From contig CAILCG010000024.1 in the NCBI GenBank assembly GCA_903832665.1, positions 186,001 through 250,000 on the forward strand: a stretch of DNA of 64,000 nucleotides. The letters run 5' to 3'. Shown piece after piece: positions 1-64,000 of the stretch (positions are counted from its first letter, which is position 1; the number at the start of each line of letters is the position of its first letter). Source of the DNA: an uncultured Methanomicrobiales archaeon. Lineage in GTDB: Archaea > Halobacteriota > Methanomicrobia > Methanomicrobiales > Methanospirillaceae. The position numbers and the translations under genes were made by a program. The notes under the pieces are model-generated. The model was given only the letters and a program-made list of their open reading frames with translations, had not been told where the DNA came from and did not search any database.

Positions 1-19
1 CAAGAGGATATCGTCCGGA

Positions 20-49
20 TGCTTGGGGAAAAAATTCAAAAAAAAGAGT
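20..49 (-). terminator. Poly-T terminator downstream of thrS
   Basis: Immediately after the thrS stop codon the minus strand carries two T-rich runs (complement of the A-runs at about 31-36 and 38-45). Oligo-T tracts are the usual archaeal termination signal. There is no clear hairpin. Confidence 0.45.
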
Positions 50-1882
50 TCAGATATACCGGGCTTTCAGGGAAAGCTTCCGGGGAGTATACAACGGGCG
101 GAACGGTTTTCCTTCCGTATCCTTTTTCACCGCGGCAATCAGGGCTTCGATCGAGAGCTGCTCCTTGAACGGCTTGTTGGGTGCCGACTTCTTCCGTACC
201 GTGACCGTCAGGTTCTTCGATGCGACTTCCTCATCACCGACTACGATGACGTAGGGGACCCAGTCCATACCGGCTTCGCGGACCTTCTTGCCCATCGTCT
301 CGTTCCGGTCATCAATATCGCACCGGACCTGAGCGGCATTGATCGTTTTTACCAGTTTCTCGGCAAACGCGATGTGTTTTTCCGTTACCGGTACGACCCG
401 GACCTGCGTTGGCGAGAGCCACGTGGGGAGTGCGGGAACTTCCTGCGTGGAGATGTTCTCCAGGATTGCGCAGATGACCCGCTCGACACTGCCTGTTGGG
501 GAGCAGTGGAGAATGGGGGGGTACACGGGGGTCCCGTCTTCCTTGTGGTACTTGATGTCAAACCGGGTTGAGGACTCGACATCGATCTGGACGGTCGGGT
601 TCTCTATCGGGCGCTTCTGGCCATCAATTGCGGCGAGGTCGATCTTTGCCACCCAGTAGTGAACGCGGTCGGAGAGGATCTCGATGAGCATCGGGCAGTT
701 GGATTCTTTTACGATCTTCTTTACCCATGCCTCGTGCTCGTCATAGAATGCCTTTGTGCAGCGGAATGCGGCAACGAGCTCGGTCTCGAAGTCCCTGCCG
801 GTCTGCCATCCCATGGCAAGCTGTTCCTCGAAGCACTTGAGTGCCTGCGGCATGTCAAGGCAGAACGAGTGCATATCGGGCATCGTGAAACACCGGAGGC
901 GCTTCAAGCCGATCACTTCTCCCTTCTGCTCGTGGCGGAAGGAGTAGGTGGAGAGCTCGTACATCTTCATCGGGAGGTGATTGGGTGAGATGTGCATGTC
1001 GCGCATGATCGAGAACATGCCAAAGCAGGCCGCGAACCGGAGCATCATGTCCCGGTTGTTGGACTTGAAGCGGTACTGGCGCTCGCCAAACTTTGCGGCA
1101 TGCTCCCAGATGGCCTTGTCGCCAAGGTCGTACATAACCGGGGTCTCGACCGGCGAGCCGCCATAGTCCAGCACGAGGCGGAGCACGTAATCGGCGAGCA
1201 GGTCGCGGACGAGCTTTCCTTTGGGCAGCCAGCGGAGGCAGCCGACATCGCTCGCGGGCTCGTAGTCCACGAGTTCTTTTCCACGCATCAGGTCCACGTG
1301 GGCCGGGTCGCTGCCGACCGGGACTGCAACCCCGAGTTCCTTCTTGACCATGCACCCAAAGGGGGTATCGTTGAGGTACTCCTTGTAGTCGTGCTGCTTC
1401 CCGTCCGGGGTCATGACGAACCAGTCGTGGGTGACCTCTGCCTTCTCCTTCTTGACCGTTATCTCTCCGGGAACGATCGTCTTGGAGAGCTCAGAGAGCG
1501 GGTGGCCCTTGCAGGAAAGTTTGAAGGATTTGTACCAGCCGAAGGGTGCACGCTTGACGGCAAATCCTTCCCCTTCAAGACCCGTCTTGAGAGCCTTGAG
1601 CACGGTAACCGCAGTTTCCGGTGAGGAGAGATCGCTGGAGAGGTGGGCGTACGGGTAGACAACGATCTTAGTGACGTTGACCTGCCCGGCCGTCTTTTTC
1701 ACTTCAGCAATGGCCTGGAAGACTACGCCATCAAGGTCTTCTTCATCGATCGATTCCACGGCACAGAAAACAGTGAGTGCCTCTTCTTCCCTGTCGGAAA
1801 GAACCGTGCACTCCTCGGCGATCTTTGTCTTCTTTTTAGCTTCGTATTCGATATAGTCAGAATGAATGAGAAGAAGTCGCAT
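50..1882 (-). CDS. thrS: Threonyl-tRNA synthetase, archaeal type
   Basis: Charges tRNA-Thr with threonine in the cytoplasm. The 610-residue protein has the archaeal layout: an N-terminal editing domain (about 1-140, beginning [18 protein letters not shown]) that is related to D-aminoacyl-tRNA deacylase and removes mischarged serine, a class II catalytic core (about 200-500) with the motif 2 region [18 protein letters not shown] and motif 3 region [13 protein letters not shown], and a C-terminal anticodon-binding domain (about 505-610). Length is normal for archaea; bacterial and eukaryotic enzymes have an unrelated editing domain. The ATG start is supported by a GGAG about 9 bases upstream and a TATA-like TTTTATA about 30 bases upstream (near 1911-1919). 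The gene appears monocistronic, with a poly-T terminator after it. Confidence 0.97.
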
Positions 1883-2145
1883 TAATTCATCTCCGATCCG
1901 AAATGATCATCCGTATAAAATAGGTTTTGATGGTATATAGTGTTAATAGTTTTTTAAAAACAGGATGCCGTGCGGTGGACGATCACAAATCTCCGGCAAG
2001 GTATTTTGTCACCATTGAAGTTTTCAAATAGTTCCTGTGTCATTATATACAATTTGAAAAGAAAAATCCGCGATCCCCCAAAGAAACTGACAGAATTGTT
2101 TTTCTGTTTATTTTTGTCAGGAACGGGATATGGATGTGAAAGCAA

Positions 2146-2904
2146 ATGGACGAGACTAACCTGAGCGTGGTCATTGGCGTAATCTTCCTGATACTTATTG
2201 TCAATACTACTATGCTGTTTTCCCTTACTCCGGTCGTGAATCCGGCAGTAATAGCGTTGCCTGTACAGGAAGGACCGTCGGTTCTCCAGACAACAGATTC
2301 GTTCAAATCCTCACCGGCTCCGATTGTGAATCCGGTAATTCCCGTCACGACCGCGACTTCACCCATCCCGGTACCCGTTGAGGCGCCTGGGCAAAAAATT
2401 GCAACGGACCCCCCGGAATATTATGTCACCATGGAACCTCAGGAACCGGATGAGGATGACTTACCCCAGATAATTCAGCCGGAGTTACCACGGCAGACTG
2501 ATGTGGGGTATGTTACCATATTCTCTCTGAAGAATCAGAGCCTGTTTGACAAACAACCGCGGGTCTCGTTCAACCTGGTGAACCCTCCCCTGATTATTGA
2601 ATACAATGTTACGCCGTTCACGTTTTCGGATATCAAATACGTGGAGTATAAGGTATTGTCCACACCCCATGATGCGAATATTCTTGTCGATCGCCCTTAC
2701 GAGGGAACATGGGTGAAAGTGGTAGTGAAGGATAAAATAACCGGTGAGATCGTACAGGAGGATGGGTTTGGAAATGTCTTTGGGAAACAGACACCCCGCG
2801 AGATGGAGATCTACAAAACCGGGAATTATGTTTTTGAGATCTCCGGGGCATATGCCGCCATCGATCTTACGATGAAAGTAAAGAAGGAAGGAAATATCCC
2901 ATAA
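2146..2904 (+). CDS. Membrane-anchored secreted protein, function unknown
   Basis: I do not recognise this 252-residue protein. It starts with a short N-tail and one hydrophobic segment (about residues 8-29, VVIGVIFLILIVNTTMLFSL), so it is probably anchored in the membrane with the rest outside the cell. A long linker rich in Pro, Val and Thr (about 30-115) leads to a compact C-terminal domain (about 120-250) of beta-rich character containing several Tyr and Lys residues. There are no cysteines in the outer part and no catalytic motif is visible. The gene stands alone between thrS and the convergent dcd remnant and is followed by T-rich terminators. Confidence 0.7.
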   Translation: MDETNLSVVIGVIFLILIVNTTMLFSLTPVVNPAVIALPVQEGPSVLQTTDSFKSSPAPIVNPVIPVTTATSPIPVPVEAPGQKIATDPPEYYVTMEPQEPDEDDLPQIIQPELPRQTDVGYVTIFSLKNQSLFDKQPRVSFNLVNPPLIIEYNVTPFTFSDIKYVEYKVLSTPHDANILVDRPYEGTWVKVVVKDKITGEIVQEDGFGNVFGKQTPREMEIYKTGNYVFEISGAYAAIDLTMKVKKEGNIP

Positions 2905-2924
2905 CTGGGGATGAAGGAAACCTT

Positions 2925-2994
2925 TTTTTTGTAAAAAAAATCAAAAAAATTTTCTCATTTTTTTTAAATCATGAGATTAGTGGTCTTTTCATTA
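2925..2994. terminator. T-rich/A-rich terminator region between convergent genes
   Basis: Between the stop at 2904 and the convergent dcd remnant there are several runs of 7-9 T or A (for example at about 2928-2935, 2936-2940 and 2959-2967). They can stop transcription from both sides. Confidence 0.4.
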
Positions 2995-3096
2995 CTCCGT
3001 TACGAATCAGGTTTTTAAATACCTTTGACAAATCCGTAGAAAATAGTGTTTTCCCCCCGTATGAGACTCATCAGGAAAAAACGGGAGGATGCCTTT

Positions 3097-3611
3097 TCAG
3101 TTTCCTTTCCTGTTCTTGTGATATCTCGAGAGTGTTGCCTGCCGCTGATCGAGATATTTTGCATCACCTTTTTTGAAGTACGGGTTCTCTGCCCGCTCGG
3201 TTGTGTAAAATACGAGCTGGCCAATGGGCATTCCCGCATATACCTTGACCGGCCGGGCATTGACATTGCACATCTCCAGGGTGATCGAACCCCTGAATCC
3301 GGCATCGATCCAGCCCCCCGTCTGGTGGAGAGTAACTCCAAGTCGGGCAGTTCGATGCATTCCAGCGTTTCAGCGAGAATGAACTGGCCGGGGTGGAGAA
3401 TGAACGAGTCTGCGTGAATTTCTTCTACATCGGAGGTGACGGTCTCCTGGTTATAGGGATCAATCACTGCTGTGCCCGGCTTGTACCAGACAAAATGGTT
3501 GCCGAGCCGGATATCCACTGAGTTGGGTTGCACCAGTGCGGGATCGTAGGGATCAATTTTGATAAAGCCCCGGTGTATCCGGTCAAGGAGCTGCCAGTCC
3601 ACGAGAATCAT
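3097..3611 (-). pseudogene. dcd: dCTP deaminase, broken by an internal deletion and frame change
   Basis: dCTP deaminase converts dCTP to dUTP (or dUMP in the bifunctional form) for dTTP synthesis. The N-terminal half is intact ([40 protein letters not shown], ending near 3340). The C-terminal half continues in another frame ([36 protein letters not shown], ending at 3097). Between IELPD and RLGVTLHQ the family normally has about 13 residues including a G-[RK]-S-S motif whose Ser and following Arg belong to the active site. These are missing, so about 40 bases are gone and the frame is shifted. Reading straight on in the first frame gives unrelated sequence ending at 3015. Either a real inactivating deletion or a sequence error; a dcd-independent route to dUMP would be needed if it is real. 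Confidence 0.85.
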
Positions 3612-3827
3612 TGTGCTGATAGGGTGGGCGTTGATCGGTCATAAGAGATTCTGCCATGGAATTCCGGGACAAAAAAACATTGAACCATTGCGGGATTATC
3701 AGGTTAGCTGATAGCTGAAATTCTGGAAAAATCCCGTCTTTACCGTTATTTTTCTTGGGAAAGGGAGGATCTGTTTTCGTATCCGCGGTTTTGTAAAAAA
3801 GTTTTTTGAAATACTGAAGGATTTTTG

Positions 3828-4475
3828 TTATTTCATGGCTGCAATGCCGGCAAAACTGATGGCATTGATGATGGTGTCATAATCCGCCTGGCTTCCGTTC
3901 TCTACGGATACATAAACCATGAACCGGTCGTTGACCGAGATCCAGGTCTTATAGGTTTTACCGGCAATGGAGTGCGTTGCCCATGCCGGATTTCCCTGGA
4001 TGGTTGTACTCTTGAAATACCCGTCGCTGTTCTCGTTCGTGGTAAAGGTACTCCAGATGTTCTTGTACCCTACTTTCCATCCGACCGTGTCCTGGATTGT
4101 TATCGAGGCGGTGGTCTCTTTGTTTGCAGCGCTGGCGTACGTAGCGGAAGATGCAGTCCATGCGTTATTATCCTGGTCCAGCCGGCTCGATCCGGCGGGT
4201 TGCTGTTCGATGGTCCAGCCCGCAGGAGCCGGGGGGAAGAGGGCATTGAGTGTTCTGGCATCAAATGCCTGGGTTGAAGAACCGCCCGGGGATGACGGGG
4301 CTGACGGGGTTGCCCCGGCAGTTACGGTTGAACTTCCCGTGGGGAGAGTCGGGGCAGGAGTCGCTGACGCCTGCGGAGCTGATGAGGTACACCCACTGGC
4401 TATAACAAGGCCAGCAAGGATCAGGAACAGGAGCAGGGTGATACCACGCGTAGGTTGTTGTGAAAATCGTATCAT
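3828..4475 (-). CDS. Secreted lipoprotein, function unknown
   Basis: A lipoprotein of about 215 residues. The signal region (TLLLFLILAGLVIASGC) ends in a lipobox-like motif with Cys at about residue 29 of the ATG-started form, followed by a Ser/Thr/Pro/Ala-rich linker (about 30-75) typical of archaeal surface lipoproteins. The C-terminal domain (about 80-215) starts LNALFPPAPAGWTIEQQ and resembles small PsbP/DUF-type beta domains that are found in methanogen surface proteins; that resemblance is an impression and gives no function. The ATG at 4475 is preferred over an in-frame TTG at 4490. A T-rich stretch after the stop may terminate transcription. Confidence 0.75.
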   Translation of the reverse strand: MIRFSQQPTRGITLLLFLILAGLVIASGCTSSAPQASATPAPTLPTGSSTVTAGATPSAPSSPGGSSTQAFDARTLNALFPPAPAGWTIEQQPAGSSRLDQDNNAWTASSATYASAANKETTASITIQDTVGWKVGYKNIWSTFTTNENSDGYFKSTTIQGNPAWATHSIAGKTYKTWISVNDRFMVYVSVENGSQADYDTIINAISFAGIAAMK

Positions 4476-4587
4476 AACCGACAACCTCAATGGTCTGTTA
4501 TGTCAACGGGAGATCAGGGTATTAATTCTCCGGGATGCCCAGATCCTGGTGAGTGAATCAAAAAAGTTCAGGTGAGTTTTTTTCCAG

Positions 4588-4831
4588 TTATAACTTCTTG
4601 CCGGCCCAGTTCTCCGGGTAGCCGCTGGTGGGTTCCTGGTCGGGCGGGATTGTCAGAAGATAGCCCTTGAACTACTGGTTGTCAGAAGCCATCGTAAGGG
4701 TGAACCTGCCGGGACCATATGCGGGATCTTTGGGATCTGCATTGTTTGCCCAGCTTCCTATTGCAGTGGTCAGTACTCCGCATGTACCATTAGTGGAGGA
4801 CTGGAACCGGTCTGCTCTTCCGGAAGGTAAG
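4588..4831 (-). pseudogene. Remnant of a gene for a secreted protein, with an internal stop
   Basis: On the minus strand one frame reads like a real protein for about 80 residues (includes GSWANNADPKDPAYGPGRF, then FTLTMASDNQ, an amber stop at 4672-4674, then FKGYLLTIPPDQEP and a normal stop at 4588). Upstream the frame ends at a stop with no start codon. It looks like the C-terminal end of a lost gene. I do not recognise the family. It accounts for most of the gene-free stretch 4476-4983; the remainder (4832-4983) shows nothing clear apart from the leader of the next gene. Confidence 0.5.
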
Positions 4832-4983
4832 ATGTGTTTTTATGGTTTACCGCATATCTGATTCATAGAGTCACCAGCACTCATCCGGGCACACGCACCA
4901 TTCCGTGTGCCGTTAGCCTCTCGGCAATGAATGGAGATGCGCCGAACACGGTACACGCGGAAATTAGGAATCAGAAGAGCGTT

Positions 4984-6336
4984 ATGAAAGATTTCCGAAT
5001 TTTTATTGTTGAAGACGAAGCGATCGTTGCAAGCGACATAGCCGAGACGTTAAAGAGTCTGGGTTACGCCATTGCCGGGACTGCCAAATCCGGTGAGGTT
5101 GCCATAGAAAAAGTATCGGAAACCTTGCCCGATCTCATTCTCATGGATATCCACCTGGCAGGAAAACTTGACGGTGTCCAGACGGCGGGGATTATTCACA
5201 AGACAACTGATGTTCCGATCATCTACCTTACTGCCTATGCGGATGAAGAACTTCTTGATCGGGCAAAACAGACTGAACCCTACGGGTACCTTACCAAACC
5301 CTACGATGAACGCGATCTGCATTCTGTCATAGAGATGGCCCGTTACAAATATACTATCGACAGAAAACACCAGGATGATGAGGAAAAATACCGGGCGCTG
5401 ACGGAGAATACTCCTGATATTCTTTTCTCTACCGATATGGCGGGCGTAATAACGTACGTTTCGCCGCAGATCAACAAATATGGTTTTCTTGAAGAAGAGT
5501 TGCTGGGAAAATCGCTTCGTCTGCTCATTCACCCGGCAGATATTGATCTCGTAGAAACGAATTTATCCCGTGAACTGGAGATGGGCGCCCAATTCGTTTC
5601 CCAGTTCAGGATTCTGGACAAGTGGGGAACCATTTACTGGGTCGAGGAGAAAAGTTTCCTCCGCCTTAATATTTCAGGAAAGCCGGTTGGGATGTACGGT
5701 ATCCTGCGGGATGTCACCGAACGAAAACGTGTTGAGGATGCAATCGATATTGCCAATAAAAAACTGAACCTGATGAACCAGATCACCCGGCACGATATCC
5801 TCAATTCAATTACCGGGTTACTCGGCTGCGTGGACATGGCAAAAGCATCCATCTCCCCCGAAGAAAAAGAGGAACTGCTCAATGAGATCAAGGATCTTAC
5901 CCGGGTGATCCAGCACCATATTACTTTTACCCGGGAGTACCAGGAAGTCGGTGTCCACCTCCCCCAGTGGCAGAATGTGAATCTGCTTCTCAACAAAATA
6001 TTCCGGAATTTTGAAAAATCCGGTATCGCTTTTTCTGCGGCATTCGAAAACCTGGAGATCTATGCAGATCCTTGGCTGGAAAAAGTGTTTTACAATCTTA
6101 TGGAAAATGCCATACGGTATGGCGTGACCCTTACGGTGATCTCAATATATCCTTCTGCTTTTGATGCTGGCCTCTCGCTCATCTTCGAAGACAACGGGGT
6201 GGGGGTTGAACCCGGGCAGAAAAAGGAGATCTTCAAGCGGGGGGTGGGGAAGAATACCGGGATGGGTCTTTTCCTGACTGCAGAAATCTTGGCAATCACC
6301 GGAATCACGATTGAAGAGAATGGAATTTTTTGGTAA
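4984..6336 (+). CDS. Hybrid response regulator-PAS-histidine kinase, 3' frameshift
   Basis: A cytoplasmic sensor kinase: receiver domain (FRIFIVEDEAIVASD, phospho-acceptor Asp in LILMDIHLAG, Lys in YLTKPYD), one PAS domain (YRALTENTPDILFSTDMAG to LRDVTERK), a dimerisation/phospho-acceptor segment with the His in ITRHDILNSITG, and an ATP-binding domain with N-box NLMENAIRYG, G1 EDNGVGV and G2 GMGLFLTAEI. The open frame stops at 6336. One T fewer in the six-T run at 6326-6331 would restore GIFGKGARFEIRIPTGTW and end at 6394, matching the C-termini of two paralogues in this window. So the gene probably had 20 more residues. The ATG at 4984 directly precedes the receiver domain; in-frame starts further up add a poor-quality tail. 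Sensed signal unknown. Confidence 0.85.
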   Translation: MKDFRIFIVEDEAIVASDIAETLKSLGYAIAGTAKSGEVAIEKVSETLPDLILMDIHLAGKLDGVQTAGIIHKTTDVPIIYLTAYADEELLDRAKQTEPYGYLTKPYDERDLHSVIEMARYKYTIDRKHQDDEEKYRALTENTPDILFSTDMAGVITYVSPQINKYGFLEEELLGKSLRLLIHPADIDLVETNLSRELEMGAQFVSQFRILDKWGTIYWVEEKSFLRLNISGKPVGMYGILRDVTERKRVEDAIDIANKKLNLMNQITRHDILNSITGLLGCVDMAKASISPEEKEELLNEIKDLTRVIQHHITFTREYQEVGVHLPQWQNVNLLLNKIFRNFEKSGIAFSAAFENLEIYADPWLEKVFYNLMENAIRYGVTLTVISIYPSAFDAGLSLIFEDNGVGVEPGQKKEIFKRGVGKNTGMGLFLTAEILAITGITIEENGIFW

Positions 6337-6448
6337 GGGAGCCCGGTTTGAGATCCGGATCCCGACCGGCACCTGGCGATTTCCTGCGGATTAGGCAACT
6401 GAAGATCCGGAACACTCTTTCCATATGATGGGTCGGGGGCGTCCGCGC

Positions 6449-7192
6449 TTATTCATCGTCTTCCAGGTTTTTCCTGCCGGTTTTATCCCGGTCCAGCAGG
6501 GCCGGGTCTATGTGCCACTCGCTCCGGCGCAGTAATCCCTGCAGGGTGCTCGCCTCGCGGATGGTCAGGTTCGTCCGCCCCAGGACCCTCCGGAGCAGGA
6601 TCATGGTATTCTCGCGCTTGAAATCAGGATGATGGATCTCATCCAGGTACCGGTCAATGTGCTGGTACAGGTGCTCCATGTCGTTCGGGGGACAGAGCGT
6701 TATGCTGGGCAGCGGCATGTTTGCAAGTTCATAGCAGACAACTCCAACGGCATGCGAGAGATTGAGTATCGGGTATTCCTCGGCAGTTGGTATGGTGCAG
6801 ATCATATCGCTGCGTTTCACCTCTTCGTTATTGAGTCCCCAGTTCTCGCGCCCGAACAGGATCGAGATGCGACCGTCAGTGTCTTTTATCCTTTCTCGGA
6901 TCTCCTTGGGGGAATAGAAAGGCATCCGCATGGCGCGACAGACGGATTTGCTCACGGTGCCGGTGGCGGCAATCACGATGTGGCTCCGGGCAAAGACATC
7001 TTCAATCGTGCAGACTTCTGCGTTATGGAGTACGTCAAACGCATGCGAAGCCCGGGCATCTGCCTCATTGCCCAGTCTGCAGGGATTGATGAGCACGAGA
7101 CGATGAAACCCGAAGTTCTTCATGACCCGGGCGGCAAAACCCACATTGCCTTCATAAATGGGTTCGACAAGGACGATATCAATCTCGGGCAT
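6449..7192 (-). CDS. trmJ: TrmJ/TrmH-family RNA 2'-O-methyltransferase
   Basis: SPOUT-class methylase that transfers a methyl group from S-adenosylmethionine to a ribose 2'-OH, in the TrmJ subgroup probably at position 32 of tRNAs. The family motifs are visible: motif 1 IVLVEPIYEGNVGFAARVMKN near the N-terminus with the conserved Asn and Arg (20 residues or fewer quoted: VEPIYEGNVGFAARVMKNFG), motif 2 ISILFGRENWGLNNEEV, and motif 3 IPTAEEYPILNLSHAVGVV that forms the trefoil knot. The ATG at 7192 is chosen because it sits 7 bases after the stop of the upstream GGGP synthase gene, whereas the longer form would overlap it. The two genes are therefore very likely cotranscribed. Exact RNA target is inference. 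Confidence 0.88.
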   Translation of the reverse strand: MPEIDIVLVEPIYEGNVGFAARVMKNFGFHRLVLINPCRLGNEADARASHAFDVLHNAEVCTIEDVFARSHIVIAATGTVSKSVCRAMRMPFYSPKEIRERIKDTDGRISILFGRENWGLNNEEVKRSDMICTIPTAEEYPILNLSHAVGVVCYELANMPLPSITLCPPNDMEHLYQHIDRYLDEIHHPDFKRENTMILLRRVLGRTNLTIREASTLQGLLRRSEWHIDPALLDRDKTGRKNLEDDE

Positions 7193-7199
7193 AAAAAAA

Positions 7200-7886
7200 T
7201 TACTGGATGGCATCAACGGTTGCTTTCAAAACCGCTGCGCCCTGATCATAGACTGCGTTGCCTACAACAATCGTATCTGCATATTTGCTCATCTGTGCCG
7301 CTTTCTCGGCAGAGTTGATCCCGCCCCCGTAGTAGAGGATGGAATTATGGATCGCTTCAGATGCTGCTTTCACCACAACCGGATCCCCAAACATGCCGCT
7401 GTACTCGATGTAGATAATCGGGAAATGGAAATAGTGATCAGCAACACCCGCAAAGGCAGCGACTTCTTCCGGTTTGAGATCGCAGGCTGCTTTTGTCACC
7501 TTTCCGACCGAGGAGTTCGGGTTGAGCACGATATAGGCCTCGGGAACAATATATTCCCACGGTATCTTTTCCTTCTGCTGCTGCACCCAAGCCCGGTGTT
7601 TGCCCACGATCCACTGCACATCCGTTGAATTCAGCACACTGGGAACGAAAACATAATCGATTCCCTGCATGAGTACAGCCTCTGGACCGGCCGGCTCCAT
7701 TACAAGGGGCAGATCATAGGCTTTTACCTGTTTTTGCAGGGCCGCAAGATTTTCTTCTGTCACATTGAGCGTCCCTGAGAGCATCAGTGCATCGGTACCA
7801 CTTGCGGCTATCGCGTCGATATCCCCGGGTTTCAGCTGCTTGTCAGGATCGAGTTTGGTCACATGCACCCAGTCTTTCCACTTCAT
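7200..7886 (-). CDS. Geranylgeranylglyceryl phosphate synthase
   Basis: Makes the first ether bond of archaeal membrane lipids by joining sn-glycerol-1-phosphate and geranylgeranyl diphosphate. The TIM-barrel protein of about 228 residues shows family motifs: VHVTKLDPDKQL at the N-terminus, DALMLSGTLNV, YIVLNPNSSVGKVT, and the phosphate-binding loops ILYYGGGINS and TIVVGNAVY. It belongs to the short euryarchaeal form. The ATG at 7886 gives the usual family N-terminus (MKWKDWVHVTK); ATGs at 7895 and 7916 are alternatives. The RNA methylase gene follows by 7 bases. Two more lipid genes (tetraether synthase type and carS) lie in the window at 34-36 kb but are not linked to this one. Confidence 0.93.
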   Translation of the reverse strand: MKWKDWVHVTKLDPDKQLKPGDIDAIAASGTDALMLSGTLNVTEENLAALQKQVKAYDLPLVMEPAGPEAVLMQGIDYVFVPSVLNSTDVQWIVGKHRAWVQQQKEKIPWEYIVPEAYIVLNPNSSVGKVTKAACDLKPEEVAAFAGVADHYFHFPIIYIEYSGMFGDPVVVKAASEAIHNSILYYGGGINSAEKAAQMSKYADTIVVGNAVYDQGAAVLKATVDAIQ

Positions 7887-8106
7887 CACAATCATAGTAC
7901 CTTTGGCGTTTCCCATTCATATACCGGTTACCTAATCCGGAACCTTTTTCAGAACCGCGAGGTCGTAAGATGGAGGCGCCTGGGCCCGGGTCCCTGAAAG
8001 AAATCGGTAAAAAAGATCCTGGTGACCCGAGATTTCACTTGTGATATTTTATGGAAAAAGGACGGGGTTTTTTGAAAAAATCTCTGTGCTGGCCCCCCCG
8101 GGGTTA

Positions 8107-8475
8107 TTATCTGCCGGCTGCCAGTTCTATGGCAACCCTCAGGTCCTTGTCATCGAATGGTTTAACCAGGTATGCATTCGGGTGCGTTGCTCTTGCCCGG
8201 GCAAGTGTCTCTTCATCGGTGCGGGAAGTGAGATATACGATTGCCATATCATACTTTTTCTTGATCTCTCCTGCAATGGTGATTCCGTCCGGCTGGCTGC
8301 TGAGGGATATATCCATCAGGACGATCTCCGGCTTGATCTTTGCGATCTGCTCGAGAGCATCTTTCCCATTCATGGCCCTTCCGCAGAACTCATGCCCCAT
8401 CTTTTTTATCCGCCATTCCGTTGTCTTTGCAATGATATCGTCGTCCTCAACAATGAAAATCCGGGCCTTATGCAT
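8107..8475 (-). CDS. Single-domain response regulator (CheY-like)
   Basis: A receiver domain with nothing attached (about 122 residues). It has the acidic pair in IFIVEDDDIIAK, the phospho-acceptor Asp in IVLMDISLSSQ, Thr/Ser in VYLTSRTDE and the Lys in YLVKPFDDKD. It probably relays phosphate from one of the kinases of the neighbouring signalling island; no output domain is present. It is closely similar in layout to the stand-alone receiver at 20010. ATG 8475 is preferred; an ATG at 8487 adds four residues. The gene lies alone, 74 bases downstream of the end of the HEAT-repeat gene on the same strand. Confidence 0.9.
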   Translation of the reverse strand: MHKARIFIVEDDDIIAKTTEWRIKKMGHEFCGRAMNGKDALEQIAKIKPEIVLMDISLSSQPDGITIAGEIKKKYDMAIVYLTSRTDEETLARARATHPNAYLVKPFDDKDLRVAIELAAGR

Positions 8476-8581
8476 AGTACTCCCCACTTTTTCTTGTCAG
8501 GTTACTAAAGAGCCTGCACCCACTAACAAACATCACACAATTTCTTATATAATATGTTCCATGACCCGGATACGGCTCTTT

Positions 8582-11041
8582 CTATGGTCCCCGCAAGGGT
8601 ACGTTTTTCCTGGCGATTCTCTCCAGGACCTGGTCAATTGCCTGCTGCTGGACAGTGCTCCCGGTGGTATCCCGGAGTTTTTGGAGCGATGCAACCATGG
8701 TTATCCCCCCCATCTCTGCCAGGGAGCCCATTGCTTTTCTCCGGATATGAGTATTATTGTCCGCGAGAATCCTGGTCAGGATCCCGATTGCCCGTGGTCC
8801 ACCGATTTTACCCAGCGCAGTAACGGTACCTGCCCTGATCTCCTCGTTGCCATCATCGGCAAAGAAGTCGAGTACCTCAACAGCTTTTTCCCCCCACTTT
8901 GTCAGTTCGAGCCATTCCTCATTTGCCACAAGGAGATAGATCTGATCACGTTCCGTTTCCGGGATATGGCCCATCTGCCGGAAACACTCGGCAGCTCCAG
9001 ATCGTACTCCCCTCTCCCTGTGCCGGAGGGCCTCGGACAGGTAGGGAATGGATGGCCTTCCAATGCCCGTGAGAGCATCAATGGCAATTCGCCGCAGGGA
9101 AAAATCCTCGCTCCCCATTGCTTCGATCAGTGAGGAGACGGCACGCTCGTCTCCAATGTACCCAAGGGCCCGGGCAGCCACGCTCTGGAGCTCGCTGTCG
9201 GTTCCGTTCAGGGCATTGATGAGCGCTTCTACCGATTCACGGTCTCCCAGGTAGCCCAGTGCTTCGGCCGCCGCTATCCCGGTAACATGATCCTGCTTGT
9301 CAAGGATGGAAATAAGCCCGGGAACGGCCCGGCGATCCCCGAGTTTGCCGAGAACGGATGCGGTTCCGGTGACAATTTCATTGCGGGGATCCCTGAGGGC
9401 ATTTACCAAAGGTCCGATGGCATCCGGCCCGAAACTGCTGATGATCTCTGATGCGGTCGCCTGTTTGTCTCTGGTTCCTCCGGTAAATGCATTGATGAGG
9501 GAAGGAACTACTGCACTCCCCATCATGGCCAGGGCGATCGCGGCTTTCACCTGGACATTCTTGTCAGGATGATCCAACAATTCAACGAGCATGTCGGGAT
9601 CCTGTACCTGATCGGGATTGATCCGTTCTGCTTCAGCTGCCCGCAATGCCTCAGCGGTCATCTCTTCCGCAAGCGATGTCCCTGTTGATGAGGCGCGGCC
9701 GTCCACCCGGGGTAACCCGGGAAGTATGTTCCGTTCCTTGAGAATCTGATATGCTGCATGCTGAACTTCGAGATCCGCATCCTCCAGCGCTTTTACAATG
9801 TAGGGAGCACCCATGGTGCCGAATTCCGCAAGGGCCCGGAGCGCCCCGATTCTCATATTCCTGTCCGGGTTGTAGGCTGCATAGACCAGGGGGAGAAACG
9901 CTGGTTCTCCCATATCGGCAAGAACCCTGATTGCCCGCTTCCTGACATGGCTGTTGCTGTCGGTCAGCCGGGGGATGATATCCGTTGGATACAACTCGCT
10001 GGTCGTTGTGTGCGGCTCCCGGGTTGTACGGGATGGGGATTGTTCATCGGGCGGGCCGGGCGAGCAAACGTTCTTCCTCGCGCCCCCAACCTGAGGAAGG
10101 CCGAATTTGCCTTCGAGATGATTCAGGATTTGATAGGCGCAATGCTGGACCTCGAGATCCTCATCTTCAAGGGCTTTCACAATATAGGGAGCGCCCATGG
10201 TGCCCAAATGGGAGAGTGCCTGAAGGGCACCTGTCCGCATGGTTTTGTCAGGATGATGTGCAGCAAAGACGAGGGGCCGGAATGCCGGTTCGCCCATTGC
10301 TGCAAGGCATTCGATCGCATGCATCCGGGTGGTCTCGTCGGGACTGACAAACTGAGCAATAAACACATCAGGATCTGCAATGATTTTTTCGGGCTGCACA
10401 TCCAGTAATCCCTTTGGAGGGGCAACACTTTGTACATCGGATTTTCCGGGTATATCTGCCATCCCCGCTTTACGTGCAAGAGGGATATCTCCCTCATGTT
10501 TCAGGATATCAAGGACTTTTTTTGCATGCGCCCTGATATCGGGATTACTGTCACTGAGTGCTTCTTTGAGGTATTCATCTCCCTTTGGTCCGAATTCAGC
10601 GAGAGCGGTAAGGGCGCCGCGCCGCGTCCGGGTATCCGGATCGTGAGCAGCCTGGGCCAGTTTCGGGAATGCCGGTTTCCCTATCTCTGCAAGGGCTTCT
10701 GCTGCACTTGTCTGCACTAACTCATCCCGGTCCCGGAAGAGGGAGATAAGGGAGGGGATTGCAATGGTTGATCCAAGATTTCCCAGGAGTTCTGCAGTTT
10801 TTACCCGGACTTTTGTGGAATCATCGGTCAGGGACTGGATGAGCAGATCTGCAACCGGTCTTTTGAGGAGTGGCTGCATTCCCATCCGGGTGATTGCTTC
10901 GGCAGCAGTCCCGTTTACGAGCTTATCTTTGTCTTCACAGGCATGATAAAGGAGGGGCATGAATGCGTTCATCCAGCCAAGTTTCCCAAGATTGCGGGCA
11001 GCAATCGTCCGGACAAAGGGATCACTATCATTGAGAGCCAC
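8582..11041 (-). CDS. HEAT-repeat protein, C-terminal piece of a split gene
   Basis: An 819-residue run of about 24 HEAT/PBS-lyase-type repeats (each about 31 residues, e.g. LIQSLTDDSTKVRVKTAELL, ALRDPRNEIVTGTASVLGKL), which form an elongated helical scaffold for protein binding. There is no catalytic domain or signal peptide. It begins with GTG inside the last codons of the upstream frame and the repeats continue without a break across the junction (upstream ...AVEAIDRLEDVPG, here ALNDSDPFVRTIAARNLG). One base missing near 11050 would join both frames into a single protein of about 1290 residues. Two segments of about 110 residues are near copies of each other (see findings). Partners are unknown; position in a two-component island suggests a signalling scaffold, which is inference. 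Confidence 0.82.
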   Translation of the reverse strand: MALNDSDPFVRTIAARNLGKLGWMNAFMPLLYHACEDKDKLVNGTAAEAITRMGMQPLLKRPVADLLIQSLTDDSTKVRVKTAELLGNLGSTIAIPSLISLFRDRDELVQTSAAEALAEIGKPAFPKLAQAAHDPDTRTRRGALTALAEFGPKGDEYLKEALSDSNPDIRAHAKKVLDILKHEGDIPLARKAGMADIPGKSDVQSVAPPKGLLDVQPEKIIADPDVFIAQFVSPDETTRMHAIECLAAMGEPAFRPLVFAAHHPDKTMRTGALQALSHLGTMGAPYIVKALEDEDLEVQHCAYQILNHLEGKFGLPQVGGARKNVCSPGPPDEQSPSRTTREPHTTTSELYPTDIIPRLTDSNSHVRKRAIRVLADMGEPAFLPLVYAAYNPDRNMRIGALRALAEFGTMGAPYIVKALEDADLEVQHAAYQILKERNILPGLPRVDGRASSTGTSLAEEMTAEALRAAEAERINPDQVQDPDMLVELLDHPDKNVQVKAAIALAMMGSAVVPSLINAFTGGTRDKQATASEIISSFGPDAIGPLVNALRDPRNEIVTGTASVLGKLGDRRAVPGLISILDKQDHVTGIAAAEALGYLGDRESVEALINALNGTDSELQSVAARALGYIGDERAVSSLIEAMGSEDFSLRRIAIDALTGIGRPSIPYLSEALRHRERGVRSGAAECFRQMGHIPETERDQIYLLVANEEWLELTKWGEKAVEVLDFFADDGNEEIRAGTVTALGKIGGPRAIGILTRILADNNTHIRRKAMGSLAEMGGITMVASLQKLRDTTGSTVQQQAIDQVLERIARKNVPLRGP

Positions 11042-12450
11042 CTCAGGGGGCTTCCCGGTACATCTTCCAGCCGGTCGATCGCTTCAACAGCCCTCCTCCT
11101 GATTTCGTCATCCTTTGTCTTCAGGAGCATGATGAGGGCTTCCATCACCGGGCGATCTTCATTCACTCGTTTCAGGATGGCGCGGAGTCTGCTGTCCTGG
11201 TTATCATCCCTCATGATGGCGATGATTTTGTCTGTTTCCTGCGACCCCAGCTGTTCAAGGGCTTTTCTTTCCTGTCGCGTGTTCCAGATCTCGGCGGTGG
11301 ATGTGATGCCGGGACTTTCCATGTCATCATCAAATGCGGTCTTCCAGACCTTGAGGCCTTCACGTTTACGGAGGATGTATTCTGCTTTCTGGACGATCTG
11401 TTCATCTACCCCCTTGGTAGCAGCGATCAGCACTTCGGTAACCTTGGGGTCAATGCTTTTTGCAAAGGCATCGAGGCTGGCGAGGCGTGCGATACGCGAT
11501 CCTTTTTTCATGACCTCAAGAATCATCGGCAATGCCGGTTCCCCGATCTCCCCAAGAGCTGCTGCAGCGCTTGTCCTCGTCTCCGGAAAAGCATCATTGA
11601 GTTTATTGACGAGGGGCGGTATCACGCTGGGATCCGGAATTTTTCCCAGGGCCCGTATTGCAGCCAGCCTTGCGATAGGTTTTGTATCGTTCAGTGCAGC
11701 TACGAGCGGCTGGAATGCCGGCATTCCAATTCCCGACAGGGCGTCTGCGGCGGCATTACGGACGGCCGGGTTGCTGTCGTAGAAGAGGTTGACGAGGAAG
11801 GGAATTGCCCGTGGGTCTGACAGTTCGCCCAAGGCATACGCGGCCGGCGCCCTGACTTCTGGTTCCGGATCGGTGATGGCACGGGTTAACGGTTCAAACC
11901 CATCCGGATCCCCGATTGAGCCAAGCGCAATTGCTGCTCCCCTGCGGACCTCTGCATTTTCATCCCGTAATCCTTCGATGAGATACGGAATAGCTTTTTT
12001 CTTAAATGCAGCCAGTTCTTCCCAGGCTCCCTGGGCAAACAAAAAACAGACCTTTATCTCATCGTCCTCAGGAGCCCAGCGGAGCCGGGTGAGAGCCTGT
12101 GTTGCCCCGTACCGCACGAGCCATGACTGGTTCCCCATCGCATTGAACAGGAGAGGAAGAGCGGTCTCCCCGATTGCAACCAGGGCATTAATCGATGCCT
12201 CCCGTACTCTTGTATCCTCGTCATTCAGACTCGTGATGAGTGCGGGGCATGCGTCAGAAGAACAAAAATTGGAGAGTGCCCGTGCCGCCTCCAGCCGGAT
12301 ATCCGCTTCATGATACAGCAGGGCTTCAATCAGTCCATCGATATTCTGGCTCGTTTCCAGTTTCTTTATATTCGGTACCGATCCGAAGACGCTCATGCCC
12401 AAACGCGGTTCTCCTCCGGTTCGCAGGAACCGGCCGCTGATCCAGCCCAC
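10969..12450 (-). CDS. HEAT-repeat protein, N-terminal piece of a split gene
   Basis: About 470 residues of HEAT repeats (for example LIEALLYHEADIRLEAARAL, LITSLNDEDTRVREASINAL, LTRAITDPEPEVRAPAAYAL) followed by about 25 residues after the frame break (SPLRWLSMIVIPLSGRLL) that look non-native. It overlaps the C-terminal piece by 73 bases in another frame, and together they form one array. A TATA-like CATATATATAAT at 12476-12487 places the transcript start almost at the GTG (12450), so a leaderless GTG start is plausible; an ATG at 12396 (MSVFGSVPNIKKLE) is the alternative. Role as in the C-terminal piece: protein-binding scaffold, partner unknown. Confidence 0.8.
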   Translation of the reverse strand: MGWISGRFLRTGGEPRLGMSVFGSVPNIKKLETSQNIDGLIEALLYHEADIRLEAARALSNFCSSDACPALITSLNDEDTRVREASINALVAIGETALPLLFNAMGNQSWLVRYGATQALTRLRWAPEDDEIKVCFLFAQGAWEELAAFKKKAIPYLIEGLRDENAEVRRGAAIALGSIGDPDGFEPLTRAITDPEPEVRAPAAYALGELSDPRAIPFLVNLFYDSNPAVRNAAADALSGIGMPAFQPLVAALNDTKPIARLAAIRALGKIPDPSVIPPLVNKLNDAFPETRTSAAAALGEIGEPALPMILEVMKKGSRIARLASLDAFAKSIDPKVTEVLIAATKGVDEQIVQKAEYILRKREGLKVWKTAFDDDMESPGITSTAEIWNTRQERKALEQLGSQETDKIIAIMRDDNQDSRLRAILKRVNEDRPVMEALIMLLKTKDDEIRRRAVEAIDRLEDVPGSPLRWLSMIVIPLSGRLLPAILGNLAG

Positions 12451-12744
12451 CTTTGATTTCCATATTTTTTTACTGCATATATATAATCCACACTCAGATA
12501 ATCAGAAACCGTAATAAAAGCCCGGCAACGCTCCGGCCTCGGCCGATTTATTCCGGGATATTTGTTTCAAAATACATGTCCCTGCCATAAAGTATATCTG
12601 TTGAGCGATCCGAACGCTCGCTATGCCCTTCCTCATCGTTTCGTCCCTCCCTCTGCATCGCATGACAGACGTTTCGAATGCTGGGGAGAATGACGGCACT
12701 ACCATCTTCCTGTGCAGGGCAGGAAAAACGATGGTTGCATAATC
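12451..12744. promoter_or_regulatory. Divergent intergenic region between HEAT gene and response regulator
   Basis: About 290 bases between divergent genes. The minus-strand TATA-like box CATATATATAAT (12476-12487) fits the HEAT gene. I see no coding sequence; for the rightward gene no convincing TATA box stands out. Confidence 0.45.
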
Positions 12745-13776
12745 ATGACAACAATTCTCGTTGTCGAGGATGAATATATCACGGGTGCTGATATCCAGAG
12801 CGATCTTATTGAGATGGGCTACGAAGTACCCCGGATCGTTGGCAATGGTGAGGAGGCGATCGAGCAGGCAGGACAACTCCGCCCTGATGCAATTCTCATG
12901 GATATTTCCCTGCCGGGGAAGTGCTCCGGAATTGATGCCGCACAGGTTATCCGTGATACCTATTCCATACCTGTCATATTCCTGACCGCTCATTCCGATG
13001 GCCCGACATTTGAAAAAGCGATCCAGGCCGAACCGTTTGGATTTATTATCAAGCCCTATGCGTCGGTTAATCTCAGAACCAGTATCGAGATGGCCCTTTT
13101 CAAAAACGTCCTTGAGAAAAAACTCCGCGAAAGCGGACGCACGGTTCGGGCCCTTTTAAATGCCACTCCCGATGCTCTTGCACTTCTTGACTGCGAGAAG
13201 AAGACTGTTGCAATCAACGATGCAATGAGGCAGATCCTGGGAAAGAGACCGGAAGACTTCTCCGGGATCAGTCTTGCCGACATCATTGCATCAGGACAGT
13301 TCTGTTTTAACGAAGAGATGGTTGAAGAGATATTCCGTTCCGGTAAGAGTTTCCATTCCAAAGACGAATGGAATGGAGAATGGTTTGATACTACGGTCTT
13401 CCCGGTTCGGGAACCTGACGGAACCATCTCGCGCATCGCAATCCAGTCCCATGATGTCACCTGGCTGAAACAGATGGAAGATGAGCTCAAATCCATCGGG
13501 ATAGAGCAGATTGAGCATAACATGGAGCAGTTTCAGCTCTTAAATGACGAGATTCGAACACCCCTGCAGGTGATCATGTTCTATCTTTCAATGGGCAAGT
13601 GCGAGTACCGATCCCAGATTGAAGAGCGGATTAAGATCATCGATTCCCTTGTTACAAGACTGGACAAAGGCTGGCTGGAATCTGAGAAAGTGCACTCGTT
13701 TCTCCTCAGGTATTACCCGCCGGGATCTGATCCCGACGCGGGTATCCCTGCATTTGCCGGGAGGCAATCCCGATGA
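12745..13776 (+). CDS. Response regulator with PAS and a degenerate transmitter domain
   Basis: Receiver domain (ILVVEDEYITGADIQ, Asp in AILMDISLPGKC, Lys in FIIKPYASVN; residues about 1-118), one PAS domain (about 130-240, ALLNATPDALALLDCEKK to IQSHDVTWLKQ), then a segment of about 90 residues (EHNMEQFQLLNDEIRTPLQV). That last part resembles the methanogen transmitter domain with consensus NDxIRNPLQ, but the residue where the phospho-acceptor His normally stands (ND-H-IR) is Glu, and no ATP-binding domain follows. It is therefore unlikely to be a kinase and may act as a phosphate sink or adaptor. ATG 12745 follows a non-conserved in-frame ATG at 12712. The stop overlaps the start of the next gene (ATGA), so they are translationally coupled. 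Confidence 0.85.
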   Translation: MTTILVVEDEYITGADIQSDLIEMGYEVPRIVGNGEEAIEQAGQLRPDAILMDISLPGKCSGIDAAQVIRDTYSIPVIFLTAHSDGPTFEKAIQAEPFGFIIKPYASVNLRTSIEMALFKNVLEKKLRESGRTVRALLNATPDALALLDCEKKTVAINDAMRQILGKRPEDFSGISLADIIASGQFCFNEEMVEEIFRSGKSFHSKDEWNGEWFDTTVFPVREPDGTISRIAIQSHDVTWLKQMEDELKSIGIEQIEHNMEQFQLLNDEIRTPLQVIMFYLSMGKCEYRSQIEERIKIIDSLVTRLDKGWLESEKVHSFLLRYYPPGSDPDAGIPAFAGRQSR

Positions 13777-14387
13777 AGACTCTGTTGGTAGTGGATGATG
13801 ATCCCGCGATCCGGGAGATCTTCTCGGTCCTTCTCTCCATGGAAGGGTACACCGTCCACGCAGCAGCCGGGGGCAGGGAATGTTTTGACCGTCTTTCTTC
13901 CATCCCCATGGATCTGGTGCTGCTGGATATCATGATGCATCCGATCGACGGGTGGGAGACCCTGACGGCGATCAGGAAAAACCCGGAAACCCGGCATATC
14001 CCAGTCATTATGTTATCAGGAAAGTCCCCGTCCTGCGAGGAAATTGTTCTGTATGGTGGCTGGATTGAAGATTATCTTATGAAACCCATCAGCATGGAGA
14101 CGATCACTGAGTCCCTGGATGCGGTCTTCGGGCGGTGTCTGGAAAACCAAGTGGCAGGCAAGTACTTTCTGCAAAACTCGGTAAAGCCTGACATTGTTGT
14201 GGAATATTTCCATCTGAAAAAATTCCTGTTCATCTATGGAAAATTTTCTCCCGATTTTACGGAGTCTGCAAACGATACCTGTGTGGACGTATCTTCAATG
14301 GAAGCACGGTTCACCGAGCTGGATGACATCCTGTCCGCAACCAGGCTTACCGGAACAACCGGTTCGCAAAAATCTGAGCAGAGGTGA
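13773..14387 (+). CDS. Response regulator with short C-terminal extension
   Basis: Receiver domain (TLLVVDDDPAIREIFS, Asp in LVLLDIMMHPIDGWE, Ser in VIMLSGKSPS, Lys in YLMKPISME; about 1-120) followed by about 80 residues that match no domain I know (KYFLQNSVKPDIVVEYF, FTELDDILSATRLTG). Helical propensity in the extension suggests a partner-binding or dimerisation tail. It starts in the ATGA overlap with the preceding REC-PAS gene, and the two products probably work together in one phosphorelay. The next kinase gene begins 67 bases downstream on the same strand. Confidence 0.86.
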   Translation: MKTLLVVDDDPAIREIFSVLLSMEGYTVHAAAGGRECFDRLSSIPMDLVLLDIMMHPIDGWETLTAIRKNPETRHIPVIMLSGKSPSCEEIVLYGGWIEDYLMKPISMETITESLDAVFGRCLENQVAGKYFLQNSVKPDIVVEYFHLKKFLFIYGKFSPDFTESANDTCVDVSSMEARFTELDDILSATRLTGTTGSQKSEQR

Positions 14388-14454
14388 TGGATATCCGGCT
14401 GATATTTTCTGAAACGTGTTGGGATGGTCCCTTCTATCCCGCGGGGTGTCCGGT

Positions 14455-15888
14455 ATGACACTGGCCGATGAAGCGGGTACGATACTTATCGTTGAGGATG
14501 AGTTTATCACCGGAACCGATATCCAGAACAGTCTCATCGATATGGGTTATCGTGCACCATTCGTAATCAATAATGGGCCGGAAGCCGTCAGGAGAGCCGG
14601 CGAGTTGCGTCCTGATGTTGTCCTGATGGACATTACGCTCCGGGGGGAGATGTCGGGTATTGAGGCAGCGGCCCGGATTAAAGCGGATCTGGGCATTCCT
14701 GTAATTTTTCTTACCGCCCATTCGGACGAATCCACGATAGACAAGGCGGTACTCTCCGAACCGTTCGGATACATTATCAAGTCTTTCGATCCCCGGAGCC
14801 TGCATATCAGTATCAGGATGGCACGGTACAAGCACGCCATGGATGAAAAATTACGGGTAAGCGAGGATAGATACCGGGGTTTTGTCCAGAATTTTCTGGG
14901 GATTGCCTTTCGTTTTGATCCTGATTTCTCGGTTATTTTCCTTCACGGCGCCACAGAGTCGATTACCGGGTACAAAGAAGAGGATTTTATGACCGGTGCT
15001 GTATCGTGGGAACAGCTCCTCCATCCGGACGATGCCGACTGCATCGTACCTCAAAACACTATGATCCGGCAGTGCAGGGAATATGCCGGTTCACGGGAAT
15101 ACCGGATCCTCCGGAAAGACGGCGAGGTCCGGTGGATCTTCGAACTTCTTCAAAAGGTACCGGCGACCCTGCTCTCACCATCCTACATGCAGGGAGCCTG
15201 TTACGATATAACGGACCGGAAGATTGCTGAGGATGCGATCCGGATTGCAAACCGGAAACTCAATCTCCTCAATAACATAACAAGGCATGATATCCTCAAT
15301 TCCCTTCATGGCCTTCTGGGGCTTCTCGAGATGGCACAGGATGTTATCAAGGATCCGGAAGCACGACTTCTCCTTTCCGATATGCAAATTTCCACCGGGC
15401 AGATTCAGAAGCAGATCACTTTCACCCGGAATTACCAGGATGTCGGGGTCAAAACCCCCGTATGGCAGGGAATAGCCTCTTGTATCGAACGTGCGGTCCT
15501 TGCGATCAGCCACGATCCGGTCAAAGTATCTGTTATGGTGGATAAAAATCTCGAAATTTTTGCCGACCCTCTTCTCGAAAAAGTCTTTTACAACCTCCTG
15601 GACAACGGACTCCGGTATGGAGATACCATAACAGAGATCCGGTTCCATACCGAGCATAAGGATCATTGCCTGGTGCTGGTGTGTGAGGATGACGGTGTTG
15701 GGGTTCCTCTGCCGGAGAAGGAGTGCAGATTTGAACAGTGCGTAGGAAAAAATACCGGCATGGGCCTCTTCCTTTCCCGCGAGATCCTCATGATCACTTC
15801 CATCACGATCAGGGAATCCGGAGATCCCTGTAAGGGGGCACGATTTGAAATTATGATCCCTCCCGGTTCGTGGCGGATGAAAGGGTGA
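14455..15888 (+). CDS. Hybrid response regulator-PAS-histidine kinase
   Basis: Intact copy of the kinase architecture also seen at 4984: receiver (ILIVEDEFITGTDIQNSL, Asp in VVLMDITLRGEM, Lys in YIIKSFDPRS), PAS (YRGFVQNFLGIAFRFDPDFS to ITDRK), phospho-acceptor His in NITRHDILNSLHG, and an ATP-binding domain with N-box NLLDNGLRYG, G1 CEDDGVGV and G2 GMGLFLSREIL, ending in ARFEIMIPPGSW. About 477 residues; soluble. The ATG at 14455 is chosen because it precedes the receiver directly; a GTG at 14416 adds a poor tail. It likely phosphorylates receivers of the same island. The ligand or redox state seen by the PAS domain cannot be told. Confidence 0.9.
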   Translation: MTLADEAGTILIVEDEFITGTDIQNSLIDMGYRAPFVINNGPEAVRRAGELRPDVVLMDITLRGEMSGIEAAARIKADLGIPVIFLTAHSDESTIDKAVLSEPFGYIIKSFDPRSLHISIRMARYKHAMDEKLRVSEDRYRGFVQNFLGIAFRFDPDFSVIFLHGATESITGYKEEDFMTGAVSWEQLLHPDDADCIVPQNTMIRQCREYAGSREYRILRKDGEVRWIFELLQKVPATLLSPSYMQGACYDITDRKIAEDAIRIANRKLNLLNNITRHDILNSLHGLLGLLEMAQDVIKDPEARLLLSDMQISTGQIQKQITFTRNYQDVGVKTPVWQGIASCIERAVLAISHDPVKVSVMVDKNLEIFADPLLEKVFYNLLDNGLRYGDTITEIRFHTEHKDHCLVLVCEDDGVGVPLPEKECRFEQCVGKNTGMGLFLSREILMITSITIRESGDPCKGARFEIMIPPGSWRMKG

Positions 15889-16049
15889 TGATCCTTTACA
15901 TTTCAATGCAAAGAAATGGGGTGTGCTCTTACATCCAGTGTCGTCTTTAAAAACCTTATAAAAAAACCAATCCGTATAACTTCTCCCGGTATCGTAACGA
16001 TGATTTTATTTTCGATAAGCCATAATCGGAAACATGCCGGACGTATCTC

Positions 16050-16418
16050 ATGAAACTGCAGAAAAAGTCCCTTTTGGTTTTTGTCATACTTCTTATCGCG
16101 GTTCTCATTGGGATCAGTATCTTTTTCTCCACGGTTCTTCTGGCAAGTTATAGCGCTCTCGAAGAACAATATATTGCAAAGGATCTCAACCAGGCAGTCA
16201 ACAAACTCGATGACGAACTTTTCTCCATGTCATCGGTTATATCGGACTGGGGACCCTGGGATGATACGGTCGAGTTTGTGAACGGCAGGGATCCGAACTA
16301 CCTGAAATCAAATCTGCAACCGTATGCATTCGATAACCTCAACCTGAATCTGATCGTGATCACCGGCACCAAAGGAGAAGTGATCTTCTCCGGGGCATAT
16401 GATCTCAAAACAAGGTGA
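16050..16418 (+). pseudogene. Large CHASE4 sensor kinase, N-terminal piece
   Basis: N-terminal 122 residues of a membrane sensor: a transmembrane helix (about 7-31, LLVFVILLIAVLIGISIFF) and the first half of an extracellular CHASE4 domain (LNQAVNKLDDELFSMSSVIS, DWGPWDDTVEFV, VITGTKGEVIFSGAYDLKT). The frame stops at 16418, in the middle of CHASE4. Removing one A from the ACAAGG at 16410-16415 would join it to the next frame as DLKTGDGPGPRIFSGKLD, which agrees with the domain. The start ATG follows T/A-rich promoter-like sequence (CTTTAAAAACCTTATAAAA at about 15946-15963). Confidence 0.8.
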
Positions 16419-18747
16419 TGGTCCCGGTCCCCGCATTTTTTCCGGGAAACTGGATCCAGAAGATCCCCTGATGAATATGTCGGATCCCCGTCACATAACC
16501 TCAGGAATCCTGATGCTTCCCGGTGACCCGATGCTGGTTGTATCCCAACCGGTTGTACGCTCCAATTATTCCGGTTCTCCCCAGGGAGTAATCATTATGG
16601 GCAGGTACCTCAACAATGAGGAAATCTCGCGGCTTTCAGGGCTCACTCAACCCAGTCTTACATTCATCCGCATGGATGATCCGGCCTTGTCCCGGGATCT
16701 TTTGTCCCGTATCCGGCAGAACACGGGAACGGCGGGAGGTGTATTCCAGCCGCTCAACGAGAATCTTGTGGCGGGATCTGCCCTTATCCGCGACATTTAT
16801 GGGAATGATGCGCTCGTTCTCCGGATCATTGAGCCCCGGGAGATTTACCGCCAGGGGGTTAATACCACGGTCCAGGTCATCCTGATCTTCCTTGCAGGTG
16901 GTCTCTTTCTGGGACTTGGCGTCATCCTTCTGCTGGATCACGTGGTGCTGAAGCGAATCGGATCTCTTGCTCTTCAGGTCCATGAGATTGGCCAGTCAGG
17001 ACATTCTGATCATCCCGTCTTTGTTGAGGGTGATGACGAATTGTCAGGGCTTGCCCGGGAAATAAACCGGATGCTGAATACCATCGAGCAGGTGCAGCAG
17101 AAGGTGCAGGTGAGCGAGACACGGTTCAGAGAGCTGGCTGAACAGCTGCCCCTGGTAATTTTTGAGATGGATCTGAACGGGGATCTCAATTATGTCAATA
17201 AAACCGGGGTTGAACTTTTCGGGATCAACGAGGAAATGATCCAGGCAGGCATTAATATCCGCCGCTACGTATCTGCGGAAAATTTTGAACAGATGCACCA
17301 AGGACTCTCTGTCGTTATGTCCGGCGCCAAATCACCCGGGGAGATCTATTCCCTGCGTCAGCTTAATGGCGAACTGATGCAGGCTATCGTGTCGACCTCT
17401 CTTATTCGTCGCGATGGCCGGATCACCGGGTTCCGCGGGATCGTGCTCGACATCTCCGAACGGGTCCGTCTCGAGTCCGCACTCACGCAGAGCGAGGAGT
17501 ATCTTCAGACTCTTATACAGTCGATCCGGGTGGGAATTATTGTCATAGATGCAAAAACCCACATAATTATTGATGTAAATCCGGCTGCTCTTGAACTGCT
17601 CGGTACGGTAAAAGATGCTGTTATCAACCAGCCCTGTCATAACGTGATTTGCCCGTCAGAACAGGGAAGATGTCCCATCACCGATCTAAACCAGACCGTG
17701 GATGATACCGAGAGGACTCTCCTGACCGCGGATGGCAGGGAGATCTCGATAATAAAATACGTAGTTCCGGTAATGCTGCACGGCAAACTCTGTCCTCTCG
17801 AAACGTTTATCGATAACCGCTACCGGAAACAGATTGAACTGAAACTGGCGGAAAGTGAAGAGAAATACCGGGCTCTTGCAGAAAACTCTGCAGACATTCT
17901 CTTCTCTATCGATGTCTCGGGTTCATTTACCTATATTTCCCCGCAGGTATCCCGGTACGGGTACAGCCCTCAGGAAATTTTGGGAAAAGAGATCCGGCAG
18001 TTTATTCACCCGGATGATCAGGTGCAAATTCTGAACAATTATCGCAACGAAATTCACGACCGCTTATCCATCTCTTCAACCTTCAGGATCATTGATCGGA
18101 AGGGTGTACTTCACTGGATAGAGGAGAACAGTAATATCAAGCGGGACCCGGATGGCAATCCGACCGGAATGGTTGGAGTTCTCCGCGATGTCACCGACCG
18201 CGTGCGGGCAGAAGAAGCACTCCGTCAGAGCAGGGAGCGGCTTGAAAATATCCTGCGGGCATCCCCTGTAGTAGTCTTTGAGACAGATCCGGGGGGGCAT
18301 CTCGTTTTTGCCAGTGACCTGTGGGAACGACTGATTGGGTACCCCTTTGAAACGATGAAAGGTCTGCACTATTCCGATGTCCTTCACCCCGATGACCGGA
18401 ATCGCGTCGCACAGGATATAAAAGCCCGGGACTGGGCCCCGGGACCTGCCGGGAACGAATTGAGGATCATCCGGCCCGATGGATCGGTGGTGTGGGTATT
18501 TGAGCAGTCTGTGGCGGTCTTCAACCCTGATGGATGTATCCGCGGGTATGTGGGAACCATTACCGATATCACGCAACGCAAGAAGATGGAAGAAGCCCTT
18601 GCAGAGAATGAAGAGAAGTACCGGGCACTTACGGAAAATACCGGCGATATACTCTTCTCTGTTGATATGACTGGGAGGTTTACCTATGTCTCTCCCCAGA
18701 TCAATAAAATTTCATCCATCCGGAGGATATTGACGATGTTGAACTGA
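16399..18747 (+). pseudogene. Large CHASE4 sensor kinase, middle piece (HAMP, multi-PAS)
   Basis: Continues the CHASE4 domain (SGILMLPGDPMLVVSQPVV, GSPQGVIIMGRYLNNEE), then a second transmembrane helix (about VQVILIFLAGGLFLGLGVIL), a HAMP segment (VLKRIGSLALQVHEIGQSG to EINRMLNTIEQV), and five PAS domains in series (starts near ELAEQLPLVIFEMDLNG, LIQSIRVGIIVIDAKTH, YRALAENSADILFSIDVSG, ILRASPVVVFETDPGG, YRALTENTGDILFSVDMTG). The second PAS holds several Cys (CHNVICPSEQGRCPI) that could bind metal or sense redox; inference. The frame fails at about 18706 after SPQINK: the text resumes in another frame with FIHPEDIDDVEL, so about 15 residues of the PAS domain and the frame are lost. The printed start codon is not the true start. 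Confidence 0.82.
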
Positions 18748-19949
18748 ATTTAGCACGGGATCTTGAAATAGGAGCCCAGTTTCATTCTGCATTCAGGATT
18801 CTTGATAAATGGGGAAATACCCACTGGCTCGATGAGAAAGGCACTCTGCGACTCGATCAGTCCGGAAAACCCCTGGGAATCTATGGGGTTTTGCGGGATG
18901 ATTCAGAACGAAAATGGGCAGAAGAGGCACTGACGGAATTAAAAAATCTGTACATGGCGATCTTCGATAATACCGGTAGTGCCATGATCATCATTGGGCA
19001 AGACTCCTCAATTATCCTGGCCAACCCCGGGTGGGCAGGCCTTACCCGGATTTCAAGGGTAAAAAGTGTCGGGCGGAGATGGACTGATTTTATCTATCCG
19101 GAAGATCTTGAGCTGCTGAAAAAAGATAATAACGGTAGTAACGAGAATTTCACACGTACAAATGAATATTCTTTCCGGATCATCGATGCGGTAAAAAATG
19201 TTCACCACTGTCTTGTCAGTATTGTTGTGATTCCCGGCACTACCAACAGTATCGTCGCCATCGTTGATATTACTGAACGGAAACGGGCTGAAGATGCAAT
19301 CGAACTGGCCAATAAAAAATTAAACCTGATGAATAACATCACCCGACACGACATCCTCAATATCATCACCGGCCTCCTCGGCTGCGTTGACATGGCAAAT
19401 GCCACGACATCGGCAGAAGAACGGGTAAGTCTGCTCAGGGATATCAAGGAACTTACCCGGATTATCCAGCGCCAGATCACCTTTACCCGGGAGTACCAGG
19501 AAGTCGGGGTCCACCTGCCGTTGTGGCACAATGTCAACGCACTTCTCAAAAAAATATTGCCGAATTTTACTAAATCCGGCATTGCGATCTCTTCCGAGTT
19601 TGAAATGATGGAGATCTATGCGGATCCATTGCTCGAAAAAGTGTTTTATAATCTTCTTGATAATGCAATCCGGTATGGGGAAACTCTTACATCTGTCTCA
19701 ATTTACCCAAGCATTTCCGATAAGGGTCTCTCGTTAATATTTGAGGATAATGGCGTCGGGGTTGCGCCCGGCCAGAAATATGAGATCTTTAAACGGGGGG
19801 TTGGGCAGAATACGGGCATGGGTCTCTTCCTGACAGCAGAAATTTTAGCAATAACCGGGATAACCATCGAAGAAAATGGAGTTTTTGGGACCGGTGCCCG
19901 GTTCGAAATCCGCGTTCCGAACGGTACCTGGAGGCTCCCCCCAAGATAA
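18708..19949 (+). pseudogene. Large CHASE4 sensor kinase, C-terminal kinase piece
   Basis: Carries the rest of the broken PAS (FIHPEDIDDVELNLARDL, AFRILDKWGNTHWLDEKG), one more PAS (MAIFDNTGSAMIIIGQDS to VDITERKRAED), the phospho-acceptor His in NITRHDILNIITG and an ATP-binding domain (NLLDNAIRYG, EDNGVGV, GMGLFLTAEIL) ending GTGARFEIRVPNGTW. There is no start codon at the frame break; an internal ATG at 18891 is not a natural start. Assembled, 16050-19949 would encode one kinase of about 1300 residues. The kinase part is very similar to that of the gene at 4984 (GLLGCVDMA, TFTREYQEVGVHLP), so the two probably arose by duplication. Confidence 0.82.
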
Positions 19950-20009
19950 AAAAATGCGGTAAGCAGATCAGGCAGTTCCTCTCTTAATCTTATACAGGGA
20001 AACGGGATT

Positions 20010-20378
20010 ATGTCTGGCGAAAAAATCCTTCTGGTTGAAGATGATGACATCATTGCACGGGTCGAAGACTGGCGCCTGAAAAATCTGGGGTACCAGGTTT
20101 GCGGGCGTGCAACAAACAGCGATGAGGCCCTGGAACTTGTGGCAAGTACAAGACCCGATATCGTTCTCATGGATATCAATATCAAAGGTAATATCGATGG
20201 GATTGAAACAACCAAATTGATCAAGAAAGAGTTCAATACTCCCGTGATCTACGTGACTTCTCACTCAGATGGAGCAACGCTCGAACGGGCCAAAGAGACC
20301 AAGCCCGATGGTTTCATTCTCAAACCTTTTGAAGACAATGATCTTCGCGTTGCTATCGAGCTTGCATTGTCAAAATAA
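20010..20378 (+). CDS. Single-domain response regulator (CheY-like)
   Basis: Stand-alone receiver of 122 residues: acidic residues in ILLVEDDDIIARVED, phospho-acceptor Asp in IVLMDINIKGNIDG, Ser in VYVTSHSDGA, Lys in FILKPFEDNDL. It begins 60 bases after the large sensor kinase gene and is most likely its cognate phospho-acceptor. It ends 5 bases from the end of the convergent topA gene. It is more similar to the receiver at 8107 than to the hybrid receivers (both have E-D-D-D-I-I-A and KPF-[ED]-D-[ND]-D-L-R-V-A-I-E-L-A). Confidence 0.92.
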   Translation: MSGEKILLVEDDDIIARVEDWRLKNLGYQVCGRATNSDEALELVASTRPDIVLMDINIKGNIDGIETTKLIKKEFNTPVIYVTSHSDGATLERAKETKPDGFILKPFEDNDLRVAIELALSK

Positions 20379-20383
20379 TTTTT

Positions 20384-23212
20384 TTATATCTGGATAACAG
20401 CAGTATCCTTCTTTTTCTGGATCGCAGTCTGGAATTCTTTTACCTTGCTCACTCCAATGCCAGAATTTTTGGCAACGGTATCAGCATCTGCTGAAAGCAG
20501 GGCAGTGGCAGTAGTAATTCCTGCAGTAGAGAGTTTTTCAAACAGTGTCTCAGTCATTCCTTTGATCGCAAGCAACTCCTTTTTACCTTTTTGTGACGTT
20601 GCTTTCGGTATTTTTTTCCCGGTGGGTCTGTTGAGGGCCGTGCAGACCATATCCACATGTCGCTGGACGGTCGCGGCAGAGACCCCGGCGCGTTTACTCA
20701 GGACTTCAGGAGTCAGATCACAGAACTGCTCCGGCTTGATTATTCCCGCTGCAAGGTATTTTTTCAAGCTGACGGCCGGAATACCCATCTCCTTGAGCAT
20801 CCGTCCGTAATACGTGGTCTTTGCATCGGTGAGAATCTGTTCGGCCTCCGCATCGCTTGCACCCGATTTCTTTAATGATGCCGCATCGGTATGCACGAGA
20901 TCCGACATCTCGGTGATTCCCTGTTCCTTTAGGGCTGCAAGGATCTTTGCTGAACTGCGCCCCTTCCGGGGAACAATGCGCTCCCGGAGGAATTTCCGAC
21001 ATTCTGAGCGCCGTCGCAGTTTTTCCAGTACCGACCCGGCATCGGTGATGAGTTTTTGTGCGGTGTCGAGAGGCAGTCCGAGGCGCTTTGCCAATGACTC
21101 CGGCAGGCTGCGGGCAATCTCTGCTACCGTGTAGATGTGCTGTGCCTGGATCTTTGCTGCAAGTTTTTCATCCATAGAGGGGATCTCGGCCAGTGATTCT
21201 TTGTTGGAACTGATCTGGTGGCAGAGCGGGCAGCCAATATCCCAGGGGCGGGCTCCTTTCCGTATCAGCCGGACGAAATTCAGGTGGTGCTTTTCGCAGA
21301 TGTCATCGGTGCGTACGGCAAAACCCCACTGGGCATTGGGGAGGCCGATATTAAATGAACACTCAGGATACCGGGAGCAGCCAATAAACTGTGCATTGCC
21401 CCGCATGTGTTTTATTGCAATGGTGCCTCCGCATGCCGGACATTTCCCCAGGTTCATCTCTTCGGCAGTCCTCCCCCGGATATCCTCGCCAATCAACTGT
21501 TCGTTTGCCTCCAGTTGATCGAATGCCAGGTGAAGCATTTTCTGTGATTCCTTTATCACGTCTTCGCGGGAACGGCTGTTCTCCTTGATCTGTTGCATGT
21601 GAGATTCAAGTGTCTGGGTCATGTCGGGTTTTGTGACCATGTCCGCATGCTGTTCCAGTGATTCGATCACCGCCATGCCGACCAGCGTGGGTCGGAGCGG
21701 AGTGCCTTCGACATATTTGCGGGAAACGAGTTTTGCTATCACTTCGTGCCGGGTACTTTTGGTTCCCAGGCCGAGTTCTTCCATCATCTGGATAAGCTTG
21801 CTCTGGGTAAACCTCGCAGGAGGCAGTGTCTCTTTCTCATCAAGACTGACTTTTTTGATCGGAAGGTGCTCCCCGGTAACAAACGCCGGCAGGATCACTT
21901 CTTTCGCCTCGCTGAACGGGTAGACGGTATGCCAGCCGGGCACGGTGAGCTGCCCCCCGGTTGCCGTATACTCTTCTCCCCCGGCGACAAAGAGGATCTT
22001 CATCGTCTTCCATTCTGCGTCGGGAGAGAGCGTTGCGAGGAACCTGCGGAGCACCAGCTCGTAGATCCGGAACGCGTCGTTACCAATCGCTTCCTGGGTT
22101 GCAGGGCCAGCCGGATGAATCGGTGGGTGATCGGTGGAAGATTTCTTGCCACGGGTGGGAATTGCCCGGCGGTTTGCCATCGTCCATTCCACCTCTTTTC
22201 TAAAAGGGGAACTCTGGATATCTTTTAATATCCCATTGAGATCCAGTGACGGTGGGTACACGGTGTTGTCCGTTCTTGGATAGGAGATGTACCCGTTCAT
22301 GTACAGATCTTCAGCGATCCGCATGGCATTGGCTGCAGAAAATCCGAGCCGGGCTGCCGCAACGATATAACTGGTGGTATCAAATGGCGAGGGTGCACGG
22401 TCCTGCTTGGCTCCTGTTTTTACCTCAGAAACTACCAGGGGTGCTTTAGTCCGGTCATAGGCCAGTTGCGCCGCGGCTTTTTCATGGAAACGCCCGTGGG
22501 TATGCCGGGCTTCAATCAGTTCTCCGGTTTTTTCTGTGTCCAGGGTGATCTGCCAGTATTTTTCCGGGACAAACGCTTCGATCTCTTTCTCCCGGTCCAC
22601 GATCATGGCCAAAGTCGGGCTCTGCACCCGGCCGACCGAGAGGATGTTCTGCCCCCCCCTTCGTGCGGCAAGTGAGATGAACCTTGTGAGCGCAGCACCC
22701 CACATGAGATCTATCGATTGTCGTGCTTCTCCCGCTGCGGCAAGAGCGAAATCAAGTTCTGTCGTATGGGAGAAGGCATGGGTGAGTTCCTGTGACGTGA
22801 TTGCGGAGAACCGGGCCCTGTCAACAATCACTTTTGGGTTAACCGCACGGACAAGCTCGTACGCTTCTTTACCGATCAGTTCCCCTTCAGTATCAAAGTC
22901 CGTTGCAATGGTGACGCGTTCTGCTTTCTTAGCAAGTTTCTGCAGAAGGGATACAATTTTTCGTTCTGTGGGTATCTTGATCGTTTTTGCATCGATCAGG
23001 CTTCGCGGCGTGTATTTTTCACTCCGCCAGTTGCCGTACCCTTCTACAAAATCGATCTCAACTACATGCCCTCTCAGACCAACCGTTGTTGTATCGCCAA
23101 ACGCGTAGGTTGAAACTCCGGCATCCTTATTTTCGATAATCTTTTTTCCGTGTCCCAGGATCTCGGCTATTCGGCGTGCGGAAATATTCTTTTCAGCAAC
23201 AATCAGGTGCAC
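20384..23212 (-). CDS. topA: DNA topoisomerase I (type IA)
   Basis: Relaxes negative supercoils by cutting one DNA strand through a tyrosine link. The 942-residue protein has an N-terminal TOPRIM domain (MHLIVAEKNISARRIAEIL, TIATDFDTEGELIGKEAYE), the toroidal core with the catalytic Tyr in MNGYISYPRTDNTVYPP, and a C4 zinc ribbon (CPACGGTIAIKHMRGNAQF, CSRYPEC) plus a second Cys/His set (DICEKHHLNFVRLIRKG, IGCPLC). The C-terminal 250 residues are helix-hairpin-helix-like segments (IPSMDEKLAAKIQAQHIY, LLAIKGMTETLFEKLSTAG) usual in archaeal TopA. It starts with GTG 5 bases after gatB and is the last gene of the asparagine-synthase-like/gatCAB operon. Confidence 0.96.
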   Translation of the reverse strand: MHLIVAEKNISARRIAEILGHGKKIIENKDAGVSTYAFGDTTTVGLRGHVVEIDFVEGYGNWRSEKYTPRSLIDAKTIKIPTERKIVSLLQKLAKKAERVTIATDFDTEGELIGKEAYELVRAVNPKVIVDRARFSAITSQELTHAFSHTTELDFALAAAGEARQSIDLMWGAALTRFISLAARRGGQNILSVGRVQSPTLAMIVDREKEIEAFVPEKYWQITLDTEKTGELIEARHTHGRFHEKAAAQLAYDRTKAPLVVSEVKTGAKQDRAPSPFDTTSYIVAAARLGFSAANAMRIAEDLYMNGYISYPRTDNTVYPPSLDLNGILKDIQSSPFRKEVEWTMANRRAIPTRGKKSSTDHPPIHPAGPATQEAIGNDAFRIYELVLRRFLATLSPDAEWKTMKILFVAGGEEYTATGGQLTVPGWHTVYPFSEAKEVILPAFVTGEHLPIKKVSLDEKETLPPARFTQSKLIQMMEELGLGTKSTRHEVIAKLVSRKYVEGTPLRPTLVGMAVIESLEQHADMVTKPDMTQTLESHMQQIKENSRSREDVIKESQKMLHLAFDQLEANEQLIGEDIRGRTAEEMNLGKCPACGGTIAIKHMRGNAQFIGCSRYPECSFNIGLPNAQWGFAVRTDDICEKHHLNFVRLIRKGARPWDIGCPLCHQISSNKESLAEIPSMDEKLAAKIQAQHIYTVAEIARSLPESLAKRLGLPLDTAQKLITDAGSVLEKLRRRSECRKFLRERIVPRKGRSSAKILAALKEQGITEMSDLVHTDAASLKKSGASDAEAEQILTDAKTTYYGRMLKEMGIPAVSLKKYLAAGIIKPEQFCDLTPEVLSKRAGVSAATVQRHVDMVCTALNRPTGKKIPKATSQKGKKELLAIKGMTETLFEKLSTAGITTATALLSADADTVAKNSGIGVSKVKEFQTAIQKKKDTAVIQI

Positions 23213-23217
23213 AGGGA

Positions 23218-24666
23218 TTACGCCTCCCGTTTCTTCAGCGCTTCAACCAGCATCCGGTTCAACTCGCCCGGGTCTGCTTTGCCGCGTGTCTTCTTCATGA
23301 CCTGGCCTACCAGGAAGTTGAGGGCTCCTCCCTTTCCTGCCCGGTAATCCTCAAGCGCCTTGGGATTTTCTGTAATTGCTTCTTCAATTGCGGAGATGAT
23401 CGCAGTGTTGTCCCCGGTGGTTTTTCCAAGATTCAGGCGGGTGATGATCGCAGCGGGAGTCTCGACCGGTTCATTGTTCAGGCGCTGGTCCAGCATGACC
23501 CTGAGCACTTCGATGCCGCTCTTATCGGTGATGGTCCCATTCCTGAGGATACCCATGAGTTCTGTTATTCCTGCAGCATCCACTCGGTCAAGACTCATGC
23601 CGCGGTAATTCAGTTCGCCAATAAGCGTGTCGGCGATCCAGGTCGCGGCAAGGGCTGAGAGTTCTTTGGGATCGGCAGCAACAACTGTTTCAAAGAAATT
23701 GGCGAGTTTCAACTCTCCCGTCAGCGTGCGGGCATGGTTTAACGAACAGCCATACTGAGAAATGAACCGTTCCCTGCGGGCATCGGGTAGTTCTGGCAGT
23801 ACGATGCCATCAACCCAGGACTGGACCTGCATCGGGCGAAGGTCGGGTTCCGGGAAATAGCGGTAATCGTGCTCCTGCTCTTTTGATCGGGAAGATTGCG
23901 TGATCCCGGTTGATTCAATAAAGTGCCGGGTCTCGCGTTCGATCTGCTGGCCCCGCCGGATCAGGTTCTTCTGGCGGGTGACTTCGTACGTGAGAGCCTT
24001 TTCCACTCCTTTATACGAGGTGATATTCTTGACTTCCACCCGTTCGTTTCCTTTGATTGAGATATTTGCATCGACCCTTAACGACCCCTCTTTGTCGCTG
24101 TCAAAAACATTGAGATACTCAAGGGTAGCGCGGAGTTTGTTCAAAAATTTCCGCGCTTCTTTGGGAGAACGCATATCCGGTTCTGATACAATCTCGATCA
24201 GCGGGATGCCAGCCCGGTTATAATCCACCAGTGAATACTTGCCCCGTTCGGCATTGCCCATATGGACAAGCCTTCCCGGGTCCTCTTCCACATGGATGCG
24301 GGTGAGCTGGATACGTCGCTCCCCACCTTCATCGCTCTCGATCTCAAGATAGCCGCCTTCTGCAAGGGGTTTGTCGTACTGCGTGATCTGGTAGGCCTTG
24401 TCAAGGTCGGGATAGAAATAGTTCTTCCGGGAAAATTCGGATTCGTGAAGAACGGTACAATTCAGTGCCTTTGCCACTTTCATGGCATATTCGATCGACC
24501 GCTTGTTGATCGAAGGCATCGCACCGGGAAGCCCGAGACAGACCGGGCAGACATGGGTGTTTGGCCCGTCGTCCCGGTAATCGGTTGAGCAGCCACAGAA
24601 TAGTTTGCTCTTTGTATCGAGCTGGCAGTGCACTTCAAGCCCGACTATCACCTGATCTTCTGCCAT
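23218..24666 (-). CDS. gatB: Asp-tRNA(Asn)/Glu-tRNA(Gln) amidotransferase subunit B
   Basis: GatB phosphorylates the tRNA-bound Asp or Glu and binds the tRNA; with GatA and GatC it makes Asn-tRNA (and possibly Gln-tRNA). 482 residues with the hallmark N-terminus VIVGLEVHCQLDTKSKLFCG, the ligand Cys pair in VCPVCLGLPGAMP, the signature DYNRAGIPLIEIVSEPDM and a C-terminal YqeY-like tail (LNFLVGQVMKKTRGKADPG). In archaea GatCAB mainly serves Asn-tRNA, whereas GatDE serves Gln-tRNA; GatDE is not in this window. It begins 2 bases after gatA. Confidence 0.97.
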   Translation of the reverse strand: MAEDQVIVGLEVHCQLDTKSKLFCGCSTDYRDDGPNTHVCPVCLGLPGAMPSINKRSIEYAMKVAKALNCTVLHESEFSRKNYFYPDLDKAYQITQYDKPLAEGGYLEIESDEGGERRIQLTRIHVEEDPGRLVHMGNAERGKYSLVDYNRAGIPLIEIVSEPDMRSPKEARKFLNKLRATLEYLNVFDSDKEGSLRVDANISIKGNERVEVKNITSYKGVEKALTYEVTRQKNLIRRGQQIERETRHFIESTGITQSSRSKEQEHDYRYFPEPDLRPMQVQSWVDGIVLPELPDARRERFISQYGCSLNHARTLTGELKLANFFETVVAADPKELSALAATWIADTLIGELNYRGMSLDRVDAAGITELMGILRNGTITDKSGIEVLRVMLDQRLNNEPVETPAAIITRLNLGKTTGDNTAIISAIEEAITENPKALEDYRAGKGGALNFLVGQVMKKTRGKADPGELNRMLVEALKKREA

Positions 24667-24668
24667 TT

Positions 24669-25970
24669 TTAGTTCACCGCCTGTTCGTAGGCATAGGCAG
24701 CATCGATCACGCGCTCATCGTCAAAGTGACGTCCCATTATCTGGAGACCTACGGGCATAGTGTCTACTTTTCCGCAGGGGACCGAGATGGCCGGGATTCC
24801 GGCAAGATTGGCCGGGACCGTCAGGATATCTGAAAGGTACATGGAGAGTGGATCGCTCTTCTCGCCGAGTTTGAACGCAATCGAGGGCATTGTAGGTCCT
24901 GCAATCAGATCGACTTCAGAGAAGATCCGGGCAAAATCCGCCTTCACATTCTCGCGGGCAACCTGTGCCTTGGCATAGTACTTGCCATAATATCCTGATG
25001 AAAGGGCAAAGGTCCCCAGCATGATCCTGCGCCGCACTTCTGCGCCGAATCCTGCCCTGCGGACTTCCTTAAAGGACTCATGCCATGATTTTTTCGAATC
25101 TGCACCCGGGCCATATCGCACCCCGTCAAACCTGGCGAGATTGGAACTGGCTTCGCACGCACAGGTGACATAATAGGCCGCCAGAGCAAACTTCATCGAT
25201 GGGATGCTGCAGGAAACCGTGGTAGCGCCGAGTTCTTCGAGCCTGCCGATTGCGTTTTTGACAACCCCGGCAACCCTGGGGTCTACTCCCTCGCCAAAAT
25301 ATTCCTGGGGAAGGCCGATCTTCAGGCCTTTAATGCCCGAGACGGGAGTATGCGTGTAGGGTCGATCGTAAGTGGTAGAATCATGCCGATCTTTGCCGGC
25401 GATTACTTGTAAGAGGGAGGAGACATCGCTGACATTCCGTGCCATCGGACCAATCTGTTCCAGGGAATTTGCGTACGCGATCAACCCGTACCGAGAAACC
25501 CTGCCATAGGTCGGTTTCATCCCGACAATACCACAGAATGCTGCCGGGCAGCGGATTGAGCCCCCGGTATCAGTCCCGAGTGCCATCCTCACCATATTAC
25601 CGGCTACTGCTGCTGCACTGCCTCCGGAGGATCCGCCGGGAACCCGGCCGGTATCGCAGGGATTGAGGGTGGGACCAAACGCGGAATTTTCCGTAGTTGT
25701 TCCCATACCGAATTCGTCCATGTTCGTTTTTCCGACGATTGCGGCGCCGGCATGCCGGAGCAGTTCAACCGCGTGGGCATCATAGGGGGGGATGTATCCT
25801 TTGAGAATTTTTGAAGCACAGGTGGTCTCAATGCCCCTCGTGGAGATATTGTCTTTCACTGCTACGGCAATACCGGATAATTTACCCTTCCCGTAGGGAG
25901 CTTTTTTGCAGACTGCCAGAAAAGCATTGTACCGGTCATCGGGTTCGAAGGTGAGTTCGTGAGATTCCAC
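24669..25970 (-). CDS. gatA: Asp-tRNA(Asn)/Glu-tRNA(Gln) amidotransferase subunit A
   Basis: The glutaminase/amidase subunit that frees ammonia for the transamidation. 433 residues, slightly shorter than bacterial GatA as is common in archaea. The Ser-cisSer-Lys triad is intact: Lys in GIAVAVKDNISTRG, Ser residues in GGSSGGSAAAVAGNMV and LGTDTGGSIRCPAAFCG (nucleophile in the GGS of DTGGSIR). The start overlaps the gatC stop by one base (position 25970), so they are translationally coupled. Confidence 0.97.
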   Translation of the reverse strand: MESHELTFEPDDRYNAFLAVCKKAPYGKGKLSGIAVAVKDNISTRGIETTCASKILKGYIPPYDAHAVELLRHAGAAIVGKTNMDEFGMGTTTENSAFGPTLNPCDTGRVPGGSSGGSAAAVAGNMVRMALGTDTGGSIRCPAAFCGIVGMKPTYGRVSRYGLIAYANSLEQIGPMARNVSDVSSLLQVIAGKDRHDSTTYDRPYTHTPVSGIKGLKIGLPQEYFGEGVDPRVAGVVKNAIGRLEELGATTVSCSIPSMKFALAAYYVTCACEASSNLARFDGVRYGPGADSKKSWHESFKEVRRAGFGAEVRRRIMLGTFALSSGYYGKYYAKAQVARENVKADFARIFSEVDLIAGPTMPSIAFKLGEKSDPLSMYLSDILTVPANLAGIPAISVPCGKVDTMPVGLQIMGRHFDDERVIDAAYAYEQAVN

Positions 25971-26239
25971 TACATCACCCGTGGTGCTTTAATAAATCCG
26001 TCTTCCTGCGCTGCTGCGTTTTTCAATACCTCCTCCCGGGGGAGGGAAGGTTCGACTACATCTTCGCGCATGGTATTGATGAGATCGCGCGAGATGGTTG
26101 TGTCCCCATTGACCAGGTCGAGCACATCGAAATAGTCAAGAATTGCATTAAACTGGTGCGTAAAGGTGTCCAGTTCTCCGGTATTGATGCCGATATCGGC
26201 AAGTTCCGCGATATGTTCCACGTCTTTTTCAGTGACCAT
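25970..26239 (-). CDS. gatC: Asp-tRNA(Asn)/Glu-tRNA(Gln) amidotransferase subunit C
   Basis: Small subunit (89 residues) that wraps around GatA and GatB and stabilises the complex. It shows the family pattern: VTEKDVEHIAELADIGINTG at the N-terminus, FNAILDYFDVLDLVNGD in the middle and LREEVLKNA-type ending (here LPREEVLKNAAAQEDGF). It starts within the last 11 bases of the asparagine-synthase-like gene. Confidence 0.94.
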   Translation of the reverse strand: MVTEKDVEHIAELADIGINTGELDTFTHQFNAILDYFDVLDLVNGDTTISRDLINTMREDVVEPSLPREEVLKNAAAQEDGFIKAPRVM

Positions 26240-27233
26240 GTTCCACCCTGCTTATGTGGTCTATGTAATCTTGCACGGATGTTTTATAACCATTTTTTCG
26301 GGCCAGGCTTGAGAGTTCCTTTGCAACCCCGCTCCCGTACTGCATGGCTTTCTTCTCGTACCAGGCGAGTTCCGGCCCGATGAAGCGTTCCGCTACCGTT
26401 CTTAAGGGTACCTTGCGGCGTTTTCCCTGCACTTTTTCCGCTGCCGGGATCTTCCGTGCCGCGCGCACAACCCGCATGTCCAGGTACGGCATGGAGAGGT
26501 ACGTGCCATGGAGCGCGGCGATCGACTGGTCGCGCTCTGCCTGCTGTTCGAGACCGGCAAAGTCCCGGACAAGATCTTCTTCAAGGGTTTCGGTCTCGAG
26601 ATAGCGGGAATATCCCCCGAAGATCTCGTCAGCGGCCTGGCCGGTGATTATGCGGTTGTAGCCATTTTCCCCTGCCCAGCGCGTGATAAAATACTGGGTG
26701 AGAGCAATGCCGGTATTAACGGGATCTTTTTTGGGAATAGTCACGAGGACTACCGGAAGTGCGTCTTCGATGTCCGACCTTGGTATCTCTACCAGCGTGC
26801 ACGTCAGATTGAGTTTGTCTGCGGCGAACTTTGCCTGCCGGAGATCGTGGGAACCCTCGAGACCCACTGCCATGCACTCGCGTCCGGCGAGACGCGCCAC
26901 AAGGGTCGAGTCCACTCCCCCGGAGAGTGCGGTTACACCTTCATCACTGCGGAGTCTTACTGCAGTAACGATTGACTCTTCGAGTGGCATATCCTTTATA
27001 ATGGGAGTGATCACTCCGGTACTTCCCTTTTCACAGGTAATGGTGCCTTTGGGACAGTCTCCCTGAATCACGCCGAAATGATCCCGGGCCCGGCATCCTC
27101 TTCCCGCGAGGTAGAATTCACCCCCACAGCGAAGCATATCGGCGGGTCGTTCATCCAGTATTGTTTCAATGTCGGCCAGGGTCAGGCGCACTCCGTCGAG
27201 TTCGATCCATCCGGCCAGCTCAAGTTCACTCAT
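26229..27233 (-). CDS. Asparagine-synthase-like PP-loop ATPase lacking the glutaminase domain
   Basis: About 334 residues. The PP-loop SGGVDSTLVARL binds ATP, and downstream ITGQAADEIFGGYSRYL and SMPYLDMRVVRAARKIP match the synthetase domain of asparagine synthase B, which adenylates aspartate. The N-terminal 80 residues (GEFYLAGRGCRARDHFGVI) resemble a shrunken remnant of the glutamine amidotransferase domain: there is no N-terminal catalytic Cys. If it makes asparagine it would need free ammonia or a partner. It overlaps gatC and leads the operon with gatCAB, so a role in asparagine supply or tRNA-linked amidation is a fair inference. ATG 27233 preferred to a TTG at 27239. Confidence 0.82.
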   Translation of the reverse strand: MSELELAGWIELDGVRLTLADIETILDERPADMLRCGGEFYLAGRGCRARDHFGVIQGDCPKGTITCEKGSTGVITPIIKDMPLEESIVTAVRLRSDEGVTALSGGVDSTLVARLAGRECMAVGLEGSHDLRQAKFAADKLNLTCTLVEIPRSDIEDALPVVLVTIPKKDPVNTGIALTQYFITRWAGENGYNRIITGQAADEIFGGYSRYLETETLEEDLVRDFAGLEQQAERDQSIAALHGTYLSMPYLDMRVVRAARKIPAAEKVQGKRRKVPLRTVAERFIGPELAWYEKKAMQYGSGVAKELSSLARKNGYKTSVQDYIDHISRVEHGH

Positions 27234-27427
27234 CGGCAACTCTTCATTATTTGGTAGTTCACCTTCAAGAGTTCTTGTGTATATGCTTTTTTCATGCGCT
27301 CATTTTTTCAACAGGTTTTTTTGAAGAGATCGCAGATAATCTCATTGATTCTTACTTTGTTTTGCCGTTCCCGAATACAGACAAACCTGCGATTCTTTTT
27401 TGACCTAGGCATCTAATACTATAAGAC

Positions 27428-27512
27428 GCGAGGGTAGCCAAGCTCGGCCAACGGCGCTGGACTTAAGATCCAGTCCCGCAGGGGTTCATGCGTTCGAATC
27501 GCATCCCTCGCA
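27428..27512 (+). tRNA. tRNA-Leu (anticodon UAA)
   Basis: An 85-base class II tRNA. Acceptor stem GCGAGGG pairs with CCCTCGC; anticodon stem CTGGA/TCCAG holds the loop CTTAAGA with anticodon TAA; a long variable arm (CCCGCAGGGGTTCATG region) precedes the T-arm GCGTTCGAATCGC. The CCA end is not encoded (discriminator A, then TATC). No intron. Confidence 0.96.
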
Positions 27513-27710
27513 TATCTCCGTTTTGTTTTTCCTTCACTTTTTCATCCGATGATCATGTCCTCAAATCGGTATTGGGGTCTGTCCCGGATATCAGGGTTTG
27601 CCGGGAATAATTAAGTGAAAATGAGAATTGTTCTGTTCTTCGCAATTGTTGATCGAAATTACGATTCGCCTTCCAATCCGTAGGAAAAAACGGGTGCTTT
27701 TTTCTTCCCG

Positions 27711-28235
27711 TTACCATTCAACAGCGGTAAGTGCCTGGACGATTGCCTCTGCGAAAGCTTTTGAAGCGGCGGGACCGTTTGCCGTGATGATCCTCCCGTC
27801 CTTGACAACCGGCGCGTTCGTGATCATCGCGCCACCAGCCTTCATCTCCCTGAATGCGACAGGGCTTTCAAAATATGTTGCCTTCTTCCCTTTCAGGATA
27901 CCTGCACGGGCAAGCACTACCGGTGCAAGGCATATCGCAGCGATCACCTTTCCGGATTGGTGAAACATTTTTATGATCGGCGGGAGCATCTCGTCATCCC
28001 AGAGATGTGCCTGGGAACCTGTCCCCCCGACAATCACGATCCCATCATATTTTTTGGGATCGATATCATCAAAGGAGAGTGCGGCGATAGTTTTCGCTCC
28101 CAGCATCCCCGTACAGGGTCCACGGCGGGTAGAAGCGATATCAAAGTCGATACCCGCTTTCTGGAATGCAGCGACCGGTTCAGAGAGTTCTTCGTCCCGG
28201 TATTTTTCCGGTGCAACCGCGATTAAGATCTTCAT
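27711..28235 (-). CDS. DJ-1/PfpI family protein
   Basis: A 174-residue class I glutamine-amidotransferase-like protein. The nucleophile-elbow Cys is in VIAAICLAPVVLARAG and the nearby Glu expected on the first beta strands of the family is less obvious (the N-terminus is MKILIAVAPEKYRDEELSEP). Members act as cysteine proteases, glyoxalases/deglycases or chaperones in stress; which applies here cannot be told. A single gene, followed by an A/T-rich region (ACGGGTGC with T-runs, near 27690-27705) that can terminate transcription. Confidence 0.88.
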   Translation of the reverse strand: MKILIAVAPEKYRDEELSEPVAAFQKAGIDFDIASTRRGPCTGMLGAKTIAALSFDDIDPKKYDGIVIVGGTGSQAHLWDDEMLPPIIKMFHQSGKVIAAICLAPVVLARAGILKGKKATYFESPVAFREMKAGGAMITNAPVVKDGRIITANGPAASKAFAEAIVQALTAVEW

Positions 28236-28306
28236 ACTATCCGAAGTAACATCTGGTTATATAATGGTATTGCCCTGGAAAGGATCCGACGGTGGGGAAC
28301 CCGTTT

Positions 28307-28531
28307 TTATGTCCTATCCGGTTTTACTATATTCGCCACCCTTCCGACACGACCATCGCTGAGCCGCACTTTTATGCCATGGGGATGGGTCTGGGAGTTG
28401 GTCAGGATCTCCTTGACTACGCCGCGGGTCTTCTTACCGCTGCGCTGATCCTCTTTCTGCACGATATCGACTGTGCAGCCGGGTTGGATTGCAGCACGAG
28501 TTCTTCCTTCATTTTCGTTTGGTGGTATCAT
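28307..28531 (-). CDS. YwbE family protein (DUF2196)
   Basis: A 74-residue protein matching the YwbE family: AIQPGCTVDIVQKEDQRSGK, RGVVKEILTNSQTHPHGI and VRLSDGRVGRVANIV are near the family consensus. Function is unknown; the basic, small beta-type fold suggests nucleic-acid binding, which is inference. It is a single gene convergent to nothing and divergent from none; it lies between DJ-1 (downstream, same strand) and a membrane protein gene (upstream, same strand). Confidence 0.88.
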   Translation of the reverse strand: MIPPNENEGRTRAAIQPGCTVDIVQKEDQRSGKKTRGVVKEILTNSQTHPHGIKVRLSDGRVGRVANIVKPDRT

Positions 28532-28593
28532 ACCATATCCATGATTTTCTTTTCGGGAACTATTTTTCCGGTAACGGGAGGGTCATGTAAAAA

Positions 28594-29337
28594 TCATTGA
28601 GGGAATACAGGCATAATCCCCGTGCCCTTGTTACTCTCAAGTGTTCCTTTCATATCAGCCCAGCCGTGATTCCCGCCAGACAGCCGCTCCCCGATACCCG
28701 CCTGGTATTCATTGAACTCTGGTTCAAAGATCTTCCAGTTGTTCCTCCCTCGCAGTGATGAGGTGATGCTGACTGAGGCGTTCAATGGTGCCTGGTAATC
28801 TGCATATACCGGAATCACGTACGCAAAGCACATGGGATCTCCCCTATTCCAGGTGCTCTCGGTAGGGCAACTGACATTCTTGAGTTCCCGGACCGGGCGG
28901 AACATCACTCCCTCTTCAACGGGCGACCGGGTATTGATCACTCCATCTGACTCTGTACTGATTGAGAGTTCAATAGTAAAGGGATGGGAGGCATTGGTTT
29001 TTTCCGGAGGAATAATTGCCGCAGTCGTGATCTTGGCCATCGTCGCCTTCCCGGTATCGAAAAGGGTAATATCCCCGTCCGCAGGATGGCCTTTTATCTC
29101 CTGCGAACTGTAATGTGCCACGATCGGGGAGTTTCCGACTGGATCAGCGGGAACCGGAATGAAAAATGTCACATTGGAAAGTACCGCATCGGTAGTTATC
29201 GTGCAGTTGTACTGGAATGTACTGGATAATGATGTCCGGTACGCATGCTCCACAAATCCTGTGTAGGATATACTGGTAACGAATACTGCCAGAAGAACGA
29301 TGATTAATCCCAGCGTGATCCTGATGATCCTATCCAA
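28594..29337 (-). CDS. Membrane-anchored protein, function unknown
   Basis: A 247-residue protein not recognised. One N-terminal membrane helix (about 6-27, ITLGLIIVLLAVFVTSISY) is followed by an outer beta-rich domain with possible N-glycosylation sites (NCT, NVT, NAS, NVS). Two Cys in the second half (KNVSCPTESTW, DPMCFAYVIPV) may form a disulfide. No enzyme motif seen. It stands 197 bases from the divergent pyrC gene. Confidence 0.7.
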   Translation of the reverse strand: MDRIIRITLGLIIVLLAVFVTSISYTGFVEHAYRTSLSSTFQYNCTITTDAVLSNVTFFIPVPADPVGNSPIVAHYSSQEIKGHPADGDITLFDTGKATMAKITTAAIIPPEKTNASHPFTIELSISTESDGVINTRSPVEEGVMFRPVRELKNVSCPTESTWNRGDPMCFAYVIPVYADYQAPLNASVSITSSLRGRNNWKIFEPEFNEYQAGIGERLSGGNHGWADMKGTLESNKGTGIMPVFPQ

Positions 29338-29534
29338 TTTTTATCCCCCTTGTCCGGCATGTACTAAAGGAACCGGTATGTCGGGATTCTCTCCCGAAGC
29401 TCATGCCGGAATGCTGTATTGATGGTATTGAGTCACCCGGATTGAATACCTGTCGCAAGAAATCGTTAAAAAAAAATCGTTTCCGTGTCAGGTAACGATC
29501 ATACCTTTATTGTTGTACGAAAAAGTGAGTACAA

Positions 29535-30797
29535 ATGGCGCCACCTCCGACACTTGTACTTCAGAATGTCCTGTTACCCTCAGGGCGAGTAGCTGATCTC
29601 ACCCTTGCTGACGGAAAAGTCTCCCATGTTGGGGCATATAAGGGTGCAGCGGAACTCTGCGATTGCCGGGGTTGTTTTGTACTTCCGGCTGCTGTTGATA
29701 TGCATGTGCATATGCGGGGCGGTGTGCAGTCGGCAAAAGAAGACTGGGCGAGTGGAAGTATGAGCGCTATCGCCGGGGGAGTGACCGTTGTTGTTGACCA
29801 GCCGAACACCATTCCCCCCCTTACCACTCCTCATGCGTTTGCTGATCGGGTGCAGGATGCAAAAAACCACTCCTACTGTAATTTTGCCGTCAACAGTGGC
29901 GTGACTCCGGATACCCATCTGGAATCCCAGTGGGATGCCGGTGCGATGGCCTTTGGGGAGATCTTTCATGCACCGTCCAGTTATGGCGATGCGATTGACG
30001 GGGTTGCCCTGGAATCAGCACTGGGTCGTATCCAGAAACTGGGCGGGCTTGCCACGATCCATGCCGAACGTATCGGCACATCTCCCGATACTGATCTGGT
30101 ATCGCACGGACTTGTGAGGTCTGCATTGGGCGAAGCTGAAGCGGTTCGTACCGTACAGTTCCTGAACCGCAGCGAATGTCGGCTTCATTTCTGCCACATG
30201 AGTTCCGTTCGATCGGTTGATGCAGTTGCGGGTTCAGTCGAGGTAACACCTCATCACCTGTTCCTTTCGCAGGAACAGTTTGACAAGGACGATGCCTTCG
30301 GGAAAGTAAACCCTCCTCTTCGTACGGAAATGGAGCGGAAAGGGCTCTGGGAACGATGGGGCAAGATCGATGTCATTGCATCCGACCATGCTCCCCACAC
30401 GAAAGAGGAAAAAACACAGGCATTCCCTGATGCCCCTTCCGGGATTCCGGGAGTCGAGACCATGGTCCCCCTGCTGCTGGCCCAGGTGATTGCCAAAAAG
30501 ATCGATCTGGCATCCGTCATGGAAAAGACCTCTTACGCACCTGCCCGCATTCTGGGAATTCCCCGCGCAGGATTTGCGGCGGGGGACCGGGCTGACTTTG
30601 CCATCTACCCAAAAAAGCCGAAATCAATTCAGGGGCCGTCCCTGCATAGCAGGTGTGGATGGACGCCCTTTGAAGGACAGAAAGCCATCTTCCCCAACAT
30701 GGTCGTAATGAACGGTTTGATCACCTATCTTGGAGGGGAATTCTTCCGGCAGGAACCAACCTGGTTCCCGGGCAAAGGTTACAACTGCTATCACTGA
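29535..30797 (+). CDS. pyrC: Dihydroorotase
   Basis: Closes carbamoyl aspartate to dihydroorotate in pyrimidine synthesis. A 420-residue amidohydrolase with the metal-binding HxH in VDMHVHMRGG, the later His residues in GSVEVTPHHLFLS and the catalytic Asp motif ASDHAPHTKEE, and the C-terminal beta segment typical of the family (ADFAIYPKKP). The HxH is followed by M-R-G-G instead of the more common F-R-[ED]-P-G. A TATA-like TTTATTG lies about 28 bases upstream of the ATG (about 29507), so the transcript is probably almost leaderless. Other pyrimidine genes are in the window: pyrE at 36.4 kb and carAB at 43-47 kb. Confidence 0.93.
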   Translation: MAPPPTLVLQNVLLPSGRVADLTLADGKVSHVGAYKGAAELCDCRGCFVLPAAVDMHVHMRGGVQSAKEDWASGSMSAIAGGVTVVVDQPNTIPPLTTPHAFADRVQDAKNHSYCNFAVNSGVTPDTHLESQWDAGAMAFGEIFHAPSSYGDAIDGVALESALGRIQKLGGLATIHAERIGTSPDTDLVSHGLVRSALGEAEAVRTVQFLNRSECRLHFCHMSSVRSVDAVAGSVEVTPHHLFLSQEQFDKDDAFGKVNPPLRTEMERKGLWERWGKIDVIASDHAPHTKEEKTQAFPDAPSGIPGVETMVPLLLAQVIAKKIDLASVMEKTSYAPARILGIPRAGFAAGDRADFAIYPKKPKSIQGPSLHSRCGWTPFEGQKAIFPNMVVMNGLITYLGGEFFRQEPTWFPGKGYNCYH

Positions 30798-30889
30798 CAC
30801 AATGCAGGGCGACAGCATCACCCTGTCTTGTCCGTTTTGTACCCCCTTCTTTGTCCCATCCCCAAGTGCTAAATATCTTTGACCCCGAT

Positions 30890-31062
30890 GTACCAGTGCC
30901 GATACAGCGCAGCCATAGGTCCCCGGGTGATCAATTGACAAGCGTCTAGATGTGATCCATGGGACAACCCGGTTGCGCGACAGGCATACGCCCGGCAAGG
31001 GTTTAAACACAGGTGAGGAACGGCAGCAGCCACTGGTGATCCATGTGCGTTATTGCCGGGCA
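30890..31062 (+). ncRNA. Candidate structured RNA of unknown class
   Basis: A gene-free segment between pyrC and the DUF167 gene folds into nested stems: TGCC 30897-30900 with GGCA 30983-30986; GCGCA 30907-30911 with TGCGC 30974-30978; CCGGGT 30923-30928 with ACCCGG 30967-30972; GATCA 30929-30933 with TGATC 30953-30957; then a perfect 9-bp stem GCCCGGCAA 30990-30998 with TTGCCGGGC 31053-31061 that encloses CACAGG/CC-A-TGTG. A TATA-like AAATATCT is at 30871-30878. No long reading frame of good quality is present. It could be a small RNA or a leader of the gene at 31087. Strand is inferred from the TATA-like box and downstream gene. Confidence 0.4.
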
Positions 31063-31086
31063 ACATTCTTATTAGAACGTTTACTC

Positions 31087-31404
31087 ATGTCCGATATCGC
31101 TGATGCTCTTGTAGAAGAGCGCAACGGCACGATTATTTCTATCGATGTTACTGCCGGAGCCAGAGCGGGGCTCTTCCCTGCAGGATACAATGAATGGCGA
31201 AAAGCCATAGGTTGCCGGGTTACGGCACAGGCGCATGAGGGAAAGGCCAACAAGGCCATTATTGCCCTGATTGCGGACTCCCTCGATCTGCCGGCATCTT
31301 CGATCAGCATCCAGTCCGGTGCAACCTCATCCCAGAAACGGGTGCTGATTGCCGGTATTGTAAAGAACGATCTTCTTTTACGCCTCAATTCACTTGGAAT
31401 GTGA
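31087..31404 (+). CDS. DUF167 / YggU family protein
   Basis: A 105-residue protein of the YggU family (COG1872): VTAGARAGLFPAGYNEWRKA, EGKANKAIIALIADSLDLP and ISIQSGATSSQKRVLIAG follow the family pattern (normally K-A-N-x-A-[LV]-[IV] and G-x-x-S-x-x-K). Function unknown. ATG 31087 gives the usual family N-terminus; longer in-frame forms would translate the structured intergenic segment. It starts 25 bases downstream of the 9-bp stem described above. Confidence 0.88.
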   Translation: MSDIADALVEERNGTIISIDVTAGARAGLFPAGYNEWRKAIGCRVTAQAHEGKANKAIIALIADSLDLPASSISIQSGATSSQKRVLIAGIVKNDLLLRLNSLGM

Positions 31405-31524
31405 GTGGATCCGTTTCCTAAATGCCCGATATTTTGAAGTTTCATTTACCTGATGAGTACGATCAATTTTTTCGCCCCTGACTTTTCCGGTCTGTTTAAA
31501 AGCATGCCCTTAAGTAATTTTACA

Positions 31525-31538
31525 GGATATATATAACC
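31525..31538 (+). promoter_or_regulatory. TATA box of dnaG
   Basis: GGATATATATAACC is a near-consensus archaeal TATA box about 60 bases upstream of the dnaG start; it predicts a transcript with a leader of about 30 bases. Confidence 0.55.
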
Positions 31539-31592
31539 TATACCTATGATCAGGCATTTCATTCATCGCATGATACATGGGGGTGCGTTTAC

Positions 31593-32822
31593 TTGTATTC
31601 ACCGGATACTACCAAGTACCTTATTCACATCAGCCTCGCAGCAGAGGGGGTGGTCGAGAAACCCGATGTAGTTGGTGCCATTTTTGGCCAGACTGAAGGG
31701 TTACTCGGCGAAGACCTGGATCTGCGGGATCTTCAGAGAACAGGGCGTGTCGGACGAATTGACGTCCAGATTACGAGCAAAAAAGGCGAGACCAAAGGAG
31801 AGATCCTGATATCTTCTTCTCTCGACCGTGCAGAAACGGCCATTCTTGCGGCATCGTTAGAGACGATCGATCGCGTTGGCCCCTGTGTAGCGCACGTGAT
31901 CGTGGAATCCATAGAGGATATTCGCGTCAGCAAGCGAAAGAAGATAGTTGAGCGGGCAAAGGTGCTGCTGATCGAACGGTTTGATGACGGTACTATCGAC
32001 AGCGACGAATTGCTTGACGATGTCCGCGAATGCCTCCGGATGGAAAAGATCGGCTCTATCGGCGAAGAAAAAGTACCTGCAGGTCCAAACGTGCTGGAGT
32101 CTGATGCAATCATCGTCGTTGAGGGCAGGGCAGATGTTCTCAACCTTCTTCGCTACGGAATAAAAAATGTCGTTGCTGTGGAGGGAACCAATATTCCAAA
32201 AACCGTTGTTGAGCTCTGCGAGAAGAAGACGGCTACCGCTTTTTTCGATGGCGACCGTGGTGGCGAACTGATCCTACGGGAGCTGTTACAGGTTGTTGAC
32301 ATAGACTTTGTTGCCTTCTCCCCCAAGGGAAAGAGTGTTGAGGATATGACCCGGAAAGAGGTCATAAAGACCCTCCGCAACAAGGTGCCCGTGGAATATG
32401 TCCGTGACCAGTACTTTGAAGATGCTGCTGAATTTCCGACGGAACTCCGCATTACGCGGGGCAATGCAGATGAGTCGGAGTCTCCGGGTAAAAAGAGCCG
32501 CCAGGTATCCCCGCCAAAGCGTTCTGAAGGGACACACGGCCCCATGACACTGCGCGATCACATTGATGAGGTAAAAGGGCATAGTCTTGCCCGGTTTCTC
32601 ACTGATGACCTGACCGTTATAAAAGAACTGCGTCCGGATGAAGTTGAAAAAGCTATAGAAACCCTTGATGGAGCGGTCAGTGGTCTCGTTGTCGATCGAC
32701 CCGTGGATCAAAAACTCCTGGATCGCCTGGTCTGGAAAGGTCTCTCGTATGTGGCAGCCAAAGATTTTAAGGGCGTCATAAAGAGACCGTTATCGATTCA
32801 GTTACTGAAAATGGGTGTGTAA
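31593..32822 (+). CDS. dnaG: Archaeal DnaG-type TOPRIM protein
   Basis: Archaeal DnaG is a primase-like protein that is also found with the RNA exosome (poly(A)-tail-binding subunit). 409 residues; N-terminal domain [20 protein letters not shown] and [15 protein letters not shown], a central TOPRIM fold with the conserved Glu in [20 protein letters not shown] and the acidic triplet [16 protein letters not shown], then the archaeal C-terminal domain ([20 protein letters not shown]). Start is TTG at 31593, supported by GGGGGTG 8 bases upstream. The protein is full length. Confidence 0.95.
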
Positions 32823-32837
32823 ACATAACCCCAGGCA

Positions 32838-32850
32838 AATTTATTTATTC
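32838..32850 (+). promoter_or_regulatory. TATA-like box upstream of the UPF0058 gene
   Basis: AAATTTATTTATT lies about 35-47 bases before the GTG at 32885, a good distance for a short-leader archaeal promoter. Confidence 0.45.
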
Positions 32851-32884
32851 TGACTTAAACCATGTTACTGTCTGGAGTGTTAGC

Positions 32885-33166
32885 GTGCACAAAGAGGAAC
32901 TGATCAATCTTCATAAGATGCTCTCCGAAGTAAAAGACTATTTTGAAGAGATCAATCCTGAATTGAAATTTACCCAATATACTTCATTGAAGATTACCCC
33001 GTCACAATTGCACAAGAGCAAGATGGAGCATAAGTACGCGATATTTGTACTGGGCACCGAAATTGCCAATGCGATGAAGGAAGTGGATTATTCCTCTTCA
33101 AGTCGTATATCAGCCCGCATGAAGGAGCTTGCTGATAAGACTCTTAAAGAGATGGATGATTCTTAG
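32885..33166 (+). CDS. UPF0058 family protein
   Basis: A 93-residue helical archaeal protein: MHKEELINLHKMLSEVKDYF, LHKSKMEHKYAIFVLG and EIANAMKEVDYSSSSRISAR match the UPF0058 pattern (H-x-E-x-x-x-L-H near the N-terminus and a later conserved H-K). The conserved His and Glu have suggested metal binding; function is unknown. Start is GTG. A T-rich stretch after the stop (33168-33182) is a likely terminator. Confidence 0.9.
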   Translation: MHKEELINLHKMLSEVKDYFEEINPELKFTQYTSLKITPSQLHKSKMEHKYAIFVLGTEIANAMKEVDYSSSSRISARMKELADKTLKEMDDS

Positions 33167-33297
33167 AATACCCTTTTTTTATCTCCCAGTCTTTTTGTTG
33201 CAGTTTTCTGTAACCGGCTCTCCCGGTGTCATCTGCGGATTTTTACAATTTCTCCATTAAAGAAATGTTAAAATCCTATGAGGGCGGATTGTCGGAC

Positions 33298-34233
33298 ATG
33301 CGGTACTTTACGGACACCGAGAAGTCCATGGATCTTAAGGAAATTAATCGGGCAATCGAGACTGCTTTTTCTGATCATGGACGAGATCTTGTCCAGATGC
33401 CGCCGAAAGTGTACATCACTCTTCCCGAAGGGGACTTCCGGACGATGCCGGCATATCTCCCTTCCCTGTCCCTGGCCGGGGTAAAGATCGTCAATGTTCA
33501 TCCCGGAAACCCTTCATGCGGACTTCCCACCGTAATGGCCCTGACCGTAATCCTCGATATCGCCACCGGTATGCCGGTAGCCATACTCAATGCAACAAAA
33601 CTGACTGACATGCGCACGGGTGCAGCTGGTGCAGTTGCGGCAAAATACCTTTCTCCAAAAAAGGAGATAGTTCTCGGGCTGATTGGTACCGGAAGGCAGG
33701 CGGAAGCCCAATACCTGGCAATCTCGCAGGAACTTGATATTTGTGAGATAAAATGCTGGAGCCGTAACTCTCTGCATGCGGAGAAATTTGCACAGTCCAT
33801 TACAGAATATAACGCCCGGAGCGTTTCTGTAGAAAAAGCCTGCGACTGTGATGTTCTGGTAACCACGACCCCCTCACGTGAACCGGTTGTCAGGAGTGAG
33901 TGGGTAAAAGAGGGAACCCACATCAATGCGATAGGTGCTGATGCCCCGGGAAAACAGGAACTTGATCCCCGGTTGCTCAAACGGGGACTTGTCTTTGTGG
34001 ATGATATGGCCCAGGCCGTTCATTCCGGCGAAGTAAATGTTCCAATAACAGAGGGACTATTTACCACAGGGGAGATCAAGGGGACTCTTGGTGAAGTTGT
34101 CATCGGAATGAAACAACGCGGGAGTCCGGACCAGGTGACCATCTTCGATTCCACGGGGCTCGCGATACAGGATTTGGCAATAGCGGCGATTGCGATGCGC
34201 AAGGGACGGACGACAGACCTTCCTTTCCCGTAA
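33298..34233 (+). CDS. Alanine dehydrogenase / ornithine cyclodeaminase family enzyme
   Basis: NAD(P)-dependent enzyme of the mu-crystallin family; archaeal members include alanine dehydrogenase, others are ornithine cyclodeaminases or imine reductases. About 311 residues. Visible: PPKVYITLPEGDFRTMPAYL, the Lys/Arg substrate loop VKIVNVHPGNPSCGLPTV, the catalytic region LTDMRTGAAGAVAAKYL, the Rossmann glycine motif GLIGTGRQAEAQ and the Asp in GADAPGKQELDPRLL. The ATG at 33298 gives the usual N-terminus; an upstream GTG at 33226 adds 24 residues of low quality. The activity cannot be fixed from sequence; in a window with argF, argG and carAB, either amino-acid role fits. Confidence 0.85.
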   Translation: MRYFTDTEKSMDLKEINRAIETAFSDHGRDLVQMPPKVYITLPEGDFRTMPAYLPSLSLAGVKIVNVHPGNPSCGLPTVMALTVILDIATGMPVAILNATKLTDMRTGAAGAVAAKYLSPKKEIVLGLIGTGRQAEAQYLAISQELDICEIKCWSRNSLHAEKFAQSITEYNARSVSVEKACDCDVLVTTTPSREPVVRSEWVKEGTHINAIGADAPGKQELDPRLLKRGLVFVDDMAQAVHSGEVNVPITEGLFTTGEIKGTLGEVVIGMKQRGSPDQVTIFDSTGLAIQDLAIAAIAMRKGRTTDLPFP

Positions 34234-34266
34234 TGATTTTTTTTAAAAAATAGTGAATAAAAATTT

Positions 34267-35733
34267 CTATTCTTCAGGTTTTTTTGCGTGTCGTTTCCAG
34301 ACCTGTTCCCGGTATACCGGCCCGCTGTTGTAGGTACAGAAGGGAATGAGGGTACCGTCAGGAGTTGCATAGTGAATGCAGCACCGCTGTACACGGTCAA
34401 GATCGTAATTATACCGGTCCATGAAGTGCATGGTACCGATGAAAAGTGCATTCCAGTGGAATTCCCTGAGGGCGTCGAAGTTCTGCCCGATCAATGTTTT
34501 TCCGATGATCTTCCAGAACTCGGCGGTGTTCCCGTGCTCTCCCTTCTGCACGGAATCATGCATGCTTTTCACGCCTTCCAGTAATGCCTTGTATTTGTTG
34601 ATGGCGCCACCTTTTTTGATCGTTTCCGTCATCTGCTCGATCGACTCAAAGAAACTCTCCACGTCGACCATCCGGTTTACCGGCACCATGCCGTCTTCCT
34701 GGACAAAGACATAGGTGGCGGCACCGCAGTGGGGGTGAGCGGTGAAGCGAACCTGGGGTTTGCCGGTGTACGCTTCAACCAGATCGGAGAATGGGAGCAC
34801 ACAGGGGATGGGATAGAAATCATCCTTTTTGATGATGCCCTGGGTCTGGGCTTCAATATCTGCCAGGACTTCAGGAATCGTAATGCGGGATTTTTTGATA
34901 TCGTCATCACTTGCAGCACCGGTAAATGCCACCGGCTGGAAATTGACTCCCCGGATAACTGAAATGTTATCAACGGCAAATTTGATGATATCGCCAATCT
35001 CATGATCGTTTTTACCCCGTATTACGGTGGGGACAAGGACAATGCCAAGTTTGACCTTTTTTAAATTCTCCACTGCTTTTTTATGAATCGCTAAAAACGG
35101 GTTTGTGTCTGGGGAGACTCCATCGAAATGCAGGTATACCGTATTGAGCCCGGCATCTTTGAGTTCCTGGGCAAGCTCCGGCTCTTTTGCGAGGCGCACG
35201 CCATTGGACGCAATCTGTACCTGGGGAAAACCAACCTCTTTTGCTTTTCGGATGATCTGCGCCAGATCCGCTCTCATCGTGGGTTCTCCCCCGGAAAACT
35301 GTACAGCCGGTGCGGGAACGGGTTTTTGGTTCCGAAGAAGTGTTAACATATTGACAACTTCATCAAAACTCGGCTCATAGATAAACCCGCAGGCACGGGC
35401 GTTGGCAAAACAGAATTCGCAGTTCAGGTTGCAGCGGTTGGTGAGATCAATATTCGCCAGCAGGGTATGGGAATGGTGGTTATTACAGAGTCCGCAGGAT
35501 GTTGGGCAGTTTTCCGGTGGCGCAGTGTTCTGAGGATTTGATACCCCGGCACCGATGGCGTCATACTTTTCAAACCGGTGATACATTACGGGGTCTGACC
35601 AATAAAGATTCCTGAAATTCCCGTGTTCTTTACACGTCCTTTTCAGCCAGATCTTTCCCTCCTCTTCTACAATCTCCGCATCGATCACGGTATTGCAGGA
35701 GGGGCAAAGAGTTCGGGTTTTTTTTATTATCAT
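34267..35733 (-). CDS. tes: Radical SAM protein of the tetraether lipid synthase (Tes) type
   Basis: About 488 residues. An N-terminal zinc-type motif (LCPSCNTVIDAEI and a Cys-Lys-Glu-His further on), a second Cys set (NCPTSCGLCNNHHSHT) and the radical SAM motif in DLTNRCNLNCEFCFANA match the MJ0619-type family, members of which (tetraether synthase, Tes/GDGT-MAS) join the phytanyl tails of two archaeols to give tetraether lipids. SAM-binding GGEP is in VQFSGGEPTMRADL, and a C-terminal Cys cluster (RCCIHYATPDGTLIPFC) completes extra iron-sulfur sites. It is divergent from carS with about 80 bases between, which supports the lipid role. ATG 35733 has GGTGG upstream; a GTG at 35754 is the alternative. 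Assignment rests on motifs; related MJ0619-like proteins may have other substrates. Confidence 0.82.
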   Translation of the reverse strand: MIIKKTRTLCPSCNTVIDAEIVEEEGKIWLKRTCKEHGNFRNLYWSDPVMYHRFEKYDAIGAGVSNPQNTAPPENCPTSCGLCNNHHSHTLLANIDLTNRCNLNCEFCFANARACGFIYEPSFDEVVNMLTLLRNQKPVPAPAVQFSGGEPTMRADLAQIIRKAKEVGFPQVQIASNGVRLAKEPELAQELKDAGLNTVYLHFDGVSPDTNPFLAIHKKAVENLKKVKLGIVLVPTVIRGKNDHEIGDIIKFAVDNISVIRGVNFQPVAFTGAASDDDIKKSRITIPEVLADIEAQTQGIIKKDDFYPIPCVLPFSDLVEAYTGKPQVRFTAHPHCGAATYVFVQEDGMVPVNRMVDVESFFESIEQMTETIKKGGAINKYKALLEGVKSMHDSVQKGEHGNTAEFWKIIGKTLIGQNFDALREFHWNALFIGTMHFMDRYNYDLDRVQRCCIHYATPDGTLIPFCTYNSGPVYREQVWKRHAKKPEE

Positions 35734-35814
35734 CAATATCCACCGGGTACTCACATTTTTGGTTATCCCGCTGTGAGTTACCTTAATGTTTTTATCTGCT
35801 CTTTATTAGAGGTA
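35734..35814. promoter_or_regulatory. Divergent promoter region tes / carS
   Basis: Only about 80 bases separate the two lipid genes. Toward carS, GTTTTTATCTGC (about 35788-35800) is TATA-like and about 27 bases before the TTG at 35815, suggesting a leaderless transcript. The minus-strand promoter of tes is less clear. Confidence 0.4.
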
Positions 35815-36378
35815 TTGGAGTGCACCATTATTAGTATTGACTTCTTCATAATACCGTTGTTCGCAGCGGTCTGGATCATGCTCCCTGCGTATATTCCAAA
35901 TCCTGCAGCTGCACTTTTTGGCGGAGGGACTCCTCTTGACTTTGGCAGAAATTATTCTGACGGGCACCGGATATTTGGCGATGGCAAAACATTCCGCGGT
36001 TTGTTTTTTGGCGTCATGGCGGGGATTGTCACCGGTCTCCTTCTTATCTGGCTCTCGGCAACATTTGCGTTGACATTCCTGCCCCAGCATACCCTCATCT
36101 CGGTGTCACTTCTCGCTCTTGGGGCTCTGCTGGGAGATCTGGGGAAGAGTTTCCTTAAACGCAGGCTGGGAAAGGTGCGGGGGGAAAAGTGGCCGGTGGC
36201 CGATCAGCTCGATCTGGTTGCGGGTGCGTTTATCCTGATGCTCCTCTTCGATCCTAGCTGGCTCTTTGCTTATGTCACGATTCCGATTCTGATCATAATC
36301 GTTATCCTCACCATCATCCTTCACCGGGTGGTCAACATCATAGGTTATTTTATGGGAGTAAAGGAGGTTCCATGGTGA
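35815..36378 (+). CDS. carS: CDP-archaeol synthase
   Basis: Activates unsaturated archaetidic acid with CTP to CDP-archaeol, the precursor of polar head groups. An integral membrane protein (about 187 residues, 4-5 helices) with the DUF46 signature LPAYIPNPAAALFGGGTPLD and the polar loop DGHRIFGDGKTFRG, plus the second cytoplasmic loop GDLGKSFLKRRLGKVRGEKW with DQLD. The start is uncertain: in-frame TTG at 35815 is consistent with a leaderless transcript; the first in-frame ATG (35878) would cut off the first membrane helix. It overlaps pyrE by 7 bases. Confidence 0.88.
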   Translation: MECTIISIDFFIIPLFAAVWIMLPAYIPNPAAALFGGGTPLDFGRNYSDGHRIFGDGKTFRGLFFGVMAGIVTGLLLIWLSATFALTFLPQHTLISVSLLALGALLGDLGKSFLKRRLGKVRGEKWPVADQLDLVAGAFILMLLFDPSWLFAYVTIPILIIIVILTIILHRVVNIIGYFMGVKEVPW

Positions 36379-36905
36379 ATTCTATTGCGGCACAGCTTAT
36401 ATCTTACAAGGCCATTGAAACGGGTGACTTTACCTTGGCATCCGGGGCAAAAAGTACGTACTATATTGACGTGAAAACGGCAGTAACCCATCCTGATCTG
36501 CTCAATGCAATCGCAAAAAATGTTGCGGATTCGTATGAATTTGATGTCGTAGCTGGGGTGGCTGTCGGGGGTGTCTCCCTTGCGGTTGCAACAGCACTTG
36601 CCGCTCAAAAACCCTATGCAATCATCAGGGCCGAGGAGAAGTGTCACGGAAAGAAAGAGATGATTATTGGAAACGTCAGGAATAAACGCGTTCTCCTTAT
36701 CGAAGATGTGACCACCTCGGGCGGGTCCGCCCTGTATGGGATCGAAACCCTTCGTGCGGCCGGGGCTCAGGCAGACCGCGTTGTTACGGTCGTTGACCGG
36801 GAGCAGGGCGCGGAAGCGCTGCTCTGCCAGCAGGGGATTGAGTTTCTGCCCCTTGTCAGGGTAAGTGAATTGTTAAAAGAGAAGCAATTTTTACAGCAAG
36901 CGTAG
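36372..36905 (+). CDS. pyrE: Orotate phosphoribosyltransferase
   Basis: Adds ribose-5-phosphate from PRPP to orotate to form OMP. 177 residues with TGDFTLASGAKSTYYIDVK, the catalytic-loop Lys residues in RAEEKCHGKKEMIIGN and the PRPP-binding motif VLLIEDVTTSGGSALYG. Translationally coupled to carS by overlap; followed by purD after 14 bases, so carS-pyrE-purD-argF form a likely operon joining lipid, pyrimidine, purine and arginine synthesis. Confidence 0.95.
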   Translation: MVNSIAAQLISYKAIETGDFTLASGAKSTYYIDVKTAVTHPDLLNAIAKNVADSYEFDVVAGVAVGGVSLAVATALAAQKPYAIIRAEEKCHGKKEMIIGNVRNKRVLLIEDVTTSGGSALYGIETLRAAGAQADRVVTVVDREQGAEALLCQQGIEFLPLVRVSELLKEKQFLQQA

Positions 36906-36919
36906 ATTAGAGAGGGACA

Positions 36920-38206
36920 ATGAAGATACTTGTTGTGGGCGGGGGAGGAAGGGAGCATGCAATAGCATCTGCACTCGCCCGCAACCGAAAAACAGCGCTC
37001 TATTCCGTAATGGCAAAGAAAAATCCCGGAATATCAAAACTTGCAGAGGAGGTCCTGCTCTGCCGTGAAACCGATATACCCCGGATTGTCTCCTTTGCGC
37101 AGGAAAACTGCATAGAGTATGCATTTATTGGTCCTGAATCCCCATTGGAAGCCGGCATTGTCGATTCCCTGGAAACTGCCGGGATTTCCTGTGTGGGGCC
37201 ATCCAAGGCAGCTTCCCGCATTGAGACTGACAAGGGCTTCTGCCGCAAGCTGATGGAAGAGCACCAGATCGATGGCTGCCCCAACTACCGGCTCTGCCAG
37301 AACAGTGCAGAGGCGGTTGCATTCATCAGAGATCACGATGGCGACCTGGTGATAAAACCCGTCGGGCTCACCGGAGGAAAGGGTGTCAAGATCATGGGCG
37401 AGCAGGTGGATAGGGCCGGTGCGATCGCCTATGCCGAACAGATCAAAGGCGGCATCATTCTTGAAGAGCGCCTGATTGGAGAGGAGTTCACCCTTCAGGC
37501 ATTCGTCGATGGCACTCACCTTATACCCATGCCTCTTGTCCAGGATCACAAGCGGGCATTTGACGGAGATACCGGGCCGAACACGGGTGGCATGGGCTCC
37601 TACTCCATGCCGGACCACCTGCTCCCTTTTGTTACAAAAGCAGAGTTTACCCGTGCATTTGGGATTATGCGTGCGACTGTTGAAGCCCTGGCAAGAACCG
37701 GACACCCCTACAAGGGCATCCTTTATGGCCAGTTCATGAACACGGCACAGGGTCCGAAAGTGATAGAATTCAATGCCCGGTTTGGTGATCCTGAAGCAAT
37801 GAATGTCCTGTCGCTGCTCACTTCGGACCTTGCCGAGATCATGGTGAGGATCACCAGCGGAACACTTGACCTGGCTCATGTCACGTTTGAGAAGAGAGCA
37901 ACAGTCTGCAAATACCTGGTTCCGGAGGGTTACCCTGATGCCCCCCATGCCGGGGATGTGATCCATATTCGCGATACGAATGGGGCCATTGTGTATTTTG
38001 CCAATGTCGAGGAACACGACGGGTCGCTTGTCACACTGACATCACGCACCCTTGCCTTCATAGGTATCGGCGATACGCTGGATGCTGCCGAACATATTGC
38101 CGAGCAGGCAGCTGCATCGGTTACCGGTTTTGTGCGTTACCGGAGAGACATCGGCACAGACGCATTACTCAACCAGCGCATTGCCCACATGAGGGAGTTA
38201 CGATGA
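36920..38206 (+). CDS. purD: Phosphoribosylamine-glycine ligase
   Basis: Second step of purine synthesis: joins glycine to phosphoribosylamine with ATP (ATP-grasp enzyme). 428 residues: [20 protein letters not shown] at the N-terminus, the ATP-grasp segments [19 protein letters not shown] and [20 protein letters not shown], and [27 protein letters not shown] upstream provides a ribosome-binding site (about 36911-36916). The stop overlaps the argF start (ATGA). Confidence 0.97.
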
Positions 38207-39114
38207 AGAAGGATTTTCTTTCAATTTTAGATATCAGTAAAACAGAGCTGGAACAGATAATCACTGAGGCAAAACATCTCAAGGAACTCAGGAAACAGGG
38301 AGTGGTTCACGACCAGTTGAGGGGAAAAAGCCTCGCCATGATCTTTGAGAAGTCATCGACCCGGACACATATCTCGTTCGAAGTCGGGATGAACGAGCTT
38401 GGCGGCCATGCCCTGTTCCTCAACGCCCGGGATATGCAGATATGGCGGGGTGAAGAGATCCGGGATACTGCACGGGCCGCTTCGCGCTATGTCTCCGGTA
38501 TTATGATACGGGCGTACAAACACAGCACCATCGAGGAATTTGCCCGTTATGCCACTATACCGGTGATCAACGGGCTCTCCGATCTCGAACATCCCTGCCA
38601 GTTGCTGGCAGATATCATGACCATGCAGGAGCATTTTGGTTCTACCGGCGATCTACGGGTTGCATGGGTTGGCGATGGAAATAATGTCTGTAACTCACTG
38701 ATCCTCTCTACGGTCCTTACCGGTTACTCGGTAACCGTTGCAACTCCCGGCGGTTACGAACCTTCCGAGGAGATCGTGAAGAAGGCCCGTTCCCTCGGCG
38801 GCAAAGTGAACCTTGTTAAAAGTCCTGAACTCGCGGTCAAGGATGCACATGTCATTGTCACTGATACCTGGGTGTCTATGGGTGACGACGCTGAGCGGGA
38901 CGAGCGTCTTAAGACATTTTCGGGGTATACCGTTGATGCGGGACTCATGCGATATGCATCTCCCGATGCACGGGTACTTCACTGTCTTCCTGCTCACCGC
39001 GGCGAAGAGATCGCTGACGAAGTGATGGAAGGAGGCCAGAGCCTGGTATGGGATGAGGCAGAAAACCGGTTGCATGCCCAGAAGGCACTGCTCGTGCGAC
39101 TGCTGAAAAAATAA
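38203..39114 (+). CDS. argF: Ornithine carbamoyltransferase
   Basis: Makes citrulline from ornithine and carbamoyl phosphate. 303 residues; carbamoyl-phosphate motif [28 protein letters not shown], ornithine-binding DTWVSMGDD and active-site Cys in [13 protein letters not shown]. Its start lies in the purD stop (ATGA). Carbamoyl phosphate comes from carAB (43-47 kb) and the citrulline goes to ArgG (41 kb), so most of the pathway is encoded here. A T-run after the stop (39124-39132) is a likely terminator. Confidence 0.97.
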
Positions 39115-39137
39115 TAAAAAACGATTTTTTTTACGTA

Positions 39138-39371
39138 TCAGGTAACGAATTTATGCAGTTCGTCACGCATATACGTCTCGACTTTCTGCATGACCTCAAG
39201 TTTACCCCGGAATGCAAGGAGATCCCGTTCATCTCCTTCCATATTGGCAAATTTGATCTTCTCTCTCCGGTCTACAACTTCCACATCGAATTTGCCCGTG
39301 ATATCCAGGATGATCTTCTGGGGAACGCCGGGGGGAATGACAATATCGAATAACTGTTCTTCATCGATCAT
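39138..39371 (-). CDS. Small conserved-looking protein downstream of mmp14
   Basis: 77 residues, not recognised. It starts MIDEEQLFDIVIPPGVPQKI and contains LDITGKFDVEVVDRREKIKF; acidic and basic residues alternate, with no Cys and no membrane segment. It is 15 bases downstream of the methanogenesis marker 14 gene on the same strand and is probably cotranscribed, which hints at a link to that protein; no function can be given. Confidence 0.7.
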   Translation of the reverse strand: MIDEEQLFDIVIPPGVPQKIILDITGKFDVEVVDRREKIKFANMEGDERDLLAFRGKLEVMQKVETYMRDELHKFVT

Positions 39372-39386
39372 GGTACATCACTTAAA

Positions 39387-40886
39387 TCACTTTCCTATTT
39401 TGATCCGCCGGCTCATAATACATGGGCCCCCGCGGACGCCCCCGATCGGATTTTTGGGCTTTCCGAGCGAGTTCATGCAACGGCCCATCAGTGCCGCGCC
39501 CCGTGCAAGCCCGTCATCCACAAATACGAGATGATCCCGGGGATCATCAAAGAGTTTGCGTTCAATGATCCCGTCGAGAATATATTCTGGTTTCCGCCCG
39601 GAAATTGCCGCCCGGCCGGTAAATCCGATCGAAGAATTCCTGGGAACGAGTTTTTGTTCTACGGCAACATCGATCAGGCGCAGGGCCATCTGTGCACAGA
39701 CACGATCAATGACTTCGTTGAGGGTTGCAAGATTATGTTTTTCATGTATCTCTTTGCCGATCTCCATGAGTTTGTCCAGATCACTGCCGTTCTCCCCACA
39801 GTCACAGCCGATCATGGCAATTCCTGATTCCATGGCAAGTTTTGCATTGACCGGGATCCGCCCGAAACGGTCACGTTCCGGGGGAACGATCCGGATATCT
39901 ATGTGGTTATGGCAGCGTTTTACATACTCGTCAATGACCTTGCGGTTACCTCCCCCGAACAGCCCGCCGGTAACGCTGTGTTCCCCGAAAATATCAAGTG
40001 CCGTTCCCGTTCGTTTCTGCACAAGACCGGTCCCCCGGACGATTGCATCAGGAATTGCCCCGGCAAGCCCACAGAAGTTCCCCACCGTTTTTGCAAAGGG
40101 GTTGGGATCATCGGGGCTTACATCGCTGGTTATCCGGCCATCGAGAGTTGTACCGAAATCTACCGATACGCAGGGATTGCGGAAATCAACGGGAGTCCAT
40201 TTCGCCCCTTCCTTGATTCCCGCCATGGCAAGTTCGCCCTCCATCTCGTTTGCGACCATCTCCACTCCGGTTGATCCGACCGGGGGGATCACTCCCGCGA
40301 CCGCACCAACAAAGACAACCTTATCGGCAAAACTGAAGGGCTGGAGTTTCTGGGGCTGGTTCTCTTTGGACATGGGGGGGGTCATCTTGCGGGGCGGGAC
40401 TCCTGCATTCAGGCAACCATTTGCAAGTGCAATGACAAAATCGCCGATCTGGTCCGGCGATTCCATCTCCGCAACCACCCCCGTACTACGGACAACGAAA
40501 TCCAGCTCTTTTTCAATATCCAGGTGGGCATCCTTGTGACACTGGAGCAGGGTATCCCGGACCAGTTCGGTCACTGCTTCACGGGTGAGTTCAGTACCAT
40601 CGAGTGTTGCCCCAAAAATAGTTTCGCCGGGTTTGGGGGGACGGATATCGCGGCTCATGCTCACGGTTTTATTGATCACATAGGACATGCCCGTTTCGAG
40701 ATTCATCCCGGTCAATATGCATTTGGTGGTGGTGTTTCCCATCTCTACGGACGCCACAATAAAGTAGGGTTTATTTTTGTATTCAGGGAATTGCATCCCG
40801 GCACCATGAGTTATTGTGGGTGGGGGGGGACTCTCAACAATATAGGGTTTTTGTTTTATAAAGCGGGAAAAAAAACCTGCGCACAT
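39387..40886 (-). CDS. Methanogenesis marker protein 14
   Basis: A 499-residue protein of the methanogenesis-marker-14 family, found in methanogens and of unknown biochemical role. It has ASKHA/ATPase-like phosphate loops (IVASVEMGNTTTKCILTG, VSVDFGTTLDGRIT, IGFTGRAAISGRKPEY and VFVDDGLARGAALMGRCMN), similar to activators of corrinoid or 2-hydroxyacyl enzymes. Cys-rich patch GIAMIGCDCGENGSD may bind metal. This suggests ATP-driven maturation or reactivation of a methanogenesis enzyme, which is inference. The N-terminal 30 residues before MQFPEYKNKP are less conserved-looking but seem to be native. Confidence 0.85.
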   Translation of the reverse strand: MCAGFFSRFIKQKPYIVESPPPPTITHGAGMQFPEYKNKPYFIVASVEMGNTTTKCILTGMNLETGMSYVINKTVSMSRDIRPPKPGETIFGATLDGTELTREAVTELVRDTLLQCHKDAHLDIEKELDFVVRSTGVVAEMESPDQIGDFVIALANGCLNAGVPPRKMTPPMSKENQPQKLQPFSFADKVVFVGAVAGVIPPVGSTGVEMVANEMEGELAMAGIKEGAKWTPVDFRNPCVSVDFGTTLDGRITSDVSPDDPNPFAKTVGNFCGLAGAIPDAIVRGTGLVQKRTGTALDIFGEHSVTGGLFGGGNRKVIDEYVKRCHNHIDIRIVPPERDRFGRIPVNAKLAMESGIAMIGCDCGENGSDLDKLMEIGKEIHEKHNLATLNEVIDRVCAQMALRLIDVAVEQKLVPRNSSIGFTGRAAISGRKPEYILDGIIERKLFDDPRDHLVFVDDGLARGAALMGRCMNSLGKPKNPIGGVRGGPCIMSRRIKIGK

Positions 40887-41082
40887 ACAGACGAGTCTTC
40901 AATGCGTCAAATCTTATAATTTTCTATTTGCTGCAATTGGTACCGCCGTTGAAGGAAATCGAGGATTATCGTGACTTCTTTTTTAATAAAAATCTGCCAA
41001 CACCTCCGAAAACTTTGCCTGGAATTTGAAAACCGAATCTTCTCCCTGGCAGTTTCACATTTATGAAAACTTCAAAAAAAGA

Positions 41083-42291
41083 TTATTTTTTGGATTTTAC
41101 AATGTTTCTCGTTTTTCTGGCATGGGCCATACGAGCCTGGATGCCAAAATACTGGGAAACACCAATCGCGTGGCACTGGTCAAGCGATGAACTGTCAAAT
41201 GAAACCATATCCTCCGAATAAATGGCATCGGGGGAACTACGCCCGAGCACACGAACTGCTCCCTTGTAGATATCGAGATCCACCTTGCCATTCACCCGTT
41301 CCTGGGTTGTGTCGATAAATGCATTCAGTGCAGCGTAGAGAGGCTCATATACCAGTCCCTTGTAGGCCAGTTCCGACCATTTATCATCCACGGTGCGTTT
41401 GAATACCAGCTCCTGCCGGGTGAGAACAAGAGCTTCAAGATCCCGGTGTGCGGTGAGAATAACGGTGGCTGCCGGGTGTTCATAATTCTCACGGGCTTTT
41501 ATACCAAGGATACGATCTTCGATCATATCGTTACGGCCAACCCCATGTTTTCCGGCACGTTCATTCAACTGCTGGATAAGATCATACCCCTTCATCTTTT
41601 TGCCATTGAGAGCGACTGGTAGGCCGGCCTTGAATTCCAGGGTGATTTTTTCCGGCTTTGCAGGGGCTTTTTCCGGTGAAACGGTCCAGAGATAGATTTC
41701 TTCAGGGGGGTGGTAAGCGGGATCCTCTAATTTTCCCCCTTCAATACTCCGGCTCCAGCAGTTCTCGTCCATGCTCCAGGGTTTGTCCTTTTTTACCGGG
41801 ACCGGGATCTTATGCTTTTTGGCATAGTCGATCTCCCAGTCACGGGTGAGGTTGAGTTCACGGATCGGTGCTACGACTTCAAGCCCCGCACTGCGGATAA
41901 TAAAATCAAAACGGAGCTGATCATTGCCTTTACCTGTGCATCCGTGCCCGATTGCTTTTGCGCCCTCTTTCCGGGCGATCTTTACAACCTCTTCTGCGAT
42001 AAGGGGTCGGGCAAGGGAAGTTCCCATAGGATATCCTTCATAGGATCCATTTGCCCTGATAGCCGGGAAGATGTGGTTGTTCACAAATGCTTCGCGGGCA
42101 TCAATCGTATAGTGCTTATCAGCAAGTTTTATCCCCTTTTTTGTTGCGATATCGATCTCCTCATCCCGCTGACCGACATTCACCGCAACGGTGACGACAC
42201 GATCGTAATCATATCGTTCTTTTAAAAGGGGTATACAGATGGAGGTGTCAAGTCCTCCGGAATATGCAAGAACAATAGTACCTTTTCCCAT
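41083..42291 (-). CDS. argG: Argininosuccinate synthase
   Basis: Joins citrulline and aspartate with ATP. 402 residues: PP-loop [54 protein letters not shown] and [16 protein letters not shown] are all family hallmarks. Full length. Single gene on the minus strand; argF, which supplies citrulline, is 2 kb away on the other strand. Confidence 0.97.
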
Positions 42292-42419
42292 GATTTACCT
42301 CTTGAATGGATACTAAAATATCTGTTTGTTGTTTCAGCATATATTTTCAGGGGGATAACGCGGGCAAATCCTGAAAAATGCAACACTTTCTTTAAAAGGT
42401 AAAGAACGAAAAAAAGATA

Positions 42420-42437
42420 GTTCAGGTTTTCCTGAAC
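42420..42437 (-). terminator. Hairpin terminator downstream of the cupredoxin-like gene
   Basis: GTTCAGG-TTTT-CCTGAAC is a perfect 7-bp stem with a four-base loop. On the minus strand it is 18 bases after the stop of the cupredoxin-like gene and is followed by CTATCTTTTTTT, the layout of an intrinsic terminator. Confidence 0.6.
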
Positions 42438-42454
42438 TCGGGTATCGTTTGGAT

Positions 42455-42961
42455 TTAAGCGGTTACGACAATCTTACCGATTGTCTGGGGCTGGAATGGA
42501 CCGGTCGTGTAATCGTAAGAACCTACCTGGTCAAACGTAACTTCAAGGGTCTTTCCGTACGGGATTGATACAGATTCGATGGTGCCGAAGTACTTGGCGG
42601 TCGTTCCATCAACTGCCTGTACGCTGTGTGGCTTGAGGTCATCCATATTTGCCCAGATCACTTTGGTGCCGACTTTGACATAGGCTGATGCACCGGGCTG
42701 GATGGTTAAGTCCTTGGTAAATGTGATGGTATAGGTCGGGACGGGGGTTGGTGTTGCCGTTGGTGTTACATTCGCAGTCTTGTTAACAACTACAACAACA
42801 ACTTCCTTGGTCGGTTCGGGGGTTGGGATTGCCGTTGTAACGATAACGGTTGGAACCGCGGTCGGTGTCGGGGTGGCTACAGGTGCTGCTGGCTGAGATG
42901 TGCATCCCGCGAGCAGGATCCCGATAAACAGGATCGCAAGAACAACAAGAAGTTTCTTCAT
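42455..42961 (-). CDS. Cupredoxin-fold lipoprotein lacking copper ligands
   Basis: A lipoprotein of about 168 residues: signal with lipobox LFIGILLAGC, a long Thr/Pro/Val linker (about 20-80, PTPTAVPTVIVTTAIPTPEP), and a cupredoxin-like domain (YTITFTKDLTIQPGASAYVK, GTKVIWANMDDLKPHSVQAV). Plastocyanin/azurin sites use His, Cys, His, Met. Only the first His (PHSV) remains; the loop that normally holds Cys-x-x-His...Met reads YDYTTGPFQPQTIG. It thus probably does not bind type-1 copper and may be a structural or adhesion domain. ATG 42961 (MKKLLVVLA) is chosen because it starts the signal peptide; the longer form adds 13 residues. Confidence 0.82.
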   Translation of the reverse strand: MKKLLVVLAILFIGILLAGCTSQPAAPVATPTPTAVPTVIVTTAIPTPEPTKEVVVVVVNKTANVTPTATPTPVPTYTITFTKDLTIQPGASAYVKVGTKVIWANMDDLKPHSVQAVDGTTAKYFGTIESVSIPYGKTLEVTFDQVGSYDYTTGPFQPQTIGKIVVTA

Positions 42962-43101
42962 GCATCTTTTTTTGTTATTTCGGTATATAAGGATATTCAA
43001 TCATTTTGCATGATTATTGCATTGTACCTGCCGGGATCCCATAGTGGAATCCGGTATGGTAAAGGGAGAAAAAGGGGGATATTGACGGGATTTGGGCGAT
43101 A

Positions 43102-46100
43102 TCACTTCAGATAGTGCCCAATTGGCTCAAGGGTCATCTGTTCGCGTTTGATTGCATCAATGGCAAGTGCTGCAGCACGCGCCGCCTGTAACGTAGTAAT
43201 ATAGGGTATTGAGAAGTCTACTGCCGCACGCATGATCTGGTAATGATCCTGTCGTGACTGGCGGTCCTGCGGAGTATTGATGATAAGGCGTATCTCTCCA
43301 TGCCGCATCATATCCAGCACATTGGGAGACCCCTCCTGCACTTTCCTGATAAGATGCGCTTCGACTCCGGCTTCCTGGAGATAATCGACTGTCCCTTCGG
43401 TCCCGTAGAGGGTAAGCCCGAGATCGCGCAATTTGCGTGCTATCGGGATAGCTTCTTCTTTCTGCTCGATGTTGACGGAAATGAAGACGTTGCCCTTCCG
43501 GGGGAGCTCGTTGTCGGCTGATATGCAGGCCTTGTAGAACGCGAGACCGAAATCGTAATCAATACCCATCACTTCCCCGGTACTCTTCATTTCAGGGCCA
43601 AGCACCGTATCGACACCGGCCAGTTTGCTGAACGGGAGCAGGACTTCTTTTACGGCGACATGCTTTATCTCCCGTTCTTTGTGTCCGAGATCCCGCAGTT
43701 TCCGGCCAACCATTACTTTCGCAGCAATTTTTGCCACCGGCAGGCCGGTAGCCTTTGAGACAAATGGTACCGTGCGGCTCGCCCGCGGGTTTGCTTCAAG
43801 GATATAGACTACGTTGTCCTTGACGGCAAGCTGGAGATTTACCAGGCCAATCACGCCCAGTCCCAGCGCGATCTTCCGTGTGTAATCTCGCACGGTATCC
43901 AGTACCTCTTTCGAGAGGGACTGTGTCGGAATAACACAGGCAGAATCCCCGGAATGGATCCCTGCCTGCTCTATGTGCTCCATGATGCCGCCAATGAGCA
44001 CGTCTTCCCCATCGCAGACCGCGTCGACATCGAGTTCTATGGCGTTCTGGAGGTAGGAATCGATCAGTACCGGGTGGTTCTTGGCAACCCGTACTGCCTC
44101 TTTGATGTAGGATTCAAATTCGACCGCATTGTGAGCGATCTCCATTGCCCTCCCCCCGAGGACAAAGGAAGGCCGGACCAGTACCGGGTATCCGATCTTT
44201 TCTGCAGTTTCGCGAGCTTCCGCTTCGGAATATGCCGAACCGTTGGCCGGGCTGGGGATTTTGAGTTTATCCAACAGCACGCTGAACCGGTCGCGATCCT
44301 CAGCAATGTCCATCGCATCCGGGCTTGTACCCAGGATCCTTGTGCGAAGGCCAAGGCGTTTGATCTCCTGTTCGATGGGCACTGCGAGATTGACTGCATT
44401 CTGCCCCCCGAACTGTACCATGACGCCGTAATAATCGTCTTTCCTGAGGATATTGACGACATCCTCAAGCTGCATGGGCTCAAAGAAGAGCCGGTCCGAA
44501 GTGTCGAAATCCGTGGAAACCGTTTCGGGATTATTGTTGACAATATGAACTTCAACGCCCTCTTCCCGGAGGGACTGGACTGCATGCACGGTGCAGTAAT
44601 CGAATTCGATACCCTGTCCGATGCGGATAGGGCCTGATCCGAGGATGAGCACTTTCTGGCGATCACTGGGGACGATCTCACAGGTACTCTCATACGTTGA
44701 ATAGAAGTATGGCGTGCTTGCGGGGAACTCGGCAGCGCAGGTGTCCACCATCTTGTACGATGGCAGGCCCACAATTTTCTCTATCTGCTCATTACCGATC
44801 CCGGTAATCTTTGCAAGTTCAGCATTCGAAAACCCGAGTTTTTTTGCAGAACGAAGGTTTGCCGGTTCATGATGGGTTACGAGATGCTTTTCACAATCCA
44901 CAATATTTTTGATCTTCTCTAAAAAGAACGGGATGATTGACGTGAGCTGGGCAATCTCATCAAGGGTGAATCCCAGCCGGAACGCGTCGAAGAGGCAGTG
45001 GAACCGCTCATCCGTGGGGCGCGACAGGATCATGCGCACCTCGCTGGGGCTCGTATGGGCGGTCACGTCGGTATCCAGCGATCGCTTTGCCTTCATGAAG
45101 GCTTCTTCGAGTGTGCGCCCGATCGCCATCACCTCTCCCGTGCTCTTCATGGAGGTGCCGAGAGTCCGGTCGGCACCCTTGAACTTGTCAAACGGCCAGC
45201 GGGGGACTTTGACCACAATATAATCGATCGTTGGTTCGAACGAGGCCGGAGTACATCCGGTCACGGTGTTCATGATCTCGTCGAGCCGCAGACCAATGGC
45301 AATCTTTGCTGCCACCCGGGCAATCGGGTAACCCGTTGCCTTCGAGGCAAGAGCCGATGAGCGGGAGACACGGGGGTTGACTTCGATGACCCGGTAGTCG
45401 CCTTCCCAGAACGCGAACTGGACATTGCAGCCTCCCTGCACGTCCAGCGACCGTATGATATGAATCGCGGAGCTCCGCATCATCTGGAATTCATCGTCAC
45501 GAAGTGTCAGGATCGGAGCAACGACGACACTTTCCCCTGTGTGGATCCCCATGGGGTCTACGTTCTCCATACCGCAGACAATGATGCACGTGTCAGTGGC
45601 GTCACGCATCACTTCGAACTCGATCTCTTTCCAGCCCATCACGCTCTCTTCAATGAGCACCTGGTGGATACGGGAACGGGAGAGCCCGAGTTCTACAATG
45701 CGGGTGAGTTCCTCTCTTGTACGGGCAATCCCGCCACCCGCTCCACCCAGGGTGTAGGCCGGCCGGACAACCGCCGGAAGACCGATCTGCGTGATGGCTT
45801 CCTCGATCTGGGTGAGCGAGTTGAGCACCATGCTTTTTGGTACCGGCTCACCGATGCTGATCATGAGATCGCGGAATTTCTGGCGGTCCTCGCCCTTGTA
45901 GATCGCTTCGAGCGGGGTTCCGAGAATTTCAACCCCTTTTAGTGCACCCATCTCGGCGAGTTCAACGGTGAGGTTCAGTGCAGTCTGGCCTCCCATGCCG
46001 GATAAAATCCCGTCGGGCTTTTCTTTCTCGATGATCTTTGCAATAATATCTGCCCGGAGCGGCTCAATGTAGATCACATCAGCCATGTCCGGATCAGTCA

Positions 46101-46263
46101 TGATCGTTGCCGGGTTCGAATTGATGAGCACGACTTTGATGCCCTCTTCCCGCAATGCCCGGCACGCCTGTGATCCCGAGAAATCAAACTCCGCTGCTTG
46201 TCCAATCTGGATTGGTCCAGACCCTATCAGGAGGACCTTTTTGATATCTGTTCGTTTGGGCAT
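43102..46263 (-). CDS. carB: Carbamoyl phosphate synthase, large subunit
   Basis: Makes carbamoyl phosphate from bicarbonate, ammonia (from CarA) and two ATP, for both pyrimidines and arginine. 1053 residues with two ATP-grasp halves: VLLIGSGPIQIGQAAEFDFS and VLILGSGPIRIGQGIEFDY, LGGAGGGIARTREEL and LGGRAMEIAHNAVEFE, NPRVSRSSALASKATGYP and NPRASRTVPFVSKATGLP, then a C-terminal MGS-like regulatory domain (GNVFISVNIEQKEEAIPIAR). Start ATG at 46263 shares one base with the carA stop. Confidence 0.97.
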   Translation of the reverse strand: MPKRTDIKKVLLIGSGPIQIGQAAEFDFSGSQACRALREEGIKVVLINSNPATIMTDPDMADVIYIEPLRADIIAKIIEKEKPDGILSGMGGQTALNLTVELAEMGALKGVEILGTPLEAIYKGEDRQKFRDLMISIGEPVPKSMVLNSLTQIEEAITQIGLPAVVRPAYTLGGAGGGIARTREELTRIVELGLSRSRIHQVLIEESVMGWKEIEFEVMRDATDTCIIVCGMENVDPMGIHTGESVVVAPILTLRDDEFQMMRSSAIHIIRSLDVQGGCNVQFAFWEGDYRVIEVNPRVSRSSALASKATGYPIARVAAKIAIGLRLDEIMNTVTGCTPASFEPTIDYIVVKVPRWPFDKFKGADRTLGTSMKSTGEVMAIGRTLEEAFMKAKRSLDTDVTAHTSPSEVRMILSRPTDERFHCLFDAFRLGFTLDEIAQLTSIIPFFLEKIKNIVDCEKHLVTHHEPANLRSAKKLGFSNAELAKITGIGNEQIEKIVGLPSYKMVDTCAAEFPASTPYFYSTYESTCEIVPSDRQKVLILGSGPIRIGQGIEFDYCTVHAVQSLREEGVEVHIVNNNPETVSTDFDTSDRLFFEPMQLEDVVNILRKDDYYGVMVQFGGQNAVNLAVPIEQEIKRLGLRTRILGTSPDAMDIAEDRDRFSVLLDKLKIPSPANGSAYSEAEARETAEKIGYPVLVRPSFVLGGRAMEIAHNAVEFESYIKEAVRVAKNHPVLIDSYLQNAIELDVDAVCDGEDVLIGGIMEHIEQAGIHSGDSACVIPTQSLSKEVLDTVRDYTRKIALGLGVIGLVNLQLAVKDNVVYILEANPRASRTVPFVSKATGLPVAKIAAKVMVGRKLRDLGHKEREIKHVAVKEVLLPFSKLAGVDTVLGPEMKSTGEVMGIDYDFGLAFYKACISADNELPRKGNVFISVNIEQKEEAIPIARKLRDLGLTLYGTEGTVDYLQEAGVEAHLIRKVQEGSPNVLDMMRHGEIRLIINTPQDRQSRQDHYQIMRAAVDFSIPYITTLQAARAAALAIDAIKREQMTLEPIGHYLK

Positions 46264-47318
46264 CAGGCAATCCTCCGGTAAAGTGCATCAAAGAAATGCG
46301 CCTCAGTGTCCCGCGGTCCTCCATGTGCTTCCGGGTGGAACTGGACGGTGGTCAGCTTGAGATCCTTGTTCTCGAATCCCTCAACGGTGCCATCATTGAC
46401 ATTGGTATAGGTGACCCGGCAGCCTTCGGGAAGTGAATCCTCATCGACTGCAAATCCATGATTCTGGGTGGTGATGAAAATGCGGCCGTCCTTGAACCTG
46501 ACCGGCTGGTTCGCACCGCGATGACCGAACTTGAGCTTGTAGGTGTCGCCACCGAGGGCGAGTGCCGAGACCTGGTTGCCCATGCAGATCCCGAAGATCG
46601 AGAGTTGTCCGAGCAGTTCCCGTATACATCGGATCGCATGAACCGCCTGTTTGGGATCCCCGGGTCCGTTGCTCACAAAAAGTGCATCCGGTTTACAGGA
46701 GAGCACCTGTTCCGGTGTTGCATTGTGGGGGAAGACATAGAGATCGCCTCCGCGTTTTGCGAGACTTGTGATCATATTCTTTTTTATCCCGAGATCGATT
46801 ACTGCAATGCGTTTTCCTTTCCCTTCAATCCGATAGGGTTCTTTGCAGGAAACTTCCGGTATGGGGGTGATATCCGTGATCTGGGGGGTTCTCCGGGCAA
46901 GATTTACTGCATATTCACCGTCATCGCAACCGACAACGAGTGCTGCCCGCATGGTTCCGTGGACACGGGTTTTGATCGTGAGTGCCCGGGTGTCAACACC
47001 ACTCATGCCGAGGAGATTGTTCTCTTCAAAAAAGGATCTGATGGACGGGCTGGCGGCGGGTTTTTCACAGATCTCTTTTGCAATGCAACCGAGGGCACAT
47101 ACTTTCTCATTCTGGAAATTCTGGATATCGACACCATAATTCCCGATCTGCGGGAAGGTGAACATGAGTATCTGGCCGAAATAACTTGGATCTGTCAGAG
47201 ACTCCATATAGCCGGTCATCTGCGTATTGAACACGAGTTCCCCGGAACACTCTCCTTCAACACCAAACCCTTTCCCGATATAAAATTGCCCGTCTTCGAG
47301 ACCCAGAACCGCCTTCAT
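46263..47318 (-). CDS. carA: Carbamoyl phosphate synthase, small (glutaminase) subunit
   Basis: Hydrolyses glutamine and channels ammonia to CarB. About 351 residues: N-terminal domain MKAVLGLEDGQFYIGKGFG, FNTQMTGYMESLTDPSYFGQ, and a C-terminal class I glutaminase domain with the Cys in IFGICMGNQVSALALGG and the His-Glu pair in TVQFHPEAHGGPRDTE. The nucleophile loop reads C-M-G rather than the usual C-L-G, which is tolerated in the family. ATG 47318 gives the normal N-terminus; ATG 47327 is an alternative. Confidence 0.95.
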   Translation of the reverse strand: MKAVLGLEDGQFYIGKGFGVEGECSGELVFNTQMTGYMESLTDPSYFGQILMFTFPQIGNYGVDIQNFQNEKVCALGCIAKEICEKPAASPSIRSFFEENNLLGMSGVDTRALTIKTRVHGTMRAALVVGCDDGEYAVNLARRTPQITDITPIPEVSCKEPYRIEGKGKRIAVIDLGIKKNMITSLAKRGGDLYVFPHNATPEQVLSCKPDALFVSNGPGDPKQAVHAIRCIRELLGQLSIFGICMGNQVSALALGGDTYKLKFGHRGANQPVRFKDGRIFITTQNHGFAVDEDSLPEGCRVTYTNVNDGTVEGFENKDLKLTTVQFHPEAHGGPRDTEAHFFDALYRRIA

Positions 47319-47546
47319 GATTTCCATATATGATGTGCCTGAATAGTTATTAACGATAGTGCAGGTGACAGTCGTTCCCGACGGTACTGGGGGGCTTTTG
47401 GGAAACTGCGGCTTTAAAAAAACGGGATCAATTACCCGAAACATTCAGCCAAACAATACAATCCGATCGTACGGGATACAACGGATATGCATAAAAGCAA
47501 TCAGTGTCGATATTCACTTGTCGCTTAAAAGACGAGGTGAACAACT

Positions 47547-48044
47547 ATGGGAACGCAAGGCAGAAAGATTGTTGATACCGATGTCGATGAGCTGGTCAAG
47601 CTCCTCAACAAGGCATATTCCGATGAATGGCTCGCGTACTATCAGTACTGGGTCGGCTCCAAGGTAGTACGTGGTCCGAACAAGGAGGCAGTTATTGCAG
47701 AGCTCACCCTCCATGCAACCGAAGAGCTCGGTCATGCAGTTCTCCTCACTACGCGGATTATCCAGCTGGGAGGAACTCCCGTAACCAATCCCCAGCAGTG
47801 GTTCAAACTCACCAACTGCGGGTATGATGCTCCCGACGATACGTTTATCGTCAAGGTGCTGGAACAGAATATCAAGGGTGAGCAGTGCGCCATCAAGTCC
47901 TATAACAGCCTGCTCAAGAAGACCCGGGACAAAGATCCGGTTACCTACAACATCGTTCTGGGAATCCTCCAGATGGAAGTCGAGCATGAAGAGGATCTTC
48001 AGGCTTTGCTGGAAGATGTCAATATCATTATGAAAAACAAGTAA
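47547..48044 (+). CDS. Ferritin-like (Dps/bacterioferritin-type) protein
   Basis: A four-helix ferritin-like protein of 165 residues. Di-iron ligands expected of the fold are visible: Glu in YSDEWLAYYQYWVGSKV, E-x-x-H in LTLHATEELGHAVLL, and later Glu in VLEQNIKGEQCAIKSY and E-x-E-H in GILQMEVEHEEDLQAL. Such archaeal proteins store iron and detoxify peroxide. GACGAGGTGAAC upstream provides a ribosome-binding site. It precedes a set of thiol-redox genes, so an oxidative-stress cluster is likely. Confidence 0.88.
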   Translation: MGTQGRKIVDTDVDELVKLLNKAYSDEWLAYYQYWVGSKVVRGPNKEAVIAELTLHATEELGHAVLLTTRIIQLGGTPVTNPQQWFKLTNCGYDAPDDTFIVKVLEQNIKGEQCAIKSYNSLLKKTRDKDPVTYNIVLGILQMEVEHEEDLQALLEDVNIIMKNK

Positions 48045-48080
48045 TTTTTTCTTCTTTTTTTGATGAAGCGGATCGCACTG

Positions 48081-48330
48081 TTAAAGTAACCTGGATTTCA
48101 GGATCTCCCTGAGGACAAATATCCGGCCGATAATCCGGTTATCTTTTACAACCGGCGTACTTTTCAGGAATGTCCGGACTTTTATGCCACAGTTATTTTT
48201 CATTGTCAGCGCCCCGGTCCACACTCCCTTCGAATCCTCAAAAAATCTCAACGGCCCTATGGCAAATGTATCCCAGGGATACGGGAAATCATTCAGTACT
48301 TTTTTCGTTGATATGCAACTCTCCCGCTCT
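48081..48330 (-). pseudogene. Remnant of a PAS-type sensor domain
   Basis: One minus-strand frame reads like the C-terminal half of a PAS domain: FPYPWDTFAIGPLRFFEDS, KGVWTGALTMKNNCGIKV and VVKDNRIIGRIFVLREIL, ending at a stop at 48081. Upstream the frame runs to a stop near 48351 without an ATG or TTG start that would give a whole domain (a GTG exists inside, at the K-G-V). It is best seen as the tail of a lost sensor gene. It fills most of the gene-free interval 48045-48411; the rest holds T-rich terminator sequence (48046-48063) and the promoter of the next gene. Confidence 0.5.
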
Positions 48331-48361
48331 TTTGTAACGTTTTGCCGGTACTATCATCATT

Positions 48362-48403
48362 CTTAAATACCAATTGCCTCCATTTCCCTGTAAGAAACAG
48401 GAG
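48362..48403 (+). promoter_or_regulatory. TATA-like box and ribosome-binding site of the glutaredoxin-like gene
   Basis: CTTAAATAC at 48362-48370 is TATA-like, and AGGAG at 48399-48403 lies 8 bases before the ATG at 48412. The AGGAG decides for this ATG over the in-frame GTG at 48403. Confidence 0.55.
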
Positions 48404-48411
48404 TGTACGAT

Positions 48412-48690
48412 ATGGGCATTGAACACGTCAATGGAAAAAATAAGGGGAAGGTTATGCTCTATGCACTGAGCACCTGCGGGTGGTGCAACAAGACCAAGGA
48501 ACTTCTGCGGGAACTGGGTATTGAATTCGATTATACCTATGTCGATCTTCTCGAAGGAAAGGAGCAGGACGACGCGATGAATGTTGTTGAACGCTTCAAC
48601 CCGGCCGGCTCGTTTCCCACCCTTGTCATCAATGACAAAAAATGCATTATCGGATTCAGGGAGCAGGAAATCAGGGAGGTATTGCGTTAA
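48412..48690 (+). CDS. Glutaredoxin-like protein
   Basis: 92 residues of thioredoxin fold with the active-site C-x-x-C in YALSTCGWCNKTKELL, cis-Pro in AGSFPTLVIND and the GF-type end IIGFREQEIREVL. Methanogens often lack glutathione, so it likely exchanges electrons with thioredoxin-type partners. It ends directly at the start of the ferredoxin-thioredoxin reductase gene (next base), so the two are cotranscribed and probably work as a pair in which the reductase reduces this protein. Confidence 0.9.
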   Translation: MGIEHVNGKNKGKVMLYALSTCGWCNKTKELLRELGIEFDYTYVDLLEGKEQDDAMNVVERFNPAGSFPTLVINDKKCIIGFREQEIREVLR

Positions 48691-49209
48691 ATGCCTCTCA
48701 TCCAGATCCGGCCGGAGGATGTCGTAGCCTCGTATCATGTCCTGCAAAAAGATGCAACCGATGGCGGCTATCACCTGAATCCGGACGCCGAGTTTACAAA
48801 AAATCTCGTTTCAGGCCTTTTAAAAAATGAGCAGCGTTACGGGTATCCTGCCTGCCCGTGCCGGCTTGCGTCCGGCAAAAAAGAGCAGGATCTCGATATC
48901 ATCTGCCCCTGCGATTACCGGGATCCTGATCTCAATGACTTCGGATCCTGTTACTGTGCCTTGTATGTCAGCGACGCGATTGCAAACGGGGGGAAAATAT
49001 CCGGTCCTGTGCCCGATCGCCGCCCCCCTCGTTCTGAACGGGGAACGATCATTACTCATACGATCCCTCTCTCGGCATCGCCGTCACCTACCCTTCCCCT
49101 TCCGGTCTGGCGCTGCAAAGTCTGTGGCTACCTGTGTGCCCGGGAGCAACCTCCTGAGATCTGTCCCATCTGCAAAGTGACGAAGGACCGGTTTGAACGG
49201 TTCATGTAA
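48691..49209 (+). CDS. Ferredoxin-thioredoxin reductase catalytic subunit fused to rubredoxin
   Basis: 172 residues. The N-terminal part (about 1-110) is the FTR catalytic beta subunit: cluster and disulfide cysteines in [26 protein letters not shown] and SCYCALYV carry a [4Fe-4S] cluster next to a redox disulfide and pass electrons from ferredoxin to a thiol protein. After a linker (about 110-135) a rubredoxin-type domain (about 136-172) supplies an Fe(Cys)4 site: [20 protein letters not shown] with ICKV. The fusion suggests that electrons enter or leave through rubredoxin iron instead of a separate FTR variable subunit, none of which is seen here. The likely target is the adjacent glutaredoxin-like protein. 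Confidence 0.9.
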
Positions 49210-49281
49210 TCTTTTACCCTTTATTTTTCCGTCCTTTTGGGTTCATCGATTATCCGGTGTCATTTTCCCAATCCTGATATA

Positions 49282-49644
49282 ATGCTGCGACCAGATAGTA
49301 CTGGTATGGCAGGCCCCATAAAAGTCGAGATTATTGGTCTGAAAGATTCTGAATGCTGTCCGTTTCCCTGCGATGATAACCGGAACTGCGGGCTTTCTGA
49401 CTGCTACCCCACCGGCAAGCTGACCGCTGCATATGATGCCCTGGCCTCTGCACTGAAAGCCCAGTACGGGGACCGGGTAGAACTCCAGCTGACGCTGGTG
49501 GATGATGGTGTACCGGATTACGTGAAGCAGATCATCGAGAACGATTTTCCCCCGCTGCCCATTGTCATGGTGAACGGGAAACTCACCCGTATAGGGCGTA
49601 TAGTTCTCGACCGGATAAAAAAAGAGATAGATGCTGTCTGCTGA
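49282..49644 (+). CDS. Small Cys-rich protein, possibly thioredoxin-fold
   Basis: About 120 residues (or 112 from an ATG at 49306). It has a Cys cluster near the start (DSECCPFPCDDNRNCGLSDC) and then a pattern like a thioredoxin fold (VELQLTLVDDGVPDYVK, a cis-Pro-like FPPLPIVMVNGKL) and a last Cys at the C-terminus. It follows the reductase operon on the same strand by about 70 bases, so a redox or metal role is likely. I cannot name a family. Confidence 0.65.
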   Translation: MLRPDSTGMAGPIKVEIIGLKDSECCPFPCDDNRNCGLSDCYPTGKLTAAYDALASALKAQYGDRVELQLTLVDDGVPDYVKQIIENDFPPLPIVMVNGKLTRIGRIVLDRIKKEIDAVC

Positions 49645-49647
49645 TAA

Positions 49648-50229
49648 TCAGGTAACTCTCGTAAGGGCACCCGTACCGAGATCATAGTAAAGACCGTGGA
49701 CCTGTACTCTCTGCTCATCAACAGCCTTTTTCAGCAGGGGGTACGTGTGAAGATGTTCTATCTGGAGCCTCACGTTCTCCTGTTCTATCAGCCGGTATCG
49801 CTCATCCTTTTCAAGCACCGTAGTCGGAGTGGGTATCGTCTTGTCCCCCCGTTCTTTCGCGTCCCGGGCATTGTTCAGCCACAGGGGAATGTACGAGTCA
49901 GTGCTTTCCTTATCCAGCGCCCGGATCGCCCCGCAGTTTGAATGTCCGCAGATGACCACATCTTCAACCTTGAGGTGAACAACAGCGTATTCAAGTACCG
50001 TGGCAAAATTCCAGTCATGGATCGGCACGATGTTACCGATATTTCTCTGTATGAAGAGTTCTCCCGCCCTTGCCTGCGTGATATGTCCCGTCTGGAGCCG
50101 GGAATCCGAGCATCCGATCCAGAGCACGGTCGGATGCTGGCTCGACGCCAGCTCGCGGTAGTAATCGATGTTCGGGGTGAAATCAGATTCCCGGAACTTA
50201 AAATTTCCCAGCAATAATTTGTCGCTCAT
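49648..50229 (-). CDS. Beta-class carbonic anhydrase
   Basis: Interconverts CO2 and bicarbonate. 193 residues with the zinc ligands Cys in VLWIGCSDSRLQ and H-x-x-C in VVICGHSNCGAIRAL; the Asp-Arg dyad (CSDSR) is present. It feeds or removes CO2 for methanogenesis and for carbamoyl phosphate synthesis. Convergent with the small Cys-rich gene (3 bases apart). It lies 1.1 kb from the Hyf-like operon, a possible link discussed under findings. Confidence 0.95.
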   Translation of the reverse strand: MSDKLLLGNFKFRESDFTPNIDYYRELASSQHPTVLWIGCSDSRLQTGHITQARAGELFIQRNIGNIVPIHDWNFATVLEYAVVHLKVEDVVICGHSNCGAIRALDKESTDSYIPLWLNNARDAKERGDKTIPTPTTVLEKDERYRLIEQENVRLQIEHLHTYPLLKKAVDEQRVQVHGLYYDLGTGALTRVT

Positions 50230-50396
50230 CTTTGTAGCATTCTCCTTTTTCTGGCAACTCCCTCTTTACACACACCTCAGGGAGTATGCCGTAATGCTCT
50301 CTCGTCTGGGAATTCAGTTAAATATTGTGCTTTGATATCCGACGAAAAGAGGGCCCGGGAAACGGGCACCTCCACCACCGTATTTTTGTCCTACCG

Positions 50397-50591
50397 ATGA
50401 AAATCACTGATGACGCAACACGCGCATTAAAAAACCATCTTATCTGTACGGCTGGATTTTACATTCAGGCCCTGGCTGGAGTTGAATTCCTCATGCAGGA
50501 CTTCGGGAAAACGCGTCAGCGGTTAAAGTCAGCGATCGGAAGCCGGTTTTATCTGCAAAAACGCGATGCCTTTATCGTAGTGAAATGGTAA
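50397..50591 (+). CDS. Small protein, function unknown
   Basis: 64 residues from the ATG at 50397 (MKITDDATRALKNHL, FYIQALAGVEFLMQDFGKTR). It has a mainly helical pattern with a hydrophobic centre and a basic C-terminal half. Not recognised. The frame is open upstream but that part is of poor quality. Codon use looks normal for the window. Confidence 0.5.
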   Translation: MKITDDATRALKNHLICTAGFYIQALAGVEFLMQDFGKTRQRLKSAIGSRFYLQKRDAFIVVKW

Positions 50592-50667
50592 CATAAGGGA
50601 ATCGACAACCAAACGATGATCTGAATGGACGATTACCCTTATCATATCACTGCCCGAATACCTTGTT

Positions 50668-51327
50668 TTGTGGAGGTGCCGTATACCGATCATATCTTCG
50701 TATGCTGAGCCGGAACCGTTCAGCGAGGACCAGACGCTCCTTACGCTCTATACTCTTGCCGGTGAGGAGAGCGGAGGTTTTGTTACATTCCGCCCTCATT
50801 TTTTTGTCCGGATTGGCAAAGCCCTGTTCTCCCAGGGGACCGTCCCATCACCGGTCCCGGTTATCGGTCCGGTTGAAGTCCGGGAACTCACGCCCTCGGA
50901 ACTTGTCCGTGCTGAACGGGAGCTCTGGACCCATTACCACCAGCAGACTGCCGATCGGGTCAATGACCGGCTCTTTGCCGCCTTTGCCGGTACCAAGCTG
51001 ATTGGCGTGGCCCGGTGCTCACGTCATCCCGATGGCCTCGAGGTCGATGCCGTCTATGTCCTGGACGAATACCGTCGCCAGGGGTTTGCCCGTTCGGTTA
51101 TGATCCTTCTCATCGTGGAATGTGGATGCCAGGAGACGCTCTATATGCACTCGAAGACGGAACTGGTGGATTTCTATGGCAGCCTGGGTTTCTACCCTAT
51201 GCCCGAGTGCGATCTGCCAAAGACCATCCGGGACCGGTTCGGATTTGTTATGGGAAATCTCAAGGGAATTGATGTCTGCCTGATGAAACGGGATCCGGCC
51301 GCCCTTCCCCGGGAACAGAACACCTGA
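50668..51327 (+). CDS. GNAT family N-acetyltransferase
   Basis: 219 residues. A long N-terminal part (about 1-70) precedes a GNAT domain: VRELTPSELVRAERELW, AFAGTKLIGVARCSRHP, the acetyl-CoA loop VLDEYRRQGFARSVMILL (R-x-x-G-x-[AG]) and YGSLGFYPMPECDLP. Substrate unknown. The only in-frame start is a TTG at 50668, so the true start is uncertain. It ends 15 bases before the Hyf-like operon and is on the same strand, so it may be its first gene and could modify a complex subunit or respond to its function (inference). Confidence 0.78.
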   Translation: MWRCRIPIISSYAEPEPFSEDQTLLTLYTLAGEESGGFVTFRPHFFVRIGKALFSQGTVPSPVPVIGPVEVRELTPSELVRAERELWTHYHQQTADRVNDRLFAAFAGTKLIGVARCSRHPDGLEVDAVYVLDEYRRQGFARSVMILLIVECGCQETLYMHSKTELVDFYGSLGFYPMPECDLPKTIRDRFGFVMGNLKGIDVCLMKRDPAALPREQNT

Positions 51328-51342
51328 ATTAGGGAGTAATAA

Positions 51343-53286
51343 ATGATCGTTGAACTTTTTATTCTTGCAATCCTGGTACTGCTGGCTGGCACCCTGCTGC
51401 CTCTTGCCGCGGTATCGCAGGACCGGAGAATCGTGCGGACGATCTCCCTCTCCTGTATCATCATTGCCTCTCTCCTGCTGGCATGCCTGTCCCTCGCGAA
51501 CCTGTTCTCCGGTAAACCGGTCCCTTTTACCCTCTACCAGCCCCTTCCTCTCGTTTCCCTCTCGTTCGTGATCGACCGGCTCGCCTCCTTTTTCCTGCTA
51601 ATCATTGCGGTCGTGTCGGCTTGTGTCGCCATCTACTTCTCTGAATATATCGAGCATATGGAAGGGCAGTCCCGCAGGAACCTGCTCTGCGGCAGCACCA
51701 GTCTTTTCATTCTCGCGATGGTTCTCATCGTCGCTTCGGCAAACACGCTCTCCTTTTTCCTGTTCTGGGAACTGATGGCAGCCAGCTCGTTCCTGCTGGT
51801 TACCTACGAGTATACCCATGATGAGACCCGGAAAGCCGGGATCTTTTACTTTATGATGACCCAGCTCTCATCGCTCTTTGTCCTGCTGGGAATCATTGTT
51901 CTCTATGTCGTGTCAGGTTCTCTGGCAATCGCCCCGTTAACCGCCGCATCGACTCCCTTGGTTACGCTGGCATTTCTCCTCCTGTTTGTGGGATTCTCTG
52001 TAAAGGCAGGTATCATCCCGTTCCACAAGTGGCTGCCGTACGCCCACCCGGCAAGCCCGTCCCCCATCTCCGCCCTCATGTCAGGCGTCATGCTCAAGAT
52101 CGCCGTGTACGGCATGGTGCGTTTCCTGTTGAACGTCTTCACCCCCGATCTCTGGTGGGGGGTGCTGATCCTGGCAGCGGGTACCGCATCGGCGGTTCTG
52201 GGGATCATCTACGCGTTAAAAGAGCACGACATCAAGGGCATGCTCGCCTATTCGAGCATCGAGAATCTGGGGATCATCTTCATGGGTATCGGCCTGTCGG
52301 TGATCTTTACTGCCAGCGGTCTTCCCGATCTTGCCACCCTCAGCCTGCTCGGAGCGCTCTTCCACTCCTTAAACCATGCGATGTTCAAGAGCCTGCTCTT
52401 CCTCACCGCGGGGTCCGTGGTATCTGCCACCCATACGCGGGATATCGAACACATGGGAGGACTTGCCCACCGGATGCCGGTCACTTCTGCTCTTTTCTTT
52501 GTCGGAGCTGTTGCGATTGCGGCCCTGCCTCCCTTGAACGGGTTTGCCAGCGAGCTCCTGATCTTCATCTCGTTCTTCACCTCGATGGCTGAAGTGATTC
52601 CCCTGTATAAGGTGTTCCTGTTCATCTGCCTTGCCCTGTTTGCCCTGACCAGTGCCCTTTCGGCAGCGTGTGTCATCAAGGCATTTGGATCGATCTTCCT
52701 GGCTCTCCCGCGTTCTCCCGAGAGCGCCGCTGCCCGCGAAGTTCCCCGTGCCATGCTGATCGGGCCGGGCATCCTTGCCGCAGCCTGTATTCTCCTGGGA
52801 GTGGGTGCCCTCCAGATCTTTGCCCTCGTGGGTTTTCCGGTCCCCCTGCCGGATATGCTGCTGGTCAGCCTGCTGCTCATCGGCATGGCCGTCCTTACCT
52901 ACGCGGTGCTCTATTTCACTGCCTCCCGCGAAGTGCGGGTGAGTGAGACCTGGGGATGCGGGACACTCTCGCAGCGGGCATCGGCTGAGTACAGCGGTCA
53001 TGGGTTCTCGGAACCTCTCGACATCATCTTCTCGGCGATCTACCGCACCCGGACCACCAATGAACGGAAGTTCTTTGACCAGAAAAACTGCCACTTCAAA
53101 GAGGGTTACGGAGAGATTCGTCTCTTAAAAGTGTTTGAGGAATATCTCTACACTCCCATTGCGAAGAAGTCCGTTCTGGTGGCTCTTCGCATCTCGCGTT
53201 TCCAGAACGGGTGCCTGGATACCTATCTCCTGTACGTCTTCATCACGGTCATTGCCCTGATCATTTTCCTCGGGTGGTTTGCATGA
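51343..53286 (+). CDS. hyfB: Hyf-like complex, antiporter-type membrane subunit B
   Basis: 647 residues, about 15 membrane helices; family of HyfB/HycC/NuoL-type ion-translocating subunits. Key charged residues of the translocation path are present: Glu143 in FFLFWELMAASSF, Lys221 in FSVKAGIIPFHKWLP and the Lys/His region LKEHDIKGMLAYSSIENLG. The C-terminal 130 residues (TWGCGTLSQRASAEYSGHGF, YRTRTTNERKFFDQKN) are the usual HyfB/HycC extension. Ribosome-binding site AGGGAG lies 8 bases before the ATG. First gene of the six-gene complex; the stop overlaps hyfC (ATGA). Confidence 0.93.
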   Translation: MIVELFILAILVLLAGTLLPLAAVSQDRRIVRTISLSCIIIASLLLACLSLANLFSGKPVPFTLYQPLPLVSLSFVIDRLASFFLLIIAVVSACVAIYFSEYIEHMEGQSRRNLLCGSTSLFILAMVLIVASANTLSFFLFWELMAASSFLLVTYEYTHDETRKAGIFYFMMTQLSSLFVLLGIIVLYVVSGSLAIAPLTAASTPLVTLAFLLLFVGFSVKAGIIPFHKWLPYAHPASPSPISALMSGVMLKIAVYGMVRFLLNVFTPDLWWGVLILAAGTASAVLGIIYALKEHDIKGMLAYSSIENLGIIFMGIGLSVIFTASGLPDLATLSLLGALFHSLNHAMFKSLLFLTAGSVVSATHTRDIEHMGGLAHRMPVTSALFFVGAVAIAALPPLNGFASELLIFISFFTSMAEVIPLYKVFLFICLALFALTSALSAACVIKAFGSIFLALPRSPESAAAREVPRAMLIGPGILAAACILLGVGALQIFALVGFPVPLPDMLLVSLLLIGMAVLTYAVLYFTASREVRVSETWGCGTLSQRASAEYSGHGFSEPLDIIFSAIYRTRTTNERKFFDQKNCHFKEGYGEIRLLKVFEEYLYTPIAKKSVLVALRISRFQNGCLDTYLLYVFITVIALIIFLGWFA

Positions 53287-54224
53287 ACCTGGATTTTCTT
53301 CTTTACCTGGCGATCAATACCCTGGTCGTCATTGCCGTTTCACCCCTCTTTGTCAGCCTGATCAAGAAGATCAAGGCCCGGACCCAGGGGCGGCAGGGCC
53401 CCACCGTCTTCCAGACCTATTATACGCTCATAAAACTGCTGAAAAAAGAGGTCATCTACTCTCCCAACTCCTCGCGGATCATGCGGGTCACGCCGCTGGT
53501 AACGATGGCCGCAATCCTTGTTGCGGCGCTCTTTGTCCCGCTGGTCTTTGTACCTGAACCGGTCGGGGGCATCGGCAACATCATCCTCTTTTTGTACCTG
53601 CTCGCGCTGGCCCGCTTCTTCATGGCACTCGCGGGGCTGGATGCCGGCAGTTCCTTTGGAGGGATGGGCAGCTCGCGGGAGATGAGCATCTCGTCCATCA
53701 TCGAGCCCACGACCATCATTGTCTTTGCTGCGCTCGCGTTCGTCTTTAAAACCCTCAACATCTTTGACATGTTCACCCTCAATGCGTCCACCGGGTCACC
53801 TTCCCCCTCAACCCTCATCCTGATTGGGATCTCGTTGTTCATTATCATCATCGTGGAGACCTCCCGGATACCGGTTGACAATCCCGAGACGCATCTCGAA
53901 CTGACCATGATCCACGAGGGGATGATTCTTGAACAGTCGGGCAGGAACCTGGCCCTCATGGAACTCTCTGCGGCAGTCAAGATGACGGTCCTCATGGCGC
54001 TTCTCATCAACCTGATTGTTCCCTTCGGGCTGATGACTACCCTGACCCTTGCCGGGCTCCTCATTGCCATTGTCGTCTTCGTGGTGAAGGGTTCTATCCT
54101 GGCGGGCATCATCGGTCTCTTTGAATCCTCGATGGCCAAGAAACGGTTCTTCCAGCTCCCGAGTCTCTTTGCCATGGCATTCTTCTTCTCGACCTTAATC
54201 ATCATCATCGCGGTGTTCTCATGA
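53283..54224 (+). CDS. hyfC: Hyf-like complex, membrane subunit C (NuoH/HycD type)
   Basis: About 313 residues with 8 membrane helices, homologous to HyfC/HycD/NuoH, the subunit that connects the peripheral arm to the antiporter subunits. Visible are the cytoplasmic loop RTQGRQGPTVFQTYYTLIKL, the loop SSFGGMGSSREMSISSIIEP and the acidic loop VDNPETHLELTMIHEGMILE that lines the quinone/coupling region in complex I. All coupling-loop residues I can check are kept even though the redox sites in HyfG and HyfI are lost. Start ATG in the hyfB stop; stop overlaps hyfE. Confidence 0.93.
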   Translation: MNLDFLLYLAINTLVVIAVSPLFVSLIKKIKARTQGRQGPTVFQTYYTLIKLLKKEVIYSPNSSRIMRVTPLVTMAAILVAALFVPLVFVPEPVGGIGNIILFLYLLALARFFMALAGLDAGSSFGGMGSSREMSISSIIEPTTIIVFAALAFVFKTLNIFDMFTLNASTGSPSPSTLILIGISLFIIIIVETSRIPVDNPETHLELTMIHEGMILEQSGRNLALMELSAAVKMTVLMALLINLIVPFGLMTTLTLAGLLIAIVVFVVKGSILAGIIGLFESSMAKKRFFQLPSLFAMAFFFSTLIIIIAVFS

Positions 54225-54910
54225 TCGACCAGGCGACCATTGAAGGGATCATCAGGATCCTCTTTGTCTGCATCATCATCACGGCTGCATATATCATCTC
54301 TACGCGAAACCTGCTCACCGTGGTGTCCGTCTACTCGCTCCAGAGCCTCACGCTTGTCGGCATTGCCCTTGCCCTCTGGTCGCTTGACGGTTCCATTGTT
54401 CTCCTGGAAATTGCGGTGATTACGTTGATCAGCAAGGTCATCATCATCCCGTACTTCATTGCAACCATCCAGGAAAAGATCCGGATCAAGCGGGACATCG
54501 AGTTCCACTACTTAAGTCCCACCACCTCGCTCATCATCTCCATGGCCCTGATGCTGGCCATCTACCTGGCGTTCACCCGGATCATGAAGGATTCCCCCAA
54601 TGCGACGGGGGGTCTCATCTTCTTTGGCGCTGTGCTGGGAATATCGCTGATGCTCATGGGAATGATGGTGACGTTCAGCAGGAAGAGGACGATCACCAAA
54701 GTCCTGGGTTTCCTTTCCATGGAAAACGGGGTACTCCTCTTCGGCATGTTCGTGACCGAACTCCCGTTCATCATCGAGTTTTTGATCGTGATCGACCTGA
54801 TCATTCTCGTTATCTTAACAACGATATTGTCGGTGGGTATCGACTCGACTCTTGAGGATTACCATAAACGTCTCCACCGTTTCCATCTCCTGGAAGAGGA
54901 GGAATCATGA
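54221..54910 (+). CDS. hyfE: Hyf-like complex, membrane subunit E
   Basis: 229 residues and about 7 membrane helices, matching HyfE, which corresponds to a NuoK-like subunit fused to extra helices. Features: IIIPYFIATIQEKIRIKRDI, ISLMLMGMMVTFSRKRTITK and FLSMENGVLLFGMFVTELPF; the Glu residues in the last segment fit the NuoK-type Glu pair. Overlaps both neighbours by 4 bases. Confidence 0.9.
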   Translation: MIDQATIEGIIRILFVCIIITAAYIISTRNLLTVVSVYSLQSLTLVGIALALWSLDGSIVLLEIAVITLISKVIIIPYFIATIQEKIRIKRDIEFHYLSPTTSLIISMALMLAIYLAFTRIMKDSPNATGGLIFFGAVLGISLMLMGMMVTFSRKRTITKVLGFLSMENGVLLFGMFVTELPFIIEFLIVIDLIILVILTTILSVGIDSTLEDYHKRLHRFHLLEEEES

Positions 54911-56388
54911 TCCTGATCGCCTTTGTGCTGGTATCCATCATATCGCTCATCATCATTGCAGCTACCCACAACCACCGTCACATGAATACGGTCTGCATCG
55001 CTCAGGCAGCGATCTTTACTCTGCTCGCTTCCTTTGTAGCGCTGTTCCTGCAGGTACCGGTTGTTTCGTTCTTCATTGGCAACGGATTCTTCTTTATCGA
55101 TCATCTCGGGCTTTTTGAGGTACTCATCGCCACGGTCATCTTTACCTGCGCTGCGGTGTATGCCCGAGGGTATATCGAAGGACTTCTTGAGAGCGGTGAA
55201 CTGGAGAAAGGAAGCCTGAAGCTTTTCTATATGGCCTGGGCCCTGCTCCTCCTGGTGATCGTGCTCGCATTCTTCTCGGATAACCTTGCCCTCTTCTGGA
55301 TCTTTGCCGAGCTGACCACCATTCTTTCCGCCATGCTCATTGCCATCCTGGCCGCCCGCGACAACATCGATGCAGCGATCAAGTATATCTTCGTCGCTTC
55401 CGTCTCCATGCTCTTTGCCTTTGTCGGGTTCATCTTCCTCTTCGAGACCTCGCGGGTTAAACTTGGCACCGGTACCCTGAACTGGACCGAGCTCATGCAG
55501 CATGCCGCCATGTTCTCGCCCAGCATGATGATCGCATCCTTTGTGCTCGTCTTTATCGGGTTTGCAGCAAAGTCCGGTATCTTCCCGTTCCACACCTGGC
55601 TGCCCGAAGCCCATGCCAAGGCTCCTTCAGCCGTCAGTGCCATCCTCTCGGGCGTCCTGTTGAACGTGGGTATCTACGGGATCATCCGCGTGTATGCGCT
55701 GGTTCACCAGACAACGGCCTTTGAGACCATTGCACCGATGCTCGCGGTCTTTGGTCTCCTCACGATCGGGATTGCCGCGTTCTCCATGCTTCCCCAGAAA
55801 AACCTGAAAAAACTGGTGGCCTTCTCGAGCGTGGAAAATATGGGGATTATGCTGGTGGGGCTTGCCATCTCCACGCCGGTTGCCATATTCTGGGTGCTCC
55901 TCCATATCCTGGCCCATTCCCTGACCAAGGCATCCCTGTTCTTCTCATCCGGTATCCTGCACCGCCAGTTCCGGAGCCGTTTCTCGAGCGACGCAGTCGA
56001 CGAGATCAAAGATGTATTCCGGTACCAGCCCCTGGCCGTATGGGGAGTTATCCTTGGGGGGCTTGCGATCATCGGTATGCCCCCGTTCCCCATCTTCTTC
56101 ACGGAATTCTTCATCATGCTGCAGCTGGGGACCGTCTCCCTGCCCGTACTGGCCGTCCTGATGATCCTCCTGTTCATTGCTGCGGGGGGACTGGGATACT
56201 TTGTGCTCACGACTTTTACCCAGGTGTCCGAACCGGATGCCCCCTCAGACATTGAACCCTACCGGGTCCCCGCCAGCATGAAAGTCCCCATCATCTTTTT
56301 GCTCGCGCTTCTCCTGCTCATCGGGATCCTGCTTCCGGCACAGGGTATGGAGTTTCTCAACCAGATCGTCATGGAGCTGAAATTCTGA
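54907..56388 (+). CDS. hyfF: Hyf-like complex, antiporter-type membrane subunit F
   Basis: 493 residues, about 14 helices, NuoN/M/HyfF type. The translocation-path residues are present: Glu135 in LALFWIFAELTTIL, Lys222 in AAKSGIFPFHTWLPEAHA and the Lys-rich turn NLKKLVAFSSVENMG. Together with subunit B this gives two antiporter-type modules. A HyfD-type third module is not encoded. Stop overlaps the hyfG start by one base. Confidence 0.92.
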   Translation: MILIAFVLVSIISLIIIAATHNHRHMNTVCIAQAAIFTLLASFVALFLQVPVVSFFIGNGFFFIDHLGLFEVLIATVIFTCAAVYARGYIEGLLESGELEKGSLKLFYMAWALLLLVIVLAFFSDNLALFWIFAELTTILSAMLIAILAARDNIDAAIKYIFVASVSMLFAFVGFIFLFETSRVKLGTGTLNWTELMQHAAMFSPSMMIASFVLVFIGFAAKSGIFPFHTWLPEAHAKAPSAVSAILSGVLLNVGIYGIIRVYALVHQTTAFETIAPMLAVFGLLTIGIAAFSMLPQKNLKKLVAFSSVENMGIMLVGLAISTPVAIFWVLLHILAHSLTKASLFFSSGILHRQFRSRFSSDAVDEIKDVFRYQPLAVWGVILGGLAIIGMPPFPIFFTEFFIMLQLGTVSLPVLAVLMILLFIAAGGLGYFVLTTFTQVSEPDAPSDIEPYRVPASMKVPIIFLLALLLLIGILLPAQGMEFLNQIVMELKF

Positions 56389-57968
56389 TGACTTCAGATA
56401 CGGATATCGGGATTAGGGCGGCACAGGAATTCCTGGGCACGGATCTGCTGAAAGACCGGATCAATGCCGGACCCTATGATGAACAGTACGTGCGCATCGA
56501 AGAGACGGAATTTGAGTCCGCAGTAACGCACCTGGCTGCCAACAAGTTTGTCCTGATCAGTCTCTTCTGCTGCGAAGGCTTCACGGCAAACGCAGCCCAG
56601 ACGCTCTTTTACGTCTTCGAACGGAGGACGAGCATCCTCGTGCTGGTTCGGGGGGTAAATGGACAGGCTACATCCGTTGCCGATCTCTACCCGGCAGCCT
56701 CCTGGTTTGAACGGGAATGCCGGGACGGGTTCGGTGTTGAGTTTGCGGGGGCTTTCGATACCCGGCGGCTCTTCCTGCACGAGACCTACCCGGAGGGTTT
56801 CCACCCGCTGAAAAAATCATTTAAGAATGCGCCGGTTGTCACCAAAAAGACCGTTGACCCTGCCGGGGAATACCCGTTCCGGGAAGTGAGCGGTGAGGGG
56901 GTATACCAGGTGCCGGTGGGCCCGGTGCATGCGGGAATCATTGAGCCGGGGCATTTCCGGTTCAGCGTGATCGGGGAGTCGATCTTCAATCTTGAGGTCC
57001 GGATGTTCTACAAGCACCGGGGCATCGAGAAACTAGCAGAGGGGAAGACCCCGCAGGAGTGCGTGCGGATCGCCGAAGCAGTGAGCGGCGATGAATCTGT
57101 AGCGAATGCAACCGCGTTCTGCATGGCTATTGAGAAGATCTCCCGGGTGCCGGTCCCCGAACGGGCCTGGTACCTGCGGACCATTCTCATGGAACTCGAG
57201 CGTCTCTGCTCGCACCTGGGGGACCAGGCCGGGATGCTGGTCGATGTGGCGTACCCCCTGGGGGCCAGCCAGTTCTCGGTACTGCGGGAGGAATGTTTCC
57301 GCGAGAACGATCGCCTTACCGGTTCACGGTTCCTGCGGGGGATGGTATCTCCCGGCGGTCTGAACCGGGACATTCCAAAAGCGCAGCTCGATGAGCTGGC
57401 TGCATTTGTTCACCAGATGCGGAACCGGTACAAGGTCGGGCTGAAGATTGTGCTCTCCACCGCGTCAGTGATCGACCGCTTTGCTACGACCGGAGTGATC
57501 CGCCCGGCACTGCTGCGCCCGCTCAATATCACCGGGCCGGCCGCACGGGCGTCCGGTGGCAAGGTCGATGTCCGGGTGAACCACCCCTATGGTATCTACG
57601 ACAAGTTCGCCCCCAGGGTGCCACGGCTCCGGGACGGGGATGTCCTCTCCCGGTTTACGATCAAGGCCTCGGAGGTCATGGACTCGCTGGATCTGATCGA
57701 ACGGCTGATTGCCGCCATGCCGGAGGGAGCCGTCCGGTCCGATGCCCCGGTCCGCGATGGCTACACCCTTGCGATGGTGGAATCTGCCCGCGGCCAGAAT
57801 CTCTGCTGGGTCTGGATCAAGGGCGGCGTCATTGAACGGTACAAGGTGAGGACCGCATCGTTCTGCAACTGGCTGGCGATCGAGCATGCAGTGCAGGGAA
57901 ATATTGTCCCGGATTTCCCGGTCATCAACAAGAGCCTGAACCTCTCGTACGCGGGGACGGACCTGTGA
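56388..57968 (+). CDS. hyfG: Hyf-like large subunit, NuoC-NuoD type, without NiFe ligands
   Basis: 526 residues: a NuoC-like N-terminal domain (about 1-140, ASWFERECRDGFGVEFAGAF, RRLFLHETYPEGFHPLKKSF) and a hydrogenase-large-subunit/NuoD domain. In true hydrogenases the domain begins with R-x-C-G-x-C and ends D-P-C-x-x-C. Here the first motif reads RIAEAVSGDESVANATAF (Ala229 and Val232 at the Cys positions) and the end reads SLNLSYAGTDL (Ser520 and Gly523). All four Ni-Fe-binding Cys are therefore gone. The gene stops right after that motif, so the C-terminal peptide cut off during NiFe maturation is also missing. The protein cannot be a hydrogenase; other regions (GIIEPGHFRFSVIGESIFNL, MELERLCSHLGDQAGML) are well kept, so the fold is under selection. 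Confidence 0.92.
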   Translation: MTSDTDIGIRAAQEFLGTDLLKDRINAGPYDEQYVRIEETEFESAVTHLAANKFVLISLFCCEGFTANAAQTLFYVFERRTSILVLVRGVNGQATSVADLYPAASWFERECRDGFGVEFAGAFDTRRLFLHETYPEGFHPLKKSFKNAPVVTKKTVDPAGEYPFREVSGEGVYQVPVGPVHAGIIEPGHFRFSVIGESIFNLEVRMFYKHRGIEKLAEGKTPQECVRIAEAVSGDESVANATAFCMAIEKISRVPVPERAWYLRTILMELERLCSHLGDQAGMLVDVAYPLGASQFSVLREECFRENDRLTGSRFLRGMVSPGGLNRDIPKAQLDELAAFVHQMRNRYKVGLKIVLSTASVIDRFATTGVIRPALLRPLNITGPAARASGGKVDVRVNHPYGIYDKFAPRVPRLRDGDVLSRFTIKASEVMDSLDLIERLIAAMPEGAVRSDAPVRDGYTLAMVESARGQNLCWVWIKGGVIERYKVRTASFCNWLAIEHAVQGNIVPDFPVINKSLNLSYAGTDL

Positions 57969-57978
57969 GGCGAAAAGC

Positions 57979-58494
57979 ATGGTAAACGCACTAACCTGTC
58001 TCTTAAAAAAGAACGTGACCGAAGAGGCGCCGGCCCGGGATGAAGAGGTCGAGGCAATCGGCCGCGAGATCCGGACCGTGATCGATGCAGTCTTCGGCCG
58101 GAGCCTGGCGATCCGCGAACTGGATACCGGTAGCGACAATGCCACGGAGATCGAGATCAACAATCTCAACAACCCCTTCTATGATGTGGAACGGTTCGGC
58201 ATCAGTTTTGTTGCCTCCCCCCGTCACGCAGATCTCCTGCTCGTGACCGGTGCTGTCACGCACAACATGGAGATCGCGGCGAAGAAGACCTACGATGCGA
58301 TGCCGTCTCCCAAATTCGTTGTCGCGGTCGGCGATGATGCCTGCACCGGTGGGATTTTTGCCGGGACCTATGCGGTTCTTGGCGGGGCGGACAAGATCTT
58401 CCCGGTGGACCTGAAGATCCCAGGCAATCCCCCCACACCGGCGCAGATCCTGTCGGGTCTGCTTGCCCTGATGAAGAAGGCCCGGAAGGAATAG
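57979..58494 (+). CDS. hyfI: Hyf-like small subunit, NuoB type, without iron-sulfur ligands
   Basis: 171 residues homologous to HyfI/HycG/NuoB, which carry the proximal [4Fe-4S] cluster. The usual ligands are C-x-x-C in D-T-G-G-C-N-G-C-E-I-E, a Cys in G-D-C-A-x-x-G-G and a Cys in P-G-C-P-P. Here they read DTGSDNATEIEI (Asp53, Thr56), VGDDACTGGIF (Asp120) and IPGNPPTPAQIL (Asn150), so none of the four ligands is left, while the surrounding residues are unchanged. One Cys (122) sits two positions after the lost third ligand. The subunit can hardly bind the cluster. Last gene of the operon, 10 bases after hyfG, followed by a tandem repeat and a T-run. Confidence 0.9.
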   Translation: MVNALTCLLKKNVTEEAPARDEEVEAIGREIRTVIDAVFGRSLAIRELDTGSDNATEIEINNLNNPFYDVERFGISFVASPRHADLLLVTGAVTHNMEIAAKKTYDAMPSPKFVVAVGDDACTGGIFAGTYAVLGGADKIFPVDLKIPGNPPTPAQILSGLLALMKKARKE

Positions 58495-58506
58495 ACCCAC
58501 AGGACC

Positions 58507-58574
58507 AGATCCATAGAACCATTCATAGAACTAGATCTGTAGAACTAGATCCATCGAGCTGGATCCACAGAACT
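58507..58574 (+). repeat. Five tandem units of about 14 bp
   Basis: Consensus AGATCCATAGAACT: units at 58507-58520, 58521-58532 (two bases shorter), 58533-58546, 58547-58560 and 58561-58574, each with 1-4 differences. A T-run (58576-58581) follows at once, so the block may be part of the terminator of the Hyf-like operon. No gene is present between 58495 and 58635. Confidence 0.6.
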
Positions 58575-58635
58575 CTTTTTTCCGCCCGGTACGTTACGGG
58601 GACAATATATATTCCCGGGGAATAACCGGTACCGC

Positions 58636-59415
58636 ATGAGACCGGTACGCCAATGGGGGCCGGGACCTTATCCGGTTGCCGTCATTCACGGGGGACCGGG
58701 GGCCCCGGGCGAAGTGGCACATGTTGCGCGGGAACTTTCCCGGGTGAAATGCGTGCTCGAACCCTTCCAGACCGAGACCTCCCTTGAGGGGCAGATCCAG
58801 GAGCTCCGGGGGGTCCTGGTGGAGCACGGCAAAATTCCCTTAACCCTTATCGGTTTTTCCTGGGGAGCGTTTCTCTCATGGATGGTTGCGGCACGCTATC
58901 CCGCACTGGTTAGCAGACTGATCCTGGTCAGCAGCCCCCCGTTTGAGGAGCAATACGCGGTATCGGTGACCAAGACCCGGCTGGACCGGCTCAAGGCAAA
59001 GGAACGCGCTGAAGCACAGGCGCTGTTGGGACAGATCGAGGATCCTGCTACGCCCGACAAGAATGTGCTGCTCGGGAAGCTGGGGTGTCTCCTTGCGATT
59101 GCGGATGCCTACGATCCGATCTCCCTGGAGAACGAGGCATTCCACTGCCAGTATGATATCTTTAAGAATGTCTGGGACGAGGCGGCGGAGATGCGGAAGA
59201 GCCAGGTTCTCCTGAGGATGGCCCATTCGATCAAATGCCCCGTAGTGGCGATACATGGTGACTATGATCCGCATCCGGCTGAAGGCGTGAACGACCCGCT
59301 CACCCGGGAACTTTCGGATTTCCGGTTTATCCTTTTGAAGAAGTGCGGTCACCGGCCGTGGATCGAGCGGAATGCGGGCGAGGAGTTCTTCGAAACCCTG
59401 GCTAAGGAGATTTGA
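58636..59415 (+). CDS. Alpha/beta hydrolase
   Basis: 259 residues. Oxyanion region VAVIHGGPGAPGE, nucleophile Ser in LIGFSWGAFLSWMVA (G-x-S-x-G), acid in AIHGDYDPHPAEG and His in KKCGHRPWIERN complete the catalytic triad. The HGGPG motif resembles proline iminopeptidase-type hydrolases, but the lid is short and the substrate is unknown. An independent gene after the Hyf-like operon, with a TATA-like GACAATATATATTCC (58601-58615) about 25 bases before the ATG, so the transcript is probably almost leaderless. Confidence 0.88.
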   Translation: MRPVRQWGPGPYPVAVIHGGPGAPGEVAHVARELSRVKCVLEPFQTETSLEGQIQELRGVLVEHGKIPLTLIGFSWGAFLSWMVAARYPALVSRLILVSSPPFEEQYAVSVTKTRLDRLKAKERAEAQALLGQIEDPATPDKNVLLGKLGCLLAIADAYDPISLENEAFHCQYDIFKNVWDEAAEMRKSQVLLRMAHSIKCPVVAIHGDYDPHPAEGVNDPLTRELSDFRFILLKKCGHRPWIERNAGEEFFETLAKEI

Positions 59416-59633
59416 AAACGACAGGAGGGTCCGGGACGTGCCCGGATCATGCCACTCATTTGTTGGCCGGAACTTTTCTGGTGCGGGCCTTAGCTGGTTG
59501 AGCAGGATCCGGAATCCAATTTTTGTGCATATTTTTTGAACATTTTTGCATCTTTTTGTTCAACAAATTTCGTTTCGCATCCCACATTTTCGTACCAGAC
59601 TCTGCTGAAAAATTTTCAATCGCGTACAGGGGG

Positions 59634-59691
59634 TGTCAGTTAGCGAACCGTGGCACGGATAATTATCCGCGGCGCGGATGTACAACTGACA
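59634..59691. repeat. 58-bp interrupted palindrome
   Basis: TGTCAGTT (59634-59641) and AACTGACA (59684-59691) are perfect inverted 8-mers, and exactly at their common centre lies the perfect 14-bp palindrome CGGATAATTATCCG (59656-59669). Further partial pairing (CCG 59648-59650 with CGG... 59675-59677) joins both. This is the layout of a miniature inverted-repeat element or of a protein-binding cruciform. Confidence 0.6.
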
Positions 59692-59910
59692 ACAAACTTT
59701 TTTCTCCCGGCGTGACGGTCCGGCAATAAAAATCAAAGTCTGATTAAAAAATTTCAGGCCGGGGCGAGGGGTCGATTGAAAAAAAAGTTTCAGAGATTGA
59801 TTTTATTGTTTTTCGTGCAAAACGCGGATCGGGTTTTGTACTGCAAAAGTACTGGAACTTAATCCAAATTTTTCACTCAAATCCTAAGAATTAACAAACC
59901 GATCAAGTAG

Positions 59911-60187
59911 GGGGAGGGTCCCCCATTGTGCACAAAGGTGACCCTCCCCACTTAGGGAAAGAGGGGACCCTACCCCCCCTTTTTCTGCATAACTGCAACC
60001 ACGGCTTCGCATGGAATCACGCCGGAGATCATTTTTTCGGGTGATCCGCGGGAGAGGGGAGGTGCCAGACCACCCCTTTGCCTGAAAAGAGTTTGAGGTG
60101 ACCCTCCCCTCTTGGGCTAAGGGGGACCCTTGGGTCTTAGGTAAAGAGGGGACCCTCTCTTCTTTAGTGATGGAGGACCCTACCCCG
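59911..60187 (+). repeat. Irregular repeats of GGGACCCT-type motifs
   Basis: GGTGACCCTCCCC occurs at 59937-59949 and 60097-60109 (13 of 13 identical), AAAGAGGGGACCCT at 59958-59971 and 60143-60156 (14 of 14). More copies of GGACCCT stand at about 60124 and 60175, and the inverted form AGGGTCCCC at about 59916. Spacing is irregular, so it is not a CRISPR array. Function unknown. Confidence 0.6.
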
Positions 60188-60249
60188 TTTAGAAAAATTG
60201 GGGGGAGTGGGCCGTGAAAGGTTGCGGGGCTATAATGATGAAATAGTAG

Positions 60250-60401
60250 CGAGGGTTCCCCGCCTCAGGGCCTATCAGAGGCACGGCGGGGCGGATGACT
60301 GTTTTGTTGTCAAGCGTTTATCCGCCGCGGGGGCGTCCCTTCGGGGGCGGCGGCGTTCATCGTAATGCTCGTGGTTGGGTTCGAATCCCAATAATCACAC
60401 C
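60250..60401 (+). ncRNA. Folded segment ending in a tRNA T-arm-like hairpin
   Basis: Successive stems: CCCCGCC 60258-60264 with GGCGGGG 60285-60291 enclosing GCCT/AGGC; GCGGAT with ATCCGC 60320-60325 enclosing TGAC/GTCA; CGTCCC-TTCG-GGGGCG (60334-60349, a UUCG tetraloop hairpin); then TTGGG-TTCGAAT-CCCAA (60375-60391), a textbook T-arm, followed by TAATCACA like an acceptor 3' strand. No matching 5' acceptor (GTGATTA) or D-arm is found upstream, so it is not a complete tRNA. It may be a tRNA 3' fragment left by integration of the neighbouring AT-rich DNA, or the end of a tRNA-like RNA. Strand follows the T-arm. Confidence 0.4.
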
Positions 60402-60529
60402 TTTGTCTTGGGTCTGCTCATCCGTAATAAAAGAGGTTGATCATCGATCTTATTCATAATCTAACTTCATTTAGCCGCGTTGTTTTCAAATGTTGAATAA
60501 TAAGATCGAAACGGTCATCTGCTTAAAAA

Positions 60530-62293
60530 ATGTATCAAACATTGAGTGAAAACAGATTGAATTTTGATTTTGATCCTTCAACAATCACTGATCTTGAAAA
60601 AGAAAAAATACTTCAGTCTTTTTTTAATTCGGATGTTCTTATTGACGTAAGTAATAAAGAGTATTTAAAAAGGATTTCGCAATTAATTGACTTTTCTCTG
60701 GATTTTAAAAGACTCGATGGACTTAATCTCGCAATTATAAATTTAGAACCCTTTTTAGAACGAGATTTAACTGATTTTGAAAGCGCAGAAGGTCACTATT
60801 TTTTAGCTAATGCTTATAGCAATCAAAGAATTTTAAAAATTGCTAAGGAAGATGTTATATCAAAATGGGAAAATCCAGAACTCGAGAAGGAAATTCTCCA
60901 TCTCCGCTTATCGCTGAAATATATTCAATCTGTACGGGAAAAATCCTCTTTTAAAAATAAAAGATCGAAAGAAGAAAAATTCTGGGAAGACACGAGATTT
61001 TCTCAAATTAATACTAATTTGGGAAAGTCGATGAATGATATCGGTAGATTTGCTGAGGGGGTTGAATATAGGAATACAGTATTATCAATTAATCCAAGAT
61101 TTGGGATGGCTTTAGGTTGTAAAGGCATCAGTTATCTGTGGTATGCACAGTTTTTACATGATCGCGGTCATCAATTTGTTTTTTACTATACCGCATATCG
61201 TTTATTAAAAATGTCGTTAAACATTGATTTGGAATACGTTGAGTCGGAAAATTTTCAAAAAGCAATCCCATATATTCAGTCCAAAGTAAAACAAGCATAC
61301 CTTGAAAAAGATCTGGATTTGAATTCATTTTCCCTAGGGGATTCCGAGGAAGAAATCCAATATAGAAAGTGGTGTTTACAAAATTGCTTGTTTTTGAATC
61401 CGCTTAATGACATTGGGCCGTACCCAATAGCAGCAAGAGATATCCTCCATATCCCATCTATAACAACAAACATCAACGAAGGACCGAATTGTCAAATATT
61501 GTATAACCTCCTTAAACAGGAATTTGTTACCGCTAGATATTCATATTATAAAGGAATTTCTGGAAAAGAAGCTCATTTTTCAGATAAAGAAGTATTCCTA
61601 TTTGATACTGAAGACAATCCTATTTATTCAAAAGCATCTGAAGAAATTAAAAATTCATTCCGGATCTGTTACTCAATTTTCGATAAGATTGCCTTTTTTT
61701 TAAATTACTATTTTAAATTAGGACTAATCGAGAATAGGGTGTATTTTAGAAAAATATGGTATATTGAACAAAAAAAGAATAAGCATAATCGAGAGGTTCA
61801 AGTGAAAAAACCCTTAATTTTGAATCCAAATATCATAAATAAAAATAATCTTCCACTATTGGGATTGTTTTGGATAAGTAAAGATCTCTTCGAGGATGAC
61901 ATTAGATATAAAGAGGCTTTAGAACCAGATGCAAAGGAGTGGCATATAATCCGAAATCATCTCGAACACAAATTTTTAAAATTAGGCTTACCAGAACAAG
62001 AATGTTCCTTGCCCTCTTATAATTTTTTAGGAGATGTGGATAAAAATCTCACACATTCGATTGAAATTCATGATTTTGAAAGAAAATCGCTCAAATTGCT
62101 TAAAACAGTTTGTGCCGCATTGATTTATTTAGTCCTATCAATGCAATATGAAGAAGCTGAACGTCAGAACCAAAAAAATAAGGCCGTAAAATTGGTACAA
62201 ATCTCCTTACAGAAATTCCCAGATGAGTCCAAAATTAATGATTATCGTGTTAAGGGGAATAAAAAAAATGTTGTTGGTAAGAAAAAGTTATAG
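60530..62293 (+). CDS. LA2681-type HEPN domain protein
   Basis: 587 residues, very AT-rich and unlike all other genes here, so probably acquired. The N-terminal two thirds form helical TPR-like repeats (AEGHYFLANAYSNQRILKI, SQINTNLGKSMNDIGRFAEG, GCKGISYLWYAQFLHDRGHQ). The C-terminal part (about 370-560) matches the LA2681-like HEPN family: FDKIAFFLNYYFKLGL, VYFRKIWY, LLGLFWISKDLFEDD and the R-N-H-x-x-x-x-K active-site pattern in IIRNHLEHKFLKLGL. HEPN domains of this kind are proposed metal-independent RNases in toxin, antiphage or abortive-infection systems. No antitoxin gene accompanies it. The substrate and trigger are unknown. ATG 60530 follows AAAAA. Confidence 0.8.
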   Translation: MYQTLSENRLNFDFDPSTITDLEKEKILQSFFNSDVLIDVSNKEYLKRISQLIDFSLDFKRLDGLNLAIINLEPFLERDLTDFESAEGHYFLANAYSNQRILKIAKEDVISKWENPELEKEILHLRLSLKYIQSVREKSSFKNKRSKEEKFWEDTRFSQINTNLGKSMNDIGRFAEGVEYRNTVLSINPRFGMALGCKGISYLWYAQFLHDRGHQFVFYYTAYRLLKMSLNIDLEYVESENFQKAIPYIQSKVKQAYLEKDLDLNSFSLGDSEEEIQYRKWCLQNCLFLNPLNDIGPYPIAARDILHIPSITTNINEGPNCQILYNLLKQEFVTARYSYYKGISGKEAHFSDKEVFLFDTEDNPIYSKASEEIKNSFRICYSIFDKIAFFLNYYFKLGLIENRVYFRKIWYIEQKKNKHNREVQVKKPLILNPNIINKNNLPLLGLFWISKDLFEDDIRYKEALEPDAKEWHIIRNHLEHKFLKLGLPEQECSLPSYNFLGDVDKNLTHSIEIHDFERKSLKLLKTVCAALIYLVLSMQYEEAERQNQKNKAVKLVQISLQKFPDESKINDYRVKGNKKNVVGKKKL

Positions 62294-62366
62294 TACACTT
62301 TATTGATGTAACTATCAATTTTTATCCTGAGTAATCCCACCAAACAGAAGCAAAGGATTACCCCCT

Positions 62367-62885
62367 TCACTTCCCTCCAATCCGCTCCTCCAGCTTCTTC
62401 CCATGCGACCCGTTCCAGTACAGTTTCCCGCAACTCTCACACCAGAAGAACGACAACCCCCGCCAGTCCTTCGGAGCATAATCAGCCCCGGAGATCTCGC
62501 ATTGGAACGCCTCCCGTACAACCGTGTTACAGAGCGAACACCGGCTCATCGTCACCCGCCGCTTAATCAGCCCGGTCTCAATAAGTTGCTGGACCTGCTC
62601 CATCACATCCTCGGACTGGATGAAAATCGCCCGGTCCTTCCCGCGTCTCGCAAGTTCGGCATCCCGCGTCAGCAGGAGGCGGTGCTCCTGGAGACCCAGC
62701 TCCAGCAGGAGCGTATCTTCCTTGGCATTCCCCTCCTCAAGGGTGTTCGCACTGGTGGTATCGTACCCCATGAACCGCAGGTACCGGGTGAGGGTTCCCA
62801 GCATCCGGTCCACGATGAACCGGGGTTCCGGGACGATATCGTGCCGGTACGCAGTCGGGGCCGGGGTGCCGGGTTCAGGAGACAT
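62367..62885 (-). CDS. Mut7-C RNase domain protein with zinc ribbon
   Basis: About 172 residues. The N-terminal part is a PIN-like Mut7-C (DUF82) domain: RFIVDRMLGTLTRYLRFMGY with its Asp, LLLTRDAELARRGKDRAIF and the acidic end SEDVMEQVQQL, expected to bind metal and cut RNA. The C-terminal part has four Cys in two pairs (MSRCSLCNTVV and FFWCESCGKLYW) forming a zinc ribbon. ATG 62885 overlaps the amrS stop by 11 bases, so they are coupled; a longer in-frame start at 62936 adds a low-quality tail. Confidence 0.88.
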   Translation of the reverse strand: MSPEPGTPAPTAYRHDIVPEPRFIVDRMLGTLTRYLRFMGYDTTSANTLEEGNAKEDTLLLELGLQEHRLLLTRDAELARRGKDRAIFIQSEDVMEQVQQLIETGLIKRRVTMSRCSLCNTVVREAFQCEISGADYAPKDWRGLSFFWCESCGKLYWNGSHGKKLEERIGGK

Positions 62886-63888
62886 TGCGCACAATCTCGA
62901 TCTTCTCGCCGCAGTTGGTGCACTGGGTTCCGTCAAGCGCCGCGAACCGGCTGGAGAACCCCTGCCGCTCGATCAGCATCGTGTTGCAGTTCGGGCAGTA
63001 GGTGTTCTCGTAGGAATTGTTCCGGATGTTGCCGACATAGGGGAATCGCAGGCCGAGCTCTTTTGCTTTCCGGTAGATCTTTTCCAGCGTGGCTACGGGA
63101 GTTGCCCCCCGGTCGAGCATCTGGTAATCCGGGTGGAACGCGGAGAAGTGCATCGGGGTATCAGGCCCGAGATGCTCAATCACCCAGCGGATCAGCTTCT
63201 CCTGCTCCTCCATGCTGTCATTGAGGCCCGGAATTACCAGCGTGACCGTCTCGACATGCATGCCCAGTTCCTTGGCGAGTTGGGTCGAATCGAGGACCGG
63301 CTGGAGTTTCGCACCGCAGATCTTCTTATAAAAATCGTCCGTGAAGGCCTTGAGATCCACCCGGAATGCCCCGAGCATGGGCCGGAGCTCGCGAAGCGCT
63401 TCTTCCGTGATGTACCCGTTCGTCACGTAGACCGTCCCGAGTCCCTTTGCCCTCGCGAGGGTACCCATATCGAGGGGGTACTCGTGCCAGATGGTGGGCT
63501 CGTTGTACGTCCACGAGATACTGGCACTGCCGCTTGCGATCGCCCGCCTCACCCCTTCGCCCGGTTCCAGTGAGCGGAGCATCGCCTTGTCCAGTTCCGC
63601 CCGGGAGATATGCCAGTTCTGGCAGTGCTCGCAATGGAAGTTGCAGCCAACGGAACCCAGCGAATACGAGAGGGTGCCGGGCAGGTAATGGAAAAGAGGT
63701 TTCTTCTCGATCGGGTCAACCGCCTCGGCGCTGATCTTCCCGTAGGTCATTGCCGCAAGCGTTCCGTGCTCGTTCACCCGGACGCCGCAGATGCCGTGCT
63801 TCCCGTCGTTGATGGTGCAGCGGTGATTGCAGAGCGAACACTTCACTGCATTGTTCTCAAGTTTTGTATACTGGCGTGCCTCGTGCAT
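62875..63888 (-). CDS. amrS: AmmeMemoRadiSam system radical SAM protein
   Basis: 337 residues of the AmrS family, which occurs with AMMECR1 and Memo proteins and has unknown substrates. An N-terminal Cys set (AVKCSLCNHRCTINDGKHG, ICGVRVNEHG), the radical SAM motif in GSVGCNFHCEHCQNWHISR (C-x3-C-x2-C), SISWTYNEPTIWHEYPLDM in place of the usual GGEP, and a C-terminal zinc-ribbon (ENTYCPNCNTMLIERQG, QCTNCGEKIE). The AMMECR1 and Memo partners are not in this window. Followed by the Mut7-C gene. Confidence 0.93.
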   Translation of the reverse strand: MHEARQYTKLENNAVKCSLCNHRCTINDGKHGICGVRVNEHGTLAAMTYGKISAEAVDPIEKKPLFHYLPGTLSYSLGSVGCNFHCEHCQNWHISRAELDKAMLRSLEPGEGVRRAIASGSASISWTYNEPTIWHEYPLDMGTLARAKGLGTVYVTNGYITEEALRELRPMLGAFRVDLKAFTDDFYKKICGAKLQPVLDSTQLAKELGMHVETVTLVIPGLNDSMEEQEKLIRWVIEHLGPDTPMHFSAFHPDYQMLDRGATPVATLEKIYRKAKELGLRFPYVGNIRNNSYENTYCPNCNTMLIERQGFSSRFAALDGTQCTNCGEKIEIVRNVS

Positions 63889-63905
63889 ACCTGTACCCCG
63901 GCGGA

Positions 63906-64000
63906 TTATTTGTGATGTTCCTTGTTTTCCTTATTTTCTTTTTCTATCTCCTTGAAGGCATCTGCACCATCGATCTCGAGCACGAACGATCCGCGGTACC
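63906..64000 (-). CDS. Partial gene, C-terminal end only
   Basis: The minus-strand frame YRGSFVLEIDGADAFKEIE continues with a Lys/Glu/Asn-rich tail to a stop at 63906 and runs off the window edge. About 30 residues are visible; no family can be assigned. It ends 17 bases before the amrS start on the same strand, so it is probably the upstream gene of that operon. Confidence 0.5.
   Translation of the reverse strand, partial: YRGSFVLEIDGADAFKEIEKENKENKEHHK

Follow-up and report, generated by a model that had tools for sequence, protein, structure and literature searches.

A six-gene hydrogenase-like operon in a Methanomicrobiales genome

The window, a 64,000-nt stretch of a contig from an uncultured Methanomicrobiales archaeon, contains six compact plus-strand genes between positions 51343 and 58494. 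Four of them encode membrane proteins: a HyfB/NuoL-like antiporter-type subunit (51343–53286), a HyfC/NuoH-like subunit (53283–54224; the longest ORF starts at 53211), a HyfE-like subunit (54221–54910) and a HyfF/NuoM-like antiporter-type subunit (54907–56388). The two antiporter-type subunits match the NCBIfam equivalog models PRK08667.1 and PRK08676.1, respectively, both named 'hydrogenase membrane subunit'. The last two genes encode a large subunit of the HyfG/HycE/EhrL type (56388–57968) and a NuoB-like small subunit of the NuoB/HycG/HyfI/EhrS type (57979–58494; domain match and alignments). Neither ferredoxin subunits of the HyfA/HyfH type nor an NADH or other electron-input module are encoded within the operon.

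The arrangement is that of an energy-converting hydrogenase-related (Ehr) complex, a recognised family (PMC6349859, PMC4378227, PMC10284858), and the operon is directly orthologous to Mhun_1817-1822 of Methanospirillum hungatei, which was named ehrABCDLS in a 2016 genome paper (PMC4704411). The M. hungatei order of fdhA, fdhB, two genes and six ehr genes fits Mhun_1813-1822. An Altiarchaeales MAG (L035) carries the operon in two tandem copies, at 3904–11070 and 14838–19530.

Upstream of the HyfB-like gene, separated from it by 15 bp, lies a plus-strand gene for a GNAT acetyltransferase (50668–51327). It is the first gene at many orthologous loci, in other families too, and its product may modify or regulate the complex. 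It is preceded by a minus-strand β-carbonic anhydrase gene, divergent from the operon (49648–50229), whose product has intact Zn ligands (CSDSR, HSNC). Further upstream, positions 48691–49209 encode a fusion of a ferredoxin-thioredoxin reductase catalytic domain (FtrB type) with a rubredoxin-like domain; a glutaredoxin-like gene comes before it, and the synteny is conserved in Methanoregula. We considered these two genes as operon partners and set them aside: their linkage is probably genus synteny, because carA/carB-like and ferritin-like genes are syntenic as well.

The large subunit has lost all NiFe ligands

The large-subunit ORF is open and intact, and its single chain of 526 aa matches PF00329 (NuoC) followed by PF00346 (NuoD), the domain order of HycE and HyfG, as the first-pass annotation had proposed from the sequence. 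Its best solved relative is HycE of Escherichia coli formate hydrogenlyase (7z0s; E = 6.5e-92). When aligned with HycE and HyfG, the protein has no cysteine at any of the NiFe-ligand columns. The four cysteines that a group 4 [NiFe] hydrogenase carries here are therefore missing, as in the six-subunit operons assigned to Ehr.

At the first motif, AEAVSGDESVAN of the window protein falls opposite AERICGICSFIH in every comparison: with HycE and MbhL, with HycE again by BLASTP, and with an Ech-type large subunit encoded in this genome that has retained AERICGICSFIH. The ligand columns are thus Ser233 and Glu236, with Ser233-Gly-Asp-Glu236 (codons 57084–57095, plus strand) standing in place of CGxC; RxCGxCxxxH has also lost its Arg (now Ala231) and its His (now Asn240). 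At the second motif, Ser520-Tyr-Ala-Gly523 (codons 57945–57956, plus strand) takes the place of CxxC. The first-pass annotation had named the second pair correctly and had rightly called all four cysteines replaced, but its first pair, Ala229 and Val232, was misaligned and lies four residues upstream of the true columns in the HycE, MbhL and Ech-type alignments. The chain reads NLSYAGTDL-stop, ending at residue 526, three residues past the second motif, so it indeed has no maturation peptide.

Ser233, Glu236, Ser520 and Gly523 are conserved across 17 aligned large subunits, the conservation among orthologues that the first-pass annotation had asked to see, and no orthologue within the clade retains the four cysteines. 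Because the change is shared by these 17 sequences, a frame or sequencing error, already doubted on first reading, is excluded, and the loss of the NiFe site is evolutionarily fixed. Wider Ehr relatives usually show Ser, Glu/Ser/Thr/Asn, Ser and Gly at the four columns. The NiFe loss itself is not new: for the orthologous M. hungatei operon Mhun_1817-1822, and for Methanosarcina homologues, large subunits without NiFe cysteines were described by Anderson et al. in 2009 (PMC2686161).

The small subunit has also lost its [4Fe-4S] ligands

By analogy with NuoD of complex I, the first-pass annotation had implied a large subunit that functions without NiFe beside an Fe-S neighbour. The NuoB-like protein encoded next door does not support this picture. 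HycG (DCGGCNGCEIEI / GACG / PGCPP) aligns with the window small subunit as DTGSDNATEIEI / GDDA / PGNPP, which places the [4Fe-4S] ligand positions at Asp53, Thr56, Asp120 and Asn150 (codons starting at 58135, 58144, 58336 and 58426, plus strand): all four cysteines are gone. The proximal cluster ligands of a group 4 [NiFe] hydrogenase are consequently lacking, as are the N2 ligands of NuoB in complex I.

Among 13 small subunits, Asp53 and Asn150 are invariant, position 56 is Thr or Ala, and position 120 is Asp or Glu. The resulting D-[TA]-[DE]-N pattern is present in every Methanomicrobiales locus of the family (D-A-D-N in M. hungatei), in two Methanosarcina loci (L036, L038), in the Altiarchaeales MAG (L035) and in a Dehalococcoidales MAG (L037). 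It recurred in 19 of 20 further loci; in the remaining one, the contig ends before the small subunit. The four cysteines are kept by 59 small subunits in our set, mostly Ehr relatives and a few real hydrogenases, so the window clade differs from the state of most sampled Ehr members. Ehr loci of Methanoperedens and relatives (L039, L041, L042) also keep the Fe-S ligands, and have between the large and small subunit genes an extra gene for a ferredoxin-like protein that is absent from the window clade.

We found no earlier report of this ligand loss in the openly accessible literature; the loss of the Fe-S site in the archaeal clade is the new part, the NiFe loss being already known. No conserved set of cysteines fit for a redox cluster occurs in any of the six clade subunits, which have isolated conserved cysteines only, such as C122 of the small subunit. 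These observations bear on the possibility that the complex is an oxidoreductase with an unseen cofactor, for example an Asp/Asn-ligated cluster, a flavin, F420, or an external formate dehydrogenase that docks onto it. A NiFe hydrogenase often tolerates the exchange of one Fe-S ligand for Asp (PMC4070099), and the M. hungatei ehr products have been proposed to likely reduce ferredoxin (PMC4704411). Here, however, four cluster ligands are lost at once, one being Ala or Thr, no other conserved cysteine set takes their place, and no ferredoxin-like subunit is encoded. We regard an oxidoreductase as quite unlikely.

The cluster ligands were lost twice

In a quick tree of 101 large-subunit rows (SH-aLRT support, no bootstrap), the window clade comprises 24 rows with 99% SH-aLRT and is nested among Ehr rows, that is, among large subunits without NiFe ligands. 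Two Micrarchaeota sequences, also without cluster ligands, join it at 95%. A second cluster-less Ehr group (Levybacteria, Daviesbacteria and others; Thr-Cys-Asp-Asp) lies elsewhere in the tree. Parsimony gave two changes of the Fe-S state, and a topology placing all ligand-less relatives in one common clade with a single loss was rejected (AU p = 3.4e-5). The second, unrelated Ehr clade lost its cluster separately, a repetition that also speaks against the oxidoreductase reading. Members of this second group (Levybacteria, Daviesbacteria and a Thermoleophilia MAG; L070, L072, L100, L110) show a convergent GDDA at the third ligand.

Sequences with all eight cysteines (L040, L051, L064, L061, L063) branch close to the base. 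Most Ehr relatives keep the [4Fe-4S] ligands, which suggests that the wider family began with a redox function and counts against the redox-free reading proposed below.

Pump residues, folds and purifying selection are retained

The membrane subunits retain the charged residues of a complex I-type pump. Invariant are E143, K221, H228, K298, H341, H345, K349 and E404 of the HyfB-like subunit, and E135, K222, H229, K301, H337 and K341 of the HyfF-like subunit. In the E-channel of the HyfC-like subunit (numbered from 53211), the acids E165, D223, E230 and E236 are invariant, and E226 and E241 are present in 91% of sequences. Seen from complex I, every counterpart of NuoL E144, K229, K305, H334, H338 and K342 is invariant, as are all those of NuoM E144, K234, H241, K312 and H348 and of NuoH E157, D213, E220 and D223; those of NuoH E216 and E228 are found in 91%. 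The Glu/Lys/His ion-path residues expected of NuoL-, NuoM- and NuoH-like pump subunits are thus in place.

Against two relatives, dN/dS was 0.05–0.18 for all six subunits, and the subunits that have lost their redox sites fell within the range of the membrane subunits. All six are under strong purifying selection. AlphaFold models of the large and small subunits (pLDDT 85.1 and 79.6) kept the folds; in Foldseek searches the best match of the large subunit was HycE (7z0s_E, TM 0.85), and the small-subunit model matched the NuoB/HycG/MbhJ family.

The loss of catalytic residues could by itself indicate a decaying hydrogenase operon, a pseudogene-like relic. Yet the ORFs are intact in dozens of genomes from several families, the replaced residues are invariant and dN/dS is low; intact conserved ORFs and selection exclude a pseudogene, and we find the relic reading scarcely credible. 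Because the clade has lost its last remaining Fe-S site too, its operon encodes a relative of complex I with no recognisable redox centre and with its pump predicted to be intact.

Carbonic anhydrase and formate genes adjoin the operon

The β-carbonic anhydrase of the window, 1.1 kb upstream of the operon, is the sole one found in the genome. Across the clade, a β-carbonic anhydrase gene adjoins the operon in ∼19 of ∼33 loci with sufficient flanking sequence, in at least three arrangements: divergent with the GNAT gene in between (Methanoregula and kin), just upstream and codirectional or divergent (genus g12, including M. hungatei), and convergent, 19 bp downstream (genus g27; L129, L130). 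In six surveyed genomes with the linkage, the adjacent enzyme is likewise the sole β-carbonic anhydrase found. At one Methanoregula locus (L117, 15197–15795), the operon-adjacent gene, the only one found in its genome (G113), is split by a stop or frameshift, possibly a MAG sequencing error.

We estimated the chance of random placement in the three linked lineages at ∼1e-8 to 1e-7, a figure that shared ancestry of the linkage would weaken. Gene linkage could in part be inherited synteny; its persistence through rearrangement is unaffected by this caveat, and the gene orders indicate that the association is non-random. The enzyme is not an obligate partner, since it is not adjacent to the operon in one Methanoregula subclade, in families f4 and f5, and in Methanosarcina. 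It is an ordinary Pro_CA protein and does not form the DAB pair of DabA (carbonic anhydrase-fold, DUF2309) and DabB; no DabA occurs among the annotated neighbours of the operon loci.

Formate genes are the second recurrent neighbours: in several genera, FdhA/FdhB and/or FdhC genes adjoin the operon. FdhA/FdhB pairs of the F420 type flank it on both sides at five loci (L129, L130, L131, L157, L158), a placement that would suit an external formate dehydrogenase as electron partner in the oxidoreductase reading, and FdhC-type transporter genes are nearby at four (L124, L129, L130, L174). Two Methanosarcina loci have a P-type cation ATPase near the operon, possibly H+-pumping by resemblance.

General neighbour clustering gave no universal partner of bacterial Ehr loci. 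At six loci from Acidobacteria, Methylococcales and a betaproteobacterial MAG (L052, L067, L090, L107, L109, L112), where the Ehr operons are Fe-S-containing, a SulP-family anion transporter gene lies 28–146 bp upstream of the HyfB-like gene. We did not accept it as proof of bicarbonate transport: it scores far below the NCBIfam BicA cut-off and higher with DauA/SulP, and serves as a lead only.

A redox-free translocator with a possible C1 link

The redox-free state of the clade complex follows, as far as sequence can tell, from the missing ligands. We propose, with roughly even confidence for and against, that the operon product is a redox-free, complex-I-shaped translocator of H+ (or Na+) with a C1 link; its assembly, translocation, C1 coupling and direction are what we infer. 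The proposal is supported because both the NiFe and the Fe-S ligands are gone, the replaced residues are conserved, the pump residues are kept, selection is purifying and the folds are retained.

Under this proposal, a non-redox event would occur at the former active-site pocket between the large and small subunits. As a candidate event, a small C1 species (such as CO2/HCO3− or formate) might bind there or be converted; alternatively, a proton or cation could act in the now acidic pocket. Being acidic, the replaced pocket is not well suited to bind anions such as formate or bicarbonate. Through the E-channel of the NuoH-like subunit, the pocket event would be linked with both antiporter-type subunits, which might instead drive it in reverse. 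In methanogens, such a complex could help to manage CO2, bicarbonate, formate and charge, often beside a soluble β-carbonic anhydrase, and it is probably tied to the handling of these C1 compounds. We suggest the C1 link because of the carbonic anhydrase adjacency, the Fdh neighbours, an analogy to DAB2, and the finding that in Geobacter every Ehr subunit is more abundant on formate than under hydrogen-containing conditions (PMC7894505).

The main rival reading is simpler: an Mrp-like Na+/H+ antiporter that keeps pH and sodium in balance, whose NuoCD/NuoB arm would be left over as a structural or gating element and would bind no substrate. It fits the complete ion-path residues of both antiporter-type subunits, the absent redox centre and the Methanosarcina P-type ATPases. 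A passive leftover should drift in sequence, however, whereas constraint on the soluble subunits matches that on the membrane subunits and the pocket (SGDE/SYAG plus D-D/E-N) is invariant; the carbonic anhydrase and formate linkage would also be left unexplained. We consider the antiporter somewhat unlikely and favour the translocator with a C1 link.

Discussions of coupling in complex I usually have redox energy drawn through the junction of NuoB, NuoD and NuoH. A natural relative that conserves this junction and the pump but has no redox centre would demonstrate that another driving force can work the pump, and complexes of the window type offer a system for testing coupling elements without electron transfer. 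For methanogens, they suggest that ion coupling ties carbonic anhydrase to formate metabolism and to energy conservation, and the missing Fe-S ligands speak against ferredoxin reduction by M. hungatei Ehr (PMC4704411).

Comparison with known systems

The closest known system is Ehr itself: the window operon shares with M. hungatei ehrABCDLS the six-gene order, the subunits and the absence of NiFe cysteines. Most sampled Ehr relatives, by contrast, keep the four small-subunit [4Fe-4S] cysteines that the window clade has lost. E. coli formate hydrogenlyase and hydrogenase-4 (HycE-HycG, HyfG-HyfI) give the best sequence matches for both window subunits, with HycE also the best structure match, and they have the subunit architecture and pump residues in common with the window complex, which differs from them in having no NiFe or Fe-S site, no HyfA/HyfH ferredoxin subunits and no maturation tail. 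With complex I (NuoCD, NuoB, NuoH, NuoL/M) it shares the fold and the proton-path residues, and the loss of NiFe cysteines in NuoD is a parallel; NuoB, however, keeps N2 and complex I its electron input, whereas in the window complex N2 is gone too and there is no NuoE/F/G/I. In DAB2, a redox-free NuoL-like subunit is coupled to a carbonic anhydrase-fold protein and proposed to drive CO2 hydration with no electrons (PMC13144422). DAB2 (DabA-DabB) thus resembles the window complex in joining a complex-I-type proton-path subunit, without electrons, to carbonic anhydrase chemistry (PMC13144422). DabA is itself of the carbonic anhydrase fold with Zn, whereas in the window the carbonic anhydrase is encoded separately as a soluble protein and the arm consists of NuoCD/NuoB. 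The parallel with DAB2 goes no further than analogy, since DabB has no pumping ion pairs and the charged set is complete in the window antiporter subunits.

Follow-up and report, generated by a model that had tools for sequence, protein, structure and literature searches.

Genes of the operon and their surroundings

We have analysed a stretch of 64,000 nucleotides from a methanogen of the order Methanomicrobiales, hereafter the window, in which six consecutive genes on the + strand at 51343–58494 encode HyfB, HyfC (NuoH), HyfE, HyfF, a fused NuoC-NuoD and NuoB. The genes of the operon and two neighbours, with the evidence for each, are as follows.

49648..50229, − strand: beta-carbonic anhydrase, in which the zinc motifs read CSDSR and HSNC (PF00484, E 4e-49); a recurrent neighbour in Methanomicrobiales and a putative partner at most
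50668..51327, + strand: GNAT-family protein directly upstream of the operon (PF13673/PF00583); only a candidate member of the system
51343..53286, + strand: HyfB-like (NuoL/MrpA-type) antiporter-like subunit (NF006418, 916 bits, cut-off 794; PF00361; conservation)
53283..54224, + strand: HyfC-like (NuoH-type) subunit (PF00146; conservation; tblastn register in relatives)
54221..54910, + strand: HyfE-like membrane subunit (NF008556, 62 bits, below the cut-off; conserved operon position)
54907..56388, + strand: HyfF-like (NuoM/N-type) antiporter-like subunit (NF006427, 669 bits, cut-off 511)
56388..57968, + strand: fused NuoC-NuoD/HyfG large subunit, without the [NiFe] cysteines (PF00346, PF00329)
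57979..58494, + strand: NuoB/HyfI small subunit, without the four [4Fe-4S] ligands (alignment; AlphaFold2 model)

For HyfC, the open reading frame begins at 53211, while homology favours the ATG at 53283. Both NF006418 and NF006427, whose cut-offs are exceeded by HyfB and HyfF, carry the NCBIfam name 'hydrogenase membrane subunit'. As the initial annotation had stated, no ferredoxin subunit (HyfA/HyfH) is found among the six genes, and methanogens hold many ferredoxins. The operon also encodes no subunit that binds flavin, F420 or NADH and no MrpE/F/G-type protein. Among the genes scanned around it there is no DabA or Cup gene, the beta-carbonic anhydrase being the one CO2-related neighbour.

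The GNAT gene is found immediately upstream of HyfB not only in Methanoregula but also in two further families of Methanomicrobiales (L071–L073, 41–46% identity). Further upstream, at 47547–49644, we have found ferritin-like, glutaredoxin-like, ferredoxin:thioredoxin reductase-rubredoxin and small thioredoxin-like genes; most Methanoregula have the ferredoxin:thioredoxin reductase and the thioredoxin-like gene beside the operon, which Methanospirillum does not. Downstream, 60530–62293 encodes a large protein with a HEPN_LA2681 domain (PF18733, E 1.4e-66).

Ligand positions and ion-path residues

The product of 57979–58494 (171 aa) matches PF01058 (E 2.7e-26) and the NuoB models, and is 43% identical to the small subunit of E. 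coli formate hydrogenlyase (7z0s) over the matched part. The initial annotation had claimed that all four ligands of the proximal [4Fe-4S] cluster are gone from otherwise preserved motifs, and the alignment bears this out. That is, D53, T56, D120 and N150 stand in the columns where the cluster-keeping paralogues (Mbh-like L028/L029 and Ech-like L002) have cysteines, and subunit 7 of the E. coli formate hydrogenlyase (7z0s_G) reads GGCNGC, GACGN and PGCPP at the same places. The motifs around these positions are preserved.

Of the 36 congeneric genomes that were searched first (the source genome counted), 24 have an orthologue of this NuoB, with replacements of the same kind wherever the positions are covered. 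Every congeneric orthologue that covers these positions has D53, D or E at 120, and N150, while position 56 is T, A or P in relatives and is thus not fixed. The dN/dS values of the orthologues are small (0.05–0.11). Given this conservation and these dN/dS values, a one-off loss, a pseudogene or a sequencing error can be rejected. The fold is kept as well: the AlphaFold2 model built from an alignment with 59 relatives has a NuoB fold at a pLDDT of 93.9 (64.5 with close relatives alone), and its Foldseek matches are the small subunits of formate hydrogenlyase, Mbh and complex I.

Could the complex carry an ordinary Fe-S cluster after all, held by non-cysteine ligands or brought in with an intact small subunit that a different operon encodes? 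Some ferredoxins do bind a [4Fe-4S] cluster with a single Asp among the ligands. Here, however, none of the four ligands remains, and many orthologues have Ala or Pro at one of the positions. The initial annotation had also raised the case of an intact small subunit, encoded separately, that joins the complex. This lacks support as well: a single further NuoB homologue was detected in the genome, and this Ech-like protein, which has all four cysteines, is encoded on another contig and is only ~41% identical. Overall, we regard this explanation as highly improbable.

In the large subunit, whose motif regions were read directly, HRGIEKLAEG and DFPVINKSLNLSYAGTDL occupy the places where [NiFe] enzymes carry their CxxC pairs. 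Its C-terminus is GNIVPDFPVINKSLNLSYAGTDL, and nearly all of the complete family members that were examined end in a closely similar motif, DFPxxNKSxNxSYxGxD. None of the members examined has the [NiFe] ligands. This loss was already published in 2009 for Mhun_1817–1822 and the homologues of Methanosarcina acetivorans and M. mazei, with the remark that these are possibly not hydrogenases (PMC2686161).

On the other hand, the residues expected along the ion paths of the membrane arm are retained. In HyfB, E143, K221, H228, H345, K349 and E404 are found at ≥98% in the family (E143, K221, H228 and K349 at essentially 100%), and the TM8 motifs that are most frequent in each of the three groups of relatives described below contain K252. 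The conserved charged residues of HyfC are E165, E216, R219, D223, E230 and E236 (numbered from the ORF start at 53211). HyfF retains E135, K222, H229 and K341, but Asn (N253) stands in for the TM8 Lys found in Mbh and complex I. This is the case in ~95% of the family, whether or not the Fe-S ligands are kept, and may mean that one of the channels is altered. The charged residues of the membrane arm are the same in members with and without the cluster ligands, and so is the extremely conserved pocket motif of the large subunit (HRGxEK; DFPxxNKSxNxSYxGxD), which suggests a common function independent of the cluster.

Distribution and history of the ligand losses

To describe the family, 539 relatives were found in named prokaryote genomes, 80 of which were kept, and searches by class and phylum brought more. 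Organisms are named here as in the records, many of which are metagenome bins. The small subunits fall into three states, the proportions of which are meaningless since the search patterns favoured sequences without Fe-S ligands. Group A (GSDNxxEI/GDDAC/GNPP) has no cluster cysteines and occurs in archaea (Methanoregula, Methanospirillum, other Methanomicrobiales, Methanosarcina, Altiarchaeota, Bathyarchaeota, Aenigmatarchaeota, Woesearchaeota and Thermoplasmata) and in bacteria (Dehalococcoidia and other Chloroflexota); the non-ligand Cys122 in its GDDAC motif is invariant. Group B (GS[TD]NAxExE/GDDA or GDGA/GDPP, with one GNPP) comes from Patescibacteria, Ca. Scalindua and Cryobacterium. Group C keeps the four cysteines; its members come from Alpha- and Gammaproteobacteria, one thaumarchaeote MAG and four genomes (L219–L222) of the phylum to which the window belongs. 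The state without Fe-S ligands is thus widespread among methanogens, other archaea and unrelated bacteria.

The relatives have the six-gene subunit set too, with NuoB as the last gene of the operon in group A and the first in group B. The family is found in genome bins of 0.5–1 Mb, and members without Fe-S ligands are among those of such very small genomes. Certain loci carry additional genes. One Altiarchaeales contig (L138) has a second HyfB-HyfC-HyfE-HyfF set (14290–19316) downstream of its operon (3356–10513). Of the cysteine-bearing archaeal relatives, L219 and L222 have two HyfB genes in tandem, and L219, L220 and L222 an extra small gene between NuoCD and NuoB.

In the tree of the large subunit, group A forms one clade (100/100) whose sister is the cysteine-bearing thaumarchaeote (99/95), while group B stands apart from it, partly near the proteobacteria. 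Parsimony gives 2–3 changes of the Fe-S state, two of which are forced by the starred branches. Constraining all sequences without Fe-S ligands to group together costs 23.5 log-likelihood units (p-AU 0.035), which disfavours a single loss, though the test is borderline and long branches are present. The different place of NuoB in the operons of groups A and B likewise speaks for separate losses. Since the [NiFe] ligands are missing family-wide while relatives keep the Fe-S cysteines, the former were lost first and the latter afterwards. That is, the sequences indicate at least two losses of the [4Fe-4S] ligands, later than that of the [NiFe] ligands.

This order overturns one part of the initial annotation, namely that the losses in both subunits happened at once: many relatives without [NiFe] ligands still keep the Fe-S cysteines. 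The other part, that the peripheral arm is redox-silent, still stands as the natural reading, because the ligands are absent in both subunits, no ferredoxin subunit is encoded in the operon, and the fold and the membrane machinery have been kept.

In every sequence without Fe-S ligands, two or three of the four ligand positions are acidic (DTDN, DADN, TEGD, TCDD, DCDD and others). From background frequencies, two or more acidic residues would be expected by chance at ~0.085 per independent replacement event, which is only modestly unlikely. As an oxidised [4Fe-4S] cluster with four cysteinates has a charge of −2, charge mimicry is a reasonable inference from these residues, weak as the statistic is. 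The same residues might instead bind another metal (e.g., a mononuclear Zn, Mg, Mn or Fe) in a structural or catalytic role. D53, D119, D120 and N150, all at or near invariance in group A, would by homology line the old cluster cavity, and group B likewise has two or three acidic residues there. However, the set of acidic positions differs between the clades (D53 and D120 versus D120 and D150 or E56 and D150), no His or Cys ligand is common to both, and T56 varies freely. We therefore consider a remodelled metal site quite unlikely.

Genomic neighbours, proposed function and known systems

The beta-carbonic anhydrase is the commonest non-subunit neighbour in Methanomicrobiales, where it adjoins the operon at 23 of 40 loci. 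Its arrangement takes at least three forms, as the gene can be upstream and divergent, upstream on the same strand, or downstream and convergent, and most of these genomes carry a single beta-carbonic anhydrase. Two Methanoregula loci (L102 and L103) have two such genes in tandem upstream, one of which is just 56–58% identical to the enzyme at 49648..50229. In a Ca. Scalindua genome, a group B operon without Fe-S ligands lies between a SulP permease and DabA, with further NuoL/MrpA-like genes nearby (L185:7606–20430). These neighbours would fit a CO2/bicarbonate machine, in which ions flowing through the membrane arm power vectorial CO2 hydration or the handling of bicarbonate, with a carbonic anhydrase as partner, by analogy with DAB2 and cyanobacterial NDH-1MS. 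There is a precedent in DAB2, whose NuoL-like subunit works with a beta-carbonic anhydrase-like protein and no redox centre (PMC13144422). Against this, the carbonic anhydrase is unlinked to the operon at ~40% of the Methanomicrobiales loci, and outside this order 29 of 30 genomes with an operon that lacks the Fe-S ligands gave no match to beta-carbonic anhydrase and 29 of 30 none to DabA (one has it); many of these are incomplete bins, so that an absence in any single genome is weak. An obligate partnership with the beta-carbonic anhydrase can thus be rejected as a general rule, and CO2 coupling should be lineage-specific at most. That is, a CO2 link may exist in some lineages, but we consider it unlikely as the mechanism of the complex.

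Outside Methanomicrobiales, ATP synthase genes are found directly upstream of two group B operons, i.e., those for alpha, gamma and beta in a patescibacterium (L163:4617–8547) and those for gamma and beta in a small-genome bacterium (L189:1–1867), an arrangement consistent with a function linked to an ion gradient. In the neighbour survey, for which the genes of GC-rich loci were called with a codon model, neither a ferredoxin nor a formate gene recurs beside the loci with or without Fe-S ligands outside the order, nor does any other neighbour.

The complex might still be an oxidoreductase. A soluble two-electron carrier could give hydride directly to an acceptor in the large-subunit pocket, and such direct donation needs no Fe-S cluster. 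The extreme conservation of the pocket suggests a specific bound ligand, and some relatives have kept the cluster. In addition, a link to formate dehydrogenase has been made for other complexes of this kind (PMC6349859), and in Geobacter their abundance is higher on formate (PMC7894505). The pocket may hold an organic redox carrier, and this possibility counts against a redox-silent complex. On the other side stand the operon without any subunit for flavin, F420 or NADH, the lack of a recurrent neighbour that is recognisable as a respiratory dehydrogenase, and the occurrence of members without Fe-S ligands in very small genomes. On balance, we hold the oxidoreductase to be a minority possibility.

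As all known sites that could hold electrons have been lost and yet the complex is strictly conserved in many methanogens and in unrelated bacteria, it probably moves ions without electron transfer. The absence of the ligands, the strict conservation and purifying selection, the retained fold, the ion-path residues and the repeated loss are firm at the level of sequence. On this basis we favour, at somewhat better than even confidence, a branch of the complex I superfamily without redox centres, whose last Fe-S cluster was lost at least twice in favour of acidic residues and which would still translocate ions. More specifically, the complex at this locus would be an Ehr-type, complex I-like complex, redox-silent and translocating ions without electrons, probably as a gradient-driven exchanger; we put this fuller description at slightly short of an even chance.

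In such a complex, ions would still move along the retained paths of HyfB, HyfC, HyfE and HyfF, which would together act as a secondary transporter driven by a gradient, most likely as a cation/proton exchanger by analogy with Mrp. The NuoB-NuoCD arm would serve as a rigid cap and a gate on the HyfC channel. The acidic residues (D53 and D120 here) would fill the former cluster cavity and hold a local negative charge there, as the oxidised four-cysteine cluster does. We infer the absence of a bound metal or electron carrier, this charge mimicry and the gating by the arm, as well as the ion, the direction of its transport and the driving force.

The coupling between electron transfer and ion pumping is an old question in the study of complex I. 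If the above reading is true, complex I-type pumping is separable from electron transfer, and a complex that shares its membrane arm, its NuoH channel and its NuoB/C/D cap but has no redox centre would offer a natural uncoupled control, which would reveal the mechanical role of the arm and the content of the cluster cavity. It would also open a direct route to the function of these complexes in methanogens (among which M. acetivorans is amenable to genetics) as well as in Patescibacteria and anammox bacteria. Meanwhile, the labels 'hydrogenase 4 subunit' and 'NADH dehydrogenase' on such operons mislead metabolic reconstructions.

Among known systems, complexes of this kind are the Ehr, or energy-converting hydrogenase-related, complexes (PMC6349859, PMC12342949), whose function was still called unknown in 2025 (PMC12342949). 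An Ehr operon is recognised by antiporter-like, NuoH-like, large and small subunits and by a large subunit without CxxC, all of which are found here. The Ehr or 'Pmh' of methanogens has the same subunit set and a large subunit likewise without [NiFe] ligands (PMC2686161, PMC12342949), and the small subunit here, as in a wide subset of the family, lacks the four [4Fe-4S] ligands as well. Intact [4Fe-4S] ligands are kept in part of the Ehr family, are absent here, and are not part of the Ehr definition in the literature searched. That literature holds no description of the loss of Fe-S ligands in Ehr, although the main Ehr paper (Marreiros et al. 2013) might mention it. We therefore assign the complex to the Ehr type, in a redox-empty subset that seems not to have been described so far.

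The E. coli formate hydrogenlyase (7z0s), Hyf and the other group 4 [NiFe] hydrogenases have homologous membrane and peripheral subunits, but they are equipped with the [NiFe] site, a proximal cluster and subunits of the ferredoxin-like type, none of which this operon has; the four cysteine ligands of [NiFe] that mark group 4 are missing from its large subunit. Complex I, Fpo and NDH-1 have homologues of NuoB, NuoC, NuoD, NuoH and NuoL/M and the ion-path residues in common with it, whereas the six genes here include neither the ligands of cluster N2 nor an input module for NADH or F420. In DAB2 (DabA-DabB) and NDH-1MS/CupA, complex I-like membrane subunits are coupled to CO2 hydration, but the carbonic anhydrase at this locus is an ordinary-looking beta-type enzyme on the opposite strand, with neither DabA nor Cup beside it. 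Finally, the Mrp antiporters use NuoL/M-type subunits without redox chemistry, which is the working principle proposed here, although Mrp has no NuoH, NuoB, NuoC or NuoD part, all of which this operon encodes in place of a complete MrpA–G set.

Follow-up and report, generated by a model that had tools for sequence, protein, structure and literature searches.

The window, by which we mean the whole 64,000-nucleotide stretch of an uncultured Methanomicrobiales archaeon that was analysed, carries towards its right end an AT-rich gene of the HEPN_LA2681 family preceded by several repeats. The features of this locus are, from left to right:

59596 to 59801, plus strand: repeat A, a second, unrelated dispersed family, found by DNA search of the archaeon's own genome.
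60095 to 60164, no strand assigned: palindromic mini-array of the GACCCTCCCC type (25 nt x 2.7, 68% match), also seen in the C26 composite described below and at the G034 locus.
60244 to 60366, plus strand: core of the dispersed repeat B, a pair of GC-rich hairpins with a T-rich linker between them, defined by own-genome DNA search and a covariance model.
60371 to 60401, plus strand: 3' hairpin module of repeat B, taken for a tRNA 3' end by the initial annotation and by ARAGORN.
60402 to 62360, no strand assigned: inserted segment (approximate extent), absent at the same site in genome G034.
60443 to 60517, plus strand: within the HEPN leader, an inverted repeat with imperfect arms (GATCTTATTCA .. 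TGAATAATAAGATC; fold z -1.46).
60530 to 62293, plus strand: HEPN_LA2681 gene, an open frame of 587 aa, identified by Pfam match, motif conservation and predicted structure.

Pfam places residues 313-541 of the protein in HEPN_LA2681 (PF18733; 224.1 bits against a cut-off of 27, E 1.4e-66), and the R-N-H-L-E-H stretch at residues 475-480 forms an intact R-x4-6-H motif. In an alignment (A5) of the window protein with 55 homologues from named genomes and viral contigs, which leaves out 12 of 67 loci that were truncated, nearly identical to others or lacked a recognised frame, R475 is present in 56 of 56 sequences, N476 in 51, E479 in 53 and H480 in 55, and given this near-invariance R-x4-H is presumably the conserved catalytic motif of the family. 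Further invariant residues in the family alignment are R173, D304, R336, F384-D385-K386 and N440. Residue 528 is a cysteine in the window protein and an arginine in 55 of the 56 aligned sequences, and because Cys528 replaces a near-universal Arg the window protein could be weakened.

The full-length AlphaFold model (mean pLDDT 87.1) contains an N-terminal TPR superhelix at about residues 62-273, which aligns with TPR domains at Z up to 16.6 (rmsd 3.0 over 142 residues), and the family profile also matches TPR structures. For the HEPN half, folded alone at pLDDT 86.6, Foldseek gave nothing significant (best E 1.8) and sequence search retrieved no solved structure, while a second aligner returned as its five best matches the HEPN toxins 5yep, 6m6w, 7bxo, 8xdj and 6m6u at Z 8.2-8.8 (rmsd 3.2-3.4 over 127-129 residues), values of Z 8-9 being modest for a helical domain; Csm6 (6tug, Z 7.0) and an integron-cassette HEPN protein (3jrt, Z 6.3) ranked lower. 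The initial annotation had named the product an LA2681-type TPR-HEPN protein from its R-N-H-L-E-H pattern and repeats, and family, motif and superhelix all bear this out. No PADLOC model and no NCBIfam entry matches the protein, and no biochemical test of the LA2681 family was found in the open-licence literature; a table of Anantharaman et al. 2013 (PMC3710099) describes LA2681 HEPN domains as active, fused to TPR, operonic with TPR and more frequent in bacteria than in archaea.

The gene differs sharply from its surroundings in composition, as had been claimed, with a GC of 0.315 and a GC3 of 0.27 against 0.533 +/- 0.034 (lowest 0.466) and 0.60 +/- 0.07 for the remaining long ORFs in the window that scored as coding (26 listed), which places its GC 6 sd under its neighbours. 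The flanking genes are ordinary, with an alpha/beta hydrolase on one side and a Mut7-C RNase and a radical-SAM protein on the other (Pfam). The annotated absence of an antitoxin gene was likewise upheld: no antitoxin-like gene adjoins the HEPN gene, nor does an MNT nucleotidyltransferase (GSX10DXD), the immediate neighbours being the hydrolase and Mut7-C. In the leader, the inverted repeat at 60443-60517 is equalled in folding by 14 of 200 shuffles, and it may be an operator.

The family is rare among relatives and scattered far beyond them. Of 60 relatives, 2 have it, both among the 36 that belong to the genus, and across the phylum 7 of 392 genomes carry it. A single peptide-pattern scan of one genome each for 84,980 species yielded at least 47 named loci, with hosts that include Desulfobacterales, Sphingomonadales, Burkholderiales, Lachnospiraceae, haloarchaea and a Methanoregulaceae MAG; in the last (L172) the HEPN protein shares 64.5% identity with its counterpart in G017, a genome of the window's genus. 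This match, together with a gene content typical of the group, suggests that the window comes from a Methanoregulaceae methanogen. Elsewhere there are 20 viral-contig loci, 14 plasmid records and 1 phage record. The low GC, the patchy distribution in the phylum, the scattered loci and the plasmid and viral-contig records together argue for lateral acquisition, and thus support the foreign origin inferred for the gene.

Genomic context was surveyed through 98 proteins near the 46 genome loci having a recognised HEPN frame. A type I specificity subunit lies within two genes at 5 of these 46 and an HsdM/HsdR-like gene within four genes at 5-6, so that only about 6 loci sit in defence-operon neighbourhoods and most do not; no neighbour cluster is common to more than 6 of the 46, the type I restriction-modification genes being the largest, and a conserved partner gene was therefore not found. 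A P2-type portal and terminase adjoin 3 of the 20 viral loci, and the portal of L126 (on the same contig as L181) was confirmed by Pfam; the P2 site between gpA and gpQ is described as a defence hotspot by Rousset et al. (PMC9122126). This pattern fits a mobile, solo, defence-type effector, from which we infer an antiviral role.

Two further loci deserve description in their own right. In G017 (L031 3016-3498) a 160-aa ORF on the same strand ends 15 nt ahead of the HEPN gene; it has no Pfam match, and by eye its 'GHG' and 'QFHCNS' stretches recall a caspase-like protease. The ORFs just upstream of the G017 and L172 HEPN genes are unrelated by tblastn and without Pfam match. In L122, from another genome of the phylum, the HEPN_LA2681 gene is interrupted by a stop, and its neighbours are an ORF that, again by eye, resembles an AbiEii-like nucleotidyltransferase (GGTALSKLYF..EDLDF) and a resolvase-like recombinase.

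The same observations bear on the possibility that the gene encodes a housekeeping or stress RNase, kept by the host for its own regulation and not for defence. That it is stand-alone, chromosomal and intact in frame would suit such a role, but a gene found in 2 of 36 genomes at genus level and 7 of 392 in the phylum, of a composition far from that of the host and with relatives on plasmids, on viral contigs and in type I restriction-modification operons, is unlikely to be a resident housekeeping or stress RNase.

Comparison with other genomes places the gene on DNA that is absent from an orthologous site. Homology with G007, G034 and G011 resumes on the right at about 62361-62372 (blastn to L092, L093 and L097), and alignment to L093 sets the left boundary between 60362 and 60402. 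In G034 (L093) the same hydrolase/Mut7-C intergenic stretch holds repeat B without the HEPN gene, and in G021 (L094) a repeat B copy also adjoins Mut7-C at the equivalent place. In the repeat B core the window and G034 copies are reciprocal nearest relatives (81%); by contrast, 28 of the 30 own-genome copies are closest to another copy from their own genome (30 own and 17 G034 copies compared, two duplicate sightings left out). The window copy is therefore orthologous to that of G034 and older than the HEPN insertion, since the G034 site has the reciprocally closest copy without HEPN. The site as such is variable, for G007 (L092) has behind Mut7-C a single gene in two degenerate, mutually similar stretches, which replace repeat and hydrolase.

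The position of the left boundary, exactly at the 3' side of repeat B, invites the idea of a mobile cassette, made up of the HEPN gene with its flanks, that used the repeat's 3' hairpin as attachment site, in the manner of an integron cassette or of integration at a tRNA, and HEPN integron cassettes do exist (PMC3710099). We nevertheless consider this very unlikely: the inserted segment holds no integrase or recombinase, and among 30 own copies of the repeat only the window copy has an AT-rich downstream flank (0.31 GC against 0.46-0.64). Nor was a direct repeat found at the ends, a comparison that is weak because the reference sites have diverged.

The segment upstream of the gene, which the initial annotation described as strongly folded, tRNA-like at its end and directly upstream, proved to be a copy of a genome-wide repeat. 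When positions 59420-60529 were searched against the own genome (2.88 Mb, 28 contigs), 47 matches were obtained, most of them in two dispersed families. A covariance model (R1) built from 17 own-genome copies finds repeat B 52 times in the genome of the window; in the genus 38 of 39 genomes have it, two of them in no fewer than 87 copies (87 candidates were scored per genome), and in the order 23 of 150, all within the window's own family (22 candidates per genome scored in this order-wide survey, with stricter filters). In own-genome copies the core lies inside a larger modular element that also comprises a 5' part and, on the other side, a 3' hairpin, the latter consisting of GGGGGTCTCAACCCCC followed by ATCATCATACC and missing in some copies; GGGGGTCTCAACCCCC is the 3' hairpin sequence of most other full copies.

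None of the three descriptions was confirmed. The segment 60230-60405 is GC-rich and not specially stable, with a fold z of -1.19 and 28 of 200 dinucleotide shuffles folding as well. Its tRNA-like end comes down to an ARAGORN call of tRNA-Pro at 60314-60401, and the T-arm-like 60377-60393 occupies the place of the repeat's 3' hairpin, which is what the tRNA-like end is. We rejected an attachment site formed by a tRNA or a piece of one, as Rfam tRNA (RF00005) has no match in 60200-60530 even at E <= 10 and the T-arm sequence pattern (up to 1 mismatch) occurs once in the full genome, with no second match. The core ends at 60366 and the 3' hairpin near 60401, 128-164 nt ahead of the HEPN ATG and not directly before it.

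The annotation had gone on to suggest an RNA antitoxin or a tRNA-like target of the nuclease as possible. In the antitoxin reading, RNA of the segment would bind the HEPN RNase and keep it inactive, after the manner of type III toxin-antitoxin systems or AbiF-RCd22. The precedent of AbiF of Clostridioides difficile, a HEPN protein held in check by an RNA, RCd22, that starts 168 nt upstream of abiF (PMC12373285), made an RNA partner a reasonable idea, as did the same-strand position of the segment 128-164 nt upstream, the conserved hairpins of its repeat family and the lack of an adjacent protein antitoxin. Against it stand the numbers, 52 copies of the repeat in the genome and its presence in 38 of 39 genus genomes as against 2 of 60 relatives with HEPN_LA2681, and the orthologous G034 copy that stands without a HEPN gene. 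A search for the pair in other genomes covered 73 further HEPN loci, none of which gave the segment a meaningful score (best E 0.05). Folding of the 150 nt ahead of each of 61 homologues gives a mean z of -0.22, against -0.61 for 57 control upstream regions, and at 20 of 66 homologues, by crude ORF picks, an ORF on the same strand stops no more than 60 nt before the gene. No short tandem-repeat array of the type III antitoxin kind lies within 365 nt of the HEPN ATG, the only nearby array (2.7 x 25 nt, 68%) being 365 nt away and part of another repeat. Copy number, distribution, the G034 site and the upstream regions of homologues thus lead us to reject the RNA antitoxin, which we consider very unlikely, and speak also against a tRNA-like target. 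An RNA partner across the HEPN_LA2681 family more generally is also unlikely, because upstream regions of homologues are not extra structured and 20 of 66 have the close upstream ORF. The HEPN gene and repeat B are neighbours by accident, not toxin and RNA antidote.

For the inserted gene we propose, with a probability of roughly 80%, that positions 60530-62293 hold a laterally acquired, single-gene LA2681 TPR-HEPN RNase effector, most likely of an abortive-infection-type defence, inserted beside an older and unrelated copy of repeat B. About 1.95 kb of AT-rich DNA would have entered between that copy and the Mut7-C gene. The N-terminal TPR array may hold or sense a ligand or partner, and the C-terminal HEPN domain, a predicted metal-independent endoribonuclease and probably dimeric, would cut host or viral RNA once triggered, most likely in the service of abortive-infection-type defence. 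RNase activity, dimerisation, trigger and defence role are all predictions.

Repeat B merits attention beyond its role as a false partner. Across genera, an alignment fitted to the model shows compensatory changes in 8 of 19 pairs with 96.7% of cells paired, a compensatory count greater than in all 500 shuffles, which do not keep relatedness; covariation within a single genome is slight, and the outer stem closing the repeat across genera is weak (best 6-pair stretch 69% paired). Sorted by flanking genes, from crude ORF picks whose two passes differ at some loci, 30 own copies comprise 14 in convergent, 12 in tandem and 1 in divergent intergenic regions, with 3 unclassed; gene pairs in the window, by that caller, are 8 convergent, 8 divergent and 39 tandem. 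Among the 12 tandem cases the repeat has the same orientation in 3 and the opposite in 9, and 0 of 30 copies overlap a scored ORF. When 30 of 38 G034 copies were taken for comparison, 7 of the 30 own copies (L032, L065, L068, L074, L078, L080 and L089) shared at least one flank with a G034 copy (tblastx, at least 70% aa identity).

A search for Y1/RAYT transposase (PF01797) was negative in 9 of 9 genus genomes and positive in 5 of 14 control genomes, which rejects a RAYT-mobilised REP as the identity of the repeat; spread by plasmids or viruses was likewise rejected, with no match to the repeat in plasmid or phage records and none to its exact core pattern in viral contigs. Rfam (4227 families) gave no family at E <= 0.05 for 16 sources, most of them with good B copies or its composite, and no description of such repeats in Methanoregula, Methanomicrobiales or archaea was found among titles and abstract starts of the open-licence literature, though one may exist elsewhere. 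With its 52 dispersed, intergenic copies it has the marks of a REP-like interspersed palindromic repeat, and it looks like a selfish or REP-like element that shuns promoters, an RNA role being also conceivable. More tentatively, and with more doubt than conviction, we raise the possibility of an undescribed archaeal class of mosaic element, structured and multi-hairpin, amplified separately per species to dozens of copies, settling downstream of genes, with hairpins kept by compensatory change, and spread by some enzyme other than the REP transposase of bacteria. Since compensatory change keeps the hairpins, the repeat may function as RNA or single-stranded DNA. Repeat A, the second family, has 17 own-genome copies, is shared by 14 of the 39 genus genomes and contains an internal inverted repeat, TGTCAGTT..AACTGACA; a composite at G000:C26:122652-123270 holds repeat A, GACCCTCCCC arrays and a partial repeat B in the order seen in the window.

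The gene adds to a family that is known but has been poorly studied, and repeat B is the less expected part of the locus. The analysis removes a tempting RNA-toxin pair, as copy number and an orthologous site expose a false partner beside the gene, and it adds an archaeal methanogen member to the little-studied TPR-HEPN proteins, for which R-x4-H and the invariant residues make a simple mutagenesis test possible. It also reveals, in the window's family, a large dispersed repeat family with no Rfam match or evident mobilising enzyme.

Among known systems, the closest is the HEPN_LA2681 family as described in PMC3710099, with which the window protein shares a C-terminal HEPN domain with intact R-x4-H fused to TPR; it differs in being solo, with no TPR gene in an operon, and in carrying Cys528 where the other aligned members have Arg. 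HepT of the HepT/MntA system (PMC7641770) is the best structural match of the HEPN half, and the R-x4-H-x-Y motif of that system is present in 30 of 56 LA2681 proteins, but the window gene has no adjoining MNT antitoxin gene and its protein has Phe where the AMP-accepting Tyr sits, as do 14 of the 56. AbiF-RCd22 and type III toxin-antitoxin systems (PMC12373285) resemble the locus in the HEPN-type protein with RNA close upstream that was first proposed here, whereas the upstream element of the window is a genome-wide repeat unlinked to the HEPN family. Repeat B itself resembles the REP, BIME, GTAG- and CGTC-tagged palindromic repeats (PMC3733652) in being dispersed, intergenic, palindromic, present in many copies and often placed between convergent genes, and differs from them in being archaeal, in residing in genomes without Y1/RAYT transposase (9 genomes), and in having a core of about 125 nt within elements that reach several hundred nt and are built from several hairpin modules.
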